From Sporosarcina sp. (GTDB lineage: Bacteria > Bacillota > Bacilli > Bacillales_A > Planococcaceae), in the NCBI GenBank assembly GCA_029257435.1, contig JARIBI010000005.1, positions 1-56,105 of the forward strand: a DNA stretch of 56,105 bases, given 5' to 3'. Below the pieces are notes generated by a model, which did not search any database, was not told the origin of the DNA, and worked only from the letters and a program-made list of their open reading frames with translations. The position numbers and the translations under genes are program-made. Shown one piece after another: positions 1-56,105 of the stretch; the stretch's first letter is position 1, and each line of letters starts with the position of its first letter.

Positions 1-829
1 TATATATTCCCTCCAATGAAAATGTCAGATTTAATGATGTTGGATTTGCATCAGCCTTAGAAACTTGAATGACAGATGACTGATCTTGCATTGCATAGTG
101 AATGACTGAATTTGTTTGATCTTTGTCAGCAACCGTCAGTTCCCAATTTCCATCGACTTTTTTGAGTTCCCCGGTATTAGAGAAAACATTAATACTTTCC
201 ACCTCAATTACAGCTCCCATCAAAGGAGGGATAGAACCTTCATTGGAATCGGATAATACATCATACTGAACTCGCCCTGTTTTCTCATCCAATATTGGAT
301 TTTGCACCTCAGCACCCGTTATATATCCATTATCACCCTTCAAAGGTTTCGTATCTGGAATAAATTCATCGATATACTCGCCGTTACCATTTTTCAATCG
401 GTAATCCAGCGAAACTTCCCTTACATTATTTAAAATGGAGGGGTCTTCAAATACTAATTGAAAACTTAATCCTAATTTATTTGCGTCTGAAAAATGCTTA
501 TCGAGCGTTATTTTAATACCCTGATCGGTAACTGAACTATTATTTTCTTGTATAAACCCATTATTTACGGCTTGTTCTATGCCTTTATCTCCAAAATTAA
601 AGAATTCGTTGATACTGGCCATTACGTCTTCATTTGTAAGAACTACACCAGTTACGATTAGAGCACAAGCAGCAGCAACTACTCTTTTCCAAATGAAATT
701 GACCTTTTTCTTCTTTGATTTAGCCCGAATGATATCATAGGATTGATCCAGGGATTTCCTTAACTTAGCAGGTATCTCTTTATTTTCGTTCATAATCTGA
801 TTCAACTCTTTTTCAAAGTTATTTTTCAT
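1..829 (-). CDS. Anti-sigma factor-like membrane protein (DUF4179 type), truncated by window edge
   Basis: Reading frame open from an ATG at 829 to the left edge, so the C-terminus is missing. About 60 cytoplasmic residues (MKNNFEKELNQIM...) precede one membrane segment near residues 50-65 (KRVVAAACALIVTGVV), followed by a long extracytoplasmic part. This is the architecture of DUF4179-type anti-sigma factors encoded next to ECF sigma genes in Bacillales. Its start overlaps the end of the sigma gene by 11 bases, so the two are translationally coupled. Probable role: holds the neighbouring sigma factor at the membrane until an envelope signal. Family call is from memory of the family's architecture, moderate confidence. 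Confidence 0.72.
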   Translation of the reverse strand, partial: MKNNFEKELNQIMNENKEIPAKLRKSLDQSYDIIRAKSKKKKVNFIWKRVVAAACALIVTGVVLTNEDVMASINEFFNFGDKGIEQAVNNGFIQENNSSVTDQGIKITLDKHFSDANKLGLSFQLVFEDPSILNNVREVSLDYRLKNGNGEYIDEFIPDTKPLKGDNGYITGAEVQNPILDEKTGRVQYDVLSDSNEGSIPPLMGAVIEVESINVFSNTGELKKVDGNWELTVADKDQTNSVIHYAMQDQSSVIQVSKADANPTSLNLTFSLEGIY

Positions 830-1349
830 ATACCATCACTCCTTCATTTTTATAATAGTTATTTCTTAATATCGACTTGGCCCTAGAAAGTCTGGATTTA
901 ATCGTCCCTTCAGGCTCTCTTAAAAATTCACTCATTTCTTTTACATTCAATCCGACAATATAGTATAAAATAAGTGCTAATCTGTAGACTTCATTTAAAC
1001 TATTAAGCGCATCCTCTAATTCTAGTTTTTGAAATTCATCCTTTCCCTTTTCAGAGAGTAATTGCTCATTCAAAACTGAAGTGTTTTTATTCTTGTTAAG
1101 CAAGCTGTTACATTTATTAATTAGGATTTTACATATCCATGTATTAAAGTACTCATCGTTTTTCAGGGTATGTAATTTTTCATACGCCGAGATAACAGCA
1201 TCCTGCACAGCATCAGCTACATCTTCATCATTGTTTAATAATCTACTCGCTGTCCGATACAATACATCTTCGTATTGTTTTACAAGGGAAACAAAAGCTT
1301 CTCCATCTCCCTTTTTCGCCTTCTTGACTAAGGCTTTAAGTGATCCCAT
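819..1349 (-). CDS. ECF-type RNA polymerase sigma factor
   Basis: 176 residues, the usual ECF size. Region 2 is seen at about residues 25-95 (VADAVQDAVISAYEKL and an NTWICKILINKC segment in place of the common F-x-W-L-x-x-IA-x-N) and region 4 at about 115-165 (LALILYYIVGLNVKEMSEFL, then GTIKSRLSRAKSIL, the helix-turn-helix). The start has a strong ribosome site (AAGGAGGTG, 5 bases before ATG). The next gene downstream is an overlapping membrane anti-sigma factor, the standard partner. A GCAACC-like -35 element lies upstream at about 1415-1420, compatible with self-transcription, but I cannot assign the target regulon. Confidence 0.9.
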   Translation of the reverse strand: MGSLKALVKKAKKGDGEAFVSLVKQYEDVLYRTASRLLNNDEDVADAVQDAVISAYEKLHTLKNDEYFNTWICKILINKCNSLLNKNKNTSVLNEQLLSEKGKDEFQKLELEDALNSLNEVYRLALILYYIVGLNVKEMSEFLREPEGTIKSRLSRAKSILRNNYYKNEGVMVYEK

Positions 1350-1455
1350 TTCAACACCTCCTTACCAGTCGTTTGTTGTTCAATAGATTAGATATGGGAG
1401 AGTATCAATTGGTTGCATTGAATATTTTTTTTTGAAAAGGCGTTTTTTAAATGTG

Positions 1456-1492
1456 AAAAGAGCGCTAATCCTTTTTGGGACCGCACTCTTTT
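1456..1492. terminator. Hairpin terminator between the sigma gene and the accessory tract
   Basis: AAAAGAG at 1456-1462 pairs with CTCTTTT at 1486-1492, flanked by T-runs on both sides. It can stop transcription arriving on the minus strand from the small-gene tract before it enters the sigma operon. Confidence 0.5.
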
Positions 1493-1556
1493 TTTGAAAA
1501 GTTATCTCTTGTTTATTATTGTGGAATCTCAATATTTCTGTAATAAGTTATTCAAG

Positions 1557-1609
1557 ATAATGGCCCTTTAACAGCATAATCCTTGTTCTAGAATTGCCCC
1601 CGTTAGTTC
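1557..1609. repeat. ORF-separating repeat, copy 1
   Basis: Left box TGGCCCTTTAAC, centre GCATAATCCTTGTTC, right box TTGCCCCCGTTAG. Almost identical to the copy at 7966-8019. It begins 30 bases after the stop of the gene at 1640 (minus strand) and marks the outer end of the first tract. Confidence 0.85.
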
Positions 1610-1639
1610 AAGAAGCTAAGAGTTCAACACAACGACTTT

Positions 1640-2035
1640 CTAATATATTTTCAAATCATCAATCTTCTTACGGATTTGTTTAGCTTTATTATACTTGAGA
1701 AACTCATCAACACTCCAGAAGAGAAATGATGATACAAGAGAGAGTAATAAAAATAAGTTAAATGGCACCCAAGCCTCTCCATAATTGAATAAAATTAATA
1801 CAAATACAGAGGCAAGAAGTAAATGAATTACTAATGCAATTCCCCCTCTTATTACTCCTTTAATTCTTTTAGTGACAAAATCGGATAATATAGAACTTGG
1901 TAACCCATAGACCAAAAGAATAGGGATTAAATACATTCCAAGCATTATGACAAACCCTGATGGTTCTATAAGGAAATAAATAAACATTACCATTATACAG
2001 GCTACTATGGCAGAAACTAATTTTCTAATTATCAA
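1640..2035 (-). CDS. Small polytopic membrane protein, unknown function
   Basis: 131 residues with about four hydrophobic segments (residues 6-25, 29-45, 65-85, 92-110) and a basic C-terminal tail (KYNKAKQIRKKIDDLKIY). The start is TTG, chosen because AGGAG lies 7-8 bases upstream. I do not recognise the family. It is a single-gene unit: one ORF-separating repeat begins 30 bases upstream of its start and another ends 31 bases after its stop. Confidence 0.7.
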   Translation of the reverse strand: MIIRKLVSAIVACIMVMFIYFLIEPSGFVIMLGMYLIPILLVYGLPSSILSDFVTKRIKGVIRGGIALVIHLLLASVFVLILFNYGEAWVPFNLFLLLSLVSSFLFWSVDEFLKYNKAKQIRKKIDDLKIY

Positions 2036-2064
2036 ACCACCACTCCTACCTTCTTCTTAAACTA

Positions 2065-2115
2065 AATGGCCCGTTTAATGCACTGTCCTTATCACGCAAA
2101 CGCCCCCGTTAATGG
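2065..2115. repeat. ORF-separating repeat, copy 2
   Basis: Left box AATGGCCCGTTTAATG, right box ACGCCCCCGTTAATG. This copy is the closest relative of the one split by the group II intron (47004-47033 joined to 49751-49775), and shares the centre TCCTTATCACGCAAACG with only minor change. Confidence 0.88.
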
Positions 2116-2135
2116 AATTTCATAACTCATTAGCG

Positions 2136-2447
2136 TTAGTAAGATGCTTTTGTGCGTTGGTATCTTATAAATTCTAAAGTGTAGAAATTCAATAGTGTTA
2201 GCACTGGAATAAAAAACGCAAATACTAGTATTCCCAAACTGCTAAAGACGCCATCTGTTTGTTTATGAAATGCTTGTACATCTAATTTATAAAAAAGGAC
2301 AGTCGCTATTAGTAAAATCACAGCATTTACAGCCAATGCTGTTAGAACACTCAGCCATTTATTACTTTTTAATTTAAATATCCATATACAAGTTATAGTG
2401 GAAACTAGCAGAGAAACAAGCACTGTAAATAACACTATTGTATTCAA
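2136..2447 (-). CDS. Small membrane protein, unknown function
   Basis: About 103 residues with three hydrophobic segments (NTIVLFTVLVSLLVSTITC, a middle pair, and a late VFAFFIPVLTLLNFY). An ATG exists at 2462, but it lies inside the sequence GGGAGGG that looks like the ribosome site. The TTG at 2447, six bases after GGGAGGG, is the more likely start. No family recognised. Flanked on both sides by the tract's repeat. Confidence 0.6.
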   Translation of the reverse strand: MNTIVLFTVLVSLLVSTITCIWIFKLKSNKWLSVLTALAVNAVILLIATVLFYKLDVQAFHKQTDGVFSSLGILVFAFFIPVLTLLNFYTLEFIRYQRTKASY

Positions 2448-2472
2448 AAAATACCCTCCCATAACTTAATAA

Positions 2473-2521
2473 TCTGGCCCTTTTCTTGAAAAACCATGTT
2501 CGGTTAAAGGCCCCCGATTGT
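2473..2521. repeat. ORF-separating repeat, copy 3
   Basis: Left box TCTGGCCCTTTTC, right box GGCCCCCGATTG. The centre forms AACC-atgttc-GGTT. Very close to the copy at 6532-6580, which has the same stem with one changed loop base. Confidence 0.85.
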
Positions 2522-2542
2522 TTAAATGTCGGGGTGTATATC

Positions 2543-2905
2543 TTATGAGGTTATATCGAAACCACTACGTTCCCCATTGACATACACGTCAATAGTTTCA
2601 ATATCTTTATCTATCGTTAGATGATATACATTTTGTTTTGCGTCAGAGTCAGATACATCGAATTTAATTTCCACTGTGTCACCTTTTACATCTTAGTTAA
2701 AATCTGCGTCCCCATCAGATTGAAGAGTGATATAGTAACTATTTTTGTTTTCTTCTTTTAACTGTAATTGAACATTAGGCTGGATAGAATCTTGTACAAA
2801 TTTTGGTACACTCTCAACCTTTTCTAGATTTGTTACTGTTAAAGAACAAGCGGCCAATATTGAAACGAACACCATCAACATAACAACAATAATTTTCTTC
2901 ATCAT
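2543..2905 (-). pseudogene. Lipoprotein gene interrupted by an in-frame stop
   Basis: The N-terminus MMKKIIVVMLMVFVSILAAC is a lipoprotein signal with lipobox LAAC. Reading continues to a TAA at 2693-2695, then stays open in the same frame for another 49 codons (DVKGDTVEIKFDVSDSD..., ending DITS) to a TAA at 2543-2545 just before the next repeat. The sequence on both sides of the stop is equally protein-like (alternating beta-strand pattern), so one nonsense change seems to have split a lipoprotein of about 120 residues. A 70-residue secreted product could still be made. Family unknown. Confidence 0.65.
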
Positions 2906-2929
2906 TAACTTCCCCCTATATTCACGACT

Positions 2930-2986
2930 AAATGGCCCATTTGCGTTATTAGCGCGATTACTTAGGCAGCAATCGCACCCGTTTGG
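2930..2986. repeat. ORF-separating repeat, copy 4
   Basis: Left box AATGGCCCATTTG, right box GCACCCGTTTGG. The centre differs in sequence from other copies but keeps a stem: GCGATT pairs with AATCGC across acttaggcagc. Confidence 0.82.
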
Positions 2987-3018
2987 TGAAAGCGCACTAT
3001 TTATCCCTCTAATGATTC

Positions 3019-3370
3019 TTACAACTCTTTAAATAAGTCAACAGGTTCAACTTCTAATCCAATTAGTTTCACATTCCAGTTAACACCAACTAACAAATTG
3101 TCCTCATTCATTCCTGAAAGCCAATTTTTCATAAATTCCTCTAATATTATGGAAGTTGGTTGATAATGTGACCATTCATCTACTGCACACCGGCGTACAT
3201 ATGCTTCATCCGACTAAAAAAGCATAACTCCTGTATCTTCATATTCTATTTGATTCACAAACACACCATCCTTCGATGCCTGCTAATCCACATATCAACT
3301 TGTTTTCTGAAACTTTCTTAAGAAAGTACTCATAACGCCTTTTAGAATTTATAGTTAAGTCAAATTCCAT
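3019..3370 (-). pseudogene. DUF2750-family gene, frameshifted and carrying a nonsense codon
   Basis: Starts MEFDLTINSKRRYEYFLKKV with a fair ribosome site (AAGGAG), reads 43 codons and then stops. The rest is in another frame: SDEAYVRRCAVDEWSHYQP and then SIILEEFMKNWLSG to a stop at 3019-3021. In that frame a TAG stands where the family normally has Trp before S-x-E-A-Y. Order and motifs (RYEYF, the A-x-x-C-A-x-x-x-W segment, the LEEFMKNWL segment) match DUF2750 as I know it. At least two inactivating changes are visible, so this is a dead copy rather than a sequencing slip alone. Confidence 0.72.
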
Positions 3371-3411
3371 AAATGAACTCCTTATTATATTTATCGTTTC
3401 TTCCGAAATAT

Positions 3412-3466
3412 CGCCTTACTACTGCAATGGGAGCAATCCTTCTTCATGAATTGCCTCCGTTTGAAG
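3412..3466. repeat. ORF-separating repeat, copy 5 (left box degenerate)
   Basis: The right half is clear (AGCAATCCTTCTTCATGAAT, then TGCCTCCGTTTGAAG). The left box is eroded. GCAAT/ATTGC flanks the centre. Confidence 0.65.
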
Positions 3467-3515
3467 TACAATACCGCACCCCATGTGCAGCCACTTGCTT
3501 AATACTTAGTTTTAA

Positions 3516-4091
3516 TTACTTTATCATTTTCAAACGATCTAAAGGATAAAAGATTGCTTCTGCAGATCCTACTACCTTCTCCATCGGAACAAAACCAACC
3601 ATAGGGTCCCGACTATCTGTACTTCTTCTACGATTGTCACCAAGTACAAAAAAGTAACCACTTGGTACAGTGGTTTCATCTAAATACTCTTCCAATGTAA
3701 AATCTTCTGTAAGTGTGCCGTTGTCAATCAATGCTTTTTTATAATCCTTTAGATAGTCTTCTTCGAAGTCTTTACCGTTAATTAAAAGCCTGTCATTCTC
3801 GTATTTTATATGATCGCCTGGAACCCCAATAATACGCTTGATGTAGTTTATGTTTTCCTTTTCCTCAAAAATAATCACGTCAAATCGATCGTAACCGGCA
3901 AATCTTGGTCCAATTTTATTCACGACTACTTTATCACCATCTTCAAGGGTGGGCATCATAGAAGCTCCTTCAACTACAACGGGTGTAAATAAAAGAAAAC
4001 GAATTCCAAATGCAAGCAAAACAGCAATACCTATTGCTTTTCCCCATCCTAATAATTCATTCTTCTCTTTAACTTCCCTCATCTCTAGCAA
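3516..4091 (-). CDS. Signal peptidase I (accessory copy)
   Basis: 191 residues. One N-terminal membrane segment (about residues 17-35) leads into the catalytic serine box VVVEGASMMPTLEDGD (Ser in GASM), then the lysine box NYIKRIIGVPGDHI (catalytic Lys in YIKR) and the C-terminal FVLGDNRRRSTDSRDPMVGF. These are the conserved boxes of type I signal peptidases, serine-lysine proteases that remove signal peptides outside the membrane. The start is TTG at 4091 or ATG at 4082; neither has a strong ribosome site. It sits among small secreted and membrane proteins in the repeat tract, so it is likely an accessory SipS-like copy rather than the main enzyme. Confidence 0.93.
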   Translation of the reverse strand: MLEMREVKEKNELLGWGKAIGIAVLLAFGIRFLLFTPVVVEGASMMPTLEDGDKVVVNKIGPRFAGYDRFDVIIFEEKENINYIKRIIGVPGDHIKYENDRLLINGKDFEEDYLKDYKKALIDNGTLTEDFTLEEYLDETTVPSGYFFVLGDNRRRSTDSRDPMVGFVPMEKVVGSAEAIFYPLDRLKMIK

Positions 4092-4160
4092 CTCTCTCTC
4101 TTTTAAAATAAGTCCTCTTATCGTTCCTCAATAACCCTACTTGTTCAAGTATTTGGCTAA

Positions 4161-4775
4161 TTACTGAAAATCAAAAGCTGTTTCTTTTCTTTCATTTCTT
4201 TTAAAATTAACTAAATAAATAACAATGCCCATAATCAATACACAGTACGTAACATTTTCTCCAATACCAATAAGCCCACGCCAGCTTCTTGTACCATTCA
4301 CATACAACTGCAAGATCAATCCTAAAAGTAAACATAGTAACGTATAAGGAGTTTTTTTCACAAGAAATCCTAATATCCCGCCGAGAGTACCACCAACTGC
4401 TGATGCTCCGTAGTGAATTCCATATCCAATAGCCAGCTCTTTAAAAGATATTTGTACTGGCACGTCCCCGTAAAAATAAGTAAACAAGAAATAAAACGTA
4501 ATGGCAGTAAGGGTATAAATTGCACCATATAGCATAGCCTTCCTAATATCACTTGCAAATATATAGCCAACAAGCATGGCGAGTATAAACCATACGGGTA
4601 AGGAATTAATTATTACTGCTAAATATGAAATAACGTATTCAAAAACTGTTACATCATTTCTTAAATCCGGTAGGTTGTCGGAAATAACTGAAAAATATCC
4701 GACGATTATACCAACAATCAGCGTAAAAATAATAAACCTTTTCCAATGTCCTTTGCATTTCTTGTTCTCCTCCAA
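4161..4775 (-). CDS. Six-helix membrane protein, unknown function
   Basis: 204 residues with about six hydrophobic segments. The N-terminus (MEENKKCKGHWKRF) is charged and cytoplasmic. The TTG start lies six bases after GGGAGGG, a good fit. No repeat separates it from the signal peptidase gene downstream, so the two form one two-gene unit. It resembles small Bacillales membrane proteins of the DUF6518 kind in length and helix pattern, but I cannot support that assignment firmly. Confidence 0.6.
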   Translation of the reverse strand: MEENKKCKGHWKRFIIFTLIVGIIVGYFSVISDNLPDLRNDVTVFEYVISYLAVIINSLPVWFILAMLVGYIFASDIRKAMLYGAIYTLTAITFYFLFTYFYGDVPVQISFKELAIGYGIHYGASAVGGTLGGILGFLVKKTPYTLLCLLLGLILQLYVNGTRSWRGLIGIGENVTYCVLIMGIVIYLVNFKRNERKETAFDFQ

Positions 4776-4831
4776 TAAACACCCTCCCTATATACGTTTC
4801 CTAATTTACTTTTTAATTATGCAGTTAAGTT

Positions 4832-4888
4832 ATCTGGGGCGACTGATGAATAAAAGCAAATTCTTATTCCAGAATGACTTCCGATTGT
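4832..4888. repeat. ORF-separating repeat, copy 6
   Basis: Left box degenerate (CTGGGGCGACTGATGAA), right box GACTTCCGATTG. Central stem TTCT-tattcc-AGAA as in the copy at 7617-7674. The boxes have drifted but the layout is the same. Confidence 0.7.
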
Positions 4889-4905
4889 AACTAGAGTCCA
4901 AATCG

Positions 4906-5088
4906 TTAATTATCCAAATCATCATCAAGCCAGGATTTCTTATTTTCCACTTGATCAGAATTTTTCTCGAGAGAATGCCCCACGAAAGACCTGTTAATAC
5001 TATCTTTGACAGCTTTAAAAATCACTAGATACAGAATGAACAGCCCTGCTATCCAAAGAACGATCATACCGAAAACTTGACTTGCCAT
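4906..5088 (-). CDS. Small single-pass membrane protein
   Basis: 60 residues: a hydrophobic segment at 5-25 (FGMIVLWIAGLFILYLVIF) then a charged, soluble tail ending KSWLDDDLDN. Short proteins of this design are common in Bacillales; no function known to me. Start region has GGAGTG before the ATG. A repeat ends 18 bases after its stop and another begins 27 bases before its start. Confidence 0.6.
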   Translation of the reverse strand: MASQVFGMIVLWIAGLFILYLVIFKAVKDSINRSFVGHSLEKNSDQVENKKSWLDDDLDN

Positions 5089-5114
5089 TATCCATCACTC
5101 CAATCCCTGTATAA

Positions 5115-5165
5115 CAAAATGGCCCTATTGCAACATAGTCTTATTACTAAAATGCCCCCTATTGT
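5115..5165. repeat. ORF-separating repeat, copy 7
   Basis: Left box AAATGGCCCTATTGC, right box ATGCCCCCTATTG; both boxes carry the same CTATTG variant, so left and right ends of this copy match each other. Confidence 0.82.
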
Positions 5166-5177
5166 GTATTTTCGAAA

Positions 5178-5429
5178 TCATTTTTTAAACCATACGTAGT
5201 AAAAAGAAAATAGAATTGAAATAAGAAACACTATAAAAATGACTATATTCAAATTTTTACTTCTTACCTTAAAAATATCGTTTTTACCTTTTAATAAAAA
5301 CTCAGTAGCGTAGAAGAAAATAAGAAATGCCACTGTAAGCAAAAGTAAATTTGAAGTGTTTAAAGTATCAAATAATGTCAGTATAAATACCAAGATTGGG
5401 AATATTAATAACTTTAATATGATATTCAC
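5178..5429 (-). CDS. Small membrane protein, three helices
   Basis: 83 residues, almost all hydrophobic: segments at about 3-20, 25-45 and 62-80, ending FYYVWFKK. ATG start preceded by a GGTGA-type site. No family recognised. Single-gene unit between two copies of the repeat, the downstream one only 13 bases after the stop. Confidence 0.6.
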   Translation of the reverse strand: MNIILKLLIFPILVFILTLFDTLNTSNLLLLTVAFLIFFYATEFLLKGKNDIFKVRSKNLNIVIFIVFLISILFSFYYVWFKK

Positions 5430-5446
5430 CTTTTCCGTCTTTTAGA

Positions 5447-5503
5447 ATATGGCTTATTGAGGTATGAGCACGATTCTTTATACAGTAATTGCACCCATTA
5501 GTT
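5447..5503. repeat. ORF-separating repeat, copy 8, overlapping a stop codon
   Basis: Left box ATATGGCTTATTGAGG, right box TTGCACCCATTAGTTTAAG. GCA..ATT pairs with AAT..TGC in the centre. The right end contains the TAA stop of the gene at 5498, so the unit boundary runs through the stop codon. Confidence 0.75.
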
Positions 5504-5866
5504 TAAGATCCAATCGTCCAAAGATTCTTTAATAATGTTTTCTGTGGTCGTAAATGGGAGCGTGTGATATTCCCAGTCAAGGAAACCGTTTTTAGACGCT
5601 TTCGTTAAAAAAAGCATTTCAAGTTTATTTTCAACAAAGACTTGTGTTAAATAAATGTTGTTTCCGGAGTATTTTGTATAAAAGTAAAGGTCAGTTATAT
5701 CTAAAATATTTTGTCCTTTTCTATCTCTTTCGGCATTTATCTCACTGACATAGTAATCTTCATTACTCACATTGCTTTCTTGAAATTTTAGGTACACTGT
5801 ATCTAAATTCACCAGAATTACAACAACCAATATTACAAAAACAAACGATATAATTATCTTTTTCAT
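5498..5866 (-). CDS. Membrane-anchored or secreted protein, unknown
   Basis: About 122 residues from ATG 5866, which follows GGGGGAAG; an upstream ATG at 5899 lacks a site. An N-terminal hydrophobic segment (KKIIISFVFVILVVVILV) is followed by a soluble extracytoplasmic domain with a beta-rich look (DLYFYTKYSGNNIYLTQVFV). No family recognised. It shares one unit with the DUF4240 gene upstream, as no repeat separates them. Confidence 0.6.
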   Translation of the reverse strand: MKKIIISFVFVILVVVILVNLDTVYLKFQESNVSNEDYYVSEINAERDRKGQNILDITDLYFYTKYSGNNIYLTQVFVENKLEMLFLTKASKNGFLDWEYHTLPFTTTENIIKESLDDWILN

Positions 5867-5939
5867 AACTTCCCCCATAAGACAAATCATCCTCTTCACT
5901 CCACTCCCCCTTAGCAGAAGAAGTTAAGTTCTAATTCCC

Positions 5940-6485
5940 TTAGCCCAATGGTTCTTCTCCAAATCTTCTCCAGAGAACAGGAAATAAACTTTCCAAGTCA
6001 TCTTCTTCCCAATCAAATTCAATATCAGTTTCTGATGGTAGTCCCTTTTTCTCAAGGGCATCTAATACCTCATTATGGATATCATCATCCCATTCAATAT
6101 CACCAGTTTTTATTAGCGTATAGGCATCTAATCCAACTGAAAGTAATTCTTCATTCTGAGGCATACCTTCAGCATCAAGGTTATTTTCATTTATATATTC
6201 TGCTAAATATTCTTGATTTTCCATTACCTTGTTAAATATTTTTTCCCCTTGTCCAATCAACCATCCTCTAAAATAGTCAAAACTATCGTCAGAACAGCCT
6301 CCCATCAGAACAAAAGCTGCTCCCCATAAACGAGATTGATAACTAGCGTTCATTAGTTCTTGAAATAAAAATTCAAAGTCTAACACTTCTTCTAATCCTC
6401 TTTGAGCAAGTTGCTCTGTTAACCATTCGTCTTGGTCAAATTCCTTTGAGCCTTCTATTAATTCCCAAAATTCCTTCTTGTCCAA
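5940..6485 (-). CDS. DUF4240-family protein
   Basis: About 181 residues. The N-terminal part (KKEFWELIEGSKEF, ELMNASYQSRLWGAAFVLMG, DDSFDYFRGWLIGQGEKIF) matches the DUF4240 pattern: an aromatic-rich helical domain with the GWLIxxG motif, cytoplasmic, no known activity. The C-terminal half is acidic and ends FPVLWRRFGEEPLG. The start is best placed at TTG 6485, a few bases after GAGGTGAG; the GTG at 6494 overlaps that site. DUF4240 genes are often found as isolated accessory genes, in keeping with this tract. Confidence 0.8.
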   Translation of the reverse strand: MDKKEFWELIEGSKEFDQDEWLTEQLAQRGLEEVLDFEFLFQELMNASYQSRLWGAAFVLMGGCSDDSFDYFRGWLIGQGEKIFNKVMENQEYLAEYINENNLDAEGMPQNEELLSVGLDAYTLIKTGDIEWDDDIHNEVLDALEKKGLPSETDIEFDWEEDDLESLFPVLWRRFGEEPLG

Positions 6486-6531
6486 TAAACTCACCTCATA
6501 TTTTCCTGATTTAGATATCGAATGTTATTAA

Positions 6532-6580
6532 TTCTGGCCCTTTTCTTGAATAACCTTGTTCGGTTAACACCCCCGATGGG
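6532..6580. repeat. ORF-separating repeat, copy 9
   Basis: Left box TCTGGCCCTTTTC, centre AACC-ttgttc-GGTT, right box CACCCCCGATGG. Same subtype as copy 3. Confidence 0.84.
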
Positions 6581-6594
6581 TGAATTAGAATATT

Positions 6595-6969
6595 TTATCC
6601 TTCAAGTAATACTTCATAAACAATTTCTTCCTCTTCCAATATAATAATCAAATTATAGGCATCATCATCATTTGTCTTATATATCTTTGTCCCTACTGGT
6701 AATTGAGTAGCTGCACCATCTTTAAAGAACCATCTATTACTGGTTTGTCTTGTGATTTCGCCGAGTAGTTCACCTTTTATAAGTTCTAAATCTTTAGTCC
6801 TTTCTATTTTGGATGCATTCATATAAACTAGACCGTCATTCCATTGAAAGATATCTGCATCTTCGTTTTCCTTTATTATTTTGCTTGCGGTCGGATTACT
6901 TATACTGTTCGAACAAGCCGATAAAATCGAAGTAAGCAATGCCATAATAATAATCACTTTCTTCATCAT
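6595..6969 (-). CDS. Small lipoprotein, unknown function
   Basis: 124 residues. The signal MMKKVIIIMALLTSILSAC has a lipobox LSAC, so it should be lipid-anchored outside the membrane. The mature part is beta-rich and acidic (EDADIFQWNDGLVYMNAS, LEEEEIVYEVLLEG). Two adjacent ATGs (6969, 6966) follow GAGGGG. Family not recognised; the shape recalls small Bacillus lipoproteins of the YfjS/YhfM kind only in general. Repeats lie 15 bases after the stop and 21 before the start. Confidence 0.72.
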   Translation of the reverse strand: MMKKVIIIMALLTSILSACSNSISNPTASKIIKENEDADIFQWNDGLVYMNASKIERTKDLELIKGELLGEITRQTSNRWFFKDGAATQLPVGTKIYKTNDDDAYNLIIILEEEEIVYEVLLEG

Positions 6970-6989
6970 ATCAGCCCCTCTCCCTTAGA

Positions 6990-7040
6990 TAATCTGGCCC
7001 AATTCATGCACATTCCTGTTCGGTTAATGCCTTCGATAAA
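6990..7040. repeat. ORF-separating repeat, copy 10
   Basis: Left box TCTGGCCCAATTC; right box drifted to TGCCTTCGAT; centre CAT..TTCGGTTAATG, the same subtype as copies 3 and 9. Confidence 0.76.
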
Positions 7041-7081
7041 GGAAAATGAAGCAGATTAAGCACTAATCAGTTAAATACTAC

Positions 7082-7549
7082 TCATTTTACTATTGGGGTA
7101 TTTGCATTGTTTAACCAATCATTGATAAACGGTGATTGATGGGGGTTAATGTTATTCGGAAGCCCTTCTTTTGAGAAAAAACGTAGTTGTTTACTTTCTG
7201 CACATCGTTTAAGACTTCCTTTATACTTTTTTGATTGGAATATAATTTGGATGCTGTACACCCTGTCTCCATTTGGATAAACTGCAAAACCGTTTTCACC
7301 TGAATATATTCCAAACAGAGAGAATTCAGTAATTTCAAGGTTTGTTTCCTCAGTTACCTCGCGTTTTACAGTCTCTTCAAAGGTTTCACCAATTTCCATG
7401 ATTCCACCTGGAATACCCCAAATGTCTTGTCCAGTTCGTTCCTGCAATAGAATTCTTCCTTGTAGGTCTTCTATAATTGCCCCGCAACCAATTGTTAGCA
7501 ATGTCTTGTTACCAACCATTTCTCTCATCGTTTTAATATAATCATTCAT
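7082..7549 (-). CDS. NUDIX hydrolase
   Basis: 155 residues, one NUDIX domain. The Nudix box is seen at about residues 48-70: GGIMEIGETFEETVKREV followed by TEETNLEI, with the metal-binding REVTEE intact but Asn where Gly usually stands after EE. Hydrolyses a nucleoside diphosphate linked to X; the substrate cannot be told from sequence. Soluble cytoplasmic protein. Single-gene unit in the tract; NUDIX genes are frequent passengers of gene-cassette arrays, which fits the tract's organisation. Confidence 0.93.
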   Translation of the reverse strand: MNDYIKTMREMVGNKTLLTIGCGAIIEDLQGRILLQERTGQDIWGIPGGIMEIGETFEETVKREVTEETNLEITEFSLFGIYSGENGFAVYPNGDRVYSIQIIFQSKKYKGSLKRCAESKQLRFFSKEGLPNNINPHQSPFINDWLNNANTPIVK

Positions 7550-7616
7550 GAAATATCACCTCAAAGAAAAAATACATTACCTGAAACCAAAACATTTTTA
7601 AAAACATTCTTATTTA

Positions 7617-7674
7617 ATTCGGGCCGATTGGTGAATGGACGCAAGTTCTTGTACCAGAATGTCCACCGATTCGG
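7617..7674. repeat. ORF-separating repeat, copy 11
   Basis: Left box CGGGCCGATTGGTGAA, right box TGTCCACCGATTCGG. The centre is a clear imperfect hairpin: TGGAC pairs with GTCCA and TTCT with AGAA around tgtacc. The boxes carry matching CGATT variants at both ends. Confidence 0.82.
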
Positions 7675-7718
7675 GAACAGTCCTTCTTCCACAACCTCCA
7701 CAGTTTATAAGACAGGCG

Positions 7719-7940
7719 TTATTGAAATGTATCAGGTTCGTCTATAACGATACTTCCCGATACATTAATCTTATCCCAGATCCACGCCTGATAAATTCGA
7801 TCGAGTTCAACTCCTAATTCTTTTTCATCCAGACTTTCATCAATCTCTAATTCTTCAAAAGTAAATGTCTCTCTTGCCTCAGTACCTTCGAATGTACTAC
7901 TGGTAAATGAAAAAGTTACTGTTTTAACCAGTTCACTCAA
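7719..7940 (-). CDS. Small acidic protein, unknown (possibly DUF7167-like)
   Basis: 73 residues, soluble, strongly acidic: VKTVTFSFTSSTFEGT, FTFEELEIDESLDEKE, then IYQAWIWDKINVS. A beta-hairpin followed by a helix ending in W-x-W is similar to small DUF7167-type proteins, but the match is from memory and weak. The TTG start at 7940 abuts GGGAG, so the true start may be a few codons later. Lies between two repeats. Confidence 0.5.
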   Translation of the reverse strand: MSELVKTVTFSFTSSTFEGTEARETFTFEELEIDESLDEKELGVELDRIYQAWIWDKINVSGSIVIDEPDTFQ

Positions 7941-7965
7941 CTCCCACTAATCATTACTTTTTTCT

Positions 7966-8019
7966 GAATCTGGCCCTTTAACGGCATAATCCTTATTCAA
8001 GAATTGCCCCCGTTTGAAG
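7966..8019. repeat. ORF-separating repeat, copy 12
   Basis: Left box TCTGGCCCTTTAACGG, right box TTGCCCCCGTTTGAAG. GGCA..CTT pairs with AAG..TGCC around the centre. Near-identical to copy 1, over 6 kb away. Confidence 0.88.
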
Positions 8020-8027
8020 CATATATC

Positions 8028-8297
8028 TTATTTTTTTATTGATAATGATTCCTTTTTATAAAGAAAGGACAAGAGTGCCAGTTGAACAATAAACCAGACC
8101 AACAGTAAATACATTACTTTTTCTAATTCTACAATCAAAACTAAAGCAGTATTAGGTATAGAAAAAACAACAGATATAAACATTAATTTCCACGATGTCT
8201 TTTTAATAGCATAAAATGCAAGCAAAATTGATAAAGCCAATAAAACCCACAAGCCTATGAAAGCATACCAAAAAAATAAAAAATCAATCATTTTCAC
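8028..8297 (-). CDS. Small membrane protein, three helices
   Basis: 89 residues: segments at about 5-29, 36-55 and 60-80 with a short basic tail (KKESLSIKK). ATG start with GAGGTG upstream. No family recognised. Its stop lies nine bases from copy 12 of the repeat. Confidence 0.6.
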   Translation of the reverse strand: MKMIDFLFFWYAFIGLWVLLALSILLAFYAIKKTSWKLMFISVVFSIPNTALVLIVELEKVMYLLLVWFIVQLALLSFLYKKESLSIKK

Positions 8298-8379
8298 ACC
8301 TCACAACACAGATATAACACAACCAAACTTTCAAATAGACATTTTACTTGTAACATTTCTCATTTTCCTAATATTCAAT

Positions 8380-8440
8380 ATAATGGCCCGTTTGATGATC
8401 GGAAGCACATCCTTTTTATAGCATGGTCCCCCGATAATTG
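8380..8440. repeat. ORF-separating repeat, copy 13
   Basis: Left box TAATGGCCCGTTTGATG, right box GGTCCCCCGATAATTG; ATCGG and CCGAT form the outer stem. Confidence 0.86.
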
Positions 8441-8465
8441 AATTCCAGTCATTTCATAAAATTGG

Positions 8466-8960
8466 TTATAAAAATAAAACCATGAAAATTACTATTGAGG
8501 AACTTCCCCAAGTTAAAAGTAACTTTTTCTCTATGGTCGTTGATTGGATAACTACTTTATGAACAATTGATAAGATAAATAAGTTTAGAAGAAACAAAAA
8601 GTAATACATTATAATGAGCATGATCCACTGTTGCGAAGAAATCAAAGCTTGTAAAGGGGTTATAAAGAACAGAGTTATAAGTATGACAATCGAAACTGAC
8701 AAGTAAATGAAAACTATAAAAAACATCTTATTCCAAACCTTGTGTTTCATGAACTTATCCTGATTTTTCTTTGCGTAATTGTAAATTAGTTGATTAAAAA
8801 CAAAAAACAAAAAAGAAATAGCTATTATCATAAGTAATCGCTGCAATACAGTATTATTGATTTCCAGATATATATCTCGTACATAATAATGGGCTACAAA
8901 TGTAAAAATGAATATCGTTATTAATCCTGTAACTTGCTTAAAGAGATAGGAAGTCCTCAA
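8466..8960 (-). CDS. Membrane protein, about five helices, unknown
   Basis: 164 residues with hydrophobic segments at about 10-28, 37-55, 80-105, 112-135 and 148-164. No motif recognised. The start overlaps the end of the next upstream gene by four bases (ATGA), so both are read from one message and may form one complex. Confidence 0.6.
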   Translation of the reverse strand: MRTSYLFKQVTGLITIFIFTFVAHYYVRDIYLEINNTVLQRLLMIIAISFLFFVFNQLIYNYAKKNQDKFMKHKVWNKMFFIVFIYLSVSIVILITLFFITPLQALISSQQWIMLIIMYYFLFLLNLFILSIVHKVVIQSTTIEKKLLLTWGSSSIVIFMVLFL

Positions 8961-9196
8961 GATGCTTTCACCATTTTCTTTTTCGCAACGAGTAGATGCT
9001 TTATTTTATCAACAAATGATAACACTAAGGTTAAGGTTGTAGCTGTAATAAAATACTTAATAATTGGAGATATTTCCTGATGACCTAATAAGGATGCTTT
9101 TGGTGTATAAAGTGTTGTTAAAATGATCCCTTGAACCAAATCAGATATCCCTATGGATACTAGTACAATGATAAAAATTCCGAGTGATTTTTTCAT
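8957..9196 (-). CDS. Small membrane protein coupled to the 8466 gene
   Basis: 79 residues: an N-terminal segment (IFIIVLVSIGISDLVQGIIL), a second (KYFITATTLTLVLSF) and a basic end (KHLLVAKKKMVKAS). Good site (GGGAGG) before the ATG. First gene of a two-gene unit between repeat copies 13 and 14. Function unknown. Confidence 0.6.
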   Translation of the reverse strand: MKKSLGIFIIVLVSIGISDLVQGIILTTLYTPKASLLGHQEISPIIKYFITATTLTLVLSFVDKIKHLLVAKKKMVKAS

Positions 9197-9305
9197 TTTT
9201 CCTCCCTAACTTTTCAGGCATAATTATTGTTCAACAACTACATTGGACAAGCATTTTTTCCTAATTCATTATACGGATGTACGATTTATAAGTTTCAACA
9301 TTCAA

Positions 9306-9364
9306 GAAAATGGACCTATTGCGATATAGACAGATCACTTATTAAGTAATTGCCCACGATTACC
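9306..9364. repeat. ORF-separating repeat, copy 14
   Basis: Left box AAATGGACCTATTGCG, right box TTGCCCACGATTACC. Central ACTTATTAAGT stem. Shares TTGCGATATAG with copy 15. Confidence 0.78.
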
Positions 9365-9381
9365 AACTAGCAAGATAATCA

Positions 9382-10137
9382 TTACTTTTGTTTCTTGATG
9401 ATTAATTGTCCTTTTTGCTGCTCGACATTGAAAGTGGATTCCTTACTATTCACCAAGTTTGCTGAGACTGTTTTACCTGGATAGCGTTCATCTGCATAGA
9501 TAAATACATGACCCTCTTTTTCAAGAATAACGTATCCTTCACGCTCTCCTTCCTGTAATTCCAACAATCCATAACCTGCTCTTGAGTAATTAAAAAGAGC
9601 AATGGCAGGCTTATCATCAATAGTTAATGCAAAGGCTGTCAGCTTACCATTAATCCATTCATCTATTTTAGTTATTTCGGCAAGGTCTTTATTTAACGAA
9701 TATGGACTTTCGTAATATGATTGGAGTTCACGCCAAAGTTCATGCTGTGTAGGATATTCGAGATTTGACCAAGTTCCTATTTCTGTTACTTCATCCCCAA
9801 TAACTCGTAAGGTAACACCTATTGTTGGCGTCTCTATATCGTTGACATCGAAATTACCAACCGTAAGACCAGCTTCATAATGTTCCTGTCTAATCGTGAA
9901 TACTCTATCGGGGTAGTTTTCATCAAGATAATCACTTACGATTCCATACGCCTCAGAATGCTTCTTCGTTTTCAACGCAGGAAAATAGAGTACGTATCCA
10001 ATAAACCCCAAGACTAGAATGCTCGTTAACGCAATTGCCACTCTCCTTTTCTTTCTAAAAATAAACCAAAAAATTGCTATCGCAATGACTACTGCAACTC
10101 CAATTACAAAAAAGTAGATCAGTTCACTTGGACTCAT
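9382..10137 (-). CDS. Membrane protein with an extracytoplasmic domain, unknown
   Basis: 251 residues. Two N-terminal membrane segments (about 8-27 and 35-52) are joined by a basic loop (FRKKRRVAI), then about 190 residues outside: YLDENYPDRVFTIRQEHYEA, a beta-rich middle, and a C-terminal segment that recalls bacterial SH3-like repeats only weakly. No family recognised with confidence. ATG start with AGGAGA. Largest gene of the first tract, with repeats on both sides. Confidence 0.65.
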   Translation of the reverse strand: MSPSELIYFFVIGVAVVIAIAIFWFIFRKKRRVAIALTSILVLGFIGYVLYFPALKTKKHSEAYGIVSDYLDENYPDRVFTIRQEHYEAGLTVGNFDVNDIETPTIGVTLRVIGDEVTEIGTWSNLEYPTQHELWRELQSYYESPYSLNKDLAEITKIDEWINGKLTAFALTIDDKPAIALFNYSRAGYGLLELQEGEREGYVILEKEGHVFIYADERYPGKTVSANLVNSKESTFNVEQQKGQLIIKKQK

Positions 10138-10185
10138 ATGATTTCTCCTAACACAAAAGAAATTCTTATAATAGTCTTCTGAAAA

Positions 10186-10240
10186 TCATGCCAGTTTGCG
10201 ATATAGTTGGGATTTTGTATAAAACAAACGATCCCAATTC
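10186..10240. repeat. ORF-separating repeat, copy 15 (sequence diverged, stem kept)
   Basis: Left box ATGCCAGTTTGCGATATAG, related to copy 14. The centre has lost the usual sequence but keeps a strong stem: TTGGGAT at about 10207-10213 pairs with ATCCCAA at about 10230-10236, with an inner TGT/ACA pairing. Confidence 0.62.
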
Positions 10241-10258
10241 CAGAACAACTTACAATGA

Positions 10259-10462
10259 CTATTCCATTTTTATATTTGTTTCAACATATCCTAGTTTTTC
10301 ATATAAACCTCTTGCTGCTTTGTTATGACCAAAGACGTGAAGCCCTATTTCTTTCAGTCCAAGCTCTTTGGCTGTAAGTTCAATTTGTTTCATTGCTTGT
10401 TTTCCATAACCTTTTCCTTGATCGGATTTCCAAATGTTATTTACATAATAATCGTTTATCAA
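10259..10462 (-). pseudogene. GNAT acetyltransferase, C-terminal remnant
   Basis: 67 residues covering only the last third of a GNAT domain: the acetyl-CoA loop GKGYGKQAMKQIE, then KELGLKEIGLHVFGHNKAAR and the closing LYEKLGYVETNIKME. The usual N-terminal 80-100 residues are absent: upstream frames on this strand give no GNAT-like sequence, and the next gene begins within 65 bases. The only start is a TTG without a ribosome site. A 5'-truncated copy, probably not made. Confidence 0.75.
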
Positions 10463-10526
10463 AATACCATTAGGAAGTTCGGAACAATCTTTTCTAATAT
10501 TACCGAAGGAACTTTTATGAAGATAC

Positions 10527-10757
10527 TCAGTTTGGATTGTCTCCTGTTTGATTCTTCTTCTTTATGTCCCCAAAGTATGTCCAAAGATGATATGCGGACC
10601 AAAATAAAACCCCACTTGCAAATATTATTATTGGTCCAACAAATGGCTTTCGCTGAATATACTCCGGAGTGAAAAATGCTAACAATAATAAAATAGTTAT
10701 GGCTGGTATTAAAAGAATCCAATAACGTTTGTCTTTAAATGTGCTAAAACTACACAT
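10527..10757 (-). CDS. Small membrane protein
   Basis: 76 residues from ATG 10757, which lies four bases after AGAGGGGGA; a longer frame to 10802 would run into the repeat. Two hydrophobic segments (YWILLIPAITILLLLAFF and VGPIIIFASGVLFWSAYHLW) with a polar, basic C-terminus (DIKKKNQTGDNPN). Function unknown. Confidence 0.62.
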   Translation of the reverse strand: MCSFSTFKDKRYWILLIPAITILLLLAFFTPEYIQRKPFVGPIIIFASGVLFWSAYHLWTYFGDIKKKNQTGDNPN

Positions 10758-10772
10758 AAAATCCCCCTCTAA

Positions 10773-10830
10773 TAACCCATTTTCGTTAAACGATTGAATC
10801 ACACGATTTATTCAAAAACTGTGACCAGTA
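10773..10830. repeat. ORF-separating repeat, copy 16 (sequence diverged, stem kept)
   Basis: Weak left box (CCCATTTTCGTTAAACG). The centre keeps TCACA pairing with TGTGA across about 15 bases. Assigned mainly by position between two genes and by the stem. Confidence 0.45.
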
Positions 10831-10863
10831 ATTAAAAGCTCATCATATTTCTTTCCTATCGAT

Positions 10864-11007
10864 TCACTCAAATAAATAATGGAAAGGAAATGCAAGTAAA
10901 GAAACTAATATGACTTCTAACCAATCGATTTTCGACCTAAAAATCCATTGTGCAACGATGAGTACTGCAAATAAAAATACGGTAAACTGCGCGCTGGCTT
11001 TCATCAT
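10864..11007 (-). CDS. Short membrane protein (47 residues)
   Basis: Two consecutive ATGs at 11007 and 11004 follow GGAGG at ideal distance. The product MMKASAQFTVFLFAVLIVAQ... has a first hydrophobic helix (8-20), a short charged loop (FRSKIDWLE) and a second helix, ending HYLFE. Good ribosome site and clean reading frame make it a likely gene despite its size. Unknown function. Confidence 0.6.
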   Translation of the reverse strand: MMKASAQFTVFLFAVLIVAQWIFRSKIDWLEVILVSLLAFPFHYLFE

Positions 11008-11098
11008 TACGAACCTCCATTCTATAAGAATCGGAAATTAGTTTATTTATGAATAGTTACACACGATGAAACGAGGAATAATAATTAGTTGCTGTGTT

Positions 11099-11276
11099 TT
11101 ACTTTCGCGTCAAATAGTATCTTGCGTTAGCGAAAAGGACACCTCCTAAAAGGAAAAGCATGACTATGACCCAACTGGCAATTGCTGAATACTTTCCTTT
11201 TAGAATAAATTCACTTATCAAATTCACAGCTACCATTATAGCCATTACAATATACAACCATATTACATACTTCATA
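11099..11276 (-). pseudogene. Small membrane protein with a one-base frameshift
   Basis: The start is excellent (AGAGGTGAATT then ATG at 11276). It reads MKYVIWLYIVMAIMVAVN and then meets a TGA three codons later. Removing one T from a run of four near 11222 restores a 58-residue protein continuing LISEFILKGKYSAIASWVIV and ending ARYYLTRK at 11099. The second half is clearly membrane-protein-like, so a single indel seems to have broken the gene (or the read has an error in a short homopolymer). Confidence 0.6.
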
Positions 11277-11384
11277 ATTCACCTCTTAACAGAATTTATC
11301 AATTTGACCATTGAAATGATTGGATACTTTGTTTATACCACTCATGAAACGGCATCGTTATTGGGTTATTGGGCTATTATATTT

Positions 11385-11654
11385 TCATTTTTCAAGACTC
11401 TTACTTGAGTTTTTAAAACTTATCATAGCCGAATTCAAAAGCCAAAACATTAAATAAAAAAATGCAATGTTAAAAATTAATCCGAGCCACAAAAAACTGA
11501 ATCCTCCATTTTTGTATAGGCTCAACCAATCGGCTGGAAACCCTAAAAAGGTTGATCCGCCTTCGATTCTGATTCCAATACCAGGAATAAAGGATATACC
11601 CAGAACACAGACAATACTTAAGATTAAAATATATTTCATACACTTATTTCTCAT
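11385..11654 (-). CDS. Small membrane protein
   Basis: 89 residues: segment at 6-24 (MKYILILSIVCVLGISFIPG), a loop with IRIEGGSTFLGFPADW, a second segment at 52-78 and a polar end (SFKNSSKSLEK). The loop motif GGSTFLGFPADWLS is distinctive, but I do not know the family. Start at 11654 or at the inner ATG 11639; neither has a strong site. Confidence 0.6.
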   Translation of the reverse strand: MRNKCMKYILILSIVCVLGISFIPGIGIRIEGGSTFLGFPADWLSLYKNGGFSFLWLGLIFNIAFFYLMFWLLNSAMISFKNSSKSLEK

Positions 11655-11702
11655 CCCAGAAACCCACTTTCCCTAAATTTTTTCTTCTGAATTTCCTCTG
11701 CC

Positions 11703-11770
11703 ATTGGCCATATTGCGGTATTGGGTATTGGGTAGCGGGTATTTGCTTATCAAGCAAATGGTCCCGATTA
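11703..11770. repeat. ORF-separating repeat, copy 17, with an expanded hairpin
   Basis: Left box TTGGCCATATTGCGG, right box TGGTCCCGATTA. The centre holds the best stem of all copies: ATTTGCTT pairs with AAGCAAAT across atc, with GGG/CCC outside. A short tandem TATTGGG is inserted after the left box. Confidence 0.7.
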
Positions 11771-11775
11771 AAAAA

Positions 11776-11952
11776 TTAATCTTGAGCGGAATGTCTTTTA
11801 AGTCTTTTATAAAAAAATATATACTCAAAAGAAACTGCTACGCCGATAATTCCTAATATGTTCACCACCGTAACGGAATAGGAACTAACCATATTAATCG
11901 CGCTAAACAATAGTATTAAGAGAACTTGCGTAGCTCTAAATACCTTTCTTAT
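11776..11952 (-). CDS. Small membrane protein without a standard start codon
   Basis: An open frame of 58 codons encodes (I)RKVFRATQVLLILLFSAIN, then SVTVVNILGIIGVAVSFEY and a basic tail KRLKRHSAQD: two helices and a cytoplasmic tail. The only codon at a proper distance from the ribosome site (GGAGAGAGG) is ATA at 11952-11950; the next in-frame standard start is a TTG deep in the first helix. Either AUA is used or the original ATG has mutated. The stop lies six bases from the repeat. Unknown function. Confidence 0.45.
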   Translation of the reverse strand: MRKVFRATQVLLILLFSAINMVSSYSVTVVNILGIIGVAVSFEYIFFYKRLKRHSAQD

Positions 11953-12010
11953 TACCTCTCTCCTCTTATATGCACGCTCTATATAAATACATTACGTTGC
12001 TCGAATCGGA

Positions 12011-12175
12011 AGACGGACGATTCAGAAGGGATCAGCGAAAGACGTATCGAAGAACGGCTTTTGCGAGTAAAGCGCAGCGAGAAGAAGTACGTCTTTGTAA
12101 TCGCCTTGAGATCCAGCAGGGATGCCTTCGCTGATTGGTTGGCTCAAGCCACGCCCCTTAGAAAACGTTCCGTCT
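12011..12175. repeat. Nested-inverted-repeat intergenic element
   Basis: GC-richer than its surroundings and built of three nested inverted repeats: AGACGGA (12011) with TCCGTCT (12169), ATCAGCGAA (12031) with TTCGCTGAT (12127), and AAAGACGTA (12038) with TACGTCTTT (12088). The right end (CCGTCTGGAGCGCAAAGCAA) matches from memory the end of an intergenic repeat common in Bacillaceae. No credible coding frame. It lies at the outer end of the small-gene tract. Confidence 0.6.
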
Positions 12176-12352
12176 GGAGCGCAAAGCAACAATTTGCATA
12201 CTAGATGGGCTCGTTAGTTGCAGATACTCACAATTCACTTCTTCTATATTGTACCAAACCACCTTTAAATTGTCTGAATATAAATAAAGATAAAAATAGT
12301 AGTTGAAATTGAAAACGAACTAGATAGAAATCATTTATATTCCCTCAATAAA

Positions 12353-12391
12353 AAAACAGCCAAACCAAGTAATCGATCTGCTTGGTTCGGG
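12353..12391 (-). terminator. Rho-independent terminator of the Xre/DUF3169 operon
   Basis: On the minus strand CCGAACCAAG and CTTGGTTTGG form a stem followed by CTGTTTTTTT, about 60 bases after the DUF3169 stop. Confidence 0.8.
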
Positions 12392-12452
12392 TTCTCGTGA
12401 TATGGACTGCAGGCTATTATCTGCAATAATCTTATGTTCATTCATCTCCACA

Positions 12453-13136
12453 TTACGATTTATTGCGAATCAGTAAAAAGTATTGGGCATTTGCACCAAT
12501 GATCACTGCGCCAATCAAAAATATGGCGAACAATTGAGATGTACCTGTAAAAACAGAGTAGAATATTAGTAGAAACAGCCCTATGATGAGTGTGGTATTT
12601 AGTGTATTAAATGAACGATAGAGTCCCTCGAGCATGACATGGCGTTCGCCTTCATCAGATGCCGCCAGCAATTTTTTGCCGTAGTCTTTTTCTGAAATAG
12701 ATGGCAGCTTCCGATCAGGATAAAACGAATTGACCAAACTTGTTACAGTCAGTGAAAGAATAAATGCTGCTGTCCCTATAATGATTGAACTCGTTTCAAG
12801 CCAAGTTGCCTGTTCCGTAATAATTGAAATCGCAACGGAGGCAATTCCAAATACAACGCTAGCAATGACAATCATGTTAGTATCGGTAAACTTTTTATAG
12901 AGCCATATATCCCGCTCATCTTCTGCATCACCTGATACCGCTGAATTTGCTTTTTTACGCATTTGCAGGATGCTGACTCCTACATACAAAAGCAGCAATA
13001 AAGTTAGTGTTGTTAAAGCGACATTCACGGGAAATGCAATTGTAAAAAAGTTAAAGTCCAGCTGAACGGAAAGCATTAGATACATGCCAATGAACCCCAC
13101 CACTGCGCCAAGTAACCCATACATAATTAACCTCAC
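12453..13136 (-). CDS. DUF3169-family membrane protein
   Basis: 227 residues with six hydrophobic segments (1-22, 32-58, 85-107, 112-135, 178-198, 203-220). The conserved cytoplasmic stretch before the fifth helix (FYPDRKLPSISEKDYGKKLL, then SDEGERHVMLEGLYRSF) is the DUF3169 signature. Genes of this family regularly sit directly behind a small Xre regulator, as here, with a four-base ATGA overlap; the function of the pair is not known to me. A terminator follows. Confidence 0.85.
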   Translation of the reverse strand: MRLIMYGLLGAVVGFIGMYLMLSVQLDFNFFTIAFPVNVALTTLTLLLLLYVGVSILQMRKKANSAVSGDAEDERDIWLYKKFTDTNMIVIASVVFGIASVAISIITEQATWLETSSIIIGTAAFILSLTVTSLVNSFYPDRKLPSISEKDYGKKLLAASDEGERHVMLEGLYRSFNTLNTTLIIGLFLLIFYSVFTGTSQLFAIFLIGAVIIGANAQYFLLIRNKS

Positions 13137-13339
13137 TCGATCTCCTCCTCTTCGAATAGAAAAACACTTTCAATCGCTTCATTAAAAATCCTCGCAATTC
13201 GTACAGCAATCAGCAAAGAAGGGATGAATTCCTCCCGCTCAATTAAACTGATTGTCTGCCGCGATACTTTTGCTCGTTTTGCAAGCTCTGTCTGATTCAG
13301 TCCATTCCGTGCACGCAATTCTTTCAAACGTGTTTTCAC
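13133..13339 (-). CDS. Xre-family transcriptional regulator
   Basis: 68 residues from GTG 13339, five bases after GAGGTGA; a longer frame upstream covers the promoter and is not used. Almost the whole protein is one helix-turn-helix domain: KTRLKELRARNGLNQTELAK, RAKVSRQTISLIEREEFIPS, then an acidic tail FLFEEEEIE. Binds DNA as a dimer. A perfect 10-bp inverted repeat overlaps its own -35 element, so autorepression is likely. Co-transcribed with the DUF3169 membrane protein. Confidence 0.92.
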   Translation of the reverse strand: MKTRLKELRARNGLNQTELAKRAKVSRQTISLIEREEFIPSLLIAVRIARIFNEAIESVFLFEEEEIE

Positions 13340-13360
13340 TGACTTCACCTCTTCCATCAA

Positions 13361-13407
13361 ATTGTAACGTATACGCTTCACTTTGACAAGTATACTAGTC
13401 AAAGTGA
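13361..13407 (-). promoter_or_regulatory. Promoter with overlapping palindromic operator
   Basis: On the minus strand -35 TTGTCA (13389-13384) and -10 TACAAT (13366-13361) are separated by 17 bases. The perfect inverted repeat TCACTTTGAC / GTCAAAGTGA (13378-13387 and 13398-13407, 10-base spacer) overlaps the -35, as expected for the Xre protein's own operator. Confidence 0.75.
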
Positions 13408-13486
13408 CTAACATCTTTTTCAATTCGAATTATGAAGTTACTGGTTATGTTGTTGTCTAAAGTCGTGTTTATATTTCATGAAACAC

Positions 13487-13524
13487 AAAAGGCAACTCGC
13501 CTCTATGGGTAAGTTACCTTTTTG
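13487..13524. terminator. Hairpin terminator
   Basis: AAAGG-AACT and AGTT-CCTTT form an interrupted stem with a T-run on the plus strand and TTTT on the minus; lies after the RND fragment. Confidence 0.55.
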
Positions 13525-13562
13525 TAGATAGTGATTAAAGTAAAGTACTTTAATCCCTAAAG

Positions 13563-14057
13563 CTATCTTTTCACTTTTCTCTTACGTGGTTTCATGAACG
13601 TTTCATAAATAATCGGAACAATAACAAGTGTCAATAGTGTTGAACTGATCAGGCCCCCGATAACTGTTACACCGAGGCCTTTGTAAATCAGTCCGCCACC
13701 GCCGTCTTCTACACCAAGTGCCAATGGAATTAGAGCGCCAATCGTAGCAAGAGCTGTCATTAAGATTGGGCGAAGACAGGTAGACCCCGCTTCCAAAAGG
13801 GCTTCCCGTGGTGAAAGTCCTTCCTTCTCTTGATGGATTACTCGGTCAATCAAAACAATTGCGTATGGTACAACAATACCAATCAGCATCAATGCACCAA
13901 TCATAGCAGATACCTTAATTGGCTCATTGGAAATCCAAAGCGCTACTAAACTCCCGATAATTGTGAATGGCAGTGAGAACAAAATCGTGAGTGGTGCCAA
14001 AGCGCCGCCAAATGTCACAACTAGGACAAAGTAAACAATCCCTACTGCTGCCAGCAT
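13563..14057 (-). pseudogene. RND efflux transporter, C-terminal remnant (AcrB/SwrC family)
   Basis: 164 residues that correspond to the last helices of a transporter normally over 1000 residues long: ALAPLTILFSLPFTIIGSLV, the MIGALMLIGIVV segment, IVLIDRV, and LRPILMTALATIGALIPLAL, all typical of AcrB/SwrC proteins near the C-terminus. The usual IVVTNAIVLID motif reads IVVPYAIVLID. An in-frame stop sits just before the ATG and no more RND sequence lies upstream. A truncated remnant, unlikely to export anything. Confidence 0.82.
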
Positions 14058-14185
14058 AGTAGCGAGCTAGAAAAAATCGCTAAGTTGTTAGGACTTCAAC
14101 TTTTATAGAACTTGAAAAATCGTACTTATTTTACATCCATTTCACCAGTTCCGCACTTTATTCAAAATTTGTAATCAGCAGCAAT

Positions 14186-14230
14186 AAAAGCCGCCAGCAC
14201 TCCGTGATTTAAAGGAGGTTGGCGGCTTTT
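14186..14230 (-). terminator. Terminator of the LLM oxidoreductase gene
   Basis: AAAAGCCGCCA and TGGCGGCTTTT form an 11-bp perfect stem 50 bases after the stop at 14281. Confidence 0.85.
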
Positions 14231-14280
14231 GTTATTTAGCAACTCATCTATAAAGAATCTGCGGATCGAATAGCAGGAAG

Positions 14281-15294
14281 TTATTCCATCATATTTGCAA
14301 TGATTTCAAACGAACGCAAGCGATCCTTTTGGTGGAATACAGGCGAACTGATAATGAATTCATTCGCTTTTGTCTGATTCAAGAATGCTTCCAATTTACG
14401 CTTCACCGTTTCAGGACTTCCAACGATTGTTGCTGGTGAATCGAGCATATTGGCAGCTGAAACTTTTTCACTTGGTGACCACACAGCGTCCGGATCATCC
14501 AAAGGCGGCTTGAATTGTGTCGGCATGCCACGGTGGAGACTTAAGAATTGCTGTTGGAAAGAAGTCGCAAGCCATAGTGCTCGCTCGTCTGTATCAGCTG
14601 CAACAATACTGACTCCTAACATCGCATATGGATCTTGAAGATGCTTCGACGGTTTGAAGTTCTGATGATACAGCTGTAATGCCTGCATCACATAAGCAGG
14701 TGCAAAGTGGCTGGCGAACGAAAATGGCAAACCTTGCTGCGCAGCAAGCTGAGCGCTAAAGCCTGATGAACCAAGCAGCCAAATCGGAATGTCTTGCCCT
14801 TCACCTGGAAAGGCACGGACACGGGCATTAGGCTGCGGCTCGAAATACGAGCGCAACTCCTCCACTTGCTGCGGGAAGTCTTCCCCGCTGCTATGCAATG
14901 TACGTCGAAGCGCATATGCTGTTGCCTGGTCACTTCCCGGTGCACGACCAAGCCCTAAGTCAATGCGTCCAGGATAAAGTGCATCAAGTGTACCAAACTG
15001 TTCAGCAATCACGAGCGGTGCATGGTTTGGCAGCATAACTCCACCCGAGCCAACTCGAATCCGCTCTGTTGCTCCGGCAATATGACCAATCAAAACAGAC
15101 GTCGCGGAGCTGCCTACACCCGGCATATTGTGATGCTCCGCCAGCCAGTAACGATTGAAACCTAAACCTTCGGCGTGCTGTGCCAATTCCACACTATTTT
15201 TAAAAGTCTCAGTAGCACTCCCGCCTTCGTTAATGGGCGCGAGATCTAATACGGATAATGGAATTCCATTGAATGTTTTTGTTGTTAAAGTCAA
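14281..15294 (-). CDS. Luciferase-like (LLM) flavin-dependent oxidoreductase
   Basis: 337 residues, TIM-barrel of the bacterial luciferase-like group: [20 protein letters not shown], then [40 protein letters not shown] and the hallmark [13 protein letters not shown]. This is the subgroup called MsnO8/YvbT-like. It should use reduced FMN from a partner; the substrate is unknown. The start is TTG 15294, eight bases after AAGGAG, better than the TTG at 15300 that abuts the site. Single gene with its own terminator and a palindrome about 100 bases upstream. Confidence 0.9.
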
Positions 15295-15395
15295 TTTCAA
15301 CTCTCCTTATCGCTTGTTTTATGAATTCACTCACAAGCTTACCTTTAGTAACCTATGGTTAAAATTACTATAGTCAAAGATGGAAATCAACTTTA

Positions 15396-15420
15396 TTGTT
15401 CGACACTTGAGGTCGAACAA
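15396..15420. promoter_or_regulatory. Palindromic operator candidate upstream of the LLM gene
   Basis: Perfect inverted repeat TTGTTCGAC-acttgag-GTCGAACAA. A second, shorter palindrome (TAACC-tat-GGTTA) lies at about 15350-15362 nearer the gene. Form is that of a TetR/HxlR-type binding site; no regulator gene is adjacent. Confidence 0.5.
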
Positions 15421-15517
15421 ATTTAAAGAAGTGTACAACTACTAAAACAAGTCAGTACACTAGTAAATTTCAAATTAATAAGCTATGCAGCAATTTATTC
15501 GGCAAGTTGCTCTCCAG

Positions 15518-17086
15518 TCAGTATCCTGAATCCTCTGAAGTGAGATTATCAATCATTTTATAATTATATTTTTGCAATGGCTTTTCAGCCGGCCCCTCAA
15601 TTACCTCTCCAGTATAGGAAAACCGGGAGCCGTGACATGGACAGTCCCAAGTCCGTTCACCGTTATTCCAAGCCACCTCACACCCAATATGCGTACAAGT
15701 TGTATCAACGATGTGAACCTTCCCTTCATCATCTTTAAATGCGCCTTTTCGATGGCCATCTAATGTAATGACTGCACCTTCTCCTTTAGATAAGTCTTCA
15801 GGTGTGGTCTTTGGCGTTTCAAGCTTTCCTTTAATAAGCTGTCCGACTACGTTTGCATTTTCAACTACAAAGTTTTTCACACTTGGATGGACATTGAATC
15901 TTGAAGGTGTAAACAGATCAACATACGGATTTTCTTTACCTAGAACCATATCCCGGAATAACAAACCCGCAGCTGTTCCGTTCGACATTCCCCATTTTCG
16001 GAATCCTGTCGCTATCAGGACATTCGGATTTCCAGCTGTTAACTCACCGATATAAGGCAAATTATCCAATGACACTAAGTCTTGTGCCGACCAACGATAT
16101 CTCACTTCTTCCAGTTCGAAGACCTCTTCCCCAAACGTCTCCAACGCGTTATAATGATCCATCGTTTCAATTCCTTGACCCGTTTTATGATCTTCTCCAA
16201 CAATCAGGACCAGCTCTTCATCATTTGCAGTTACTGAACGAAGAGAACGTGCAGGTTTATCCGCACTAATATAAATTCCACCCGGAAATTTCTTCTTCGT
16301 CTTAACTGCTAAAGCGTATGAACGATTTGCATACAACCTGGTTGAGTAAAGTCCTGTGCCTTCATAAAAAGGAAAATGGGAGCAGATAAGGACGTGTTTT
16401 GCTGTTATGCGTTTCTCCTCAGTCGTTAGAACAGACGGATTTTCCCCAATTTCTATATTCACTGCCGTTGTCTGTTCAAAAATCTGACCTCCCTTATCGG
16501 TGATGTGCTGGATAAGATGGACCAAGTACTTTGTTGGATGAAACTGGGCTTGGTTTTTCATAACAAGTGCATTTTGGATTTCGATAGGAAACGGAATCGA
16601 ATCCACCAATTCCCCATCGATTCCTAACGTCTTATACGCCTCTGCTTCTTTTTCTATCTTCTTTGCGTATTTCTCTGTAGTAGAGTAGATGTACGCATCT
16701 TGGGGGCTAAATTCACATTCGATTGAATGCCTGTCCACCGTTTCTTTCATAAACGTCAGTGCTTCCGAATTCGCTTGATAATACAATCCTGCCTTTTCTC
16801 TTCCAAGGCTATGAATGAATTCAGCATAAATCAAGTCATGCTGCGCGGTGATTTTAGCAGTCGTATGTCCCGTGGTTCCATTCAATACTTCATCTGAATC
16901 GATGACAGCCACTTTCAAGCCCTCATTCACTAACAAATAAGCGGAAGTGATTCCCGTTATACCTGCTCCTACAATTACTACATCCACATCCATATCCTGT
17001 TCCAACTTCGGAAACTTAGGGAACTCTATATTTGTACGCCAATACGATAACGATTCTTTAGGCAGCTTTTCTCCATGATGGGTCAA
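15518..17086 (-). CDS. yhfW: FAD-dependent oxidoreductase with C-terminal Rieske [2Fe-2S] domain
   Basis: 522 residues. The N-terminal FAD-binding fold begins VDVVIVGAGITGITSAYLLV (GxGxxG) and continues as a glycine/D-amino-acid-oxidase-like domain to about residue 400. The last ~100 residues are a Rieske domain with CTHIGCEV and CPCHGSRFSYTGEVIEG, so both Cys-x-His and Cys-x-x-His cluster ligands are present. This two-domain layout is that of Bacillus YhfW. Substrate unknown. The start is TTG 17086, four bases after GGAGGACT; the ATG at 17104 lies before that site. Monocistronic. Confidence 0.92.
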   Translation of the reverse strand: MTHHGEKLPKESLSYWRTNIEFPKFPKLEQDMDVDVVIVGAGITGITSAYLLVNEGLKVAVIDSDEVLNGTTGHTTAKITAQHDLIYAEFIHSLGREKAGLYYQANSEALTFMKETVDRHSIECEFSPQDAYIYSTTEKYAKKIEKEAEAYKTLGIDGELVDSIPFPIEIQNALVMKNQAQFHPTKYLVHLIQHITDKGGQIFEQTTAVNIEIGENPSVLTTEEKRITAKHVLICSHFPFYEGTGLYSTRLYANRSYALAVKTKKKFPGGIYISADKPARSLRSVTANDEELVLIVGEDHKTGQGIETMDHYNALETFGEEVFELEEVRYRWSAQDLVSLDNLPYIGELTAGNPNVLIATGFRKWGMSNGTAAGLLFRDMVLGKENPYVDLFTPSRFNVHPSVKNFVVENANVVGQLIKGKLETPKTTPEDLSKGEGAVITLDGHRKGAFKDDEGKVHIVDTTCTHIGCEVAWNNGERTWDCPCHGSRFSYTGEVIEGPAEKPLQKYNYKMIDNLTSEDSGY

Positions 17087-17155
17087 TTTTAGTCCTCCAT
17101 TCAATTCCTGATTCGTATGAAGGATTCCCTATCTGCCCGCGAATTATACGGATAT

Positions 17156-17195
17156 AAAAAGCCTTATCCTGCTAATCGAAAGTGGAAAAGGCAAA
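17156..17195 (-). terminator. Terminator of the YxjI-like gene
   Basis: GCCTTTTCC / GGATAAGGC stem followed by TTTTTA on the minus strand, about 70 bases after the stop at 17263. Confidence 0.65.
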
Positions 17196-17262
17196 GAGTG
17201 CATAAGAAAATTGCTCCTGGGTTAACCCATTCTAAGGTATCCTAGAATATCTAAACTTCTTT

Positions 17263-17754
17263 TTACATAACCGTTGTTGCACCGGATTGGTCAGCTTGCA
17301 CACAGTCAATCGCAACAACTAGCGCAACCAACAAGGTTTCCATCTCTTCGTTAACTACTTGAATCCGATAACTGTCACCGAACTCAAACCATTTCTTCTC
17401 AACCCGGCCGACAACTTCACCATACTGCAGCACTTCAAAATCCATATCCCACCAATTTCCGCTTACTTCAATACCCGCAGCTTGAATCGTATATCGAGCC
17501 TTGAGAAATGTGAATTGTTTTTGAATCGTCACCAATTCCTGACCTGCAACATCTACAAAAAACGTCGGCAGGAAACTGAATATCTTTTTAGTGATCACTG
17601 CAACTTCATGTCCTGGCAAATCTAAAATTGTGTACGTTTTGGGGACTTGCATAAAACTGCCTTCAACCCGATATACGTCGTCTTCATTATAATCTTTCAC
17701 AGCAAACTTCCCGCTCATACTGAACATTTTTTGCTTCATATACAATTCCTTCAT
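17263..17754 (-). CDS. LURP-one-related / YxjI-like protein
   Basis: 163 residues made of successive beta-hairpins: KQKMFSMSGKFAVKDYNEDD, YRVEGSFMQVPKTYTILDLP, then LPTFFVDVAGQELVTIQKQF and YTIQAAGIEVSGNWWDMDFE. This is the Tubby-like barrel of the LURP-one-related family (Bacillus YxjI), related to phospholipid scramblases; role in bacteria unclear. ATG with GGGAGGG six bases upstream. Single gene with a terminator. Confidence 0.85.
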   Translation of the reverse strand: MKELYMKQKMFSMSGKFAVKDYNEDDVYRVEGSFMQVPKTYTILDLPGHEVAVITKKIFSFLPTFFVDVAGQELVTIQKQFTFLKARYTIQAAGIEVSGNWWDMDFEVLQYGEVVGRVEKKWFEFGDSYRIQVVNEEMETLLVALVVAIDCVQADQSGATTVM

Positions 17755-17946
17755 GAGAAACCCTCCCTAGTTTTAAAACAAACCTAGATATTCAAAAAAC
17801 ATCGAATGGCATTCCTCTAAAGTCGTGTTTTAGATACTACATATACGGTTAACTCTTCAGAAGGTTTCGTAGAATGCCGTCTTGTCCATCCTTCTTTTTA
17901 AACTTAATTTCGATTATCTAGGTACGAATAGGGGTTTTTCAGGTAC

Positions 17947-18369
17947 TTATTTCCCTTCCACTTTTAACAATCCTTGAGCATTAACTACACGTTCTACTCC
18001 TTGTTCACAAAGGCCATAAGAACGCCAAGAACAGCTTTCACAGACAACCGCAATATCGGATGCTTTCACATTTACACGGATCCGTCGTTCAACTTCTCGC
18101 CAAGGCAGCACATCGCTGTATTTGAGCCCTAAGCGTTTCACAATTTCTTTATCTCTGCTAAAAATCCCTTTATCTTTACAATGGTATGGCTGGTCGTCCG
18201 GAAACTTCGCACACAAGTGATCAGGACCTTTAATAATTTGAATTAATGTATCCGGTTGTTCCCGTAAGATAGTATGTACTTTTGTCATATTGACCACGTA
18301 GTTATCTGAGTAACCCATTCCACGGTAGCCAAGCAAACAGAGAATATGGTGGCCTCGTAATTTAATCAT
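17947..18369 (-). CDS. DUF1284-family cysteine-rich protein
   Basis: 140 residues. LRGHHILCLLGYRGMGYS at the N-terminus and Cys-bearing segments (PDHLCAKF, YHCKDKGIF, VVCESCSWRSYGLCEQG) match DUF1284; the paired cysteines suggest an iron-sulfur cluster or zinc site. Cytoplasmic, function unknown. ATG preceded by GGGAG. The ~190 bases between this gene and the YxjI-like gene contain nothing I can name. Confidence 0.85.
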   Translation of the reverse strand: MIKLRGHHILCLLGYRGMGYSDNYVVNMTKVHTILREQPDTLIQIIKGPDHLCAKFPDDQPYHCKDKGIFSRDKEIVKRLGLKYSDVLPWREVERRIRVNVKASDIAVVCESCSWRSYGLCEQGVERVVNAQGLLKVEGK

Positions 18370-18494
18370 GGAAAAGCTCTCCCTTATGATAAGAGTCCTT
18401 ATTTAGATTACTTATCACTAAATTAGTCAAAACATTTTGCTCTTATTTGTAAATATCATCTGCTATTATCTTATCACTTTTCAAAAAACTAAAC

Positions 18495-18549
18495 TGTTTC
18501 CGGTGACGAAAAGACGGGGGGTTCCTTCCCCTTTTCGTCACTGGAAACT
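18495..18549. terminator. Long intergenic hairpin
   Basis: GTTTCC-ggTGACGAAAAG pairs with CTTTTCGTCA-ctGGAAAC, a ~16-bp stem with a G/C-rich loop, after the DUF3021 stop. On the minus strand it is followed by AGTTTTTTG, so it can act as terminator. Confidence 0.65.
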
Positions 18550-18594
18550 TATAGACTTCATTCTTCAGATTTAATCAACTAATTCGCAACCTGT

Positions 18595-19005
18595 TTATAA
18601 TCCATCCAACTCTTCGGACATTTTCCTCGCTTCATTTTTGAAATAGACATAGAAACTAATCCAAATGACTGCATATATCCCTAAAAACATCATCACAAAA
18701 GTTAAAAAGCTTAGGGGCGTGAAATTGAACCACTCCAGTCCGAATGCTGTAATGAAGTACAGGACTAGCACTGTGATGAAGTGATACACAGTTTGCCGAA
18801 ATAATGACCAATTCTCATTTTCAAAATAGAGGGGGGTAACACTAAAGAACCAACCACAAAAGATGGTCCCTAACGAACTCTTAACAAATGTTTCAGCGTT
18901 TATTGTTTCTAGTCCATTTGCTAAAATAATAGCCGTTGTAATGAGCACTGATAGAAACCCACCGAAAAATATACCTATTGTGCTGCGATATAAAAATGTT
19001 TTCAT
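18595..19005 (-). CDS. DUF3021-family membrane protein
   Basis: 136 residues, four hydrophobic segments (about 8-28, 45-62, 73-90, 98-120) and a charged tail (FKNEARKMSEELDGL). DUF3021 proteins are the usual membrane partners of small LytTR regulators, and this gene overlaps one by four bases (ATGA). Such pairs are thought to sense an envelope or signal-molecule state and repress their own or transport operons; which one here is unknown. Confidence 0.87.
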   Translation of the reverse strand: MKTFLYRSTIGIFFGGFLSVLITTAIILANGLETINAETFVKSSLGTIFCGWFFSVTPLYFENENWSLFRQTVYHFITVLVLYFITAFGLEWFNFTPLSFLTFVMMFLGIYAVIWISFYVYFKNEARKMSEELDGL

Positions 19006-19460
19006 CCTTCGTTCCTCCTTTTCATCTTGAGTGCTTGTTTAATCCCATTGACGTATGATCTCGAGACATATTCCTTTGTTCCCGATTTAAAATAAACTAC
19101 GAGCGTCCCATTGAAGGATGCTTCGAACCTACTTAACTGGTAAAGATTTGCGATGACAGATTTTGAAAGTCTAATGAATCGGTTCGCAGGCAGCACGGAT
19201 TCGAGTTCATAAAGTTTTTCTTTTACTAGGTAGGACCCGTTTGAAGTCACAGCTGCTATCCCTTCAGAAGTAGCATGAAAATAATGGACATCCATAGGAT
19301 TTAAAATATGTTGCATGTCACCTTCTTTACCCACGATGAAGTCGAGCTCCTGGCCATTTAGGTAATCTAAAATATCTTGTATAGATGGATCCAGTTCTTT
19401 GCATTCAATGATAACCGTCGTCTCTGTAGCCGCAGGATTGATTGTTAAGGAAACCTTCAT
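19002..19460 (-). CDS. LytTR-domain transcriptional regulator
   Basis: 152 residues. The LytTR DNA-binding domain occupies about residues 50-148: HYFHATSEGIAAVTSNGSYL, then ELESVLPANRFIRLSKSVIA, NLYQLSRFEASFNGTLVVYF and KEYVSRSYVNGIKQAL. No receiver domain, so it belongs to the stand-alone LytTR/DUF3021 pairs. A 15-codon ORF with a strong ribosome site (19500-19547) and a 34-codon frame ending in an ATGA overlap with this start lie just upstream; either could be a leader, but neither is supported beyond that. Confidence 0.9.
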   Translation of the reverse strand: MKVSLTINPAATETTVIIECKELDPSIQDILDYLNGQELDFIVGKEGDMQHILNPMDVHYFHATSEGIAAVTSNGSYLVKEKLYELESVLPANRFIRLSKSVIANLYQLSRFEASFNGTLVVYFKSGTKEYVSRSYVNGIKQALKMKRRNEG

Positions 19461-19561
19461 TCTTGGACCTCCATCCCTGATGATTTTTTGTTTACATCTC
19501 TAAACTGCACCACTTTGCCTGTCGTTGGTAACTTCCACAATGCGCATCCTTGTTCCTCCAT

Positions 19562-19825
19562 TCATTTGGTCCATGTACGATTAGTATACGGAGCAATGAA
19601 TAAAACAATTGCTAAATTTATGTGAGCAGTTGATTTCCTTCACTCAAGCGTTTAATTATATCGGTAAGTTACAAAGTATTTGCGTTCCTGGAATATATGA
19701 ATCAAGCAACCTATTGTCAAAAATAACTTCTAGACAACTAGTAGTAACTTTATAATAGTTGCATTTTTATTCGATAGAGTGTAAGCTGTATGTAATTAAA
19801 CATTCACTTATTTCAAAATTTTGAA
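19562..19825 (+). promoter_or_regulatory. dapA upstream region with a probable promoter
   Basis: About 260 bases without a gene. A TATAAT at 19751-19756 in AT-rich DNA lies about 70 bases before the lysine riboswitch and is the best candidate -10; the matching -35 (TCTAGA, 16 bases upstream) is weak. Nothing else recognisable. Confidence 0.4.
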
Positions 19826-20002
19826 GTAAGGATAGAGGCGCAAAGACCATTAGTACACACTCTGAGGATGATGGGATCCGTTGAAGTTTGTGAAAAGGGG
19901 GATTTGCCGAAGTGGAGAGATTCTCATAATCTCAAAGCTGGTTCTGGGCTGAACAAGTGCAGAACTGTCATATAGGAAACTATATGGAGGGCTATCTGAT
20001 GC
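19826..20002 (+). ncRNA. Lysine riboswitch (L-box)
   Basis: Conserved L-box blocks occur in order: GATAGAGGCGCAAAGACC, AGTA, GGGGGATTTGCCGAAGTG, GGTTCTGGGCTGAAC with CAGAACTGTCA, and ATGGAGGGCTATCTGATG, with the closing helix GATAG/CTATC. It is followed by a terminator hairpin and then dapA, the committed step of lysine synthesis, so lysine should cause early termination. Confidence 0.92.
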
Positions 20003-20024
20003 AGAGAAATAATTTATTATTTCC

Positions 20025-20056
20025 AAGCAGCAGCGTTCTCTCGCTGGTGCTTTTTG
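20025..20056 (+). terminator. Riboswitch-controlled terminator
   Basis: AGCA-g-CAGCG pairs with CGCTG-g-TGCT followed by TTTTT. Placed directly after the lysine riboswitch, so it is the expression platform. Confidence 0.85.
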
Positions 20057-20121
20057 CGTTTCAGGATACACTGCCTTCCACCTCTATGTTTTGAACAAAA
20101 ACAAAAGGAGATGGAGAACAG

Positions 20122-21006
20122 ATGAATTTTGGACAACTGATTACTGCTATGGTGACACCATTTGACGAGCAAGGTGAAATTGACTTTCCCGCTACCCGGA
20201 ATCTGATCAATCATTTAATTGAAAATGGATCGGATGGCCTGGTTGTTGCAGGGACAACAGGAGAGTCCCCGACGTTAACAAACGAAGAAAAAGTGAATTT
20301 ATTTGAATTTACGGTGCAAGTTGCGGGTGGCCGTGTCCCTGTCATTGCAGGCACAGGATCTAATAATACGAGAGAATCGATCCAGCTGACGCAGCAGGCT
20401 GAAGCGGCTGGAGTGGATGGAATCATGCTTGTCGTCCCCTATTACAACAAGCCGAGCCAAGAAGGAATGTATCAGCATTTCAAGACGATTGCCCGTGCTG
20501 CTTCACTGCCAATTATGCTGTACAACATTCCTGGTCGCAGTTCAGTTAATATGAGTCCTGAAACAATTATCCGCCTTGCTGACATTCCTAATATCGTAGC
20601 TGTCAAAGAAGCGAGCGGCAACTTGGATGCGATGGCAGAAATCATCGAACATACACCTGCAGACTTTGCACTTTATAGCGGTGACGATGGTCTTACGCTT
20701 CCTGTCCTTTCCATTGGCGGAGCTGGAGTCGTGTCTGTATCCGCGCATATTATAGGTCCTGAGATGAAAACGATGATGAGTCATTTCAATAGTGGCCGCA
20801 TTCACGAAGCGTCAACCTTGCATCGCCGTATGCTGCCCATTATGAAAGAACTGTTCGCTGCACCGAACCCTTCACCTGTGAAAGCTGCATTGAATTTGGA
20901 AGGAGTTGCAGTAGGAGGCGTACGATTACCCATGCTTCCTTTAACAGACGTACAGCTGAGTTCATTGAATCGTGTATTGCATGAGCAAGATACAATTCTA
21001 ATTTAA
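20122..21006 (+). CDS. dapA: 4-hydroxy-tetrahydrodipicolinate synthase
   Basis: 294 residues, full length for DapA. The TIM barrel shows GTTGESPTLTNEEK, VIAGTGSNNT, the YNIPGRSSVN loop with the proton-relay Tyr, and IVAVKEASGNLD with the Schiff-base Lys. Condenses pyruvate with aspartate semialdehyde on the way to lysine and diaminopimelate. Good site (AAAGGAGATGGAG). Expressed alone from a lysine riboswitch leader and ended by a strong terminator. Its lysine control is notable because the genes that follow look like lysine degradation. Confidence 0.96.
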   Translation: MNFGQLITAMVTPFDEQGEIDFPATRNLINHLIENGSDGLVVAGTTGESPTLTNEEKVNLFEFTVQVAGGRVPVIAGTGSNNTRESIQLTQQAEAAGVDGIMLVVPYYNKPSQEGMYQHFKTIARAASLPIMLYNIPGRSSVNMSPETIIRLADIPNIVAVKEASGNLDAMAEIIEHTPADFALYSGDDGLTLPVLSIGGAGVVSVSAHIIGPEMKTMMSHFNSGRIHEASTLHRRMLPIMKELFAAPNPSPVKAALNLEGVAVGGVRLPMLPLTDVQLSSLNRVLHEQDTILI

Positions 21007-21018
21007 CTGCGTAAACGA

Positions 21019-21047
21019 GCAGCCCATTCCGAATTGGAATGGGCTGT
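21019..21047. terminator. dapA terminator (bidirectional)
   Basis: CAGCCCATTCC-gaatt-GGAATGGGCTG, an 11-bp perfect stem between convergent dapA and the 21093 gene. Confidence 0.85.
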
Positions 21048-21092
21048 ATTCATTTTCAGATGGGGTTGAACTCCTGGGATACTATCCCTGGA

Positions 21093-22175
21093 TTACACCA
21101 ATTCAGATGACCGTGCTGCAAGTAATTCAACAAACCGATCCCCTAGTTGTGATGTGGTAGAATCTCCGCCTAAATCTGAGCTGAGTGACTCTTTTTCATG
21201 CAGCATTTCTTGAATTGCAGATAAGATTGCTTTCCCCCACTTTCCTTCCCCAAAGAAGTCCATCATTTGACTGACTGACCAAATGGCAGCAATGGGATTC
21301 GCGATTCCTTTTCCTGAAATATCTGGCGCTGAACCATGTACAGGCTCAAACATGGAGGGATAGCTGCGTTCAGGATTAATGTTTGCGCCAGTCGCTAAGC
21401 CCATTCCTCCAGTAATAGCAGCACCGATATCTGTCAAGATATCTCCAAAAAGATTAGAAGTGACCACCACTTCAAATCGCTCCGGCTCCGTCACAAAGTA
21501 AAGACTGGCAGCATCCACGAGATACGAATACGTTTGCACTTCCGGATATTCCTTACCTACTTCCACAAACACTTCATCCCAGAACACCATGGAATAGTTC
21601 AGCGCGTTCGCTTTACTGATGCTTGTCAATGTCCGGTTAGAACGTTTTGCTTCATCATAGGCGTAGCGAATAATACGCTCCGTTCCTTTACGTGAAAAAA
21701 CACCAGTTTGTAAGACGACTTCTTCTGGCTTTCCTTTAAATAGCCAATCTCCAGCCCCGGCATACTCCCCTTCACTGTTTTCCCGAATGACGAGGAAGTC
21801 GATTTGCTCAGCCGTTTTATTTTTCAACGGGGTAAGTGCCGGGTTCAATAACGTAATCGGCCGAAGATTCACATATTGGTCAAACTCTTTTCTGATTTTA
21901 AGCAATAGATCCCAAAGAGAAATATGATCAGGCACGCCTGGATAACCTACTGCTCCCAGATAGATCGCATCAAAATCTTTGAGCTTTTCGATTCCGTCAT
22001 CCGCCATCATTTTCCCGTGCTCCAAATAATACTCGCATCCCCAAGGAAATTCTGTGAATGAAAAGGAAATGGCCGGATCTAATTGTTCAATCGCCTGCAG
22101 TACTTTTACACCTTCTGCCACCACTTCCGGACCTATTCCGTCTCCCGGGATGAGGGCAATTTTAAATGTTTTCAT
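21093..22175 (-). CDS. Tartrate/D-malate dehydrogenase-type decarboxylating dehydrogenase
   Basis: 360 residues of the isopropylmalate/isocitrate dehydrogenase superfamily: LIPGDGIGPEVVAEGVKVL, LRPITLLNPALTPLKN, the substrate loop FLVIRENSEGEYAGAG, and NLFGDILTDIGAAITGGMGL. The ENSEGEY version and overall length point to the D-malate/tartrate dehydrogenase subgroup (YcsA/TtuC/DmlA), NAD-dependent oxidative decarboxylation of a 2-hydroxyacid diacid. Strong site (GGAGG). Last gene of the long catabolic operon. Its diacid specificity would suit a hydroxyacid derived from 2-oxoadipate or malate; this is inference. Confidence 0.87.
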   Translation of the reverse strand: MKTFKIALIPGDGIGPEVVAEGVKVLQAIEQLDPAISFSFTEFPWGCEYYLEHGKMMADDGIEKLKDFDAIYLGAVGYPGVPDHISLWDLLLKIRKEFDQYVNLRPITLLNPALTPLKNKTAEQIDFLVIRENSEGEYAGAGDWLFKGKPEEVVLQTGVFSRKGTERIIRYAYDEAKRSNRTLTSISKANALNYSMVFWDEVFVEVGKEYPEVQTYSYLVDAASLYFVTEPERFEVVVTSNLFGDILTDIGAAITGGMGLATGANINPERSYPSMFEPVHGSAPDISGKGIANPIAAIWSVSQMMDFFGEGKWGKAILSAIQEMLHEKESLSSDLGGDSTTSQLGDRFVELLAARSSELV

Positions 22176-22204
22176 AATTTCCTCCTAGGTGTTACAAGAA
22201 TGAC

Positions 22205-23203
22205 TTAACCATTATTCGTTTTAACAATACTTTGTGCATTAGCAATCTCAGATAACGTCTCGCCTTGGATCGCTTTTATCAAATTCTCTGCAATCACTAC
22301 TGAGGTTTTTCTCGCCGCCTCTATACTAATTCCGCCGATATGGGGAGTCATTGTAATTTCTTTCATCTCAAAAAATGGATGATTGTCCGATGGCGGTTCG
22401 ACTGCAAATACATCTACTCCAGCTCTGCTAAATGTTTTATTTTTAAGTGCTGCAACCATATCTGCTTCATGGATGACACCGCCTCGTGACGTATTGATGA
22501 GAACAGCGGAGGGTTTCATAAGATTGAAGAGCTTCTGGTCAATCAATTCTCTTGTTTGTTCGGTCAATGGTATGTGAAGGCTTACCGCATCACTTGTTTT
22601 GAAAACTTCTTCCATCGAAGTCGTCACTTCCACCTCTAGAGAATCAGCGAGCTGCTGCCTATCTGACGAAATCGTTCGAACGTAGGCGGTTACGTGCATT
22701 CCAAAACCATTTTTGGCGATGTTCGCCACTTTTTGGGCAATCGATCCAAATCCAATTAACCCAAGCGTTTTACCTTCTAATTCTGTGGTGTACCTTCCAT
22801 CTCTGAATGAAAAGTTCCCTTTTTGCATCTCTGTGTGAAAAACACTAATATCTTTCATCACAGATAATAGTAACGCTATGGCATGTTCTGCAGTCGCTGT
22901 GCTATTCATTTTAGGTGCATGCAATACTTTGATTCCTTTAGATGTCGCGCAAGCCACATCAATATTGTCGAGTCCGATTCCTGCGCCGGAAATCGCAGTC
23001 ACATCTCCACAGTGAGTTAATAGTTCTGGTGTGATTTTTGCAGGTGCCCTCAAGATGATTCCATCTACTGTGTTTTGTTGTAAGTACTTAATGATCGCTG
23101 ATTCATCAAACTCATTGAATTGTTTTACGTCAGCAAGTTCTCTCAACTTTTCCTCGCCATCCGGATGATACATCGGAAGTATTTGAATGACATGCAAAGA
23201 CAA
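22205..23203 (-). CDS. D-2-hydroxyacid dehydrogenase (NAD-dependent)
   Basis: 332 residues. NAD-binding LGLIGFGSIAQKVANIAKNG at about 148-167, the VSLHIPLTEQTRELID and LINTSRGGVIHEADMV motifs, and the catalytic His in TPHIGGIS near the end: the phosphoglycerate/D-lactate dehydrogenase family. Exact substrate unknown. TTG start seven bases after AAAGGAG. Lies between the thiolase and D-malate-type dehydrogenase genes with short gaps, so co-transcribed. Confidence 0.88.
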   Translation of the reverse strand: MSLHVIQILPMYHPDGEEKLRELADVKQFNEFDESAIIKYLQQNTVDGIILRAPAKITPELLTHCGDVTAISGAGIGLDNIDVACATSKGIKVLHAPKMNSTATAEHAIALLLSVMKDISVFHTEMQKGNFSFRDGRYTTELEGKTLGLIGFGSIAQKVANIAKNGFGMHVTAYVRTISSDRQQLADSLEVEVTTSMEEVFKTSDAVSLHIPLTEQTRELIDQKLFNLMKPSAVLINTSRGGVIHEADMVAALKNKTFSRAGVDVFAVEPPSDNHPFFEMKEITMTPHIGGISIEAARKTSVVIAENLIKAIQGETLSEIANAQSIVKTNNG

Positions 23204-23224
23204 TCGGCCACTCCTTTCATCTAG

Positions 23225-24415
23225 TCATTGTAAATTTTCAACGATTGTTGTAATTCCCTGGCCCCCGCCGATACAAAGCGTCACCAATCCATATTTCGAG
23301 CCTCTGCGCTTCATCTCATGGAGTAACTTCGTCATCAGTACTGCCCCTGTAGCGCCAATCGGATGTCCCAGAGCTATTGCACCACCGTTTACATTCACTT
23401 TTTCAATATCCATGCCAGTCCCTTTTATGACAGATAACGCTTGTGCTGCAAATGCTTCGTTCAGTTCAATCAAGTCGATCTCCTCGATTGTGAGTCCGCA
23501 TTGCTCCAATGCTTTCTTTGTCGAAGTCACCGGGCCGATTCCCATCACTTCAGGAGAAACACCACTGACTGCTTGAGCGATGATTTTCGCTTTTGGCTTT
23601 AATCCATATTCGTTTAATTTGTCTTCTGACATCATGAGTACGACGGATGCCGCATCGTTTCGGCCACTTGTATTTCCTGCAGTGACTGTTCCATCTTCTT
23701 TGAACACCGCGCGAAGTTTCGCCAGCTGCTCTTTCGAGGATTTTCTAGGATGTTCGTCCACTTCAAACTGAAAACTGTTTTTTCTTGATTTCACTTCAAA
23801 AGGAACGATTTCTTCTTTGAAGCGCCCTTCTTGAATGGCGTTTTCAGCAAGAAGCTGACTTCTCATTGCGAATTCATCCTGTTCTTCTCGTGAAATAGCA
23901 TAGTGTTCAGCTAGATTTTCAGCCGTATAGCCCATTGTTAATGCGCCGTAAACTTCGGCAGGCTGCGAGCAGGGCTGACTCTCTGTGTTCGGATCCAAAA
24001 TCATCCCATTCCCCGCACCGAAACCATATCGTGCATTTCGAATGTAATAAGGGGCCGTACTCATACTTTCTGCACCGCCTGCTATCACAACATCTGATAA
24101 ACCCAATCGGATTTGCTGGTCTGCATTATTGATGGCTTGTAAGCCTGACCCGCATTGGCGATGGACCGTGTACCCTGGAACCGTGACAGGCAATTCTGCT
24201 CTTAACGCAGCTAGGCGGGCTAAGTTAGATGTATCCGCACTCTGCTTTGCCTGACCCAGAATAACTTCATCTATCTTAATAGCAGTATTCGTTCTTTCCA
24301 TCAATTCACGAATCACTTTCTCCGCTAAATGATCCACTGGGATATCTTTAAGGGAACCTCCCATTCTGCCGACTGCAGTTCTTACCGCTTCAATAATATA
24401 AGAATGCCTCAACAT
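23225..24415 (-). CDS. Acetyl-CoA C-acyltransferase (thiolase)
   Basis: 396 residues. All thiolase residues are visible: the nucleophile Cys in VHRQCGSGLQAI, ELNEAFAAQALS, GGAIALGHPIGATGAV (His) and LCIGGGQGI (second Cys). Cleaves acetoacetyl- or longer 3-oxoacyl-CoA with CoA. Its ATG follows the TGA of the acyl-CoA dehydrogenase gene directly, so translation is coupled. Closes the beta-oxidation-like chain in this operon. Confidence 0.95.
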   Translation of the reverse strand: MLRHSYIIEAVRTAVGRMGGSLKDIPVDHLAEKVIRELMERTNTAIKIDEVILGQAKQSADTSNLARLAALRAELPVTVPGYTVHRQCGSGLQAINNADQQIRLGLSDVVIAGGAESMSTAPYYIRNARYGFGAGNGMILDPNTESQPCSQPAEVYGALTMGYTAENLAEHYAISREEQDEFAMRSQLLAENAIQEGRFKEEIVPFEVKSRKNSFQFEVDEHPRKSSKEQLAKLRAVFKEDGTVTAGNTSGRNDAASVVLMMSEDKLNEYGLKPKAKIIAQAVSGVSPEVMGIGPVTSTKKALEQCGLTIEEIDLIELNEAFAAQALSVIKGTGMDIEKVNVNGGAIALGHPIGATGAVLMTKLLHEMKRRGSKYGLVTLCIGGGQGITTIVENLQ

Positions 24416-25576
24416 TCACAGCCCCTTATTCGCGTAGTCGCGTTTCAGTTCACTGGCAATGATATTTCGTTGGATTTCAGAAGTGCCTTCATAGATTTTC
24501 GTGATTCTGGCATCGCGGTAGTATCGTTCAATTGGATAGTCTTTCATATATCCAATGCCTCCATGAATTTGTAACGCTAAATCCGCAACCTTGTTATAAA
24601 CTTCCGAAGCAAACAGTTTTGCAATTGCCGCCTCTCTTACGACGCGCATGTTCTGATCCGTCATCCAAGCAACTCGGTAGGTCATGGAACGGAGTACTTC
24701 GATTTGCATGCTGATTTCAGCAAGCATATGCTGAACTGCTTGCATATCGACTATCTTTTGGCCAAATTGTTCTCGCTCATGCGCATATTCAAGGGAGTGT
24801 TCCAGCAATCTAACACAGGATCCTAAGTTTCTTGCAGCTAATCCTGCTCGGCCGTTCGCTAGGATTTTCAATGCATTAATATAGCCTGAACCTTCATCAC
24901 CCAACACGTTTTCCGCTGGGACTTCCATATTGTCAAAAAATAATTCCGCAGAGTGAGATCCTCTTAACCCCATTTTCTTTTCGACCGATCCCAAGATAAA
25001 CCCCGGCGTATCCTTTTCAACGATGAATGATGTAATGCCCCTGGCTCCTTTAGAACTGTCTGTCACCGCCATGACAGTAAAAACATGGCCATCTACCGCA
25101 TTCGTAATATAGTGCTTGGACCCGTTAATGACGTATTTATCACCTTTTTTGACAGCGGTCGTTTTTAAATTTGCCGCATTCGATCCTGCGCTCGGTTCCG
25201 TCAGTCCAAATGCACCAATCCATTCCCCGGTTGCCATCTTCGGCAAATACTTTTTCTTTTGTTCTTCTGTGCCCAAGTCTACAATTCCAACTGTACCAAT
25301 CCCTGTGTGAGCACCGATAAGTGTCGTGAATCCGTTATGCGTTTTTCCGAGTTCTTCATAAATCGCACATTTCCCGACCATATCGAGTCCAAGCCCTCCA
25401 TATTCTTCAGGGATTCCGAGACTGAAAAGTCCCATCTCTTTGGATAGATCTACGATTCTTTTGGGAATGTGATCATTTTCTTCAATATCCATCGCTGCCG
25501 GTTCAACTTGTTCTCGGACAAACTTTCTGACGTTTGCTCTTAAAAAGTCGATATCTTCCGTGAAATTGAAATCCAT
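24416..25576 (-). CDS. Acyl-CoA dehydrogenase
   Basis: 386 residues. FAD-binding [18 protein letters not shown], then [13 protein letters not shown], the C-terminal [20 protein letters not shown] and the catalytic base in [15 protein letters not shown] (Glu after Tyr). Typical of short-chain acyl-CoA dehydrogenases, needing electron-transfer flavoprotein; glutaryl-CoA dehydrogenase activity cannot be ruled in or out from these motifs. Site AGGGGAG. Within the fatty-acyl-CoA gene set. Confidence 0.95.
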
Positions 25577-25590
25577 AGCCAGTTCTCCCC

Positions 25591-26370
25591 TTATCGATTG
25601 ATGAAATTCGCTTGTCTTTTTTCTAAAAATGCAAGAGTTCCTTCTTTTTTATCTTCAGTCGTAAAGGCGACCGCTTGAGATAGTTTTTCAATCCACATCG
25701 CTGTTCCAGAATCGACATCGTATCCTTTATGGACGGCTGATTTTACAAGTTGTACGGCGACGGGACCTTTCTTCATAACGTCAGAAGCAATTTTTTGAAC
25801 GGTTCCAATGAGTTCTGTTTTATCTACAAAATAGGTTGCCAAACCAATTCGTTCAGCTTCTTCCCCGTCGATGAGTTTTCCCGTTAAGATCATATCAAGC
25901 GCGCGTCCCTTCCCAATAATTCTAGAAAGTCGCTGCGTGCCTCCTGCCCCGGGGATGATCCCCAAATTGAGTTCAGGTAATCCTAACCTGGCTTGTTTTG
26001 TAACAACTCGTAAATCACAGGCGAGCGCCAATTCGCAGCCGCCTCCCAATGCATATCCATTTACAGCAGCAATGGTCACTTTCGAGCAATTTTCTATTTT
26101 TGCGTATACACCCTGCATACCGGGTAGAAGCGCTTCGAGTGCATCTCGCTCATGGAGTTGTTGAATATCAGCGCCAGCTGCAAATGATTTTCCGCCTGCA
26201 CCTTGAATGACAATTACGCGTATCTCGTTATCCATTTCTGCATCAGAAATTGCGGAATCGATTTCCAATAATGTTTTTGCGTCTAATGCATTTCTCATTT
26301 CAGGGCGGTTCAGAGTAAGCCACATGATGCCATCTTCCTTTTTCATAAGTACATGACTGTAAAGCGCTAT
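25591..26370 (-). CDS. Enoyl-CoA hydratase, probably starting at ATA
   Basis: About 259 residues from an ATA at 26370. Crotonase fold: [17 protein letters not shown], oxyanion-hole [30 protein letters not shown] and [17 protein letters not shown] with catalytic Glu. Hydrates crotonyl-CoA-type substrates. The usual start choice, ATG 26397, lies inside the preceding gene with AAAGGA four bases upstream. The ATA at 26370 lies seven bases after GGGAGG, which itself sits immediately past the upstream stop, and it gives the normal family length. Both starts are possible. Confidence 0.92.
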
Positions 26371-26383
26371 ATCGTTTCCTCCC

Positions 26384-27229
26384 TCACGAGTATTCATAAA
26401 ATCCTTTACCGCTCTTCTTCCCAAGACGGCCCGCTTTTACATAGTTCACAATCAACGGACACGGCCGATATTTTTCGCCAAGCGTTGCATATAAGTACTC
26501 CATATTTCGAAGTCTAGTATCCAAACCGACTAAATCAGCGAGTTCTAACGGGCCCATAGGATGATTCAATCCTAATTTCATTGCCTTATCGATATCTTCA
26601 GCAGAAGCAACTCCTTCCATCAACATGTTCATCGCCTCATTGCCGATTAGGCAGTTCATTCTGGACGTTACGAAACCAGGGAATTCATTAACTTCAACGG
26701 CTTCTTTTTTCAGTGATTCAGCAATTCCTTTGACAAACTCTACTGTTGCCTCTGAGGTTTCTAACCCTTTGACTATCTCAATCAATTTCATCTTATGAAC
26801 CGGATTAAAGAAATGCATGGCCACGACTTTGCCTGGCCGCGATGTTTGTGCACCGATTTCAGTAGGACTCATGGTCGAAGTGTTTGTAGCAAGTACTGTT
26901 TCCGGTCTGCAAATACGGTCCAGTTTTTGGAACACATCAATTTTCAATTCAATCTTTTCTAGAACTGCTTCAATGACTAGATCAGCTTCTTTCGCTGCAA
27001 GTCCTAAATCGGATTCATATGTCAGGTTCATTTTCGCGATGTTGTAAGTTTCCTCTTTTAGAAAGCCCCCGCGAAAACTTGACTCCAGCAACGCGTCGAT
27101 ATCCTTTTTTGCTTTAACAAGTATTTCATCGTTCAAGTCGTTCAAAACGACGTTAAATCCGGACACTGCACACGTATAAGCGATTCCCTTGCCCATCACA
27201 CCGGAACCGACAACTGTGATTTGTTTCAT
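26384..27229 (-). CDS. 3-hydroxyacyl-CoA (3-hydroxybutyryl-CoA) dehydrogenase
   Basis: 281 residues. Rossmann VVGSGVMGKGIAYTCAVSGF, then LATNTSTMSPTEIGAQTSRP, the catalytic His in AMHFFNPVHKMKLIEIV and the C-terminal LGLNHPMGPLELADLVGLD. Single-function enzyme of the Hbd/MmgB type, NAD(P)-linked oxidation of 3-hydroxybutyryl-CoA. Site GGAGGATC. Co-transcribed with the hydratase. Confidence 0.94.
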   Translation of the reverse strand: MKQITVVGSGVMGKGIAYTCAVSGFNVVLNDLNDEILVKAKKDIDALLESSFRGGFLKEETYNIAKMNLTYESDLGLAAKEADLVIEAVLEKIELKIDVFQKLDRICRPETVLATNTSTMSPTEIGAQTSRPGKVVAMHFFNPVHKMKLIEIVKGLETSEATVEFVKGIAESLKKEAVEVNEFPGFVTSRMNCLIGNEAMNMLMEGVASAEDIDKAMKLGLNHPMGPLELADLVGLDTRLRNMEYLYATLGEKYRPCPLIVNYVKAGRLGKKSGKGFYEYS

Positions 27230-27348
27230 GGATGATCCTCCTCGATCATTACTGCTTCAAGTTAATAGTCCCTTGTATGAATGAACATCTATCCAAACAA
27301 CTGAACTGCTTGTCTACTAAACCTTCAGTCTCCCAAGGTATCAGCACC

Positions 27349-27999
27349 TCAGGTATTCGCAATCTCTGAATTGTATTCAAACTCAGCACCCGTTAGTTCT
27401 TTTAGCTGCTCAATGGTTACATCAGATAAGATTTCAACAAGCTTCATCGTTCCTTTTTCAAACTTGAAAACGGCATGTTCCGAAACTACTAGATCCGCTT
27501 TTCGTATTCCGCTCGATGGAAATGTCAGTTCCTTCACAAGTTTGGGCTCTCCATTTTTAGATGTGTGTACTGTGGCAACAATAATCTCATTCGCGCCTGC
27601 AACTAAATCCATTGCCCCTCCCACGCCCAAAATAGTTTGGCCAGGTACCGCCCAATTGGCGATTTCGCCAGTTTGATCCACTTGCAATACGCCCAGGACC
27701 GCAACATCGATATGGCCGCCTCGTATCATTGCAAACGAATTTGAGCTATCAAATAAAGAAGCTCCGATTTCCATCGTGATGGGTTCTTTACTGGCACTGA
27801 TCAAATCCATATTCACTTCCTCTGCAGAGGGAGTCGGGCCCATTCCGAGCAACCCATTCTCCGATTGTAAAACGAGTTTTTTCTCCCCTAAGTAATCTGG
27901 GATCAGTGTCGGAATCCCTACGCCCAGATTGACGACTTGGCCTTGTTTCAACTCTTGGACAATGCGTTTCGCTATTTTTATGCGATCAGTCTGACTCAA
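27349..27999 (-). CDS. scoB: 3-oxoacid CoA-transferase subunit B
   Basis: 216 residues. VVNLGVGIPTLIPDYL, the catalytic Glu in SENGLLGMGP, and GGHIDVAVLGVLQVDQTGEI are the family-I CoA-transferase beta motifs. Moves CoA from succinyl-CoA to acetoacetate or a similar acid. Start taken as TTG 27999, six bases after AGGTG, overlapping the end of subunit A by 14 bases; GTG 28008 is an alternative. Works as a heterodimer with the next entry. Confidence 0.93.
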   Translation of the reverse strand: MSQTDRIKIAKRIVQELKQGQVVNLGVGIPTLIPDYLGEKKLVLQSENGLLGMGPTPSAEEVNMDLISASKEPITMEIGASLFDSSNSFAMIRGGHIDVAVLGVLQVDQTGEIANWAVPGQTILGVGGAMDLVAGANEIIVATVHTSKNGEPKLVKELTFPSSGIRKADLVVSEHAVFKFEKGTMKLVEILSDVTIEQLKELTGAEFEYNSEIANT

Positions 28000-28672
28000 C
28001 GAAAACACCTGCCTTTTTCACATAATTACTTTTCACGATATAATCTACATAAACGTGAGGGGTCACAATTTCCGAAGGCAACAGGACACCGTTTTCAACG
28101 ATTTCATCCACTTCCGCAATAACGATTTTACTCGCAGTCGCCATTACCGGATTAAAGTTTCTGCCTGTATGGTCGTACACTAAATTTCCCAGATGATCTG
28201 CTTTATGCGCTTTGATTAATGAAACGTCACCTTTGATCGCTTTTTCTAATATGAATCGTTCCCCATCAATCACTTTCTCTTCTTTTCCATCTGATAGTTT
28301 TGTACCGACTGCCGTTTTCGTATAGAAACCGCCAATTCCTGCCCCGCCGCATCTTACAGCTTCAGCTAGCGTTCCTTGCGGGATTAGTTCAATTTCCAGT
28401 TCTCCGTCGACCCATGCTTGGACTGCATCGCGATTGGTCGTAAAGTAAGATCCGATTGCTTTGTCCAATTTCTTCTCTCTTAAAAGGATTCCCAAGCCCT
28501 TCCCCGGTTCTCCTAAGTTATTACTGACAATCGTTAAGTTTTTTAACGAGGATGCTGCGATGCCATCGATTAATGTCAATGGTGTCCCAGACATTCCAAA
28601 GCCGCCAACGAGCAGTTTATCTCCATCTTTCACGAAATTCACAAATTCATTTTTCGCTAGCAATTTTCCCAA
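27986..28672 (-). CDS. scoA: 3-oxoacid CoA-transferase subunit A
   Basis: 228 residues: KLLVGGFGMSGTPLTLIDGI, NNLGEPGKGLGILL, IELIPQGTLAEAVRCGGAGI and GGFYTKTAVGT, all standard for the alpha subunit of succinyl-CoA:3-ketoacid CoA-transferase. TTG start seven bases after AAGGAG. The ~260 bases upstream, towards the symporter gene, hold a hairpin and no gene. Confidence 0.94.
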   Translation of the reverse strand: MGKLLAKNEFVNFVKDGDKLLVGGFGMSGTPLTLIDGIAASSLKNLTIVSNNLGEPGKGLGILLREKKLDKAIGSYFTTNRDAVQAWVDGELEIELIPQGTLAEAVRCGGAGIGGFYTKTAVGTKLSDGKEEKVIDGERFILEKAIKGDVSLIKAHKADHLGNLVYDHTGRNFNPVMATASKIVIAEVDEIVENGVLLPSEIVTPHVYVDYIVKSNYVKKAGVFVESD

Positions 28673-28852
28673 GTCCGATCTCCTTCCGAGTTAGGCTATA
28701 AGCTCTCACGCAAATCACTTGCTGCTTTTTATGGGACCAACTCAAACAGCTGATTTAGTTTGTGATTCCTCCCACTCCATGTATATTCCAATTCCTTGAC
28801 TGTAATACGTTCTAATTCCGAATCTTTCATTTTGATGAATCCGTTATATTCA

Positions 28853-28890
28853 AACTAAAGACACAAACTAATGCATCTGCGTCTTTAGTT
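28853..28890 (-). terminator. Hairpin after the symporter gene
   Basis: AACTAAAGAC and GTCTTTAGTT form a 10-bp perfect stem 40 bases after the symporter stop. The following T content is low, so it may be a partial terminator or RNA 3'-end protector. Confidence 0.55.
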
Positions 28891-28929
28891 AATTTGAAAG
28901 GTATCGTGAAGTTCTCTAACTTAGATTTG

Positions 28930-30396
28930 TTATGATTCCGGAGCTTCTGCAGGAGCCGTCTCCTGAACTTCTTTTTTATCAGGGAATAGCAGACTGAAGA
29001 TAATCCCGAATGCCAAAGCGATAAAGAATGTTGTGAATCGAGAAGTCGCAATTGCATCAAGCGGTGTTGAAATCCAAATAACGGTGCTCACGAATCCTGA
29101 GACAATTGTTGCGATTACACCGATACCCGAATAGCGTTTCCACAGGAACGTTAGCATGATCGCAGGCGATAGTGTACATCCTACTCCAGCCCATGCCCAG
29201 CTGACGACGAGGAATACCAGTGACTTCGAAGTTAGCGCAATGATTAAGCCTACTATTCCTGCTGCGACAATTGTCAGACGGGAGATTGCGACCAATTTCT
29301 TTTCAGTCAGCTTCAAATTCATAGCTCGCTGGATAATGTCCTCACTCACCGAACTCGTAATGACGAGTAACTGTGAATCCGCTGTGGAAATGATGGCTGC
29401 AAGAATCCCTGCAAGTAATACGCCTGCAACCCAAGGCGGCATTAAGTCAAGAATCATAAAGGGTAAAATCATTTCAACGTCCGCAAAAACTTGACCTTGG
29501 TATAATGTCAGTGCGGTAATCCCAATCATGAATGCCCCGCTGTAAGCCAAGATCGTCCAAGTAATTGCGACGAAACTTCCTTGTTTTGCCTCCTTCTCAC
29601 TTCTAAGTGCCATGAATCGGGCACTCAATTGCGGCTGGCCCCCTAGGAAACCAAAGAACCAGGCAAAGTTGTTAAAGAGCAATAATCCCAATGAAAACCC
29701 AATGGCCCCGCCTGTCCACGAATCCATCGACGGGCCTGCCGCCACAAGAGCCTGACTTATCGACAAATCTGCTGCTGAAATCTGGATTAACGCGACAATC
29801 GGCAGTACCACCAATGTTATAAGCATCATGATCGATTGAATCATGTCTGTCCAAACGACAGTTACGAAGCCCCCTACATACGCTAGGATTACGACCACAA
29901 TAATACTTAAAATAGCTCCGACCTTTGTCGGGATATTAAAGACGGCCAATAATGTTTTTCCAGCACCTGCAATTTGTGCCCCAAAATAAAACATCATGAA
30001 ACTGAAAATAAGAATAGTAGAAAGCCAAAGAATCATTTTTCCGTGTTTCCCAAAACGATGTGCTAGAAAACTAGGCAGAGTCAACGTACCGGTCTTCTCA
30101 GCTTCTTTCATAAATCGTTTTGCTAAGAATAGCCAAGAGAAGATAATACCTGATGCAATTCCAACCGCTACCCAAACTCCTGATAACCCTGTGGCGAAGA
30201 CAAAACCGGTATATCCTAAAAGAAGCCATGCCGACTCTCCTGTGGCACGTTCTGAAAATGCTAACGCCCAGCCTGGCAATTGTTTACCGCCTAACAGGAA
30301 ATCTGCGTGACTTTTAGATCTTCTACTAACGAGAAATCCAACTACTAGCATGATCAAAAGATACAAGACGAATTCAACCATTATTATCGTATTCAA
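28930..30396 (-). CDS. Sodium:solute symporter (SSS family, PutP-like)
   Basis: About 488 residues, thirteen hydrophobic segments. The N-terminal RRSKSHADFLLGGKQLPGWA, ERATGESAWLLLGYTGF and the sodium-site region GILAAIISTADSQLLVITSS are typical of PutP-type sodium/proline symporters. Substrate is probably proline or a cyclic imino acid such as pipecolate, given the neighbouring amine oxidase; this is inference. Start at TTG 30396 or ATG 30405; the latter touches the ribosome site. Confidence 0.92.
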   Translation of the reverse strand: MNTIIMVEFVLYLLIMLVVGFLVSRRSKSHADFLLGGKQLPGWALAFSERATGESAWLLLGYTGFVFATGLSGVWVAVGIASGIIFSWLFLAKRFMKEAEKTGTLTLPSFLAHRFGKHGKMILWLSTILIFSFMMFYFGAQIAGAGKTLLAVFNIPTKVGAILSIIVVVILAYVGGFVTVVWTDMIQSIMMLITLVVLPIVALIQISAADLSISQALVAAGPSMDSWTGGAIGFSLGLLLFNNFAWFFGFLGGQPQLSARFMALRSEKEAKQGSFVAITWTILAYSGAFMIGITALTLYQGQVFADVEMILPFMILDLMPPWVAGVLLAGILAAIISTADSQLLVITSSVSEDIIQRAMNLKLTEKKLVAISRLTIVAAGIVGLIIALTSKSLVFLVVSWAWAGVGCTLSPAIMLTFLWKRYSGIGVIATIVSGFVSTVIWISTPLDAIATSRFTTFFIALAFGIIFSLLFPDKKEVQETAPAEAPES

Positions 30397-30443
30397 TTCA
30401 TTCATCTCCTTTGGTTTTCTAAGTTCAATTCGAACAGCTCTTG

Positions 30444-31604
30444 TTAGACAATTGCATCTTCCAGTACTAAATCATTCTCAGCAAATCGTTCGACCCTCAG
30501 CCGTGACAAATCGAGCGTTTCGTATTTCCCTTTGCAAATCAGCTCTGCCAATCCAAGACCCACACCTGGTGCTTGCTGCATGCCGTGACCGCTGAATCCA
30601 AGCGCAACGTAATATCCTTTCATCAGAGGGTGTTCTCCGATAATTGCATTTTGATCCACGGTATTATGGTCGTACATTCCAGCCCATCCAGATTCCAATT
30701 TGAGACTTTCAAAGTTTGGGATTCGATGTGCTAAAATCGGCCATAATCGATCGAACGAAGAACGTTTCCATTTAAAATCGATGCCCGGCTTCACTTCATC
30801 GGAGAATCCAGCAACGATCCGATCCATCTCATGACGGAAATAGACTCCTGTTGGATCAATTGTAAGCGGTAACATTTTCTCCAACTTTTTCTCGGAATCG
30901 AAGACGTACATCTGACGCTTCAACGGAACAACCGGTAACGGCATCCCCATGTTTTCACTTAACGCAGCGCCCCAGGCACCTGCACAATTAATTACAATGC
31001 GTGAATTGTAAATCGTTCCGTCTGCTAATTGAACGCCTTTCATTTTTCCGCTTTCTGTTCGTAATATTGAAACTTCAGCATTTATATAGTTAACGTCTAA
31101 ATACTGGGCGTTTTTTCGATAGGCTTGCATCACTGAGTACGGATCCAAATAGCCATCTTCCTTGCAGTATAAGCCTCCAGCCAAGTCCCCTATTTCAAGC
31201 TCCGGGATGATGGTCAGCAGATCGTCAGTTGTAAGAATTTCAGACGGCACACCGAGTGAATTTTGCAGCTTGAGCTGTTTCTCATATGCAGATAGCATTC
31301 GATCAGTCGCTAAAAATAAGTAGCCGCGCTGTTTAAAGTCAATTTCCGCTTTTTCTTCTCCAATGGCCATGTCGTCTGCAAAATTCTTATAAACTTCTAA
31401 ACTGAACCGGCTTAGTTGGATATTAATAGAGGTTGAATATAATTGCCGAAAGCCGCCTGCGCTTCTGGAAGTAGAAGAATATTCATACGTCGGATCCTTT
31501 TCAAAAACCACGATGCTTCCTTCAAATCCATTCTTACGGAGTGAATACGCTGTACTCGACCCCATAACACCGCCACCGACAATGATAATATCCGCTTTTT
31601 TCAT
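30444..31604 (-). CDS. FAD-dependent amino acid/amine oxidase (DAO, sarcosine/pipecolate oxidase-like)
   Basis: 386 residues. DIIIVGGGVMGSSTAYSLRK (FAD), SSTSRSAGGFRQLYST, VINCAGAWGAALSENMGMPL and the C-terminal GYYVALGFSGHGMQQAPGVG are the DAO family signature, closest in layout to sarcosine oxidase and related imino-acid oxidases. No iron-sulfur or secondary domains. A pipecolate- or D-amino-acid-oxidising role is suggested by the ketimine-reductase-like gene next to it, not by its own residues. Good site (GGGGGAG). Confidence 0.88.
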   Translation of the reverse strand: MKKADIIIVGGGVMGSSTAYSLRKNGFEGSIVVFEKDPTYEYSSTSRSAGGFRQLYSTSINIQLSRFSLEVYKNFADDMAIGEEKAEIDFKQRGYLFLATDRMLSAYEKQLKLQNSLGVPSEILTTDDLLTIIPELEIGDLAGGLYCKEDGYLDPYSVMQAYRKNAQYLDVNYINAEVSILRTESGKMKGVQLADGTIYNSRIVINCAGAWGAALSENMGMPLPVVPLKRQMYVFDSEKKLEKMLPLTIDPTGVYFRHEMDRIVAGFSDEVKPGIDFKWKRSSFDRLWPILAHRIPNFESLKLESGWAGMYDHNTVDQNAIIGEHPLMKGYYVALGFSGHGMQQAPGVGLGLAELICKGKYETLDLSRLRVERFAENDLVLEDAIV

Positions 31605-31646
31605 AGCCTGTACTCCCCCTAAAATAGTAGTTCGTCGTACGTAACT

Positions 31647-32624
31647 TCATGTAAGCTCAATAGTCACTCCAACGTTTTGTTTACATGCTTTATCGTAAAA
31701 GTATTTTGCAATGACAATATCAGCGATGGCTAAGCCGACTGATTTAAATACGGTTATTTCCTGGTCATTTACTCTGCCAGCTAAAGTCCCGCTTATAATT
31801 TGTCCAAGTTCACCATGGATGGCATCGCTGGAATACATTCCTGCTTGAATTGGAACAACTAGGTCTCCCGCTTCTTCCAATGCCGAATCTTTGGATTCCA
31901 CAACTACTTTAGCAGCAGCACAAATGGCGGATGTCGGTAATTCTTGCATAGTTGGTTTGAAAGAGCCGACTCCATTTACATGAACTCCTGGTTTTAAAGG
32001 CTCTGTAAAGACAGGCTGCATAGAGGTTGAAGCGGTGACAAGAATATCTGAACTTCTAACTGCTTCGTTCGGATCCTGGCAAATGATGACTTCCTTGTTG
32101 AACTTATTGAAGACAAATCCGGAAAATTCAAACGCCTTTTCTTCACTTCGATTGTGAATATATATCGTCTCAATTTCTCTCACTGCCAGAATCGCTTCAC
32201 ATAGTCCTTTGGCTTGTTCACCTGTGCCGATAATCCCTAATGTTTTGGAATTCCTGCGAGCTAAATACTTAGTCGCCACACCCGATAAGGCTCCCGTCCG
32301 TAACCTTGTTAAGTAGGAGCCTTCTAATAATGCAAGCGGTTCTCCTGTAGAAATGTCTGAAAGTAAAACCACACCGTTAATCGCTTTTTTCCCAATAGAT
32401 ACATTTGAAGGTACGACGGTTACGTATTTGAGTCCCATGGAGCTAAGCCCCTCGGCTACTGACGGCATCACGATACCAGAGTTTTCAGTGCCAAACGGTA
32501 AAATCGTTCGAATGGGTGTAGCGGTAGCAGAAGCAGAAAACTCCTTCAATGCAACCTCGATACATTGTAAAACTTCTTTCATGTCTGCTAGTTCCATTTG
32601 GCTTTTAGCACTCAAAACTAATAT
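31647..32624 (-). CDS. Ornithine cyclodeaminase/mu-crystallin family protein, probable ATA start
   Basis: About 325 residues. NAD-binding LGIIGTGEQAKGLCEAILAV, the substrate arginine region SYLTRLRTGALSGVATKYLA and DILVTASTSMQPVF mark the OCD/mu-crystallin family: ornithine cyclodeaminase, ketimine (piperideine-2-carboxylate) reductase or similar. The family starts M-[LI]-[VI]-L-S. Here that reads (I)LVLSAK with ATA at 32624, seven bases after GGGAGGG; the first standard codon, TTG 32615, is 16 bases from the site and would drop these residues. First gene of the catabolic operon. Confidence 0.9.
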   Translation of the reverse strand: MLVLSAKSQMELADMKEVLQCIEVALKEFSASATATPIRTILPFGTENSGIVMPSVAEGLSSMGLKYVTVVPSNVSIGKKAINGVVLLSDISTGEPLALLEGSYLTRLRTGALSGVATKYLARRNSKTLGIIGTGEQAKGLCEAILAVREIETIYIHNRSEEKAFEFSGFVFNKFNKEVIICQDPNEAVRSSDILVTASTSMQPVFTEPLKPGVHVNGVGSFKPTMQELPTSAICAAAKVVVESKDSALEEAGDLVVPIQAGMYSSDAIHGELGQIISGTLAGRVNDQEITVFKSVGLAIADIVIAKYFYDKACKQNVGVTIELT

Positions 32625-32668
32625 TGGAAATCCCTCCCTTTCGAATAATGTATTCTGTCTTCCAATAT

Positions 32669-32687
32669 ACTTTCATATGTTGAAAGT
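32669..32687. promoter_or_regulatory. Palindrome in the divergent promoter region
   Basis: ACTTTCA-tatgt-TGAAAGT between the catabolic operon and the divergent CdaR-type regulator. Best candidate for the regulator's binding site. No clear consensus promoter could be fixed on either strand. Confidence 0.45.
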
Positions 32688-32789
32688 AATACATCCAAAA
32701 TGCACAACATTTTAAACCGTTTATATACAAATGCAGATGATATTTTCTCCGACAGCTTAAAAACTAACGAATAGAAAGGGTTGAATGCA

Positions 32790-34007
32790 ATGCAGGACAT
32801 TGGGCACTATGCACAATCAATCGTTGATCAGTTTTCTTCCCTATTGAACATCCCAATCAGTATTACAGACAAAAGCGGAGTGATTGTTGGAAGTACAGAT
32901 AATAATCGAATTGGTAGCCTTCACATGGTGACACCAGAAGTCACCAGATCTGGGAAGATAATGTTTTTCACAAAAGAACAAACGCAAGGTCTCGAAAACG
33001 TCTATCCAGGTATTGCTGCCCCTTTAAGATTTCAACAAGAAACCGTAGGTGTGCTTGGGCTGATAGGGGATCCAGCACTCGTAGAACGGTATCTACAATT
33101 TGTACAATCCCATATAGAAATGCTTTTAAAGGAAAACTTCCACTCCAGAACAGTTGTTTCTCAAATGGAAATGATGAGGGAATTCTTTCAACATTTTTTC
33201 AACTATCAGCAAGAAACTGATTTCAATAGACTTCAAAGTTATTTTGAGATGCATGGATTTTCATTGGACATCCCCCGAAGATGTGTTCTGCTAGATCTTC
33301 GTGTTAAAAATGACAAAGTTATGTCGAAACTTGCTACAGGATCTTTCAGTTACATCGAACAAGATCTTTATCAATGCCTGACAAGATTATTCACAGCTAG
33401 CAATTCAGATCTTGTAGCACCATTGTCAAATGGCCAATGGATTATCCTAGTAGCGGATTATTCAGAGGATCCCACACAAATAAGTAAACGATTAGAATAT
33501 GCAGCGAACAAGCTGCAAAGTTTCTTAGAATCACGAGATTTAGAAACTCAATTGAGGTTTTTCTTCAGCACGCCTGTTTCATCTATTGAAGGAATCGTAC
33601 AAACCTTTGACCAAACCAAGAAAGCATTAGAGATTGCGAATAGAAATGACCTACAGCAATCCATCATTTCTGCAGAGGATTGGCAGTTGCTCTCTGCTGG
33701 TTTTATTGGAGAGATATTTTTTACTGCTCAGTGGACAATAGACTGTTACATTGAAAAACTTCTTAACCATGCAAATGGTGCTGTGCTTATCGAATGTTTT
33801 ATTGTTTTTTGCGAAGAACAACTCAATATGAGTCAAGCCGCGAAGAAACTGTATATCCATCGCAATACTCTTTTATATAGATTGCAGCAGCTGCAGCAGA
33901 TTTTATCGATTGATTTACGTTGTTTTCAACAATGCACACTCCTTTATTTAGCTTTGAAGCAGCATCAGACTGCCAAAATACCTGCTGACAAAAGCACACT
34001 TATATAA
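32790..34007 (+). CDS. CdaR/PucR-type transcriptional regulator
   Basis: 405 residues. The N-terminal sensory domain (about 5-130: AQSIVDQFSSLLNIPISITD, GVIVGSTDNNRIGSLH) is the sugar-diacid recognition type, which also binds other carboxylic acids. The C-terminal helix-turn-helix (NMSQAAKKLYIHRNTLLYRL) is the PucR/CdaR type. It is the only plus-strand gene among the catabolic genes and is divergent from their first gene, so it is probably the pathway activator, responding to a diacid intermediate such as aminoadipate or oxoadipate (inference). Start at ATG 32790 or TTG 32781. Confidence 0.9.
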   Translation: MQDIGHYAQSIVDQFSSLLNIPISITDKSGVIVGSTDNNRIGSLHMVTPEVTRSGKIMFFTKEQTQGLENVYPGIAAPLRFQQETVGVLGLIGDPALVERYLQFVQSHIEMLLKENFHSRTVVSQMEMMREFFQHFFNYQQETDFNRLQSYFEMHGFSLDIPRRCVLLDLRVKNDKVMSKLATGSFSYIEQDLYQCLTRLFTASNSDLVAPLSNGQWIILVADYSEDPTQISKRLEYAANKLQSFLESRDLETQLRFFFSTPVSSIEGIVQTFDQTKKALEIANRNDLQQSIISAEDWQLLSAGFIGEIFFTAQWTIDCYIEKLLNHANGAVLIECFIVFCEEQLNMSQAAKKLYIHRNTLLYRLQQLQQILSIDLRCFQQCTLLYLALKQHQTAKIPADKSTLI

Positions 34008-34013
34008 AGAAAG

Positions 34014-34053
34014 AAAAAGCAGAGAGAGATTCGTTCTTCTCCTTCTGCTTTTT
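34014..34053. terminator. Bidirectional terminator
   Basis: AAAAAGCAG-a-GAGA and TTCTC-ctt-CTGCTTTTTT stem between convergent regulator and ABC transporter genes. Confidence 0.82.
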
Positions 34054-34078
34054 TATGTTGGGTTAGAGACCATAGGCT

Positions 34079-34828
34079 TCACTTCGTCATCATTAGAAAT
34101 TGCTTTGTCCGTTCTTCTTTTGGATGATCAAATATCTCTTGAGGTGTCCCTTGTTCGACAATATAACCGTCATCCATAAAGATCACTCGATCCGCCACAT
34201 CTCTAGCGAAATTCATCTCATGCGTGACGATGACCATCGTCATTCCTTCTTCAGCTAACTCTTTGATCACCTGTAACACTTCTCGGACCAATTCAGGATC
34301 CAAAGCTGATGTTGGTTCATCATAAAGCATTACAGTAGGATTGAGAGATAACGCCCTGGCAATCGCAACTCGCTGCTGCTGTCCTCCTGATAATTGGACT
34401 GGATAATGGTCGCTACGATCTCCAAGACCCACCTTATTTAGAAGGGATACAGCTAATTCCTTTGCAGCGGCTGCTTTAACGCCATTAATCGTCATAGGTC
34501 CTTCCATGACGTTTTCTATTGCTGTCTTATTCGGGAACAAGTTGAACGATTGAAACACAAATCCAGTTTTCTTCCTCATTTCCCTAATTTCTTTCTTCCG
34601 TTTACGATCCAATTTCCCACCTGTATGTAATTCATGGGGACCTATTTGAATCAGCCCCTCATTTGGCTCTTCCAAGTAGGTCAGGCAACGCAGGAAAGTC
34701 GATTTGCCGGACCCGCTTGGTCCCATAATCACGACGACTTCACTTTTATCTACAGTTAAATCGACTCCGCGCAAAACGGGATTACTTCCGAACGGTTTCT
34801 TCAGATTTTTCACTTGTATGATTTTCAA
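34079..34828 (-). CDS. Polar amino acid ABC transporter, ATP-binding protein
   Basis: 249 residues: Walker [11 protein letters not shown]-loop [13 protein letters not shown], signature [15 protein letters not shown], Walker [13 protein letters not shown], switch His in VTHEMNFA. The closest groups are the GlnQ/ArtP amino acid importers. With the permease and binding protein upstream it forms an importer, probably for lysine or a related cationic/imino acid given the neighbours. Confidence 0.95.
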
Positions 34829-34864
34829 AATCCTCTCTCCCTGAACACAGATTTTGTCTAGCTA

Positions 34865-35521
34865 TTACCGCGCTAAATACTTTGAGGAACGCTTTTCCAA
34901 TTTATCAAGCATCGTAGTAAAGAATGTAATGAGAATCCAATAAATTGCTGCCGCAACTAAATAGATCGTTAGTGGCTCGAATGTTTTTGCAATGATTAAA
35001 CTAGACATCTGCAGTAATTCAGTAACGGTGATGACCGATACGAGAGAAGTATCTTTAACAAGAACGATGAATGAGTTGGAAAGTGTCGGAATGGCGATAC
35101 GAAGACTTTGGGGAAGAATGATTCTTCTCATAGCTTGCCCATATGTCATTCCCATTGAAATGGCTGCTTCCATTTGTCCTCTGTCAACAGCGAGTATGGA
35201 GGCTCGGAATGATTCAGAAAGATACGCACCTGCGTTTAGACTTAACGCCATAATTCCAGAAGAGATAGGATCTAGTGAAATTCCGATTTGCGGCAATCCA
35301 TAATAAATAACAAATATTTGTACAAGAAGTGGAGTGCCTCGAATTATAGAAATATACATGCTGGCAATCTCATTTAAGATCTTAACCTTTAAAATTCGGA
35401 TAAGAGCCGTGGAAAAACCAATTACTAATGCAATAACTACGGAAATACAACTTAAAAACAGCGTCATTATCGTTGCTTTTAATAGCGATGGTAATGAGTC
35501 AATTAGTATCGCAGCATCCAC
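34865..35521 (-). CDS. Amino acid ABC transporter, permease
   Basis: About 218 residues, five hydrophobic segments. The EAA loop is clear: GAYLSESFRASILAVDRGQM, then EAAISMGMTYGQAMRRIILP, typical of HisM/GlnP-type permeases. GTG 35521 ten bases after AGGAAGG is the better start; the TTG at 35551 would add residues without a site. Likely a homodimer, as only one permease gene is present. Confidence 0.93.
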   Translation of the reverse strand: MDAAILIDSLPSLLKATIMTLFLSCISVVIALVIGFSTALIRILKVKILNEIASMYISIIRGTPLLVQIFVIYYGLPQIGISLDPISSGIMALSLNAGAYLSESFRASILAVDRGQMEAAISMGMTYGQAMRRIILPQSLRIAIPTLSNSFIVLVKDTSLVSVITVTELLQMSSLIIAKTFEPLTIYLVAAAIYWILITFFTTMLDKLEKRSSKYLAR

Positions 35522-35563
35522 TAATCCACATCCTTCCTGACTTTCTAACAAGTTATAGGACTA

Positions 35564-36718
35564 TTAAGAAAAACCCTGTCCCTTAAAATCAATGTGAATC
35601 CCAAGCTTTTTTAATTCTGCTATAAAAGGATCAAATCTATCTTCGACTATGACTGTTTCAATAGGAACTACACCCGTTTCGAGTATCTTTCTCTCCGCAA
35701 TCCATTTGGCAGCGAGCGCAGCCGGAAGCGCTGTTGTCTTAGCCATCGATGTGATGTTTCGTTCATGGTCATATAAATCAACCATTTCCCATGTTACTTT
35801 CTTATAGTTTCCATCTTTCATTCCGTCCACTTCCACTCGAACAACCGTTACATCTTCACTAGATCCGCCGATCATTTTTGGCGAAAGAATCTTTTCTGAT
35901 AGCTTGACTGGAGTTGTCGTGACCCCATCCACTTCAAACGGTTCTTTATCCAGGAAGCCTAACTCTTCGAGCACTTTCATTTTGGACCAATGGCCAGGAT
36001 AACGAATCGTCTTTTCAGTTAAGTTTTTCACTTTTCCTTTTAGCGTAAATGCAGTGCTGTGGGCATCTGTAATAACAGCCTCACAGTCACCCACGGGATA
36101 AGGGAACGTCAATGACTCCAGACCTGAAAGTGGGGGCAGCTCGACAATCTCGTCCTTTTTAATGGCAAAAGCAGGTTTCGTATATAGCCCTAAAACACTC
36201 TCGAGCCTAAATACGACTTGATACCATAACGGTGGAACCGGCCATCTTGGAATCCCTCCACATATTAAGACCGCGTCATGCGCTTCATCCAGCATTTCTA
36301 TTCCTCGTGCTGCAAGGAAGTTCGTAATGCCCGGCGCCACACCGCATCCAGGAATAATCGTGACCCCCGCTGCTTGTGCTTCGTTGTGTAATTCTAACTT
36401 CTCTTGAAACATGGAACCCACGAGGTCTACCAAATGACATTTAGCCGCAATTGCGCCTTTTACTGCAGGCAAGCTTAACGAATGAGGAAGACACCCGACC
36501 GCAACATCCGCTCCACGAAGTACTTGTATGAAATCATGTTCAGTCGCGAGCGTTGCTGTCTTTCCAAAAACTTTTGGATTATCTGCAATTTCAAGACATT
36601 TGTCGATACTTTCTTGCCTCACATCAACTGCTGTGACCGATTCAATTCCCTCGAACTTCGCCATTTCACTCACGATTGTTGTGCCGATCATTCCAGTCCC
36701 TAAAACGACTATCCGCAT
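35564..36718 (-). CDS. Saccharopine dehydrogenase-family enzyme, lysine 6-dehydrogenase-like
   Basis: 384 residues. RIVVLGTGMIGTTIVSEMAK (NAD), GVTIIPGCGVAPGITNFLA, GGIPRWPVPPLWYQVVFRLE, and TIRYPGHWSKMKVLEELGFL align by eye with Geobacillus lysine 6-dehydrogenase, which oxidises the epsilon-amino group of lysine to 2-aminoadipate semialdehyde/piperideine-6-carboxylate. Other members act on related amino acids, so substrate is inferred. Flanked by amino acid ABC transporter genes and, beyond the binding-protein gene, a semialdehyde-type aldehyde dehydrogenase. Start ATG 36718 after AGGGGTG. Confidence 0.82.
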   Translation of the reverse strand: MRIVVLGTGMIGTTIVSEMAKFEGIESVTAVDVRQESIDKCLEIADNPKVFGKTATLATEHDFIQVLRGADVAVGCLPHSLSLPAVKGAIAAKCHLVDLVGSMFQEKLELHNEAQAAGVTIIPGCGVAPGITNFLAARGIEMLDEAHDAVLICGGIPRWPVPPLWYQVVFRLESVLGLYTKPAFAIKKDEIVELPPLSGLESLTFPYPVGDCEAVITDAHSTAFTLKGKVKNLTEKTIRYPGHWSKMKVLEELGFLDKEPFEVDGVTTTPVKLSEKILSPKMIGGSSEDVTVVRVEVDGMKDGNYKKVTWEMVDLYDHERNITSMAKTTALPAALAAKWIAERKILETGVVPIETVIVEDRFDPFIAELKKLGIHIDFKGQGFS

Positions 36719-36756
36719 ATAAATTTTCACCCCTATCTATTTTTATAAAGAAAAAG

Positions 36757-36794
36757 CCTAGGGTAACCATCAATTTTCATTGGTTCACCCTAGG
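36757..36794 (-). terminator. Intercistronic terminator after the binding protein gene
   Basis: CCTAGGGT-ga-ACC pairs with GGT-t-ACCCTAGG followed by CTTTTTC on the minus strand. It lies inside the transporter operon, which should give more binding protein than permease. Confidence 0.8.
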
Positions 36795-36800
36795 AGTTCA

Positions 36801-37610
36801 TCATATGTCCAGCGGGTCTTTTCCGAACCACTTCTTATAGATTTCCTTATAGGTTCCATCTTCTTTCATCTCTTCTAACGCAATATTCACTTTTTCAACA
36901 AAGCCGTCGTTTCCTTTATTGACCGCCATCCCAATTTCATCTTTATTTAATATGTCACTCGTTACTTTAATCGGTAAACTGTTTTCTTTAATGTTATAGT
37001 TCATCAGCAACTGGTCATTAATGATGACATCCAATCGTTTATTCGTTAAATCCTGGATGTAATCGCCAACCGCTTTATATAATTGCACGTCTGCGCCTTC
37101 AACACTTTTAGCTACTTCTTCAAAGGTAGTTCCGCCGCCGACGCCCACTTTCTTTCCTTTAATGTCAGCAAGTTCAGTAATGTCATCTGTGTCTTCACGA
37201 GTCACTAGAACAGAACCCGTCACAACGTATGGATCTGTGAAGTCCACGCTTTTTTTCCGTTCTTCAGTGACCGTCATCTGTCCAATAATAATATCGAATT
37301 TATCGGCTTTCAGTCCTCCGATTAATCCATCCCATTTCGTTGCGATAAATTCTGCTTCAACGCCCAATCGTTTTGCAATTTCGTTTGAAATATCAACGTC
37401 AAATCCTTGGAACTCGTCCTTGTCGTTCAGAAAGTTAAACGGAGGATATGTCCCTTCAAAAGCCACTTTCATAACTTTAGAATCGGTGATCCGATCCCCT
37501 ACATCCGTCTTAGCTGATTCATCTGACTTGTCCTTACTTTTCCCCCCACACCCTGCAAGTGCAGCTGCTAATACGAGTGAACAAATCGAAATCCATACAA
37601 TTTTTTTCAT
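36801..37610 (-). CDS. Amino acid ABC transporter, substrate-binding lipoprotein
   Basis: About 269 residues from ATG 37610 (GGAGGAG upstream). The lipoprotein signal ends LAAALAGC, then family-3 solute-binding protein: MKVAFEGTYPPFNFLNDKDE, GFDVDISNEIAKRLGVEAEF, WDGLIGGLKADKFDIIIGQM, TEERKKSVDFTDPYV. Captures a polar amino acid outside the membrane for the permease/ATPase of this operon. Ligand probably lysine or an intermediate; motifs do not fix it. Confidence 0.94.
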   Translation of the reverse strand: MKKIVWISICSLVLAAALAGCGGKSKDKSDESAKTDVGDRITDSKVMKVAFEGTYPPFNFLNDKDEFQGFDVDISNEIAKRLGVEAEFIATKWDGLIGGLKADKFDIIIGQMTVTEERKKSVDFTDPYVVTGSVLVTREDTDDITELADIKGKKVGVGGGTTFEEVAKSVEGADVQLYKAVGDYIQDLTNKRLDVIINDQLLMNYNIKENSLPIKVTSDILNKDEIGMAVNKGNDGFVEKVNIALEEMKEDGTYKEIYKKWFGKDPLDI

Positions 37611-37789
37611 AGCTTCTCCTCCAAGTAGGTTATTTACAAACGTGTATACCGATAGAATCGGATCCCCTCCTTTCATTTTCAGCCTGACGATTGTTTGTCC
37701 TGCTCCAGTTAGATACAAGTTTGTTAACTATATGTCCAGTTCATCTGAATGATTCATAACCTATCCTAAGCTGAGTTCAAGAAATTCAA

Positions 37790-37840
37790 AAAGCCGCCAG
37801 CAGTACTGACGGTTAAACCCGGTCAATACTGCTGGCAGCC
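37790..37840 (-). terminator. Terminator of the aminotransferase-aldehyde dehydrogenase unit
   Basis: GC-GCCAGCAGTA-type arms (CCGCCAGCAGTA with TACTGCTGGCAGC) form a long stem followed by GCTTTTT on the minus strand, right after the aldehyde dehydrogenase stop. The ~180 bases up to the binding protein gene hold no other gene. Confidence 0.85.
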
Positions 37841-37854
37841 CCCATTTTTACAAA

Positions 37855-39408
37855 TTAGTAGTTATCGATTTGCGCTCTTTGAAGTTTTCCGCTGTAATCC
37901 ACATAAACGGATTTCCATTCTGTATAGACATCAAGTGCAGCTACACCGGAATCTCTATGTCCATTTCCAGTCCCTTTTGTTCCGCCGAAAGGCAGATGGA
38001 TTTCTGCTCCCGTCGTCCCTGCATTGATGTAAACAATTCCAGTATCCAGGTCCCTCATCGCTTGGAACGCGAGATTGACATTGGAGGTGAATATCGAACT
38101 GGACAATCCGAACTTCACACTATTGTTCACTTCAATCGCTTCTTCCAGGCTCTTTACCGGAATAATTGAAACGACCGGGCCAAATATTTCTTCTTGGGCA
38201 ATTCTCATATCAACCGTCGCATTGGTGAAAATGGTAGGCGCGTAGAAATTCCCAGTAACGAGTCCGCTATCTGTGACCATACTTCCCCCAGCAAGAAGTG
38301 CAGCTCCCTCTTCGAGACCGATTTTCACATACTCATGAATTTTCCCTAAAGAGGAACGATTAATAACCGGGCCTACTTTTACCGTTTCGTCTGCCCCATC
38401 GCCAAGAGACAATTCACCAATTCGCTCTACAAGCTTGTTCTCCAGATCCTCTTTTACATTCTCATGAACGATAATTCGGCTAGTGGCTGTGCATCGCTGG
38501 CCGCTTGTACCAAATGCCCCCCACAAAATGCCGTCAACCGCAAGATCGAGATCCGCATCATCCAATACAATGACAGCATTTTTACCTCCCATTTCTAGAG
38601 AAGTCCGTTTCAAGAGTTCACCCGCACGGGCATTGATGGCACTTCCGACTTCATTTGACCCCGTAAAGGAAATCAAATCGATATCCGGGTGCTCCACCAT
38701 TGCATTCCCTACTTCTCTTCCAGAACCATTCACTAAATTCAGGAGACCTTTCGGCAATCCCGCTTCTTCAAAAATCTTCACGAATTCGTATGCGATAATG
38801 GGTGTTTCAGTTGCAGGTTTCCATACTACTGCATTCCCTGAAACAAGTGCCGGAAACGATTTCCAAGAAGCAATGGCAATCGGGAAATTCCATGGGGTGA
38901 TCAAGCCTGCAACGCCGATTGGAACACGGACACTCATCGCGAATTTGTTGCGCAGTTCAGATGGAACCGTATCTCCAAATAGACGACGGCCTTCTCCTGC
39001 CATGTAATAAGCCATATCAATCGCTTCTTGAACTTCTCCGCGTGCTTCGTCAATCACTTTTCCCATTTCACTAGTCAAAATCTGCGATAATTCTTCTTTC
39101 CGGTCTTTTAATAGGGTTGCAATTGTAAACAAGTATTCCGCACGCTCAGGTGCCGGAACGAGACGCCATTCTTTTTGAGCTTTTTTAGCAGCTTGAACGG
39201 CACGATCCACGTCTTCATCCGTAGACTGCGTGACTTCCCCCAGCACTTTACCGTTCGCTGGATTCAGCACGTCCACAAACTTACCCGAAGATGATTCGCA
39301 CCACTCCCCGTCGATGTAGTTAAGAAGTTTTTTTGTGTCACCGCCTTGAATTGTTTTCGTTCCTTTTTTATTCAGATGAACCACTTGAATCCCTTTTCGA
39401 TTTACCAT
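37855..39408 (-). CDS. Aldehyde dehydrogenase family protein (semialdehyde type)
   Basis: 517 residues. ITPWNFPIAIASWKSFPALV, SFTGSNEVGSAINARAG (NAD), catalytic Glu in LEMGGKNAVIVLDDADLDLA, catalytic Cys in GTSGQRCTATSRIIVH, and FGPVVSIIPVKSLEEAIEV. The C-terminal GTKGTGNGHRDSG is characteristic of the group containing aminoadipate-semialdehyde (ALDH7) dehydrogenases, which oxidise the product of lysine 6-dehydrogenase or pipecolate oxidase. A 25-residue N-terminal extension is present. Co-transcribed with the aminotransferase. Confidence 0.92.
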   Translation of the reverse strand: MVNRKGIQVVHLNKKGTKTIQGGDTKKLLNYIDGEWCESSSGKFVDVLNPANGKVLGEVTQSTDEDVDRAVQAAKKAQKEWRLVPAPERAEYLFTIATLLKDRKEELSQILTSEMGKVIDEARGEVQEAIDMAYYMAGEGRRLFGDTVPSELRNKFAMSVRVPIGVAGLITPWNFPIAIASWKSFPALVSGNAVVWKPATETPIIAYEFVKIFEEAGLPKGLLNLVNGSGREVGNAMVEHPDIDLISFTGSNEVGSAINARAGELLKRTSLEMGGKNAVIVLDDADLDLAVDGILWGAFGTSGQRCTATSRIIVHENVKEDLENKLVERIGELSLGDGADETVKVGPVINRSSLGKIHEYVKIGLEEGAALLAGGSMVTDSGLVTGNFYAPTIFTNATVDMRIAQEEIFGPVVSIIPVKSLEEAIEVNNSVKFGLSSSIFTSNVNLAFQAMRDLDTGIVYINAGTTGAEIHLPFGGTKGTGNGHRDSGVAALDVYTEWKSVYVDYSGKLQRAQIDNY

Positions 39409-39441
39409 AATAAATGCCCCCCTTACTAGTTTACGTAGCTG

Positions 39442-40602
39442 TTACATACTTTCCTGAATGCGATGGATTGCTTCAAATAATCGTGTATTCGGAACCGATA
39501 AAGAGATGCGGAAATACCCCTCTCCACTTGGTCCAAAGGCATTACCAGGCGTTACGATAACTCCTGTTTTCTCTAAAATGTGTGTCACGAATTCGGTAGA
39601 ATTATAGCCGTCAGGAACAGGTGCCCAGACGAAGAAACTTCCTTTTGGCGGGTCAACATTTATCCCGATAGAGGCTAGTCCTTCCAATACAACCGACATT
39701 CTTTCTTCATAGATCCGATTATGCGTTGTCACACTGCTTTGGTCAGCATCTAAAGCGTACGCTGCTGCCTTTTGAATCGGCGTAAATTGTCCGGTATCCG
39801 TATTACTTTTAAGGACGGAAAGTGCTTTGATGATTTCTTTATTGCCTACGACATATCCGATTCTCCAACCCGTCATATTATAGGTTTTCGAAAGTGAACC
39901 GAATTCAACCGTACTGTTTTTCGAACCCTCGACCTGCAGAATGCTTGGCGCAGTATAGTCCGAAAATGTCACCATGTTGTAAGCAGAATCATGAGCGATC
40001 GGGATGCCATGCTCTTTAGAAAACGCGACTGCTTTTTGGAAGAATTCAATGTCAACAGTAGCCGAAGTCGGATTTCCAGGATAATTTAAAAACATCAGTT
40101 TGGAACGCTTGATGACTTCTGGAGGAATTGAACTGAAATCCGGTTCGAAATTATTCTCTTTCAGCAAAGGCATGTCGTAATACTTTCCGTTTGCAAGTAA
40201 CGTTGCCATTCTGTAGACGGGATAGCTCGGGTCAGGGATCAATACCGTATCCCCAGAATCGATCATTGTTGGAATTAGATGAGCAATCCCTTCTTTTGAG
40301 CCGATAAGGGCTAGTACTTCTGTTTCGGGATCGAGCTCTACACCATATTGTCGTAAATAGAAATCAGCAATGGACTGCCTATATTCAAGGCATCCTATGA
40401 AACTGGGATACTTGAAGTTCGCAGGGTCCTGCATCTCTTCTACTAATTTCTCAACAATATGCGGCGGGGTAGGTAAATCAGGATCCCCAATTCCTAAATC
40501 GATTACATCCACTCCCGCCTCAATCATGGCAGCTTTCTTCTTATTGATCTCTGCAAACAAATATGGAGGGATTTGTCCCAAACGATTCGATTGATAGTTC
40601 AA
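39442..40602 (-). CDS. Class I/II aminotransferase (LL-DAP aminotransferase-like)
   Basis: 386 residues. NRLGQIPPYLFAEINKKKAA, DVIDLGIGDPDLPTPPHIVE, PLP region NYPGNPTSATVD, HDSAYNMV and the PLP-lysine in EFGSLSKTYNMTGWRIGYV. Sequence is nearest to the DapL-like group. In this setting it may transaminate 2-aminoadipate to 2-oxoadipate or lysine itself (inference). The start is TTG 40602, four bases after AGGTGG; ATG 40647 adds 15 poorly conserved residues, so it is a second option. Confidence 0.9.
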   Translation of the reverse strand: MNYQSNRLGQIPPYLFAEINKKKAAMIEAGVDVIDLGIGDPDLPTPPHIVEKLVEEMQDPANFKYPSFIGCLEYRQSIADFYLRQYGVELDPETEVLALIGSKEGIAHLIPTMIDSGDTVLIPDPSYPVYRMATLLANGKYYDMPLLKENNFEPDFSSIPPEVIKRSKLMFLNYPGNPTSATVDIEFFQKAVAFSKEHGIPIAHDSAYNMVTFSDYTAPSILQVEGSKNSTVEFGSLSKTYNMTGWRIGYVVGNKEIIKALSVLKSNTDTGQFTPIQKAAAYALDADQSSVTTHNRIYEERMSVVLEGLASIGINVDPPKGSFFVWAPVPDGYNSTEFVTHILEKTGVIVTPGNAFGPSGEGYFRISLSVPNTRLFEAIHRIQESM

Positions 40603-40647
40603 AGAACCACCTGCCTTATCTTTAATCTCAACACTAGATGCCTCCAT

Positions 40648-40871
40648 ATAAAATCTATGAAGTTTTACGGACGAATATGACTAAACGATACTTGTGGATT
40701 CCAAAGGGTAAATGAAACCTAAATCGAAAATGGATATCCGGCAGCTACGGGAATAGTGAAACGTAAAAAAGAATGCGCTTTCGGAGAAGACAAGTTCTTT
40801 ATGCGCGCTATTATAGGTACTGATGAAGATCTATTTTCTGTACACCATGTCGTTCCAGAAGTTTTAAAGAC
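40648..40871 (+). other. Intergenic stretch with a decayed coding remnant
   Basis: About 220 bases without an intact gene. A plus-strand frame at about 40722-40880 reads IENGYPAATGIVKRKKECAF and then RAIIGTDEDLFSVHHVVPEV without a start or ribosome site; it looks protein-like but I cannot identify it. A short MDIRQLRE frame at 40733 resembles the first residues of a LysR regulator, possibly by chance. Confidence 0.3.
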
Positions 40872-40909
40872 AAAAACCACCATCTGCTTTTTGGCGGATG
40901 GTGGTTTTC
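40872..40909 (-). terminator. Terminator of the 40972 NUDIX gene
   Basis: AAAACCACCATC and GATGGTGGTTTT, a 12-bp perfect stem with TTTTTG on the minus strand. Confidence 0.85.
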
Positions 40910-40971
40910 AATAGATAGATGTATAAGAATTCTTCGTTATCCAACTATCCTATTTACTTTTTATATAGATA

Positions 40972-41589
40972 TCAGTCAAAATACACGGGTTCATCACGGT
41001 TGTGTAAGTGTTTGAAAGCGATGTTGATTTGGGATTCAGTATTCCTCGCTATCGATAAAATCGGTAACTCATCTTCAGAGAAAAATTCTACAGCGCTTGT
41101 TTCGATTCCTGTTTCCGGCTTGCCTCCGATGATTTCGCATTGGATAAACAGTTTGTACACGCAGTAAGCGGAAAAGGGATGGGGATGCATTTTTTTATCG
41201 AATACACCAATCATTTTAACTGCCCTTACGTCAAATCCCGACTCTTCTTTGACCTCTTTTACTGCAACTTCGCTTGGCGATAACCCAATGTCGCCCCACC
41301 CGCCCGGCAAAGCCCATTCACCATCTGCTTCCTCTTGAACCATCAAAATCTGATCATCCTTGAAAACCACTGCTCGGATATCTACCTTCGGTGTAGCGTA
41401 ACCTGTTTCATTCGCAAATAATATTTTAATAATCGTTTCATCGATCTCTGTTTGCTGTGCCACCATCTCAACACTAATGTCTCTGATCATTTCAAACCGT
41501 TCTACGTCGTATTTATCTTTTGAATAAGTTAAGCCGGCCTGCGCAATTGCTTGCAACTGTTTTGCCCATTCAAGCCATTTTGGTTCCAT
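40972..41589 (-). CDS. NUDIX hydrolase with N-terminal helical domain
   Basis: 205 residues. Residues 1-60 (EPKWLEWAKQLQAIAQAGLT, DVERFEMIRDISVEMV) are the helical region found in a Bacillales group of ADP-ribose/NDP-sugar-type NUDIX proteins. The box follows: WALPGGWGDIGLSPSEVAVK then EVKEESGFDV, with the REVxEE-type metal glutamates present. Start ATG 41589 after GGAAGGGG; the longer frame lacks a site. Stand-alone gene with its own terminator. Confidence 0.92.
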   Translation of the reverse strand: MEPKWLEWAKQLQAIAQAGLTYSKDKYDVERFEMIRDISVEMVAQQTEIDETIIKILFANETGYATPKVDIRAVVFKDDQILMVQEEADGEWALPGGWGDIGLSPSEVAVKEVKEESGFDVRAVKMIGVFDKKMHPHPFSAYCVYKLFIQCEIIGGKPETGIETSAVEFFSEDELPILSIARNTESQINIAFKHLHNRDEPVYFD

Positions 41590-41818
41590 AACCAGAAATC
41601 CCCTTCCAGTTGTTTTCCTCATTCTACACTAGGAATAATGCAGCGCCAACCAGTATATCCATTTAAACAGACATAAGCTCTTTCATGAACTTAATAGTTG
41701 TTTTAACCTCCTCAGCTATTCTCACATGAGGATGCTAACGAAGAATCTTGCGTCAGGAAGGGTTTTCCAGTGTACATCACGAAACTAATTCATAGAACGA
41801 AGGAAGGAGCTTTTTGAC

Positions 41819-43894
41819 ATGAAACCGCCTATCGCAAAACGAATTCCCTATGCTCAGCATTTGCATGGAGATGTACGTCAAGACGACTATTATTGGCTAA
41901 AGGACCGCAATAATCCGGATGTCATTGAGTATGTAGAGGAGGAAAATCGATATTACAATGAAATTATGGAACCGTTGAAAGAACAGACCGAAGAAATTTA
42001 CCAGCGTATGGTAGATCGCGTTCCTGAATCCGAAATTGCTGTGCCTGTGCAGCATGGACCGTATTTCACTTATTCTCGTTTGGACAAAACCCAGCAATAC
42101 CCAATCTATGCCCGGAAGAAAGCGGAGACTCGCGAGCTTCTATCTGCAGCAACAGAAGAAATCGTACTCGACCTGAACGAACTCGCTGAAACAAGTGATT
42201 ATTTAAGTGTCACTGCGCTGCGATGGAGTACTGACCAGCGCTTGCTCGCTTATTTAGAGAATCGCGATGGAACAGATCGCTATACGGTTTTTATCAAAGA
42301 TATGGAAACAGGCGAACTTCTGTCGGATCAGATTCCGGATGTGTTCATATACGGCAGTGTCGAATGGAGCAGAAGCGGAGATTCTATTTTTTATATCACC
42401 GTCGATGAGTCAGAACGCCCTAGCAAGCTGATGCGGCATCGGCTAGGCAGTGATATCGGTCAAGATGAGCTGATTTACGAGGAAAAAGACGAGACATTCA
42501 CACTTTCTATGAATAAATCCCAAAGCGGGAAATTCATCATTGTGCATGCCGACTCGAAAACAACGAGTGAAATCCGTCTTATAGACGCAGACTCCCCTCT
42601 ATCGCCTTACCAGTTAGTCGACGAACGCAGAGCTGGTGTCGAATACGATGTGGAACACTGGGAAAAGGATTTACTCATATTGACAAATGATGACGCAGAA
42701 AACTTCAAGCTGCTTCACTGTCCACTCCATGACCTGAAAGCCCGTACAACTCTCGTGGATTATAACGAGAATCGCTATCTCCAGGCTCTGTATCCTTTCC
42801 AGGAAAAGTTGCTGGTTGCAGGCCGCGAAAACGGACTGACTCAAATATGGGAATTGAAAGATGGTCACTTGGAACAAATCGAATGGGATGAACCCCTCTA
42901 TTCCGTTTCAGTGAAATCAAATCAAAGCTATGAAACTTCTGAAGTACTACTCAGCTTTGAATCGATGCTGACTCCAGAAACAACCTATGGACTGGATCTG
43001 CTTAGCGGAGAGAGACAATGTCTGCAAGTTGCTCCAGTCAGCGGGGACTATGACCGTTCTGCCTTCTGTCAAAAGCAATTATGGGCTACAGCAGATGATG
43101 GAGTGAAAGTTCCATTAAACCTCGTTTATAAAGAAGGGGCTCTCGATCATGGACCCGCTCCGATCATCCTGTATGCCTACGGTTCTTACGGAGCAAACAG
43201 TGACACGTATTTCAGTCCATACCGGCTTCCAGTATTAGAAAAAGGAATTGTCTTTGTCACTGCACAAGTGCGCGGCGGTTCTGAAATGGGAAAACATTGG
43301 TACGAAGATGGCAAAATGCAAAATAAGCGAAACACATTTACCGACTTTATCGCAGCAGCTAAGTATTTATTAGCGGAAGGATATACAACTTCTGAGCAGC
43401 TGGCTGCTCGCGGCGGCAGTGCGGGCGGATTACTTGCAGGAGCAGTTGCTAATATGGCAGGCGATTTGTTTAAAGTAATCGTTCCAGAAGTCCCATTTGT
43501 CGATGTTGTTACTACGATGCTCGACACTTCCATCCCTTTAACTACACTCGAATGGGACGAATGGGGGGACCCTCGTGAGCCAGAAGCTTATTTTTACATG
43601 AAATCCTACAGCCCGTATGACAACGTAGAAGCGAAAGACTATCCGCATCTATACGTAACGACAGGTTTAAACGATCCTCGCGTCGGCTATTGGGAGCCCG
43701 CTAAATGGGTTGCCCGTTTAAGAGAAATGAAAACAGATAATCATATTATCGTGATGAAAACAAACATGGGTGCCGGCCACTTTGGTGAATCCGGACGCTT
43801 CAATCAGTTGAAAGAAGTTGCATCGCTATATGCTTTCGTGTTGGACAAGATTGGCACAGGCGCTGAAATGAAAATTCAGAATGCTGTTCAATAA
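41819..43894 (+). CDS. S9 family prolyl oligopeptidase (oligopeptidase B-like)
   Basis: 691 residues. A beta-propeller covers about residues 70-400 and the alpha/beta-hydrolase domain follows: IILYAYGSYGANSDTYFSPY, nucleophile Ser in RGGSAGGLLAGAVANM, Asp in YVTTGLNDPRVGYWEPAKW and His in NMGAGHFGESGR. The GRGGSAGG context and the layout match oligopeptidase B, a cytoplasmic peptidase cutting short peptides after basic residues. No signal peptide. Site AAGGAGC. Monocistronic, with a terminator after it. Confidence 0.95.
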   Translation: MKPPIAKRIPYAQHLHGDVRQDDYYWLKDRNNPDVIEYVEEENRYYNEIMEPLKEQTEEIYQRMVDRVPESEIAVPVQHGPYFTYSRLDKTQQYPIYARKKAETRELLSAATEEIVLDLNELAETSDYLSVTALRWSTDQRLLAYLENRDGTDRYTVFIKDMETGELLSDQIPDVFIYGSVEWSRSGDSIFYITVDESERPSKLMRHRLGSDIGQDELIYEEKDETFTLSMNKSQSGKFIIVHADSKTTSEIRLIDADSPLSPYQLVDERRAGVEYDVEHWEKDLLILTNDDAENFKLLHCPLHDLKARTTLVDYNENRYLQALYPFQEKLLVAGRENGLTQIWELKDGHLEQIEWDEPLYSVSVKSNQSYETSEVLLSFESMLTPETTYGLDLLSGERQCLQVAPVSGDYDRSAFCQKQLWATADDGVKVPLNLVYKEGALDHGPAPIILYAYGSYGANSDTYFSPYRLPVLEKGIVFVTAQVRGGSEMGKHWYEDGKMQNKRNTFTDFIAAAKYLLAEGYTTSEQLAARGGSAGGLLAGAVANMAGDLFKVIVPEVPFVDVVTTMLDTSIPLTTLEWDEWGDPREPEAYFYMKSYSPYDNVEAKDYPHLYVTTGLNDPRVGYWEPAKWVARLREMKTDNHIIVMKTNMGAGHFGESGRFNQLKEVASLYAFVLDKIGTGAEMKIQNAVQ

Positions 43895-43909
43895 CTTCAA
43901 CCGTTAAAT

Positions 43910-43942
43910 TAGGAGGAGAAAGCATTGTGCTTTTCTCCTCTT
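43910..43942. terminator. Bidirectional terminator
   Basis: GAGGAGAAAGC-attgt-GCTTTTCTCCTC with T-rich DNA on both sides, between convergent oligopeptidase and ThrRS genes. Confidence 0.85.
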
Positions 43943-43971
43943 CTTTATTTGTATAAAAAGAGTATTCCTGT

Positions 43972-45168
43972 TTAAACCTCTTCTAACAAATCCAATGCCG
44001 CCTTAACCGGCAGTTGCCCAAGATCTCCTTCTTTACACTTTCTCACGGACACAGCATGATTTTCCACTTCCTTATCCCCGACAATCCAAACAAACGGGAT
44101 TTTCCCTTTCGCTGCCTCCCTCACCCTGTATCCAAATTTTTCAGAACGGCCATCCACTTCCGCCCGATATCCTTTTTCCAGTAACATCCGTTTCACTTCA
44201 AATGCGTAATCAAGATGGACTTCTGCGATTGGCAGTATCCGAATTTGTTCGGGTGACAACCATAATGGAAATGCGCCTTCGTAATGTTCAATTAAGATGG
44301 CAAGGAATCTCTCAATGGAACCAAATATCGCCCGATGAATAATGATAGGGTGATGCAGTGAATTATCTTCGCCGATATACTGACAGTTGAACTTTTCGGG
44401 CATTTGAAAGTCCAGCTGAACAGTGCCGCACTGCCAGCTTCGCCCTAGAGAGTCGAGTATATGAAAATCGATTTTCGGACCGTAAAAAGCACCGTCTCCT
44501 TCGTTCAATGTATAGGACATCCCCCGCTGTTCCAGGACATTTCCTAGTGAACGTTCCGCCTGATCCCATAGGTCAACCGAACCCATGAAGTTTTCCGGTC
44601 TTGTTGACAGTTCAACCTCGTATTGGAATCCGAACTTTGAATACATCTCATGAATGAGATCCAAAACTCGATCGATTTCTGGTTCAATTTGGTCTTCACG
44701 GACGAATAGGTGCGCATCGTCTTGCGTGAAAGCTCTCACTCGTAATAAACCATTCAAAGAACCAGAGAGCTCGTGACGATGAACCAATCCCAATTCCGCA
44801 TATCGAATGGGCAGCTCCCGATAACTGCGCCGTTTATGAGTAAAGACCAGCATAGCCCCCGGACAATTCATAGGTTTAAGCGCATATTTCTGATTGTCGA
44901 CTTCTGAAAAATACATATTGTCCTGATAATGATCCCAATGACCTGAAGTCTCCCATAGCTGTTGTTTCATCATGATCGGTGTCTTGATCTCTTCGTAACC
45001 CGCTTTTCGGTGTTCCTTTCTCCAGTAGTCTTCTAAGGCATTGCGCAGGATCATACCGTTCGGCAAATAGAATGGCATTCCCGGAGCTTCCTCCGAAGCC
45101 ATGAATAGTTCCAGCTCTTGACCGAGTTTACGATGATTTCTTATTTCTTCCCCTGATTGAATGGACAT
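43972..45168 (-). CDS. Threonyl-tRNA synthetase lacking N-terminal TGS and editing domains
   Basis: 398 residues instead of about 640. It begins MSIQSGEEIRNHRKLGQELE, i.e. at the linker just before the catalytic core, and contains all core motifs: LPNGMILRNALEDYWR, zinc Cys in MNCPGAML, VHRHELSGSLNGLLRVRAFT with zinc His in QDDAHLF, and IIIHRAIFGSIERFLAIL with zinc His; then the anticodon-binding domain to LLEEV. The strong site AGGAGG at the proper distance from ATG 45168 and the T-box leader directly upstream show that it was never longer here. It can charge tRNA but has no cis proofreading. Confidence 0.9.
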   Translation of the reverse strand: MSIQSGEEIRNHRKLGQELELFMASEEAPGMPFYLPNGMILRNALEDYWRKEHRKAGYEEIKTPIMMKQQLWETSGHWDHYQDNMYFSEVDNQKYALKPMNCPGAMLVFTHKRRSYRELPIRYAELGLVHRHELSGSLNGLLRVRAFTQDDAHLFVREDQIEPEIDRVLDLIHEMYSKFGFQYEVELSTRPENFMGSVDLWDQAERSLGNVLEQRGMSYTLNEGDGAFYGPKIDFHILDSLGRSWQCGTVQLDFQMPEKFNCQYIGEDNSLHHPIIIHRAIFGSIERFLAILIEHYEGAFPLWLSPEQIRILPIAEVHLDYAFEVKRMLLEKGYRAEVDGRSEKFGYRVREAAKGKIPFVWIVGDKEVENHAVSVRKCKEGDLGQLPVKAALDLLEEV

Positions 45169-45199
45169 GTTAAAACGCCTCCTGAAATTTTTTGTATAT

Positions 45200-45455
45200 A
45201 AAAAACCGCACTCCTCCCTGGTAAGGGACGAATGCGGTCGTGGTACCACCCTGTTTTTGCAGATGCCAAAAAGCAGCTTCTGCACTTCATTGCGATAACG
45301 GTTTCCCGGACACGGTTTCATGGAAATCCATGGTTCTCCATATCAGCTTCAAGGCGGTAAATTATCTCTTGTGTCTTCAGGGCTTTCAGCCGATGGCCCT
45401 GTTCTCTGGTAAGAACTTAAGAATAATTCATGTCCTTGTCACAGCTTTCAGTATT
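45200..45455 (-). ncRNA. T-box riboswitch, gene-proximal (threonine, ACC specifier)
   Basis: Stem I region with AAGGACATGAAT and a specifier ACC in TTTACCGCC, the T-box AGGGTGGTACCACG at 45253-45236, then terminator arms GACCGCATTCGTCCC and GGGAGGAGTGCGGTTTTTT. Lies just before ThrRS; uncharged tRNA-Thr should permit read-through. Confidence 0.93.
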
Positions 45456-45462
45456 CAATTTT

Positions 45463-45720
45463 AAAAAACCGCACTCCTCCCTGTAAAAGGGACGAATGCG
45501 GTCGTGGTGACACCCAAGTTTCCGCATGCCGAATAATACAGGCATGCGCTTAAATCGATAACGGTTTCCCGAACATGATTTCATGCACAAGTGCAATTCC
45601 TCATGTTAGCCAGAAAGGTGGTAAATCAATCGATTCCGCTCAAGGTTTCCAGCCAATGACCTTGTTTTCTGGTAGCGAAAATGAAGAATGATTCATGTCC
45701 TTCTCGTTGCAAATATATGG
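45463..45720 (-). ncRNA. T-box riboswitch, promoter-proximal, with altered T-box core
   Basis: Second leader of the same design: AAGGACATGAAT, specifier ACC in TTTACCACC, and a nearly identical terminator (GACCGCATTCGTCCC / GGGAGGAGTGCGGTTTTTT). The T-box itself reads GGGTGTCACCACG where the other has GGGTGGTACCACG, so the TGG that pairs with the tRNA acceptor end is changed to TGT. Confidence 0.88.
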
Positions 45721-45740
45721 ATAAGAAGCTTTGTTTATGG

Positions 45741-45769
45741 ATTATAGAGACTGTTTTCTTATAAGTCAA
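45741..45769 (-). promoter_or_regulatory. Sigma-A promoter for the thrS leader
   Basis: TTGACT (45769-45764), 17-base spacer, TATAAT (45746-45741) on the minus strand, about 20 bases before the first T-box leader. Confidence 0.88.
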
Positions 45770-45865
45770 GAGCGAATTTATATAATTACAACAGTTCTTT
45801 TAGAAATCCCTGTTCGACTACCTGCATAACCTCCACTTGTGAAAAGAGATTTCCCCCCTAACTAT

Positions 45866-45922
45866 GCAAGATTTGCCCGTTTGAAGCACGAGTCTTGTAC
45901 TTTGAACGCCGAAGATTATGGA
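45866..45922. repeat. ORF-separating repeat, second tract copy A
   Basis: Left box TTTGCCCGTTTGAAGCACGA, centre GTCTTGTAC, right box eroded (ACGCCGAAGATT). First copy beyond the ThrRS promoter, 21 bases after the stop of the 45943 gene. Confidence 0.75.
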
Positions 45923-45942
45923 AAGTATTAAAAGCTCTTTTA

Positions 45943-46143
45943 CTAATTTTTGCTCATTCTAGCATTTCTGGATTTGCTGTGAGGATGATGGTTCTTGTGA
46001 TTTAAAAGCATTAAAAGTATCCCAATTATTGCTGTAATTAAAACTGGAATAAACATTTTATTCATGAGACTGTAAAGCAGCACGACAATGAAAATGACAA
46101 CGATTAAAGAATGAAAAACATAATACTTTTTCAATTTAATCAC
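45943..46143 (-). CDS. Small membrane protein
   Basis: 66 residues, two helices (YVFHSLIVVIFIVVLLYSLM and FIPVLITAIIGILLMLL) and a His/basic tail (NHKNHHPHSKSRNARMSKN). Start at GTG 46143 or TTG 46131, both near GAAGGTG. Function unknown. Single-gene unit between repeats. Confidence 0.6.
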   Translation of the reverse strand: MIKLKKYYVFHSLIVVIFIVVLLYSLMNKMFIPVLITAIIGILLMLLNHKNHHPHSKSRNARMSKN

Positions 46144-46161
46144 ACCTTCACTTCGTTTTTT

Positions 46162-46212
46162 CTGGTCGGTTTGAAGAACGAGTCTTATTAGTGAATAGCG
46201 CCCGATTACGTA
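46162..46212. repeat. ORF-separating repeat, copy B
   Basis: Left box CTGGTCGGTTTGAAGAACGA, centre GTCTTATTAG, right box GCGCCCGATTACG. Confidence 0.76.
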
Positions 46213-46272
46213 AGTTTAATAAGAACCCTTGATTTCTATCCATCATTCAATCCTCTGCAATTATTTGTTTTT

Positions 46273-46638
46273 TTATTTCTTCCTAAAATCATAGGTATCG
46301 TCAATAGCAATTTCTATATCATTAACAACAATATTTTCATTATTTACCCATCGTACTTCTTTAACATTTGGCATCACTAGGAAAATGTTCTTTCTTAAAC
46401 CACTGTTAGAATCTTCAAGCACTCCCACATAGGTTAAATCGTTACCGAATATTAGCCCACCGTTAAAATAAACCGTTATAACTTTCTCTCCGTCTGGTGA
46501 GATGTAAGTTCCTTCTTCATTTTCCTCATTCACTTCAATGCTACTTAGTTTTGGGTTTAATAACTGATAAATAAATATTATGCCAAACAAAATTGTGACT
46601 GCAAAGATCATTAATAAAAGCTTTATTACCTTAGTCAT
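46273..46638 (-). CDS. DUF5412-like membrane-anchored protein
   Basis: 121 residues from ATG 46638. One N-terminal helix (VIKLLLMIFAVTILFGIIFI) leads to an extracytoplasmic domain: GTYISPDGEKVITVYFNGGL, then KEVRWVNNENIVVNDIEI and a final DDTYDFRKK. The order SPDG, then W-x-x-x-x-x-I-x-V-N, then DTYD-[FW]-R matches DUF5412 from memory. Role unknown. Follows the tract's pattern of one gene per repeat. Confidence 0.68.
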   Translation of the reverse strand: MTKVIKLLLMIFAVTILFGIIFIYQLLNPKLSSIEVNEENEEGTYISPDGEKVITVYFNGGLIFGNDLTYVGVLEDSNSGLRKNIFLVMPNVKEVRWVNNENIVVNDIEIAIDDTYDFRKK

Positions 46639-46762
46639 TTTTCTCAAACCTTTCCATAAAATCATTCTTACTTATAATATTTTATGGACGAAATCAGTAC
46701 GAAGAGGTTCGAATTTTCTTTCCAATTAGAATAATTAGGTTTTTAATATTCCTTATTCGATT

Positions 46763-46819
46763 ATTTGGTCCGTTTGAGAAACCGACGCATATCCTTTTTC
46801 CAGAATGGCCCCCGTTTAT
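46763..46819. repeat. ORF-separating repeat, copy C
   Basis: Left box TTTGGTCCGTTTGAG, centre CGCATATCCTTTTTCCAGAA, right box TGGCCCCCGTTTATT; one of the copies closest to the consensus. Confidence 0.86.
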
Positions 46820-46969
46820 TTAGGACTTCTTTTTGTCTATAAGTATTCCAACTATGGCTCCCAATAAAATATTCGTTATTAAAATTGGGTTTATTGAATC
46901 CATTGCAAATATTAGAATGAACGATAAAACACCTGCGACTAACGCGAATAAAATTGCATTATAGGACAC
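46820..46969 (-). CDS. Short membrane protein (49 residues)
   Basis: GTG start at 46969 preceded by GAGGGGG at about eight bases; the ATG just upstream is in another frame and stops early. The product MSYNAILFALVAGVLSFILI... has two helices and a basic end (GILIDKKKS). Fits exactly between repeat copies C and D, with the stop adjoining copy C. Unknown function. Confidence 0.6.
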   Translation of the reverse strand: MSYNAILFALVAGVLSFILIFAMDSINPILITNILLGAIVGILIDKKKS

Positions 46970-47003
46970 GACATTTCCCCCTCGACTTAACTCTTTCTTT
47001 TAT

Positions 47004-47033
47004 AAAATGGCCCGTTTGATGAACTTTCCTATC
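47004..47033. repeat. ORF-separating repeat, copy D, left part (split by intron)
   Basis: AAATGGCCCGTTTGATGAAC then TTTCCTATC, up to the intron's 3' end. Continues at 49751. Confidence 0.85.
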
Positions 47034-49750
47034 ATAGTGATAGGTAAACTTTTGAAGTTATCGCCAGCTTTTCCCCCACTTCACACCGTACGTGCGACTT
47101 TCATCGCATACGGCGTTCCAACTAATCCAATTCATTCAATATTTTTATGTATATGCAAGATGAAATGTAGAATCAGATTGCTTCTTTCAGGCATAACCTA
47201 CGCAATTCATTGACCTTTTCAAGTTGTTTTACATTTAACTTTAGAACGTTTAAAAGCACGTGTATTTTCTCTCGATTTCTCATATGAATGAGACGATGGA
47301 CAGGCTCATTTACCATCATTAAATTCCCATATGAATCATCTTGAGTTAGATGAAACGGGATTTTATGATGACAGTGGCAGTCGTTCCGACCTAATTCAAT
47401 ACCTGTAACAGCACATTTTCCGTATTGTGCAATAAATCGACTAATCCGATTGTCGTTATATTCAATGGAACGACTTGGTATATATTGCTTCATCACATAA
47501 GCAAGTACCTGTTTATTAATTGCTCGCAAACTTTGATGAATTTTATTTCTACCTACGGTAGTGTAGTTACAGATGGATTGTGAGAAATTAAGATTTACTT
47601 TACAACGTTGGGCATGAACGGGAACAATGACCATTCCTTTTATTTTATAAAGTTTACATTCGTAGCCCTTATAACGTTTCTGTAAGGTTTTTGTGAATTC
47701 CTGAAACGTTGCTTCTTTTCTCATTTCGTTTAAACGATTGAATAATGCTTTATTAAGACGACCGCTCAGCTCATTTAAGTCTTTTGTAATGTGAGATGCT
47801 GCGGAATAATAATTTTGTATTCCCATTATTATCGTATTGAATCGCCAAACATTCTCAGGTGATTGGTGTTTCTGAATCACCTTTATTGCTTGTTTAAGCT
47901 TTACCGGTGCATTATCCAGTGACTTTTTGGTCATATGGGATCGGGCGACATACAGCGTTCTTTTATTGGTTCGCTTTCGATGTGCTTTAATACGAAACCC
48001 TAAAAACTCTGAAGAGTTTTTCTTTAAGTTCACCACTTTAGATTTTTCCTCGCTAATTTCAAGGTGAAGCCTTGTTTGAAGAAAATCCTTCACTGCATAA
48101 TGCATTTTTATCGCTTGCGAACGAGTACGACATAGTATTTTGAAGTCGTCAGCGTATCTCACAATATAACAGTGTTTCAGATTCGATTTTTTCAATGCAT
48201 TGTATCTGCCAGCATATGATTGATAAGACTTTTGTGTTTCAAAGCTTTCCCATTGATGACTAATCCACCAATCCAGTTCATTTAATACAATGTTAGATAA
48301 CAAGGGCGATAATATTCCCCCTTGTGGGGTGCCTTTGGTTGGGAATCCTTCTCCTATAATTTCGGCTTTTAAGAGACGTGAAATAATAGAGAGCAATGCT
48401 TTATCACGGATACCAAGTGACCACATTTGTTTTAATAGTTTGGCATGATTTACATTGTCGAAAAATCCTTTGATATCGACGTCCACACAGTGATATAGAC
48501 ACGCCCGATTAATGAGTGTCTCGAACCTGGCTTTCGCATGATGTGTACTACGATTGGGTCTGAAACCATAGCTGTGTTTATAAAACTTTGCTTCACAGAT
48601 GGGTTCAAGCACTTGAAGAATACACTGTTGGAACAATCTGTCCCAAATAGTCGGAATCCCTAAAGGACGTGTTTTCCCATTCGCCTTCGGGATAAATACC
48701 CTTCGAACCGCTTTGGGGGAATAACGTCCAAACATTCCTTGTATCGTAGATACAACTTCTACAACGGTTAAGTGACTAATATCTTCAATCGTTAGTTCAT
48801 CATATCCACATGTTTTACTGCCAGTATTTCGTTTAATATTACGATAAGCTAATCGAATGTTTTCATCGGATTGCATTAAATCGAGTAATCCATAAAAATT
48901 TTGACCATTAGCACTCTGAGCGTATAAAGAATCGAAATGATATTGCATATCATAATACTCGTTGTGCCTCAGTTTCTTACGTTTTAACAAGTCGGTGGCT
49001 CCTTTGGAGCTGAACCTCTATTAGTCTTACAAGAACCTTATTAATCGTATAAGAACTGTCTTGCATGGTTGAATGAATCTTTCACTAGTCTAGTGGCTAT
49101 CCCTCCACGTTCATTACACGCTTCTACGGTACTGTGCCACCACTTTCACTGATATAAAGAAAAGTTATACAATCGCTAATCTCACGATTCTTTTCCTTTT
49201 CACCGCTTCACTGGGAGTAAGCCCTCCACGTTATCAGCTTACAACGTTGAATTATACCTATTATGGAACAAACTTAGGTGCCTCCTATGAGCCTGTTAGC
49301 ATTACATGTGCCTATAACACAAGATGGATTTTTATATTGCGTATTCTTACTCATCCACAGCTAACCCTACATATGGTAGTAAATACATTTCTATATAACG
49401 CGCGTCTAGACCCGTACATTCAGAAGTTCGTCAGCAATACAGTATGTTCTTGTATTTACATTGCATTCTCACCATATTTGTTCAACCCAAGCATCATGAT
49501 TTACACCACCCCATCGGGTAGGCTTTCGTCAGCCAAACTGTTACGGTAAATTCTCACGCCTATTAGCCGAGCTTATAACACGCCTTGTCTTACTAATCAG
49601 CGTACTACTCGACGCAGGGGAAGCCTTTCAGAGCGTTACCTCCTCATTCGACTTCTCGATATAACCCTTCAGTTTTAGGGAACCTAAAACTGCCTAACCT
49701 TTACCGAAATTGTGTGACCACATTTCATTTGAGTTAGGAACATTTCGCAC
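47034..49750 (-). mobile_element. Group II intron inserted in a copy of the ORF-separating repeat
   Basis: On the minus strand the intron starts GTGCGAAATG at 49750 and ends CCTATCACTAT at 47034, i.e. the GTGYG start and AY end of group II introns. Domain V is visible at about 47082-47117 (CGCCGTATGCGATGAAAGTC then GCACGTACGG). Removing 2717 bases joins the two halves of a repeat and restores a copy almost identical to 2065-2115, fixing both ends. It carries one encoded protein in its fourth domain. The 750 bases before that gene are ribozyme domains I-III. Confidence 0.92.
47173..48990 (-). CDS. ltrA: Group II intron reverse transcriptase/maturase with HNH endonuclease
   Basis: 605 residues. 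RT domains: RRVFIPKANGKTRPLGIPTI, CEAKFYKHSYGFRPNRSTH, VDVDIKGFFDNVNH, FPTKGTPQGGILSPLLSNIV and the catalytic VRYADDFKILC. Maturase (X) domain at about 400-500 (YKGYECKLYKIKGMV). The end is an HNH nuclease: CAVTGIELGRNDCHCHHKIP and VNEPVHRLIHM. All key residues are intact, so the intron may be able to splice and move by retrohoming. Presence of the endonuclease domain excludes the attC-targeting class C group, which lacks it. Confidence 0.96.
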   Translation of the reverse strand: MLKRKKLRHNEYYDMQYHFDSLYAQSANGQNFYGLLDLMQSDENIRLAYRNIKRNTGSKTCGYDELTIEDISHLTVVEVVSTIQGMFGRYSPKAVRRVFIPKANGKTRPLGIPTIWDRLFQQCILQVLEPICEAKFYKHSYGFRPNRSTHHAKARFETLINRACLYHCVDVDIKGFFDNVNHAKLLKQMWSLGIRDKALLSIISRLLKAEIIGEGFPTKGTPQGGILSPLLSNIVLNELDWWISHQWESFETQKSYQSYAGRYNALKKSNLKHCYIVRYADDFKILCRTRSQAIKMHYAVKDFLQTRLHLEISEEKSKVVNLKKNSSEFLGFRIKAHRKRTNKRTLYVARSHMTKKSLDNAPVKLKQAIKVIQKHQSPENVWRFNTIIMGIQNYYSAASHITKDLNELSGRLNKALFNRLNEMRKEATFQEFTKTLQKRYKGYECKLYKIKGMVIVPVHAQRCKVNLNFSQSICNYTTVGRNKIHQSLRAINKQVLAYVMKQYIPSRSIEYNDNRISRFIAQYGKCAVTGIELGRNDCHCHHKIPFHLTQDDSYGNLMMVNEPVHRLIHMRNREKIHVLLNVLKLNVKQLEKVNELRRLCLKEAI

Positions 49751-49775
49751 ACGCAAACGCCCCCATTGATTTAAG
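49751..49775. repeat. ORF-separating repeat, copy D, right part
   Basis: ACGCAAACGCCCCCATTGAT, directly after the 5' end of the intron. Same as the right half of copy 2 with one change. Confidence 0.85.
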
Positions 49776-49830
49776 ATGAATATTCAAATCTCTTTGAAAA
49801 ACCTCCAAAATGATATGTGTAAAGGGGTTT

Positions 49831-50043
49831 TCATTTTTCAAGATTCATTATTTTAATTACACCATAATAAATAATCCAAAATATTAGCGGTACAAATACT
49901 GAGTAATTTTTTGGGGTTTCAGGTAATAAAATTAGGGCTATTACAAATATGAAAACACTAGGAATAAATAATATCCAATATAACTTTCTTTTAGTCATTT
50001 TTAAAGTCGACTTCTTTTCTACCGATTGATTAGACATATCCAA
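49831..50043 (-). CDS. Small membrane protein
   Basis: 70 residues: polar basic start (SNQSVEKKSTLKMTKRKLY), then two helices (WILFIPSVFIFVIALILL and SVFVPLIFWIIYYGVIKIM). Start TTG 50043 or ATG 50037 after GGGGAG. Function unknown. Confidence 0.6.
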   Translation of the reverse strand: MDMSNQSVEKKSTLKMTKRKLYWILFIPSVFIFVIALILLPETPKNYSVFVPLIFWIIYYGVIKIMNLEK

Positions 50044-50057
50044 TACTCCCCTCTTAC

Positions 50058-50113
50058 CTTGTCCCGATAGAAGCTTAAAGCTTAATCCTTGTTCATTTAA
50101 TGCCCCCGATTGT
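50058..50113. repeat. ORF-separating repeat, copy E
   Basis: Left box TTGTCCCGATAGAAG, centre AATCCTTGTTCATTT, right box ATGCCCCCGATTG. Confidence 0.8.
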
Positions 50114-50178
50114 GGTGTACATCTTTTTAAAAGTCTTTAAACCCTTGGTATATACGGGATGAGAATTACTAAATTCAT

Positions 50179-50919
50179 TCAATCAAGTAAAATTGACAAA
50201 ATGGTATTACTCTCAGTATTAACTGTTATCGTCATCGAGTTACATACACCCGCAAAAGCGCGAACTGCTATTCTATCTTTAAATGATTCATCAAAGTCCC
50301 ATTCACTTGGCATCAATACAAAGTGTCCCGTACCGAGTACCGAGGTTTCTTTAAAAAAACTCCATAGCGTCAAAATGTCATGGTCTACTAATTTTTTGAC
50401 ACCTCGGAGATTGACTTTATATTCTTTGATAGGGAATATTCCTCCCCAACCGGAACTACTTTTTCTGTACAGATCAGTAACAATAGCATTAAGGCTATTG
50501 CTATTATAAAGATCCAAGAAATATGTTTTAGAACTTCCTCTTACATCTTGCATGCTCAAGGTAACTTGGTTATCATCTGTAACTTTTGAAACCTTATTAA
50601 AGTGCACTGCAATCTCATTGACAACTTTATTATAAATAAAGTTAGTCCTAATAGGAATATCTAACATTCCATTTGATTCAATTAATATAAAGGGCGCCAA
50701 AAAGTATTGGGCAAGAGGTGATAATTGAAGCTCAGAAGGGGCTTTAATTATTATTTCCTCAAATATTATCTTAGGTGGTTCAGCATTTTCATTAAATTCT
50801 ACTTCAGAGTTTTGTATATACTCTTCTGAGTTTACTTCTTCGAATAAATCCAAATTAGCTCCTTCTTTCAAATGGCCCATTAGTTGAACAAGCAATCTAT
50901 CTATAATCTTTAATTCCAT
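50179..50919 (-). CDS. Conserved-looking soluble protein, unknown function
   Basis: 246 residues, no signal or membrane segment. A helical start (ELKIIDRLLVQLMGHLKEGA), an acidic middle, then an alpha/beta part with GSSKTYFLDLYNSNSL and SWDFDESFKDRIAVRAFAG-like stretches. I recognise no family. Starts inside the end of the phosphotransferase gene (23-base overlap), so it is translated from the same message. The first 50 codons contain one isolated left box of the repeat (AAATGGCCCATTAGTTGAAC at 50870-50889). Confidence 0.6.
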   Translation of the reverse strand: MELKIIDRLLVQLMGHLKEGANLDLFEEVNSEEYIQNSEVEFNENAEPPKIIFEEIIIKAPSELQLSPLAQYFLAPFILIESNGMLDIPIRTNFIYNKVVNEIAVHFNKVSKVTDDNQVTLSMQDVRGSSKTYFLDLYNSNSLNAIVTDLYRKSSSGWGGIFPIKEYKVNLRGVKKLVDHDILTLWSFFKETSVLGTGHFVLMPSEWDFDESFKDRIAVRAFAGVCNSMTITVNTESNTILSILLD

Positions 50920-51772
50920 CTACAAAAGCCTGACTATCTTCATTCTCAATCCCATGCAATGCTTCTTGTAACGCAAATGTACTTTTATAAAATTTAACTC
51001 GTTCAGATATTTCATTACCGTTTGGATATAGATTAATACACATATCAAAAAATTCTTCACCAAAGCTAGAGAGTATTCCAGCAAAGTCATACGCTGGATC
51101 TCCTAAACCCGAACCACCAAAGCCTATTATCCCTGAAATCATACTTGTTTCTGGATTCCATAAAATGTTGGATGACCCAAAATCTCCGTGTATAAGTGTT
51201 ATATCTAAATTTGAGAATGCCTTCCCATTTAGAGACGTTTCAAAAGATCGTGATATTTCCTTTTGAACATCTTTTCTGATGAAAGGGAATAATTTATTTT
51301 GAATCTTCTCATACAGGTTATACATCTCTTCACGAGGGTTAAGAACCTTTAGTTTCAAATCTCGACCTGCTTTTTCTCCTGAAATAGAATGGAGTTCTAC
51401 AAGGAAAGAGACAAGTTGTTTTGCCAACCCTTTAACCAATTCAACACTCTCAACACCTGTTAAACTCTCCTTCCACAAAGGAACACCATCTATTAGGTTA
51501 TAGCCGGTAAAGACCTTCCCTGGTTCTAACTCTTCAAAAGACTGATAAATAGGATTAGGAATAGGAGTGGAGATGATACCTTTAATGTATTTCAAGATTT
51601 CCGTCTCTCTTCGTAATTGAATTATTCCATTTTTATATTTTGGAAATCTAAAAACCAAAGATTTGTTTATAATGAACACATCATTATTCTGACCAATTTC
51701 ATTAGGATAAAAGTCTTCGAGGGAAAGGTCAGAATAAAAAGATTGAATGGTTTCGATAAAGTTATTATTCAC
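50897..51772 (-). CDS. Aminoglycoside phosphotransferase (APH)-family protein with altered metal site
   Basis: 291 residues. N-lobe: DVFIINKSLVFRFPKYKNGI and IQLRRETEILKYI; C-lobe: catalytic loop ITLIHGDFGSSNILW (Asp and Asn present). The activation segment reads ISGIIGFGGSGLGDPAYDFA, where the family has I-D-F-G-D: both aspartates are glycine. The first binds magnesium, so catalysis is doubtful. Small-molecule kinase or a decayed/regulatory relative; no drug specificity can be read from it. Confidence 0.85.
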   Translation of the reverse strand: MNNNFIETIQSFYSDLSLEDFYPNEIGQNNDVFIINKSLVFRFPKYKNGIIQLRRETEILKYIKGIISTPIPNPIYQSFEELEPGKVFTGYNLIDGVPLWKESLTGVESVELVKGLAKQLVSFLVELHSISGEKAGRDLKLKVLNPREEMYNLYEKIQNKLFPFIRKDVQKEISRSFETSLNGKAFSNLDITLIHGDFGSSNILWNPETSMISGIIGFGGSGLGDPAYDFAGILSSFGEEFFDMCINLYPNGNEISERVKFYKSTFALQEALHGIENEDSQAFVDGIKDYR

Positions 51773-51821
51773 TCAGTAATGCCCCTCTTTCAGTCACTTA
51801 CTATTGTTTTGATCAGCAACT

Positions 51822-51870
51822 AAATGGCCCGATAGCGCAACACCTTGGATCTTTCCATTATAGAACATTT
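51822..51870. repeat. ORF-separating repeat, copy G (right part eroded)
   Basis: Left box AAATGGCCCGATAGCGCAAC, centre CCTTGGATC; the right box is not clear. Outer end of the second tract. The ~140 bases that follow, up to 52007, hold no gene I can support. Confidence 0.65.
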
Positions 51871-52007
51871 TACTATGCCTCACTCTTTTTTACATATAAT
51901 TCAAATATTCCAATTCCTCTCTCTTCTTTCCGAGAAAGATAACCACTCTCCCGCCATAAAATTAACTGATACTGACATTACTGAGATGTCTTTTTAACTT
52001 CATCAAA

Positions 52008-52886
52008 TCAACTATTGCTCGTATCCCCACTGCCAAAATAATACACATATAAATCTTCCATCCTAGGCTCTGCCTGTTGAGCAGAGATGTGAGGCTTCGC
52101 ATGAGAAATAATCCGTATGTCCGCGTGCGCCTTTTGCAGCTGCAGGTTGGAGACCGGGTAGGCCGTTGTGTACGTTTGCAGTTCGTTATGTGGTACTTGG
52201 ACCGCCCATACTTGGCGATCCAACTTGGCCAGCAGCTCACGAGGGGACGCTTTTCCAATGAGCTGTCCTTCTTTTAGCAGGAGCACTTCGTCAGCGACGT
52301 ATTCGATATCCGACACAATATGCGTGGAGAGGATAATGATTGTATCCTGCGCCAACTGGGACAGGATTCCCCGCAGTCGGATCCGTTCGCTCGGGTCCAG
52401 CCCGGCTGTCGGCTCGTCCAGGATGAGGACTTTCGGGTTGTTCAACAGAGCCTGAGCAATTCCGACTCTCCGTCTCATCCCGCCGGAATAGCCTTTCAGT
52501 TTTTTTCGACTTACACTTGTCAGGCCCACCAGTGCCAATACGTGTTTCACACGCACTCGGGCTGTTTTAGCATCGAGCCCTTTCAAGTTCGCTACGTACT
52601 TCAAAAACTCTTCAGCTGTGAACTGACTGTATCCATGGAAGTCCTGCGGCAAGTATCCGAGCTTGTCACGATACGCGGCGCCGAGTGTTGTGATGGCACG
52701 ATTGTTGTAAAGTACCCGCCCGCTTGTCGGTGCAATGACGTCCACCATGATACGCAGAAGTGTCGATTTGCCTGCTCCGTTCGGCCCCAGCAATCCGTAG
52801 ATTCCCGGAGATAATTCGCAGTCTATCGATTTCAGTGCCTCGTGGTCTTTGTACTGATGACTGACTTTTTCTAGTTTTAGAGTCAC
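52008..52886 (-). CDS. ABC transporter, ATP-binding protein
   Basis: 292 residues: Walker A LLGPNGAGKSTLLRIM, signature YSGGMRRRVGIAQALL, Walker B VLILDEPTAGLDPSER, and a switch-His in LSTHIVSDIEYVAD. This is the ABC-2 exporter type (NatA/CcmA/BcrA-like). The last ~70 residues bind no nucleotide and may regulate. GTG start after GGAGGAG, overlapping the permease gene by four bases. Last gene of a five-gene operon led by a sigma factor. Confidence 0.95.
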   Translation of the reverse strand: MTLKLEKVSHQYKDHEALKSIDCELSPGIYGLLGPNGAGKSTLLRIMVDVIAPTSGRVLYNNRAITTLGAAYRDKLGYLPQDFHGYSQFTAEEFLKYVANLKGLDAKTARVRVKHVLALVGLTSVSRKKLKGYSGGMRRRVGIAQALLNNPKVLILDEPTAGLDPSERIRLRGILSQLAQDTIIILSTHIVSDIEYVADEVLLLKEGQLIGKASPRELLAKLDRQVWAVQVPHNELQTYTTAYPVSNLQLQKAHADIRIISHAKPHISAQQAEPRMEDLYVYYFGSGDTSNS

Positions 52887-53608
52887 AGTTCATGTCTCCT
52901 CCTTTGTAGTTTCCTCGTCAAAAACATGGAACCGGCGATCAGAATCATATACCAGATCACCAATTGAGGCAGACGCGGTTCGGTGCCCACTTCATGTGCC
53001 CGTATGAGATACGAAAAAAATCCTTTTTCTAAAAACCACTCTATGGAGAAGTCCGTCAGTAGGCTACCTCTCAGCAAAAAAGTCAGGCCATACAATAGGC
53101 CACACAGGATCACAGTGATTGTGTGGGATTGAAAGGTGACACAAACACAGGCGGCAAAGATTGAAAATAGAACACTGCCCACCAGTACGTACGGTAGGCC
53201 GGCTGCACAGCCCCTTAAGATTTCGGTGAATGACTCCTGCGGAACGGCCAAAGCAGCTCCTGACAGCTGAATCGCTGTAAAGAGAAGGACCATGAATAGT
53301 ACACAGAGGCCAGCAGCTCCCAGCCGTACAAAAAAAACTTTCGATTTCCCATGACGGGTTGTGAGAATGACTTCCCGCACGCCTTCCTCCTTGTCCAAGA
53401 TGAATATCTTTGTAGTCATTGCGAGGATCAGGAAGCCTATCGACAGCGTGCCGAGGACATGCCAGAACGCATCCGCAGTTGCCAAGACATGTGCCGGACT
53501 TTTTTGGGCAGCAAAATAGATCATTACACTCCAAAAACCACATATGACGAGGACTGCAGGGAACCCCCATTTGTTCCGCATGATTTTTTTAACTTCCCAA
53601 GGCAACAT
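52883..53608 (-). CDS. ABC-2 type transporter permease
   Basis: 241 residues, six hydrophobic segments, short cytoplasmic N-terminus (LPWEVKKIMRNKWGFPA) and basic C-terminus (RKLQRRRHEL). A cytoplasmic loop (KIFILDKEEGVREVILTTRH) is typical of NatB/ABC-2 permeases. Overlaps both neighbours (20 and 4 bases). Partners the ATPase downstream and the second permease upstream. Confidence 0.82.
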   Translation of the reverse strand: MLPWEVKKIMRNKWGFPAVLVICGFWSVMIYFAAQKSPAHVLATADAFWHVLGTLSIGFLILAMTTKIFILDKEEGVREVILTTRHGKSKVFFVRLGAAGLCVLFMVLLFTAIQLSGAALAVPQESFTEILRGCAAGLPYVLVGSVLFSIFAACVCVTFQSHTITVILCGLLYGLTFLLRGSLLTDFSIEWFLEKGFFSYLIRAHEVGTEPRLPQLVIWYMILIAGSMFLTRKLQRRRHEL

Positions 53609-54419
53609 TGATCCGTCGCCTCCCGAGTATGAGATTTACGGTAAACAAGCCGGCAGCCAGGCTGAGGAACAGGAGTAAAACCTCTGTATTTGATAACACG
53701 ACATACCCTTCTAAATATTCGAAGCTCAACATTCCGTTCAAACCATATCTGTATACGTTCTCCAAGTACTCGATGCCAGGCATGGTTTGGATATAGTAAA
53801 AGATATATTTTTCATACAGCTCCCAGAAAGCAAAAATGCTGCCAGCCGTCAGCATGATGAATACACTTCGTTTGATGAATAACGAAAGGAGAAAGACGAA
53901 CAAGGCAAAGATATAACTTGCCAATATCATGTAGCCCCCCTCCAATATCATGAGCTTTGCAAATGTCCAGTCAGGATTCGGAGTGAGGTAATTGGGAGTA
54001 TTTGCTCCCATCTGTACAAATAACCCTGTCGGCGACGCATAGGCAAGCAGGACCAGACTTGTAATAACGTAATAAAACAACACGATTGATACACAAAAGA
54101 GGAAGAGGACGAATTGTTTCACGACCAGCAGCTGCACACGCCCTGCCTTGTATGTAACCAACAATTCCTCCATTTCCTTTTCCCGCTCAAACGGCATACA
54201 CCGGGAAACACCGACGACGACGGTTACCGCAATCAGCATATAACCGATATAAGGCATGACGGACGCCATCTCTTGCCAGAAAAATACCGCTTGCGAAGAA
54301 TCGATGGTTGCGTTCGTTCCCATTGCATATAGAACGGTACATAGGAAAAGAGCCATGTAGAGTTCACGCTGCAAGAATAGCTTTTTTCCTTCTACCCACG
54401 CTAGTTTACTAATTCCCAT
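53589..54419 (-). CDS. ABC-2 type transporter permease
   Basis: 276 residues, six or seven hydrophobic segments. N-terminal amphipathic GISKLAWVEGKKLFLQREL and the loop CMPFEREKEMEELLVTYKAG (again an E-x-E-EL-L-x-T motif) are of the same type as in the neighbouring permease, so the two likely form a heterodimer. Overlaps genes on both sides. Substrate unknown. Confidence 0.82.
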   Translation of the reverse strand: MGISKLAWVEGKKLFLQRELYMALFLCTVLYAMGTNATIDSSQAVFFWQEMASVMPYIGYMLIAVTVVVGVSRCMPFEREKEMEELLVTYKAGRVQLLVVKQFVLFLFCVSIVLFYYVITSLVLLAYASPTGLFVQMGANTPNYLTPNPDWTFAKLMILEGGYMILASYIFALFVFLLSLFIKRSVFIMLTAGSIFAFWELYEKYIFYYIQTMPGIEYLENVYRYGLNGMLSFEYLEGYVVLSNTEVLLLFLSLAAGLFTVNLILGRRRINVALGS

Positions 54420-55176
54420 CCGGTAATCGCTCCATTCTCCAAAGTTTAGTCAGTTGTCGTATGAAGACAGCAGCCAGTCCAATATTAGTAGCCATGAAAA
54501 TCAGGGTATGAACCGACAGCAGTAGTGAGCCGAACGGTGTGTAGATGGAAAGTAAGATGAACGAGACCCATACTAGCAGTATGACTGTCCAAGACAGCGG
54601 ATTTCGGTACTTCGTACTGATCGCCAGCAGAATGACACAGAACAGCAGAATCGGCGTGATTCCTGCTACCGCAATATGGAACGATAGCGAGAAGAGACCT
54701 GCCTTCTGAATGGACGCCGCATACAGCAATGCCCCGCCGTATAAGATCAGACTCCACAGACAGATTGCCACCAATTTCGAAAACAGAACCTGCTGAAGCG
54801 AGAAGGTAAACGTCTGTTCCAATTCCACCATGTCCTTGGTCTGTGTATGCACAAGATGCCACCCTGCTAAAAACACAGGGGCTGGTGCAGTGAGGGTGAA
54901 AAGAATCCATTGATCCGGGGTGCTGGAAAGGATGGTAACAGTACCCATCAACACGATCACCAGAAGACTTAGCTGTACAGCGAAGTGCCCCCAAAGATCT
55001 TTGAATGATTGCCGGACAAGTTGTTTCATGACAACCGCTGTATTTTTCTGCGGAACAGGCATGTAAGACTTCAAGTAGTCAATGGTTCTCTCCCTGTCCT
55101 GTTCATGAATAACAGGAGGAATGTCGTCGTGCAGCCAGCCGCGCAGTTGATCATCTTCACGTTTACCTTGTTTCAC
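54409..55176 (-). CDS. Membrane protein following the sigma factor (probable anti-sigma or transporter part)
   Basis: 255 residues. About 55 polar residues (KREDDQLRGWLHDDIPPVIH, then RERTIDYLKSYMPVPQ) precede six hydrophobic segments. The gene starts inside the end of the sigma gene (ATGA-type overlap), the place normally held by the anti-sigma factor, but no zinc-binding HxxxCxxC is present. It may be an anti-sigma factor of an unusual type or a third permease-like subunit. Not decided by sequence. Confidence 0.65.
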   Translation of the reverse strand: MKQGKREDDQLRGWLHDDIPPVIHEQDRERTIDYLKSYMPVPQKNTAVVMKQLVRQSFKDLWGHFAVQLSLLVIVLMGTVTILSSTPDQWILFTLTAPAPVFLAGWHLVHTQTKDMVELEQTFTFSLQQVLFSKLVAICLWSLILYGGALLYAASIQKAGLFSLSFHIAVAGITPILLFCVILLAISTKYRNPLSWTVILLVWVSFILLSIYTPFGSLLLSVHTLIFMATNIGLAAVFIRQLTKLWRMERLPDGN

Positions 55177-55703
55177 TCCATAACCCCCTTAGCTCGTTTC
55201 CGCAGTTTCTGCAGCCCTTGGAACAGTCTCGATTTCACTGCTGGCACGGTCGTCTTCGTAATCTTTGCGATTTCTTTGGCCGTGAAGCCATGATAATATT
55301 TCAAAATCAGCGCATCCCGTTGTTTCGCAGGAAGTGACTCAAGCAGCTCCTTCACTTCGGAGCGATCGGAGAACTGTTCTTCCAGGTCCGACTCCTGATG
55401 AAGCAAGTCATGCTCGTCTGTGAGTTCAACTGAACGCCTCGTCCTCGTAACGAAATTCATCGCCCGGTTCCGCGCAATCCTGTACAGCCACGCTTTGAAC
55501 GTCCCTTGCTCCTTGTAAGCAGGCAAGGCTTGTAGCATCGCTACAAACGTCTCCTGTGTCAGATCCTTCGCTTCTTCATACGGACTCCCGAGACGGTAAA
55601 TATAACGGAAGATCTCATCGTAATACCGCCGTACCAGCTGCGCCATTGCGTCTTCATCCCCCTGCTGTATCGCGCTGATTAATACCGCGTCATCCTCATA
55701 CAT
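55173..55703 (-). CDS. ECF-type RNA polymerase sigma factor
   Basis: 176 residues. Region 2: YDEIFRYIYRLGSPYEEAKD, LTQETFVAML and TFKAWLYRIARNRAMNF. Region 4: LPAKQRDALILKYYHGFTAK, EIAKITKTTVPAVKSRLFQG. Good site (GGAGGTTAG) before the ATG. First gene of a tightly overlapping operon with membrane protein, two permeases and an ATPase, so it probably controls its own exporter in answer to an envelope-active compound. A palindrome-like ACACGCCTGGGTGT lies about 28 bases upstream of the start. Confidence 0.94.
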   Translation of the reverse strand: MYEDDAVLISAIQQGDEDAMAQLVRRYYDEIFRYIYRLGSPYEEAKDLTQETFVAMLQALPAYKEQGTFKAWLYRIARNRAMNFVTRTRRSVELTDEHDLLHQESDLEEQFSDRSEVKELLESLPAKQRDALILKYYHGFTAKEIAKITKTTVPAVKSRLFQGLQKLRKRAKGVME

Positions 55704-55825
55704 GATCTAACCTCCATACTTCTATATAACACGCCTGGGTGTGAAAAGGATTTATTTTTTTGTTTTTACTGGAATAACGGAGATCAGGGGGGCTTCATTA
55801 TACTCCGAATCATTTACAGCATACG

Positions 55826-55879
55826 AAAAAACTGGCCTGAACAGTGGGAATGCGCTGTTCCAGCCAGTTTTGTTTTTGG
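55826..55879. terminator. Strong intergenic terminator
   Basis: AAAACTGGC-ct-GAACAG pairs with CTGTTC-ca-GCCAGTTTT followed by GTTTTT on the plus strand. Upstream of the sigma operon; ends a transcript coming from the left or right intergenic region. Confidence 0.8.
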
Positions 55880-55916
55880 TGTTCGGGTGGAGTGGGAGTT
55901 AATAGGTTGACTATTC

Positions 55917-55998
55917 CACAAATAACACCCGTTAGTTTAAGAAGGATTTACCTTTTATTTTTCGGTTAATTGCTTTAACGTAAGCCCCCAATTAAATA
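55917..55998. repeat. ORF-separating repeat, partial copies near the right edge
   Basis: ATAACACCCGTTAGTTTAAG at 55921-55940 matches the right end of copy 8, and TTCGGTTAATTG with AAGCCCCCAATTAA at 55961-55995 matches the right half of copies 3 and 9. A collapsed form (ACCCTTTAACGATAGTCCCC) follows at 56071-56091. Suggests the start of a third tract past the edge. Confidence 0.55.
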
Positions 55999-56012
55999 AC
56001 GCATAGGCAACG

Positions 56013-56055
56013 CAGCACCCCGCTTGGTACGATATTCGTATCAAACAGGAGGTGC
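56013..56055. terminator. Hairpin near the right edge
   Basis: AGCACC-cc..TTG-g-TACG pairs with CGTA-t-CAA..GG-a-GGTGCT, followed by TTCTTTG on the plus strand. Probably a terminator or a long imperfect stem of the repeat family. Confidence 0.5.
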
Positions 56056-56105
56056 TTTCTTTGTTTTTAAACCCTTTAACGATAGTCCCCGTTTCCTTAC
56101 AACCC

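Follow-up and report, generated by a model that had tools for sequence, protein, structure and literature searches.

A small-gene tract in Sporosarcina is probably the cassette array of an integron-like platform with a XerA-like recombinase

We propose that a tract of small genes in Sporosarcina sp. is a cassette array belonging to an integron-like platform that occurs across Bacillales, in which a XerA-like recombinase of 280 amino acids would act at short sequences termed S boxes; from the sequences compared here, we consider this quite probable. The tract occupies positions 1557-11952 of contig JARIBI010000005.1 (positions 1 to 56,105; this whole stretch of 56,105 nucleotides is hereafter the window). 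Judged by sequence, the system works like an integron, yet is not an IntI integron, with another enzyme and other sites, and the recombinase is apparently dedicated to moving cassettes as exact units.

The repeat is a 45-55 nt site consisting of S1 (YAAWCGGGN), a hairpin and S2 (AAWMGGGCCA), which lies in a single orientation between unrelated small genes. A site profile, built on 15 window copies and iterated over the window and 14 loci, matched the window 22 times, each time on the minus strand and never on the plus strand. The repeat described in the original prediction is thus real, and the search confirmed that its two boxes are direct repeats and that the intervening genes are unrelated and on the minus strand. 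In addition, each S box, read by eye, is approximately an inverted repeat in itself. The tract contains 14 full S1-hairpin-S2 elements and a weaker copy at 11705-11769, as well as degenerate copies near 10187, 10780 and 11300, judged by eye. Because a second array holds three further full elements, and half boxes lie near 45875, 50872, 51825 and at the contig end, the feature exceeds 1557-11952. None of the window elements matched Rfam at the gathering score. The predicted gene content was confirmed for NUDIX, DUF4240 and a C-terminal GNAT piece, but not for DUF2750: 3000-3374 contains 16 stops in the given frame. The features are as follows, with elements located by profile match unless otherwise specified.

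1560-1606, minus strand, recombination element (S1-hairpin-S2)
1640-2035, minus strand, cassette gene, small membrane protein, no Pfam match
2066-2112, minus strand, recombination element
2136-2462, minus strand, cassette gene, small membrane protein, no Pfam match
2475-2520, minus strand, recombination element
2932-2985, minus strand, recombination element
3411-3463, minus strand, recombination element
3516-4091, minus strand, cassette gene, signal peptidase S26 (PF10502)
4833-4887, minus strand, diverged recombination element
5119-5164, minus strand, recombination element
5178-5429, minus strand, cassette gene (cassette 5165-5447 recurs in genome G141 at 96.8%)
5448-5501, minus strand, recombination element
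5940-6494, minus strand, cassette gene, DUF4240 (PF14024)
6535-6578, minus strand, recombination element
6595-6969, minus strand, cassette gene, lipoprotein-like (N-terminus by eye), no Pfam match
6995-7038, minus strand, recombination element
7082-7549, minus strand, cassette gene, NUDIX (PF00293) (cassette also in G141, 95.7%)
7618-7672, minus strand, recombination element
7719-7940, minus strand, cassette gene (cassette also in G141, 95.8%)
7971-8016, minus strand, recombination element nearest to the consensus
8383-8437, minus strand, recombination element
9310-9362, minus strand, recombination element
11705-11769, minus strand, recombination element, long weak copy (profile E 0.007)
about 46163-46208, minus strand, recombination element, second array
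46273-46665, minus strand, cassette gene, DUF5412 (PF17428)
about 46766-46818, minus strand, recombination element, second array
47007-47033, minus strand, S2 half of a recombination element interrupted by a group II intron (profile match, relatives)
47034-49750, minus strand, group II intron inside the element (borders from sequence and relatives)
49751-49771, minus strand, S1 half of the same intron-split element (sequence, relatives)
about 50063-50112, minus strand, recombination element, second array
50897-51772, minus strand, cassette-region gene, APH-family kinase fold (PF01636)

The original prediction had suggested building a model from the copies and searching other genomes; run as a profile search, this check found the site in 54 of 61 sampled Sporosarcina genomes. 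Across 75 loci, chosen for holding elements, 511 of 521 matches were on the majority strand of their own locus, and the longest ORF was forward in 327 of the 364 segments. The total set comprised 391 full elements, versus 19 solo boxes without a hairpin directly after an ORF and 23 unclear cases; hairpins in tandem were found four times.

The 280-residue tyrosine recombinase is encoded adjoining arrays of this site, the kind of companion gene that the original prediction had proposed to look for, and its presence lends support to the cassette idea. The window contains no integrase, as had been stated, and the same genome carries the gene on another contig (C121:127-966), the edge of which lies inside an S box just past the gene. 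In the 0.84 Mb surrounding the recombinase's 80 best named relatives, we found 199 elements, with 73 of the 80 loci holding elements, and none in 12 xerD control loci of 38 kb. The elements run in the same direction as the recombinase gene in clade 1 (121/121) and in the opposite direction in clade 2 (76/78), and the recombinase tree, which took in no IntI sequence, contains a single orientation change with a support of 100/100. R138, K162, H229, R232, H255 and Y264, which we take to be the catalytic residues, are invariant in all 22 recombinase sequences.

A solitary attI-like box lies near the recombinase gene in roughly one half of the loci; in the other half, these tests found none. In clade 1, an S box occurs at most 220 nt past the recombinase stop in 20 of 45 loci, versus 5, 10 and 2 in three control flanks. 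In clade 2, 21 of 33 loci have their best box 60-80 nt ahead of the start, versus 9, 3 and 3 in the controls; these boxes score low under the Sporosarcina-derived matrix (0/33 at 16 or above). The weight matrix and control flanks replaced the first S-box regular expressions, by which a box was found downstream in 10 and upstream in 4 of the 80 named loci.

We compared homologous cassettes. Those with up to 100% identity are found at separate loci within a genome or in separate species, with the homology ending at the box GGG. For example, two copies in one genome (G018), at 2268 kb and 2326 kb, share 100% identity over 646 bp, and window positions 5165-5447 match G141 at 96.8%, ending at the boxes; the window blocks 5117-7975 and 9308-12000 correspond to two separate G141 loci. 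In column profiles (509, 42 and 25 non-independent pairs versus 71635 random pairs), hairpin sharing falls to background at about columns 9-12 in S1 and after column 47 in S2, while gene sharing follows the opposite trend. Among 18 homologous whole-gene pairs, the neighbouring hairpins were common on neither side in 10, on the 5' side only in 5, on the 3' side only in 2 and on both sides in 1, against a background of 1.1% in random pairs. The column profiles and this count superseded a first automatic boundary classification, in which 17 of 28 pairs could not be read on account of the motif. The proposal that an ORF plus its 3' repeat forms the mobile unit therefore held in part: exact gene units, ending at boxes, are found again at further loci and in additional species, but the 3' hairpin is mostly not carried along (common in 3 of the 18 pairs). 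All four joint types are present: gene-hairpin, hairpin-gene, gene-gene (solo boxes) and hairpin-hairpin (the four tandem cases). These comparisons indicate that gene modules and hairpin modules turn up independently of each other, joined inside the GGG boxes.

The inner hairpin is supported by a partner-swap control, with z values of -4.7 (top strand, RNA) and -4.5 (both strands, DNA) and 0 of 200 in each, and 76.3% of its cells are paired, versus at most 59.2% when slid; its covariation is modest (76.3% versus 73.2% in shuffles). Pairing between S1 and S2, the outer attC-type fold, showed no covariation (z 1.0 and 0.0), and RNAalifold returned no pairs on the first 16-copy alignment. Since covariation is absent, we keep the full attC-type fold, in which the S1 arms pair with the complementary consensus of the S2 arms, as a mere possibility; the single-strand hairpin fold by which integrons are recognised was found for the inner hairpin only.

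In the mechanism that we propose, the recombinase would excise and insert cassettes at S boxes. Less certainly, its substrate would be a folded single strand, as in integrons, but with either strand usable, and the crossover would therefore occur at S1 or S2. A cassette that was excised through one strand and then inserted through the other would end up as a gene with two new hairpins, and the gene-hairpin alternation would be kept. The window arrays have no recombinase gene of their own; in this genome it is located on contig C121. It is reasonably likely, in our estimate, that this represents a native Bacillales integron class, in which a Xer-type recombinase uses either hairpin strand, genes and hairpins form two kinds of module that are shuffled independently, and in one clade the recombinase gene has flipped once relative to attI.

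Alternatively, the same recombinase might recombine any two S boxes as ordinary double strands, in a site-specific Xer or Cre-like reaction, the hairpins being another kind of module whose fold is not the substrate. The existence of all four joint types, including gene-gene solo boxes and hairpin-hairpin tandems, the near inverted repeat in each S box and the outer folding without covariation are consistent with this explanation, and the 19 solo boxes and four tandem hairpins would suit recombination at any S box. However, alternation dominates the total set, which free joining would not keep, and the hairpin covaries on both strands. We thus regard double-strand recombination as a tentative second explanation, and favour the use of folded single strands.

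A true but diverged IntI integron with CALINs (attC clusters without integrase), missed by current profiles, would share the general anatomy of a recombinase gene, an attI-like box, hairpin sites and one small gene per site, but is quite unlikely on the evidence from the enzyme and the sites. The best family was XerA (NF040815; 206.3, 218.4, 217.0 and 208.8 bits for four proteins, below the curated cut-off of 220), and XerC and XerD (TIGR02224, TIGR02225) gave 182 to 207 bits, below their curated cut-offs of 335 and 330. The top solved-structure matches were 4a8e (XerC-like), 1a0p (XerD) and 5hxy (XerA). We rejected a true IntI integrase, as TIGR02249 gave 86 to 109 bits for the four proteins, below its cut-off of 265, and exceeded it in 0 of 61 genomes. 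An extract of the literature attributes to IntI integrases a specific insertion in the catalytic domain (PMC8138268); the TIGR02249 match, broken into two separate stretches, and the 280-residue length suggest that this insertion is absent here. The attC boxes RYYYAAC and GTTRRRY were present on the left in 17 and on the right in 4 of the 391 elements, and R-double-prime and R-prime together in none, in agreement with the original prediction that the boxes do not fit canonical attC.

Highly improbable, finally, are relic arrays, in which a repeat family that is itself immobile was spread through homologous recombination or as a REP/MITE-type hairpin element, with the recombinase gene as cargo: many array-rich genomes are without an intact recombinase at E 1e-50 (G020, 52 elements; G007, 47; G019, 32) and homologous recombination can start from repeat families of such a size, but the joints cluster at a single sequence point, gene modules move without the repeat's hairpin, and the strict clade-wise orientation to the recombinase gene holds in the 73 of 80 loci with elements, data that disfavour relics. 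Recombinase presence against element number, counted after G002, G076 and G078 (matches of 36-41% identity) were set aside by judgement, was 21/47 versus 2/14 and not significant (Fisher p 0.059). Both the array-rich genomes without the gene and this lack of a significant association also count against the favoured reading.

The favoured reading, an integron-like platform with a Xer-type recombinase, would mean that Sporosarcina and relatives across Bacillales possess a comparable gene-capture platform that IntI and attC profiles fail to detect. As a second route to gene-cassette systems, it would be open to testing; it would also harbour a reservoir of small unknown genes and allow a natural comparison with IntI integrons on the question of why these are strand-selective. 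Our literature search found no description of this cassette system. According to an extract of the IntegronFinder 2.0 report (PMC9024848), integrons are extremely rare in Firmicutes, with one complete integron, in Limnochorda pilosa.

Insertions at the sites also recall known systems. Of the nine places in which the start of a group II intron was located, eight have it right after an S-box arm and the ninth is a chance match; in six listed loci, an IS end is situated 30-40 nt ahead of S2. IIC-attC introns and IS1111-attC elements are tied to attC sites, and the insertion of a group II intron and an IS at S sites broadly resembles them. The recombinase resembles XerA, XerC and XerD, which act at dif in chromosome-dimer resolution, in size, domain make-up and best NCBIfam matches. 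Unlike these, its gene is additional, adjoins cassette arrays and scores below all three curated cut-offs, its predicted target is the array site rather than dif, and it is separate from Sporosarcina XerD in the tree. The system is like sedentary chromosomal integrons and CALINs (IntI/attI/attC) in its small, unrelated and mostly co-oriented genes with one hairpin site each, in the recombinase gene often lying beside a solitary site, in some arrays without that gene, and in the targeting of sites by group II introns, a use of integron sites described in an extract of PMC7923331. It differs from them in that the recombinase is not IntI by TIGR02249, the site is YAAWCGGG rather than RYYYAAC/GTTRRRY, the joints lie at both site ends (S1 and S2) rather than at one end of attC, the gene mostly parts from its 3' hairpin, and the recombinase gene of clade 1 is co-directional with the cassettes.

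In the window, an iterated profile search returned 22 matches to the element, all 22 on the minus strand. Its consensus on the cassette strand, drawn from 75 loci, was CAATCGGGCGCGATTCTTGAATAAGGAATTGCGCCTATTCCGCAATCGGGCCAT, in which an S1 box (CAAWCGGGN) and an S2 box (AAWMGGGCCA) enclose a hairpin of two main lengths (GGG-to-GGG mostly 31–32 or 38–42 nt). The inner hairpin was backed by partner-swap controls and pair counts; the outer, attC-like pairing was complementary in the consensus, yet showed no covariation. Rfam contained no family matching the element. The covariance model R1 detected it in 54/61 sampled Sporosarcina genomes (E 0.05), and a covariance model search of an order-wide sample (E 0.001) found it in 89/200 genomes and 10/17 genera, every match among those listed belonging to the family of the window. 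Several element clusters were present per chromosome, at separate places. In two other genomes, G141 and G103, the elements lay on the plus strand in the first half of the chromosome and nearly all on the minus strand in the second, as if co-directed with replication, with the origin taken as base 1.

We analyzed array layout in 75 loci from 21 genomes, picked for holding elements; two of the loci, L022 and L060, have 4 kb in common. In this set, 511/521 element matches were on the majority strand of their own locus, and the 373 neighbouring pairs had a median spacing of 520 bp, with 9 under 60 bp. Tandem hairpins occurred in 4 cases. The longest ORF per segment (364 segments of at least 60 bp) was forward in 327, reverse in 29 and absent in 8. 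Exact S2 motifs in the arrays (n = 179) were part of a full element in 120 cases and directly followed an ORF, with no S1 upstream, in 19; the remainder came after an IS end (9), the intron (1) or an atypical S1 (7), or had neither an ORF directly before them nor an S1 upstream (23).

Similarity across at least 70% of the shorter member was found for 107 cassette pairs. A 646 bp cassette was 100% identical at two loci of the complete genome G018, with 57 kb between them, and window positions 5165–5447 matched a G141 cassette at 96.8% identity. The window blocks 5117–7975 and 9308–12000 corresponded to separate G141 loci (L075 and L073, respectively), and 51825–55931 to a third (L070), at 98.9% identity. 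The ends of window matches, intron matches included, fell inside called elements in 18/60 cases, the elements making up 4.6% of the sequence searched. Individual features of the window were as follows.

5940–6494: DUF4240 gene, whose copy in G141 locus L075 carries a 3.25 kb insertion with ~7 bp common to both ends
19825–20002, plus strand: lysine riboswitch
47034–49750: group II intron interrupting one element
50897–51772: gene for an APH-family kinase (PF01636), within the region of the second array
51825–55931: block starting at an S2-like box and ending near another box at ~55931

The start of the group II intron lay directly after an S-box arm at 8/9 places where it was found in the loci (the window, L065, L084, L148 twice, L180, L218 and L222); the ninth, in L098, was a chance match. 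One IS end (CTCCAAGCAAC) lay within hairpins, ~30–40 nt upstream of S2, in L032, L059, L062, L073, L074 and L114.

The recombinase encoded beside the arrays is a tyrosine recombinase, which a XerD profile run on array loci placed next to arrays in G018, G141, G103, G008 and G026. No integron integrase scored above the TIGR02249 cut-off in the 61 genomes; the best family of the recombinase was XerA, slightly under the cut-off. G018 had three PF00589 matches, the array-side recombinase (2269438–2269926) among them. In the genus, the recombinase was found in 26/61 genomes (E 1e-50), 3 of the 26 at only 36–41% identity, and several of the other copies were interrupted or cut. In G000, the genome of the window, the gene lies at 127–966 of contig C121 and is 98% identical to the G141 copy; the contig terminates inside an S box downstream of it. 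Past both genes (C121 and the L065 region), the attI-like region also holds an inverted repeat, TTGCGGTGTAG / CTATACCGCAA, read by eye. A class-wide sample (E 1e-80) contained the recombinase in 15/299 genomes and 10/118 genera, and 257 relatives came up when named genomes were scanned.

Among the best 80 of these 257 (identity of 63% or more, spread over many genera of Bacillales), 73/80 loci had at least one element within 6 kb, and 12 xerD control loci (38 kb) had none. In clade 1 (45 loci), 121/121 elements were oriented with the recombinase gene, and in clade 2 (35 loci), 76/78 were oriented against it. A tree of 76 rows (68 named), with four Sporosarcina XerD as the outgroup, explained the opposite orientation by a single change (support 100/100). 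In clade 1, a solitary S box (score at least 16) occurred within 220 nt past the stop at 20/45 loci (controls 5/45, 10/45 and 2/45); in clade 2, the best box was 60–80 nt upstream of the start at 21/33 (controls 9, 3 and 3), with low scores.

In the aligned cassette pairs displayed, homology mostly started at GGGCCA (S2) and stopped at CGGGN (S1); in a few it continued through a hairpin, and in c68/c98 alone far past it. The column profiles confirmed two module types, whose joints lay near columns 9–12 and 47–51. The 18 whole-gene pairs had neither hairpin in common in 10 cases, only the 5′ hairpin in 5, only the 3′ hairpin in 2 and both in 1, against a background of 1.1% for random hairpin sharing.

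Most likely, judging from the sequences, the recombinase captures genes at the S boxes. A folded site may be usable on either strand, in which case crossover would fall at S2 on one strand and at S1 on its complement; excision via one strand and insertion via the other would then leave the gene between new hairpins and preserve the alternation. The 3′ hairpin of one copy reappeared as the 5′ hairpin of the other (at least 0.88) in 2/18 pairs, a small number that agrees with the either-strand prediction. The main rival to capture through a folded site is double-strand recombination at the S boxes.

A description of this system was not found by searches of an open-licence library, which excludes preprints and most subscription journals, and may exist elsewhere. 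The main text of the archaeal integron paper (PMC9668308) does not contain Firmicutes, Bacillota or Bacilli. We propose an integron-like cassette platform of a non-IntI kind, and its contrast with IntI is framed by IntegronFinder 2.0 (PMC9024848) and by the tyrosine recombinase classification (PMC8138268).
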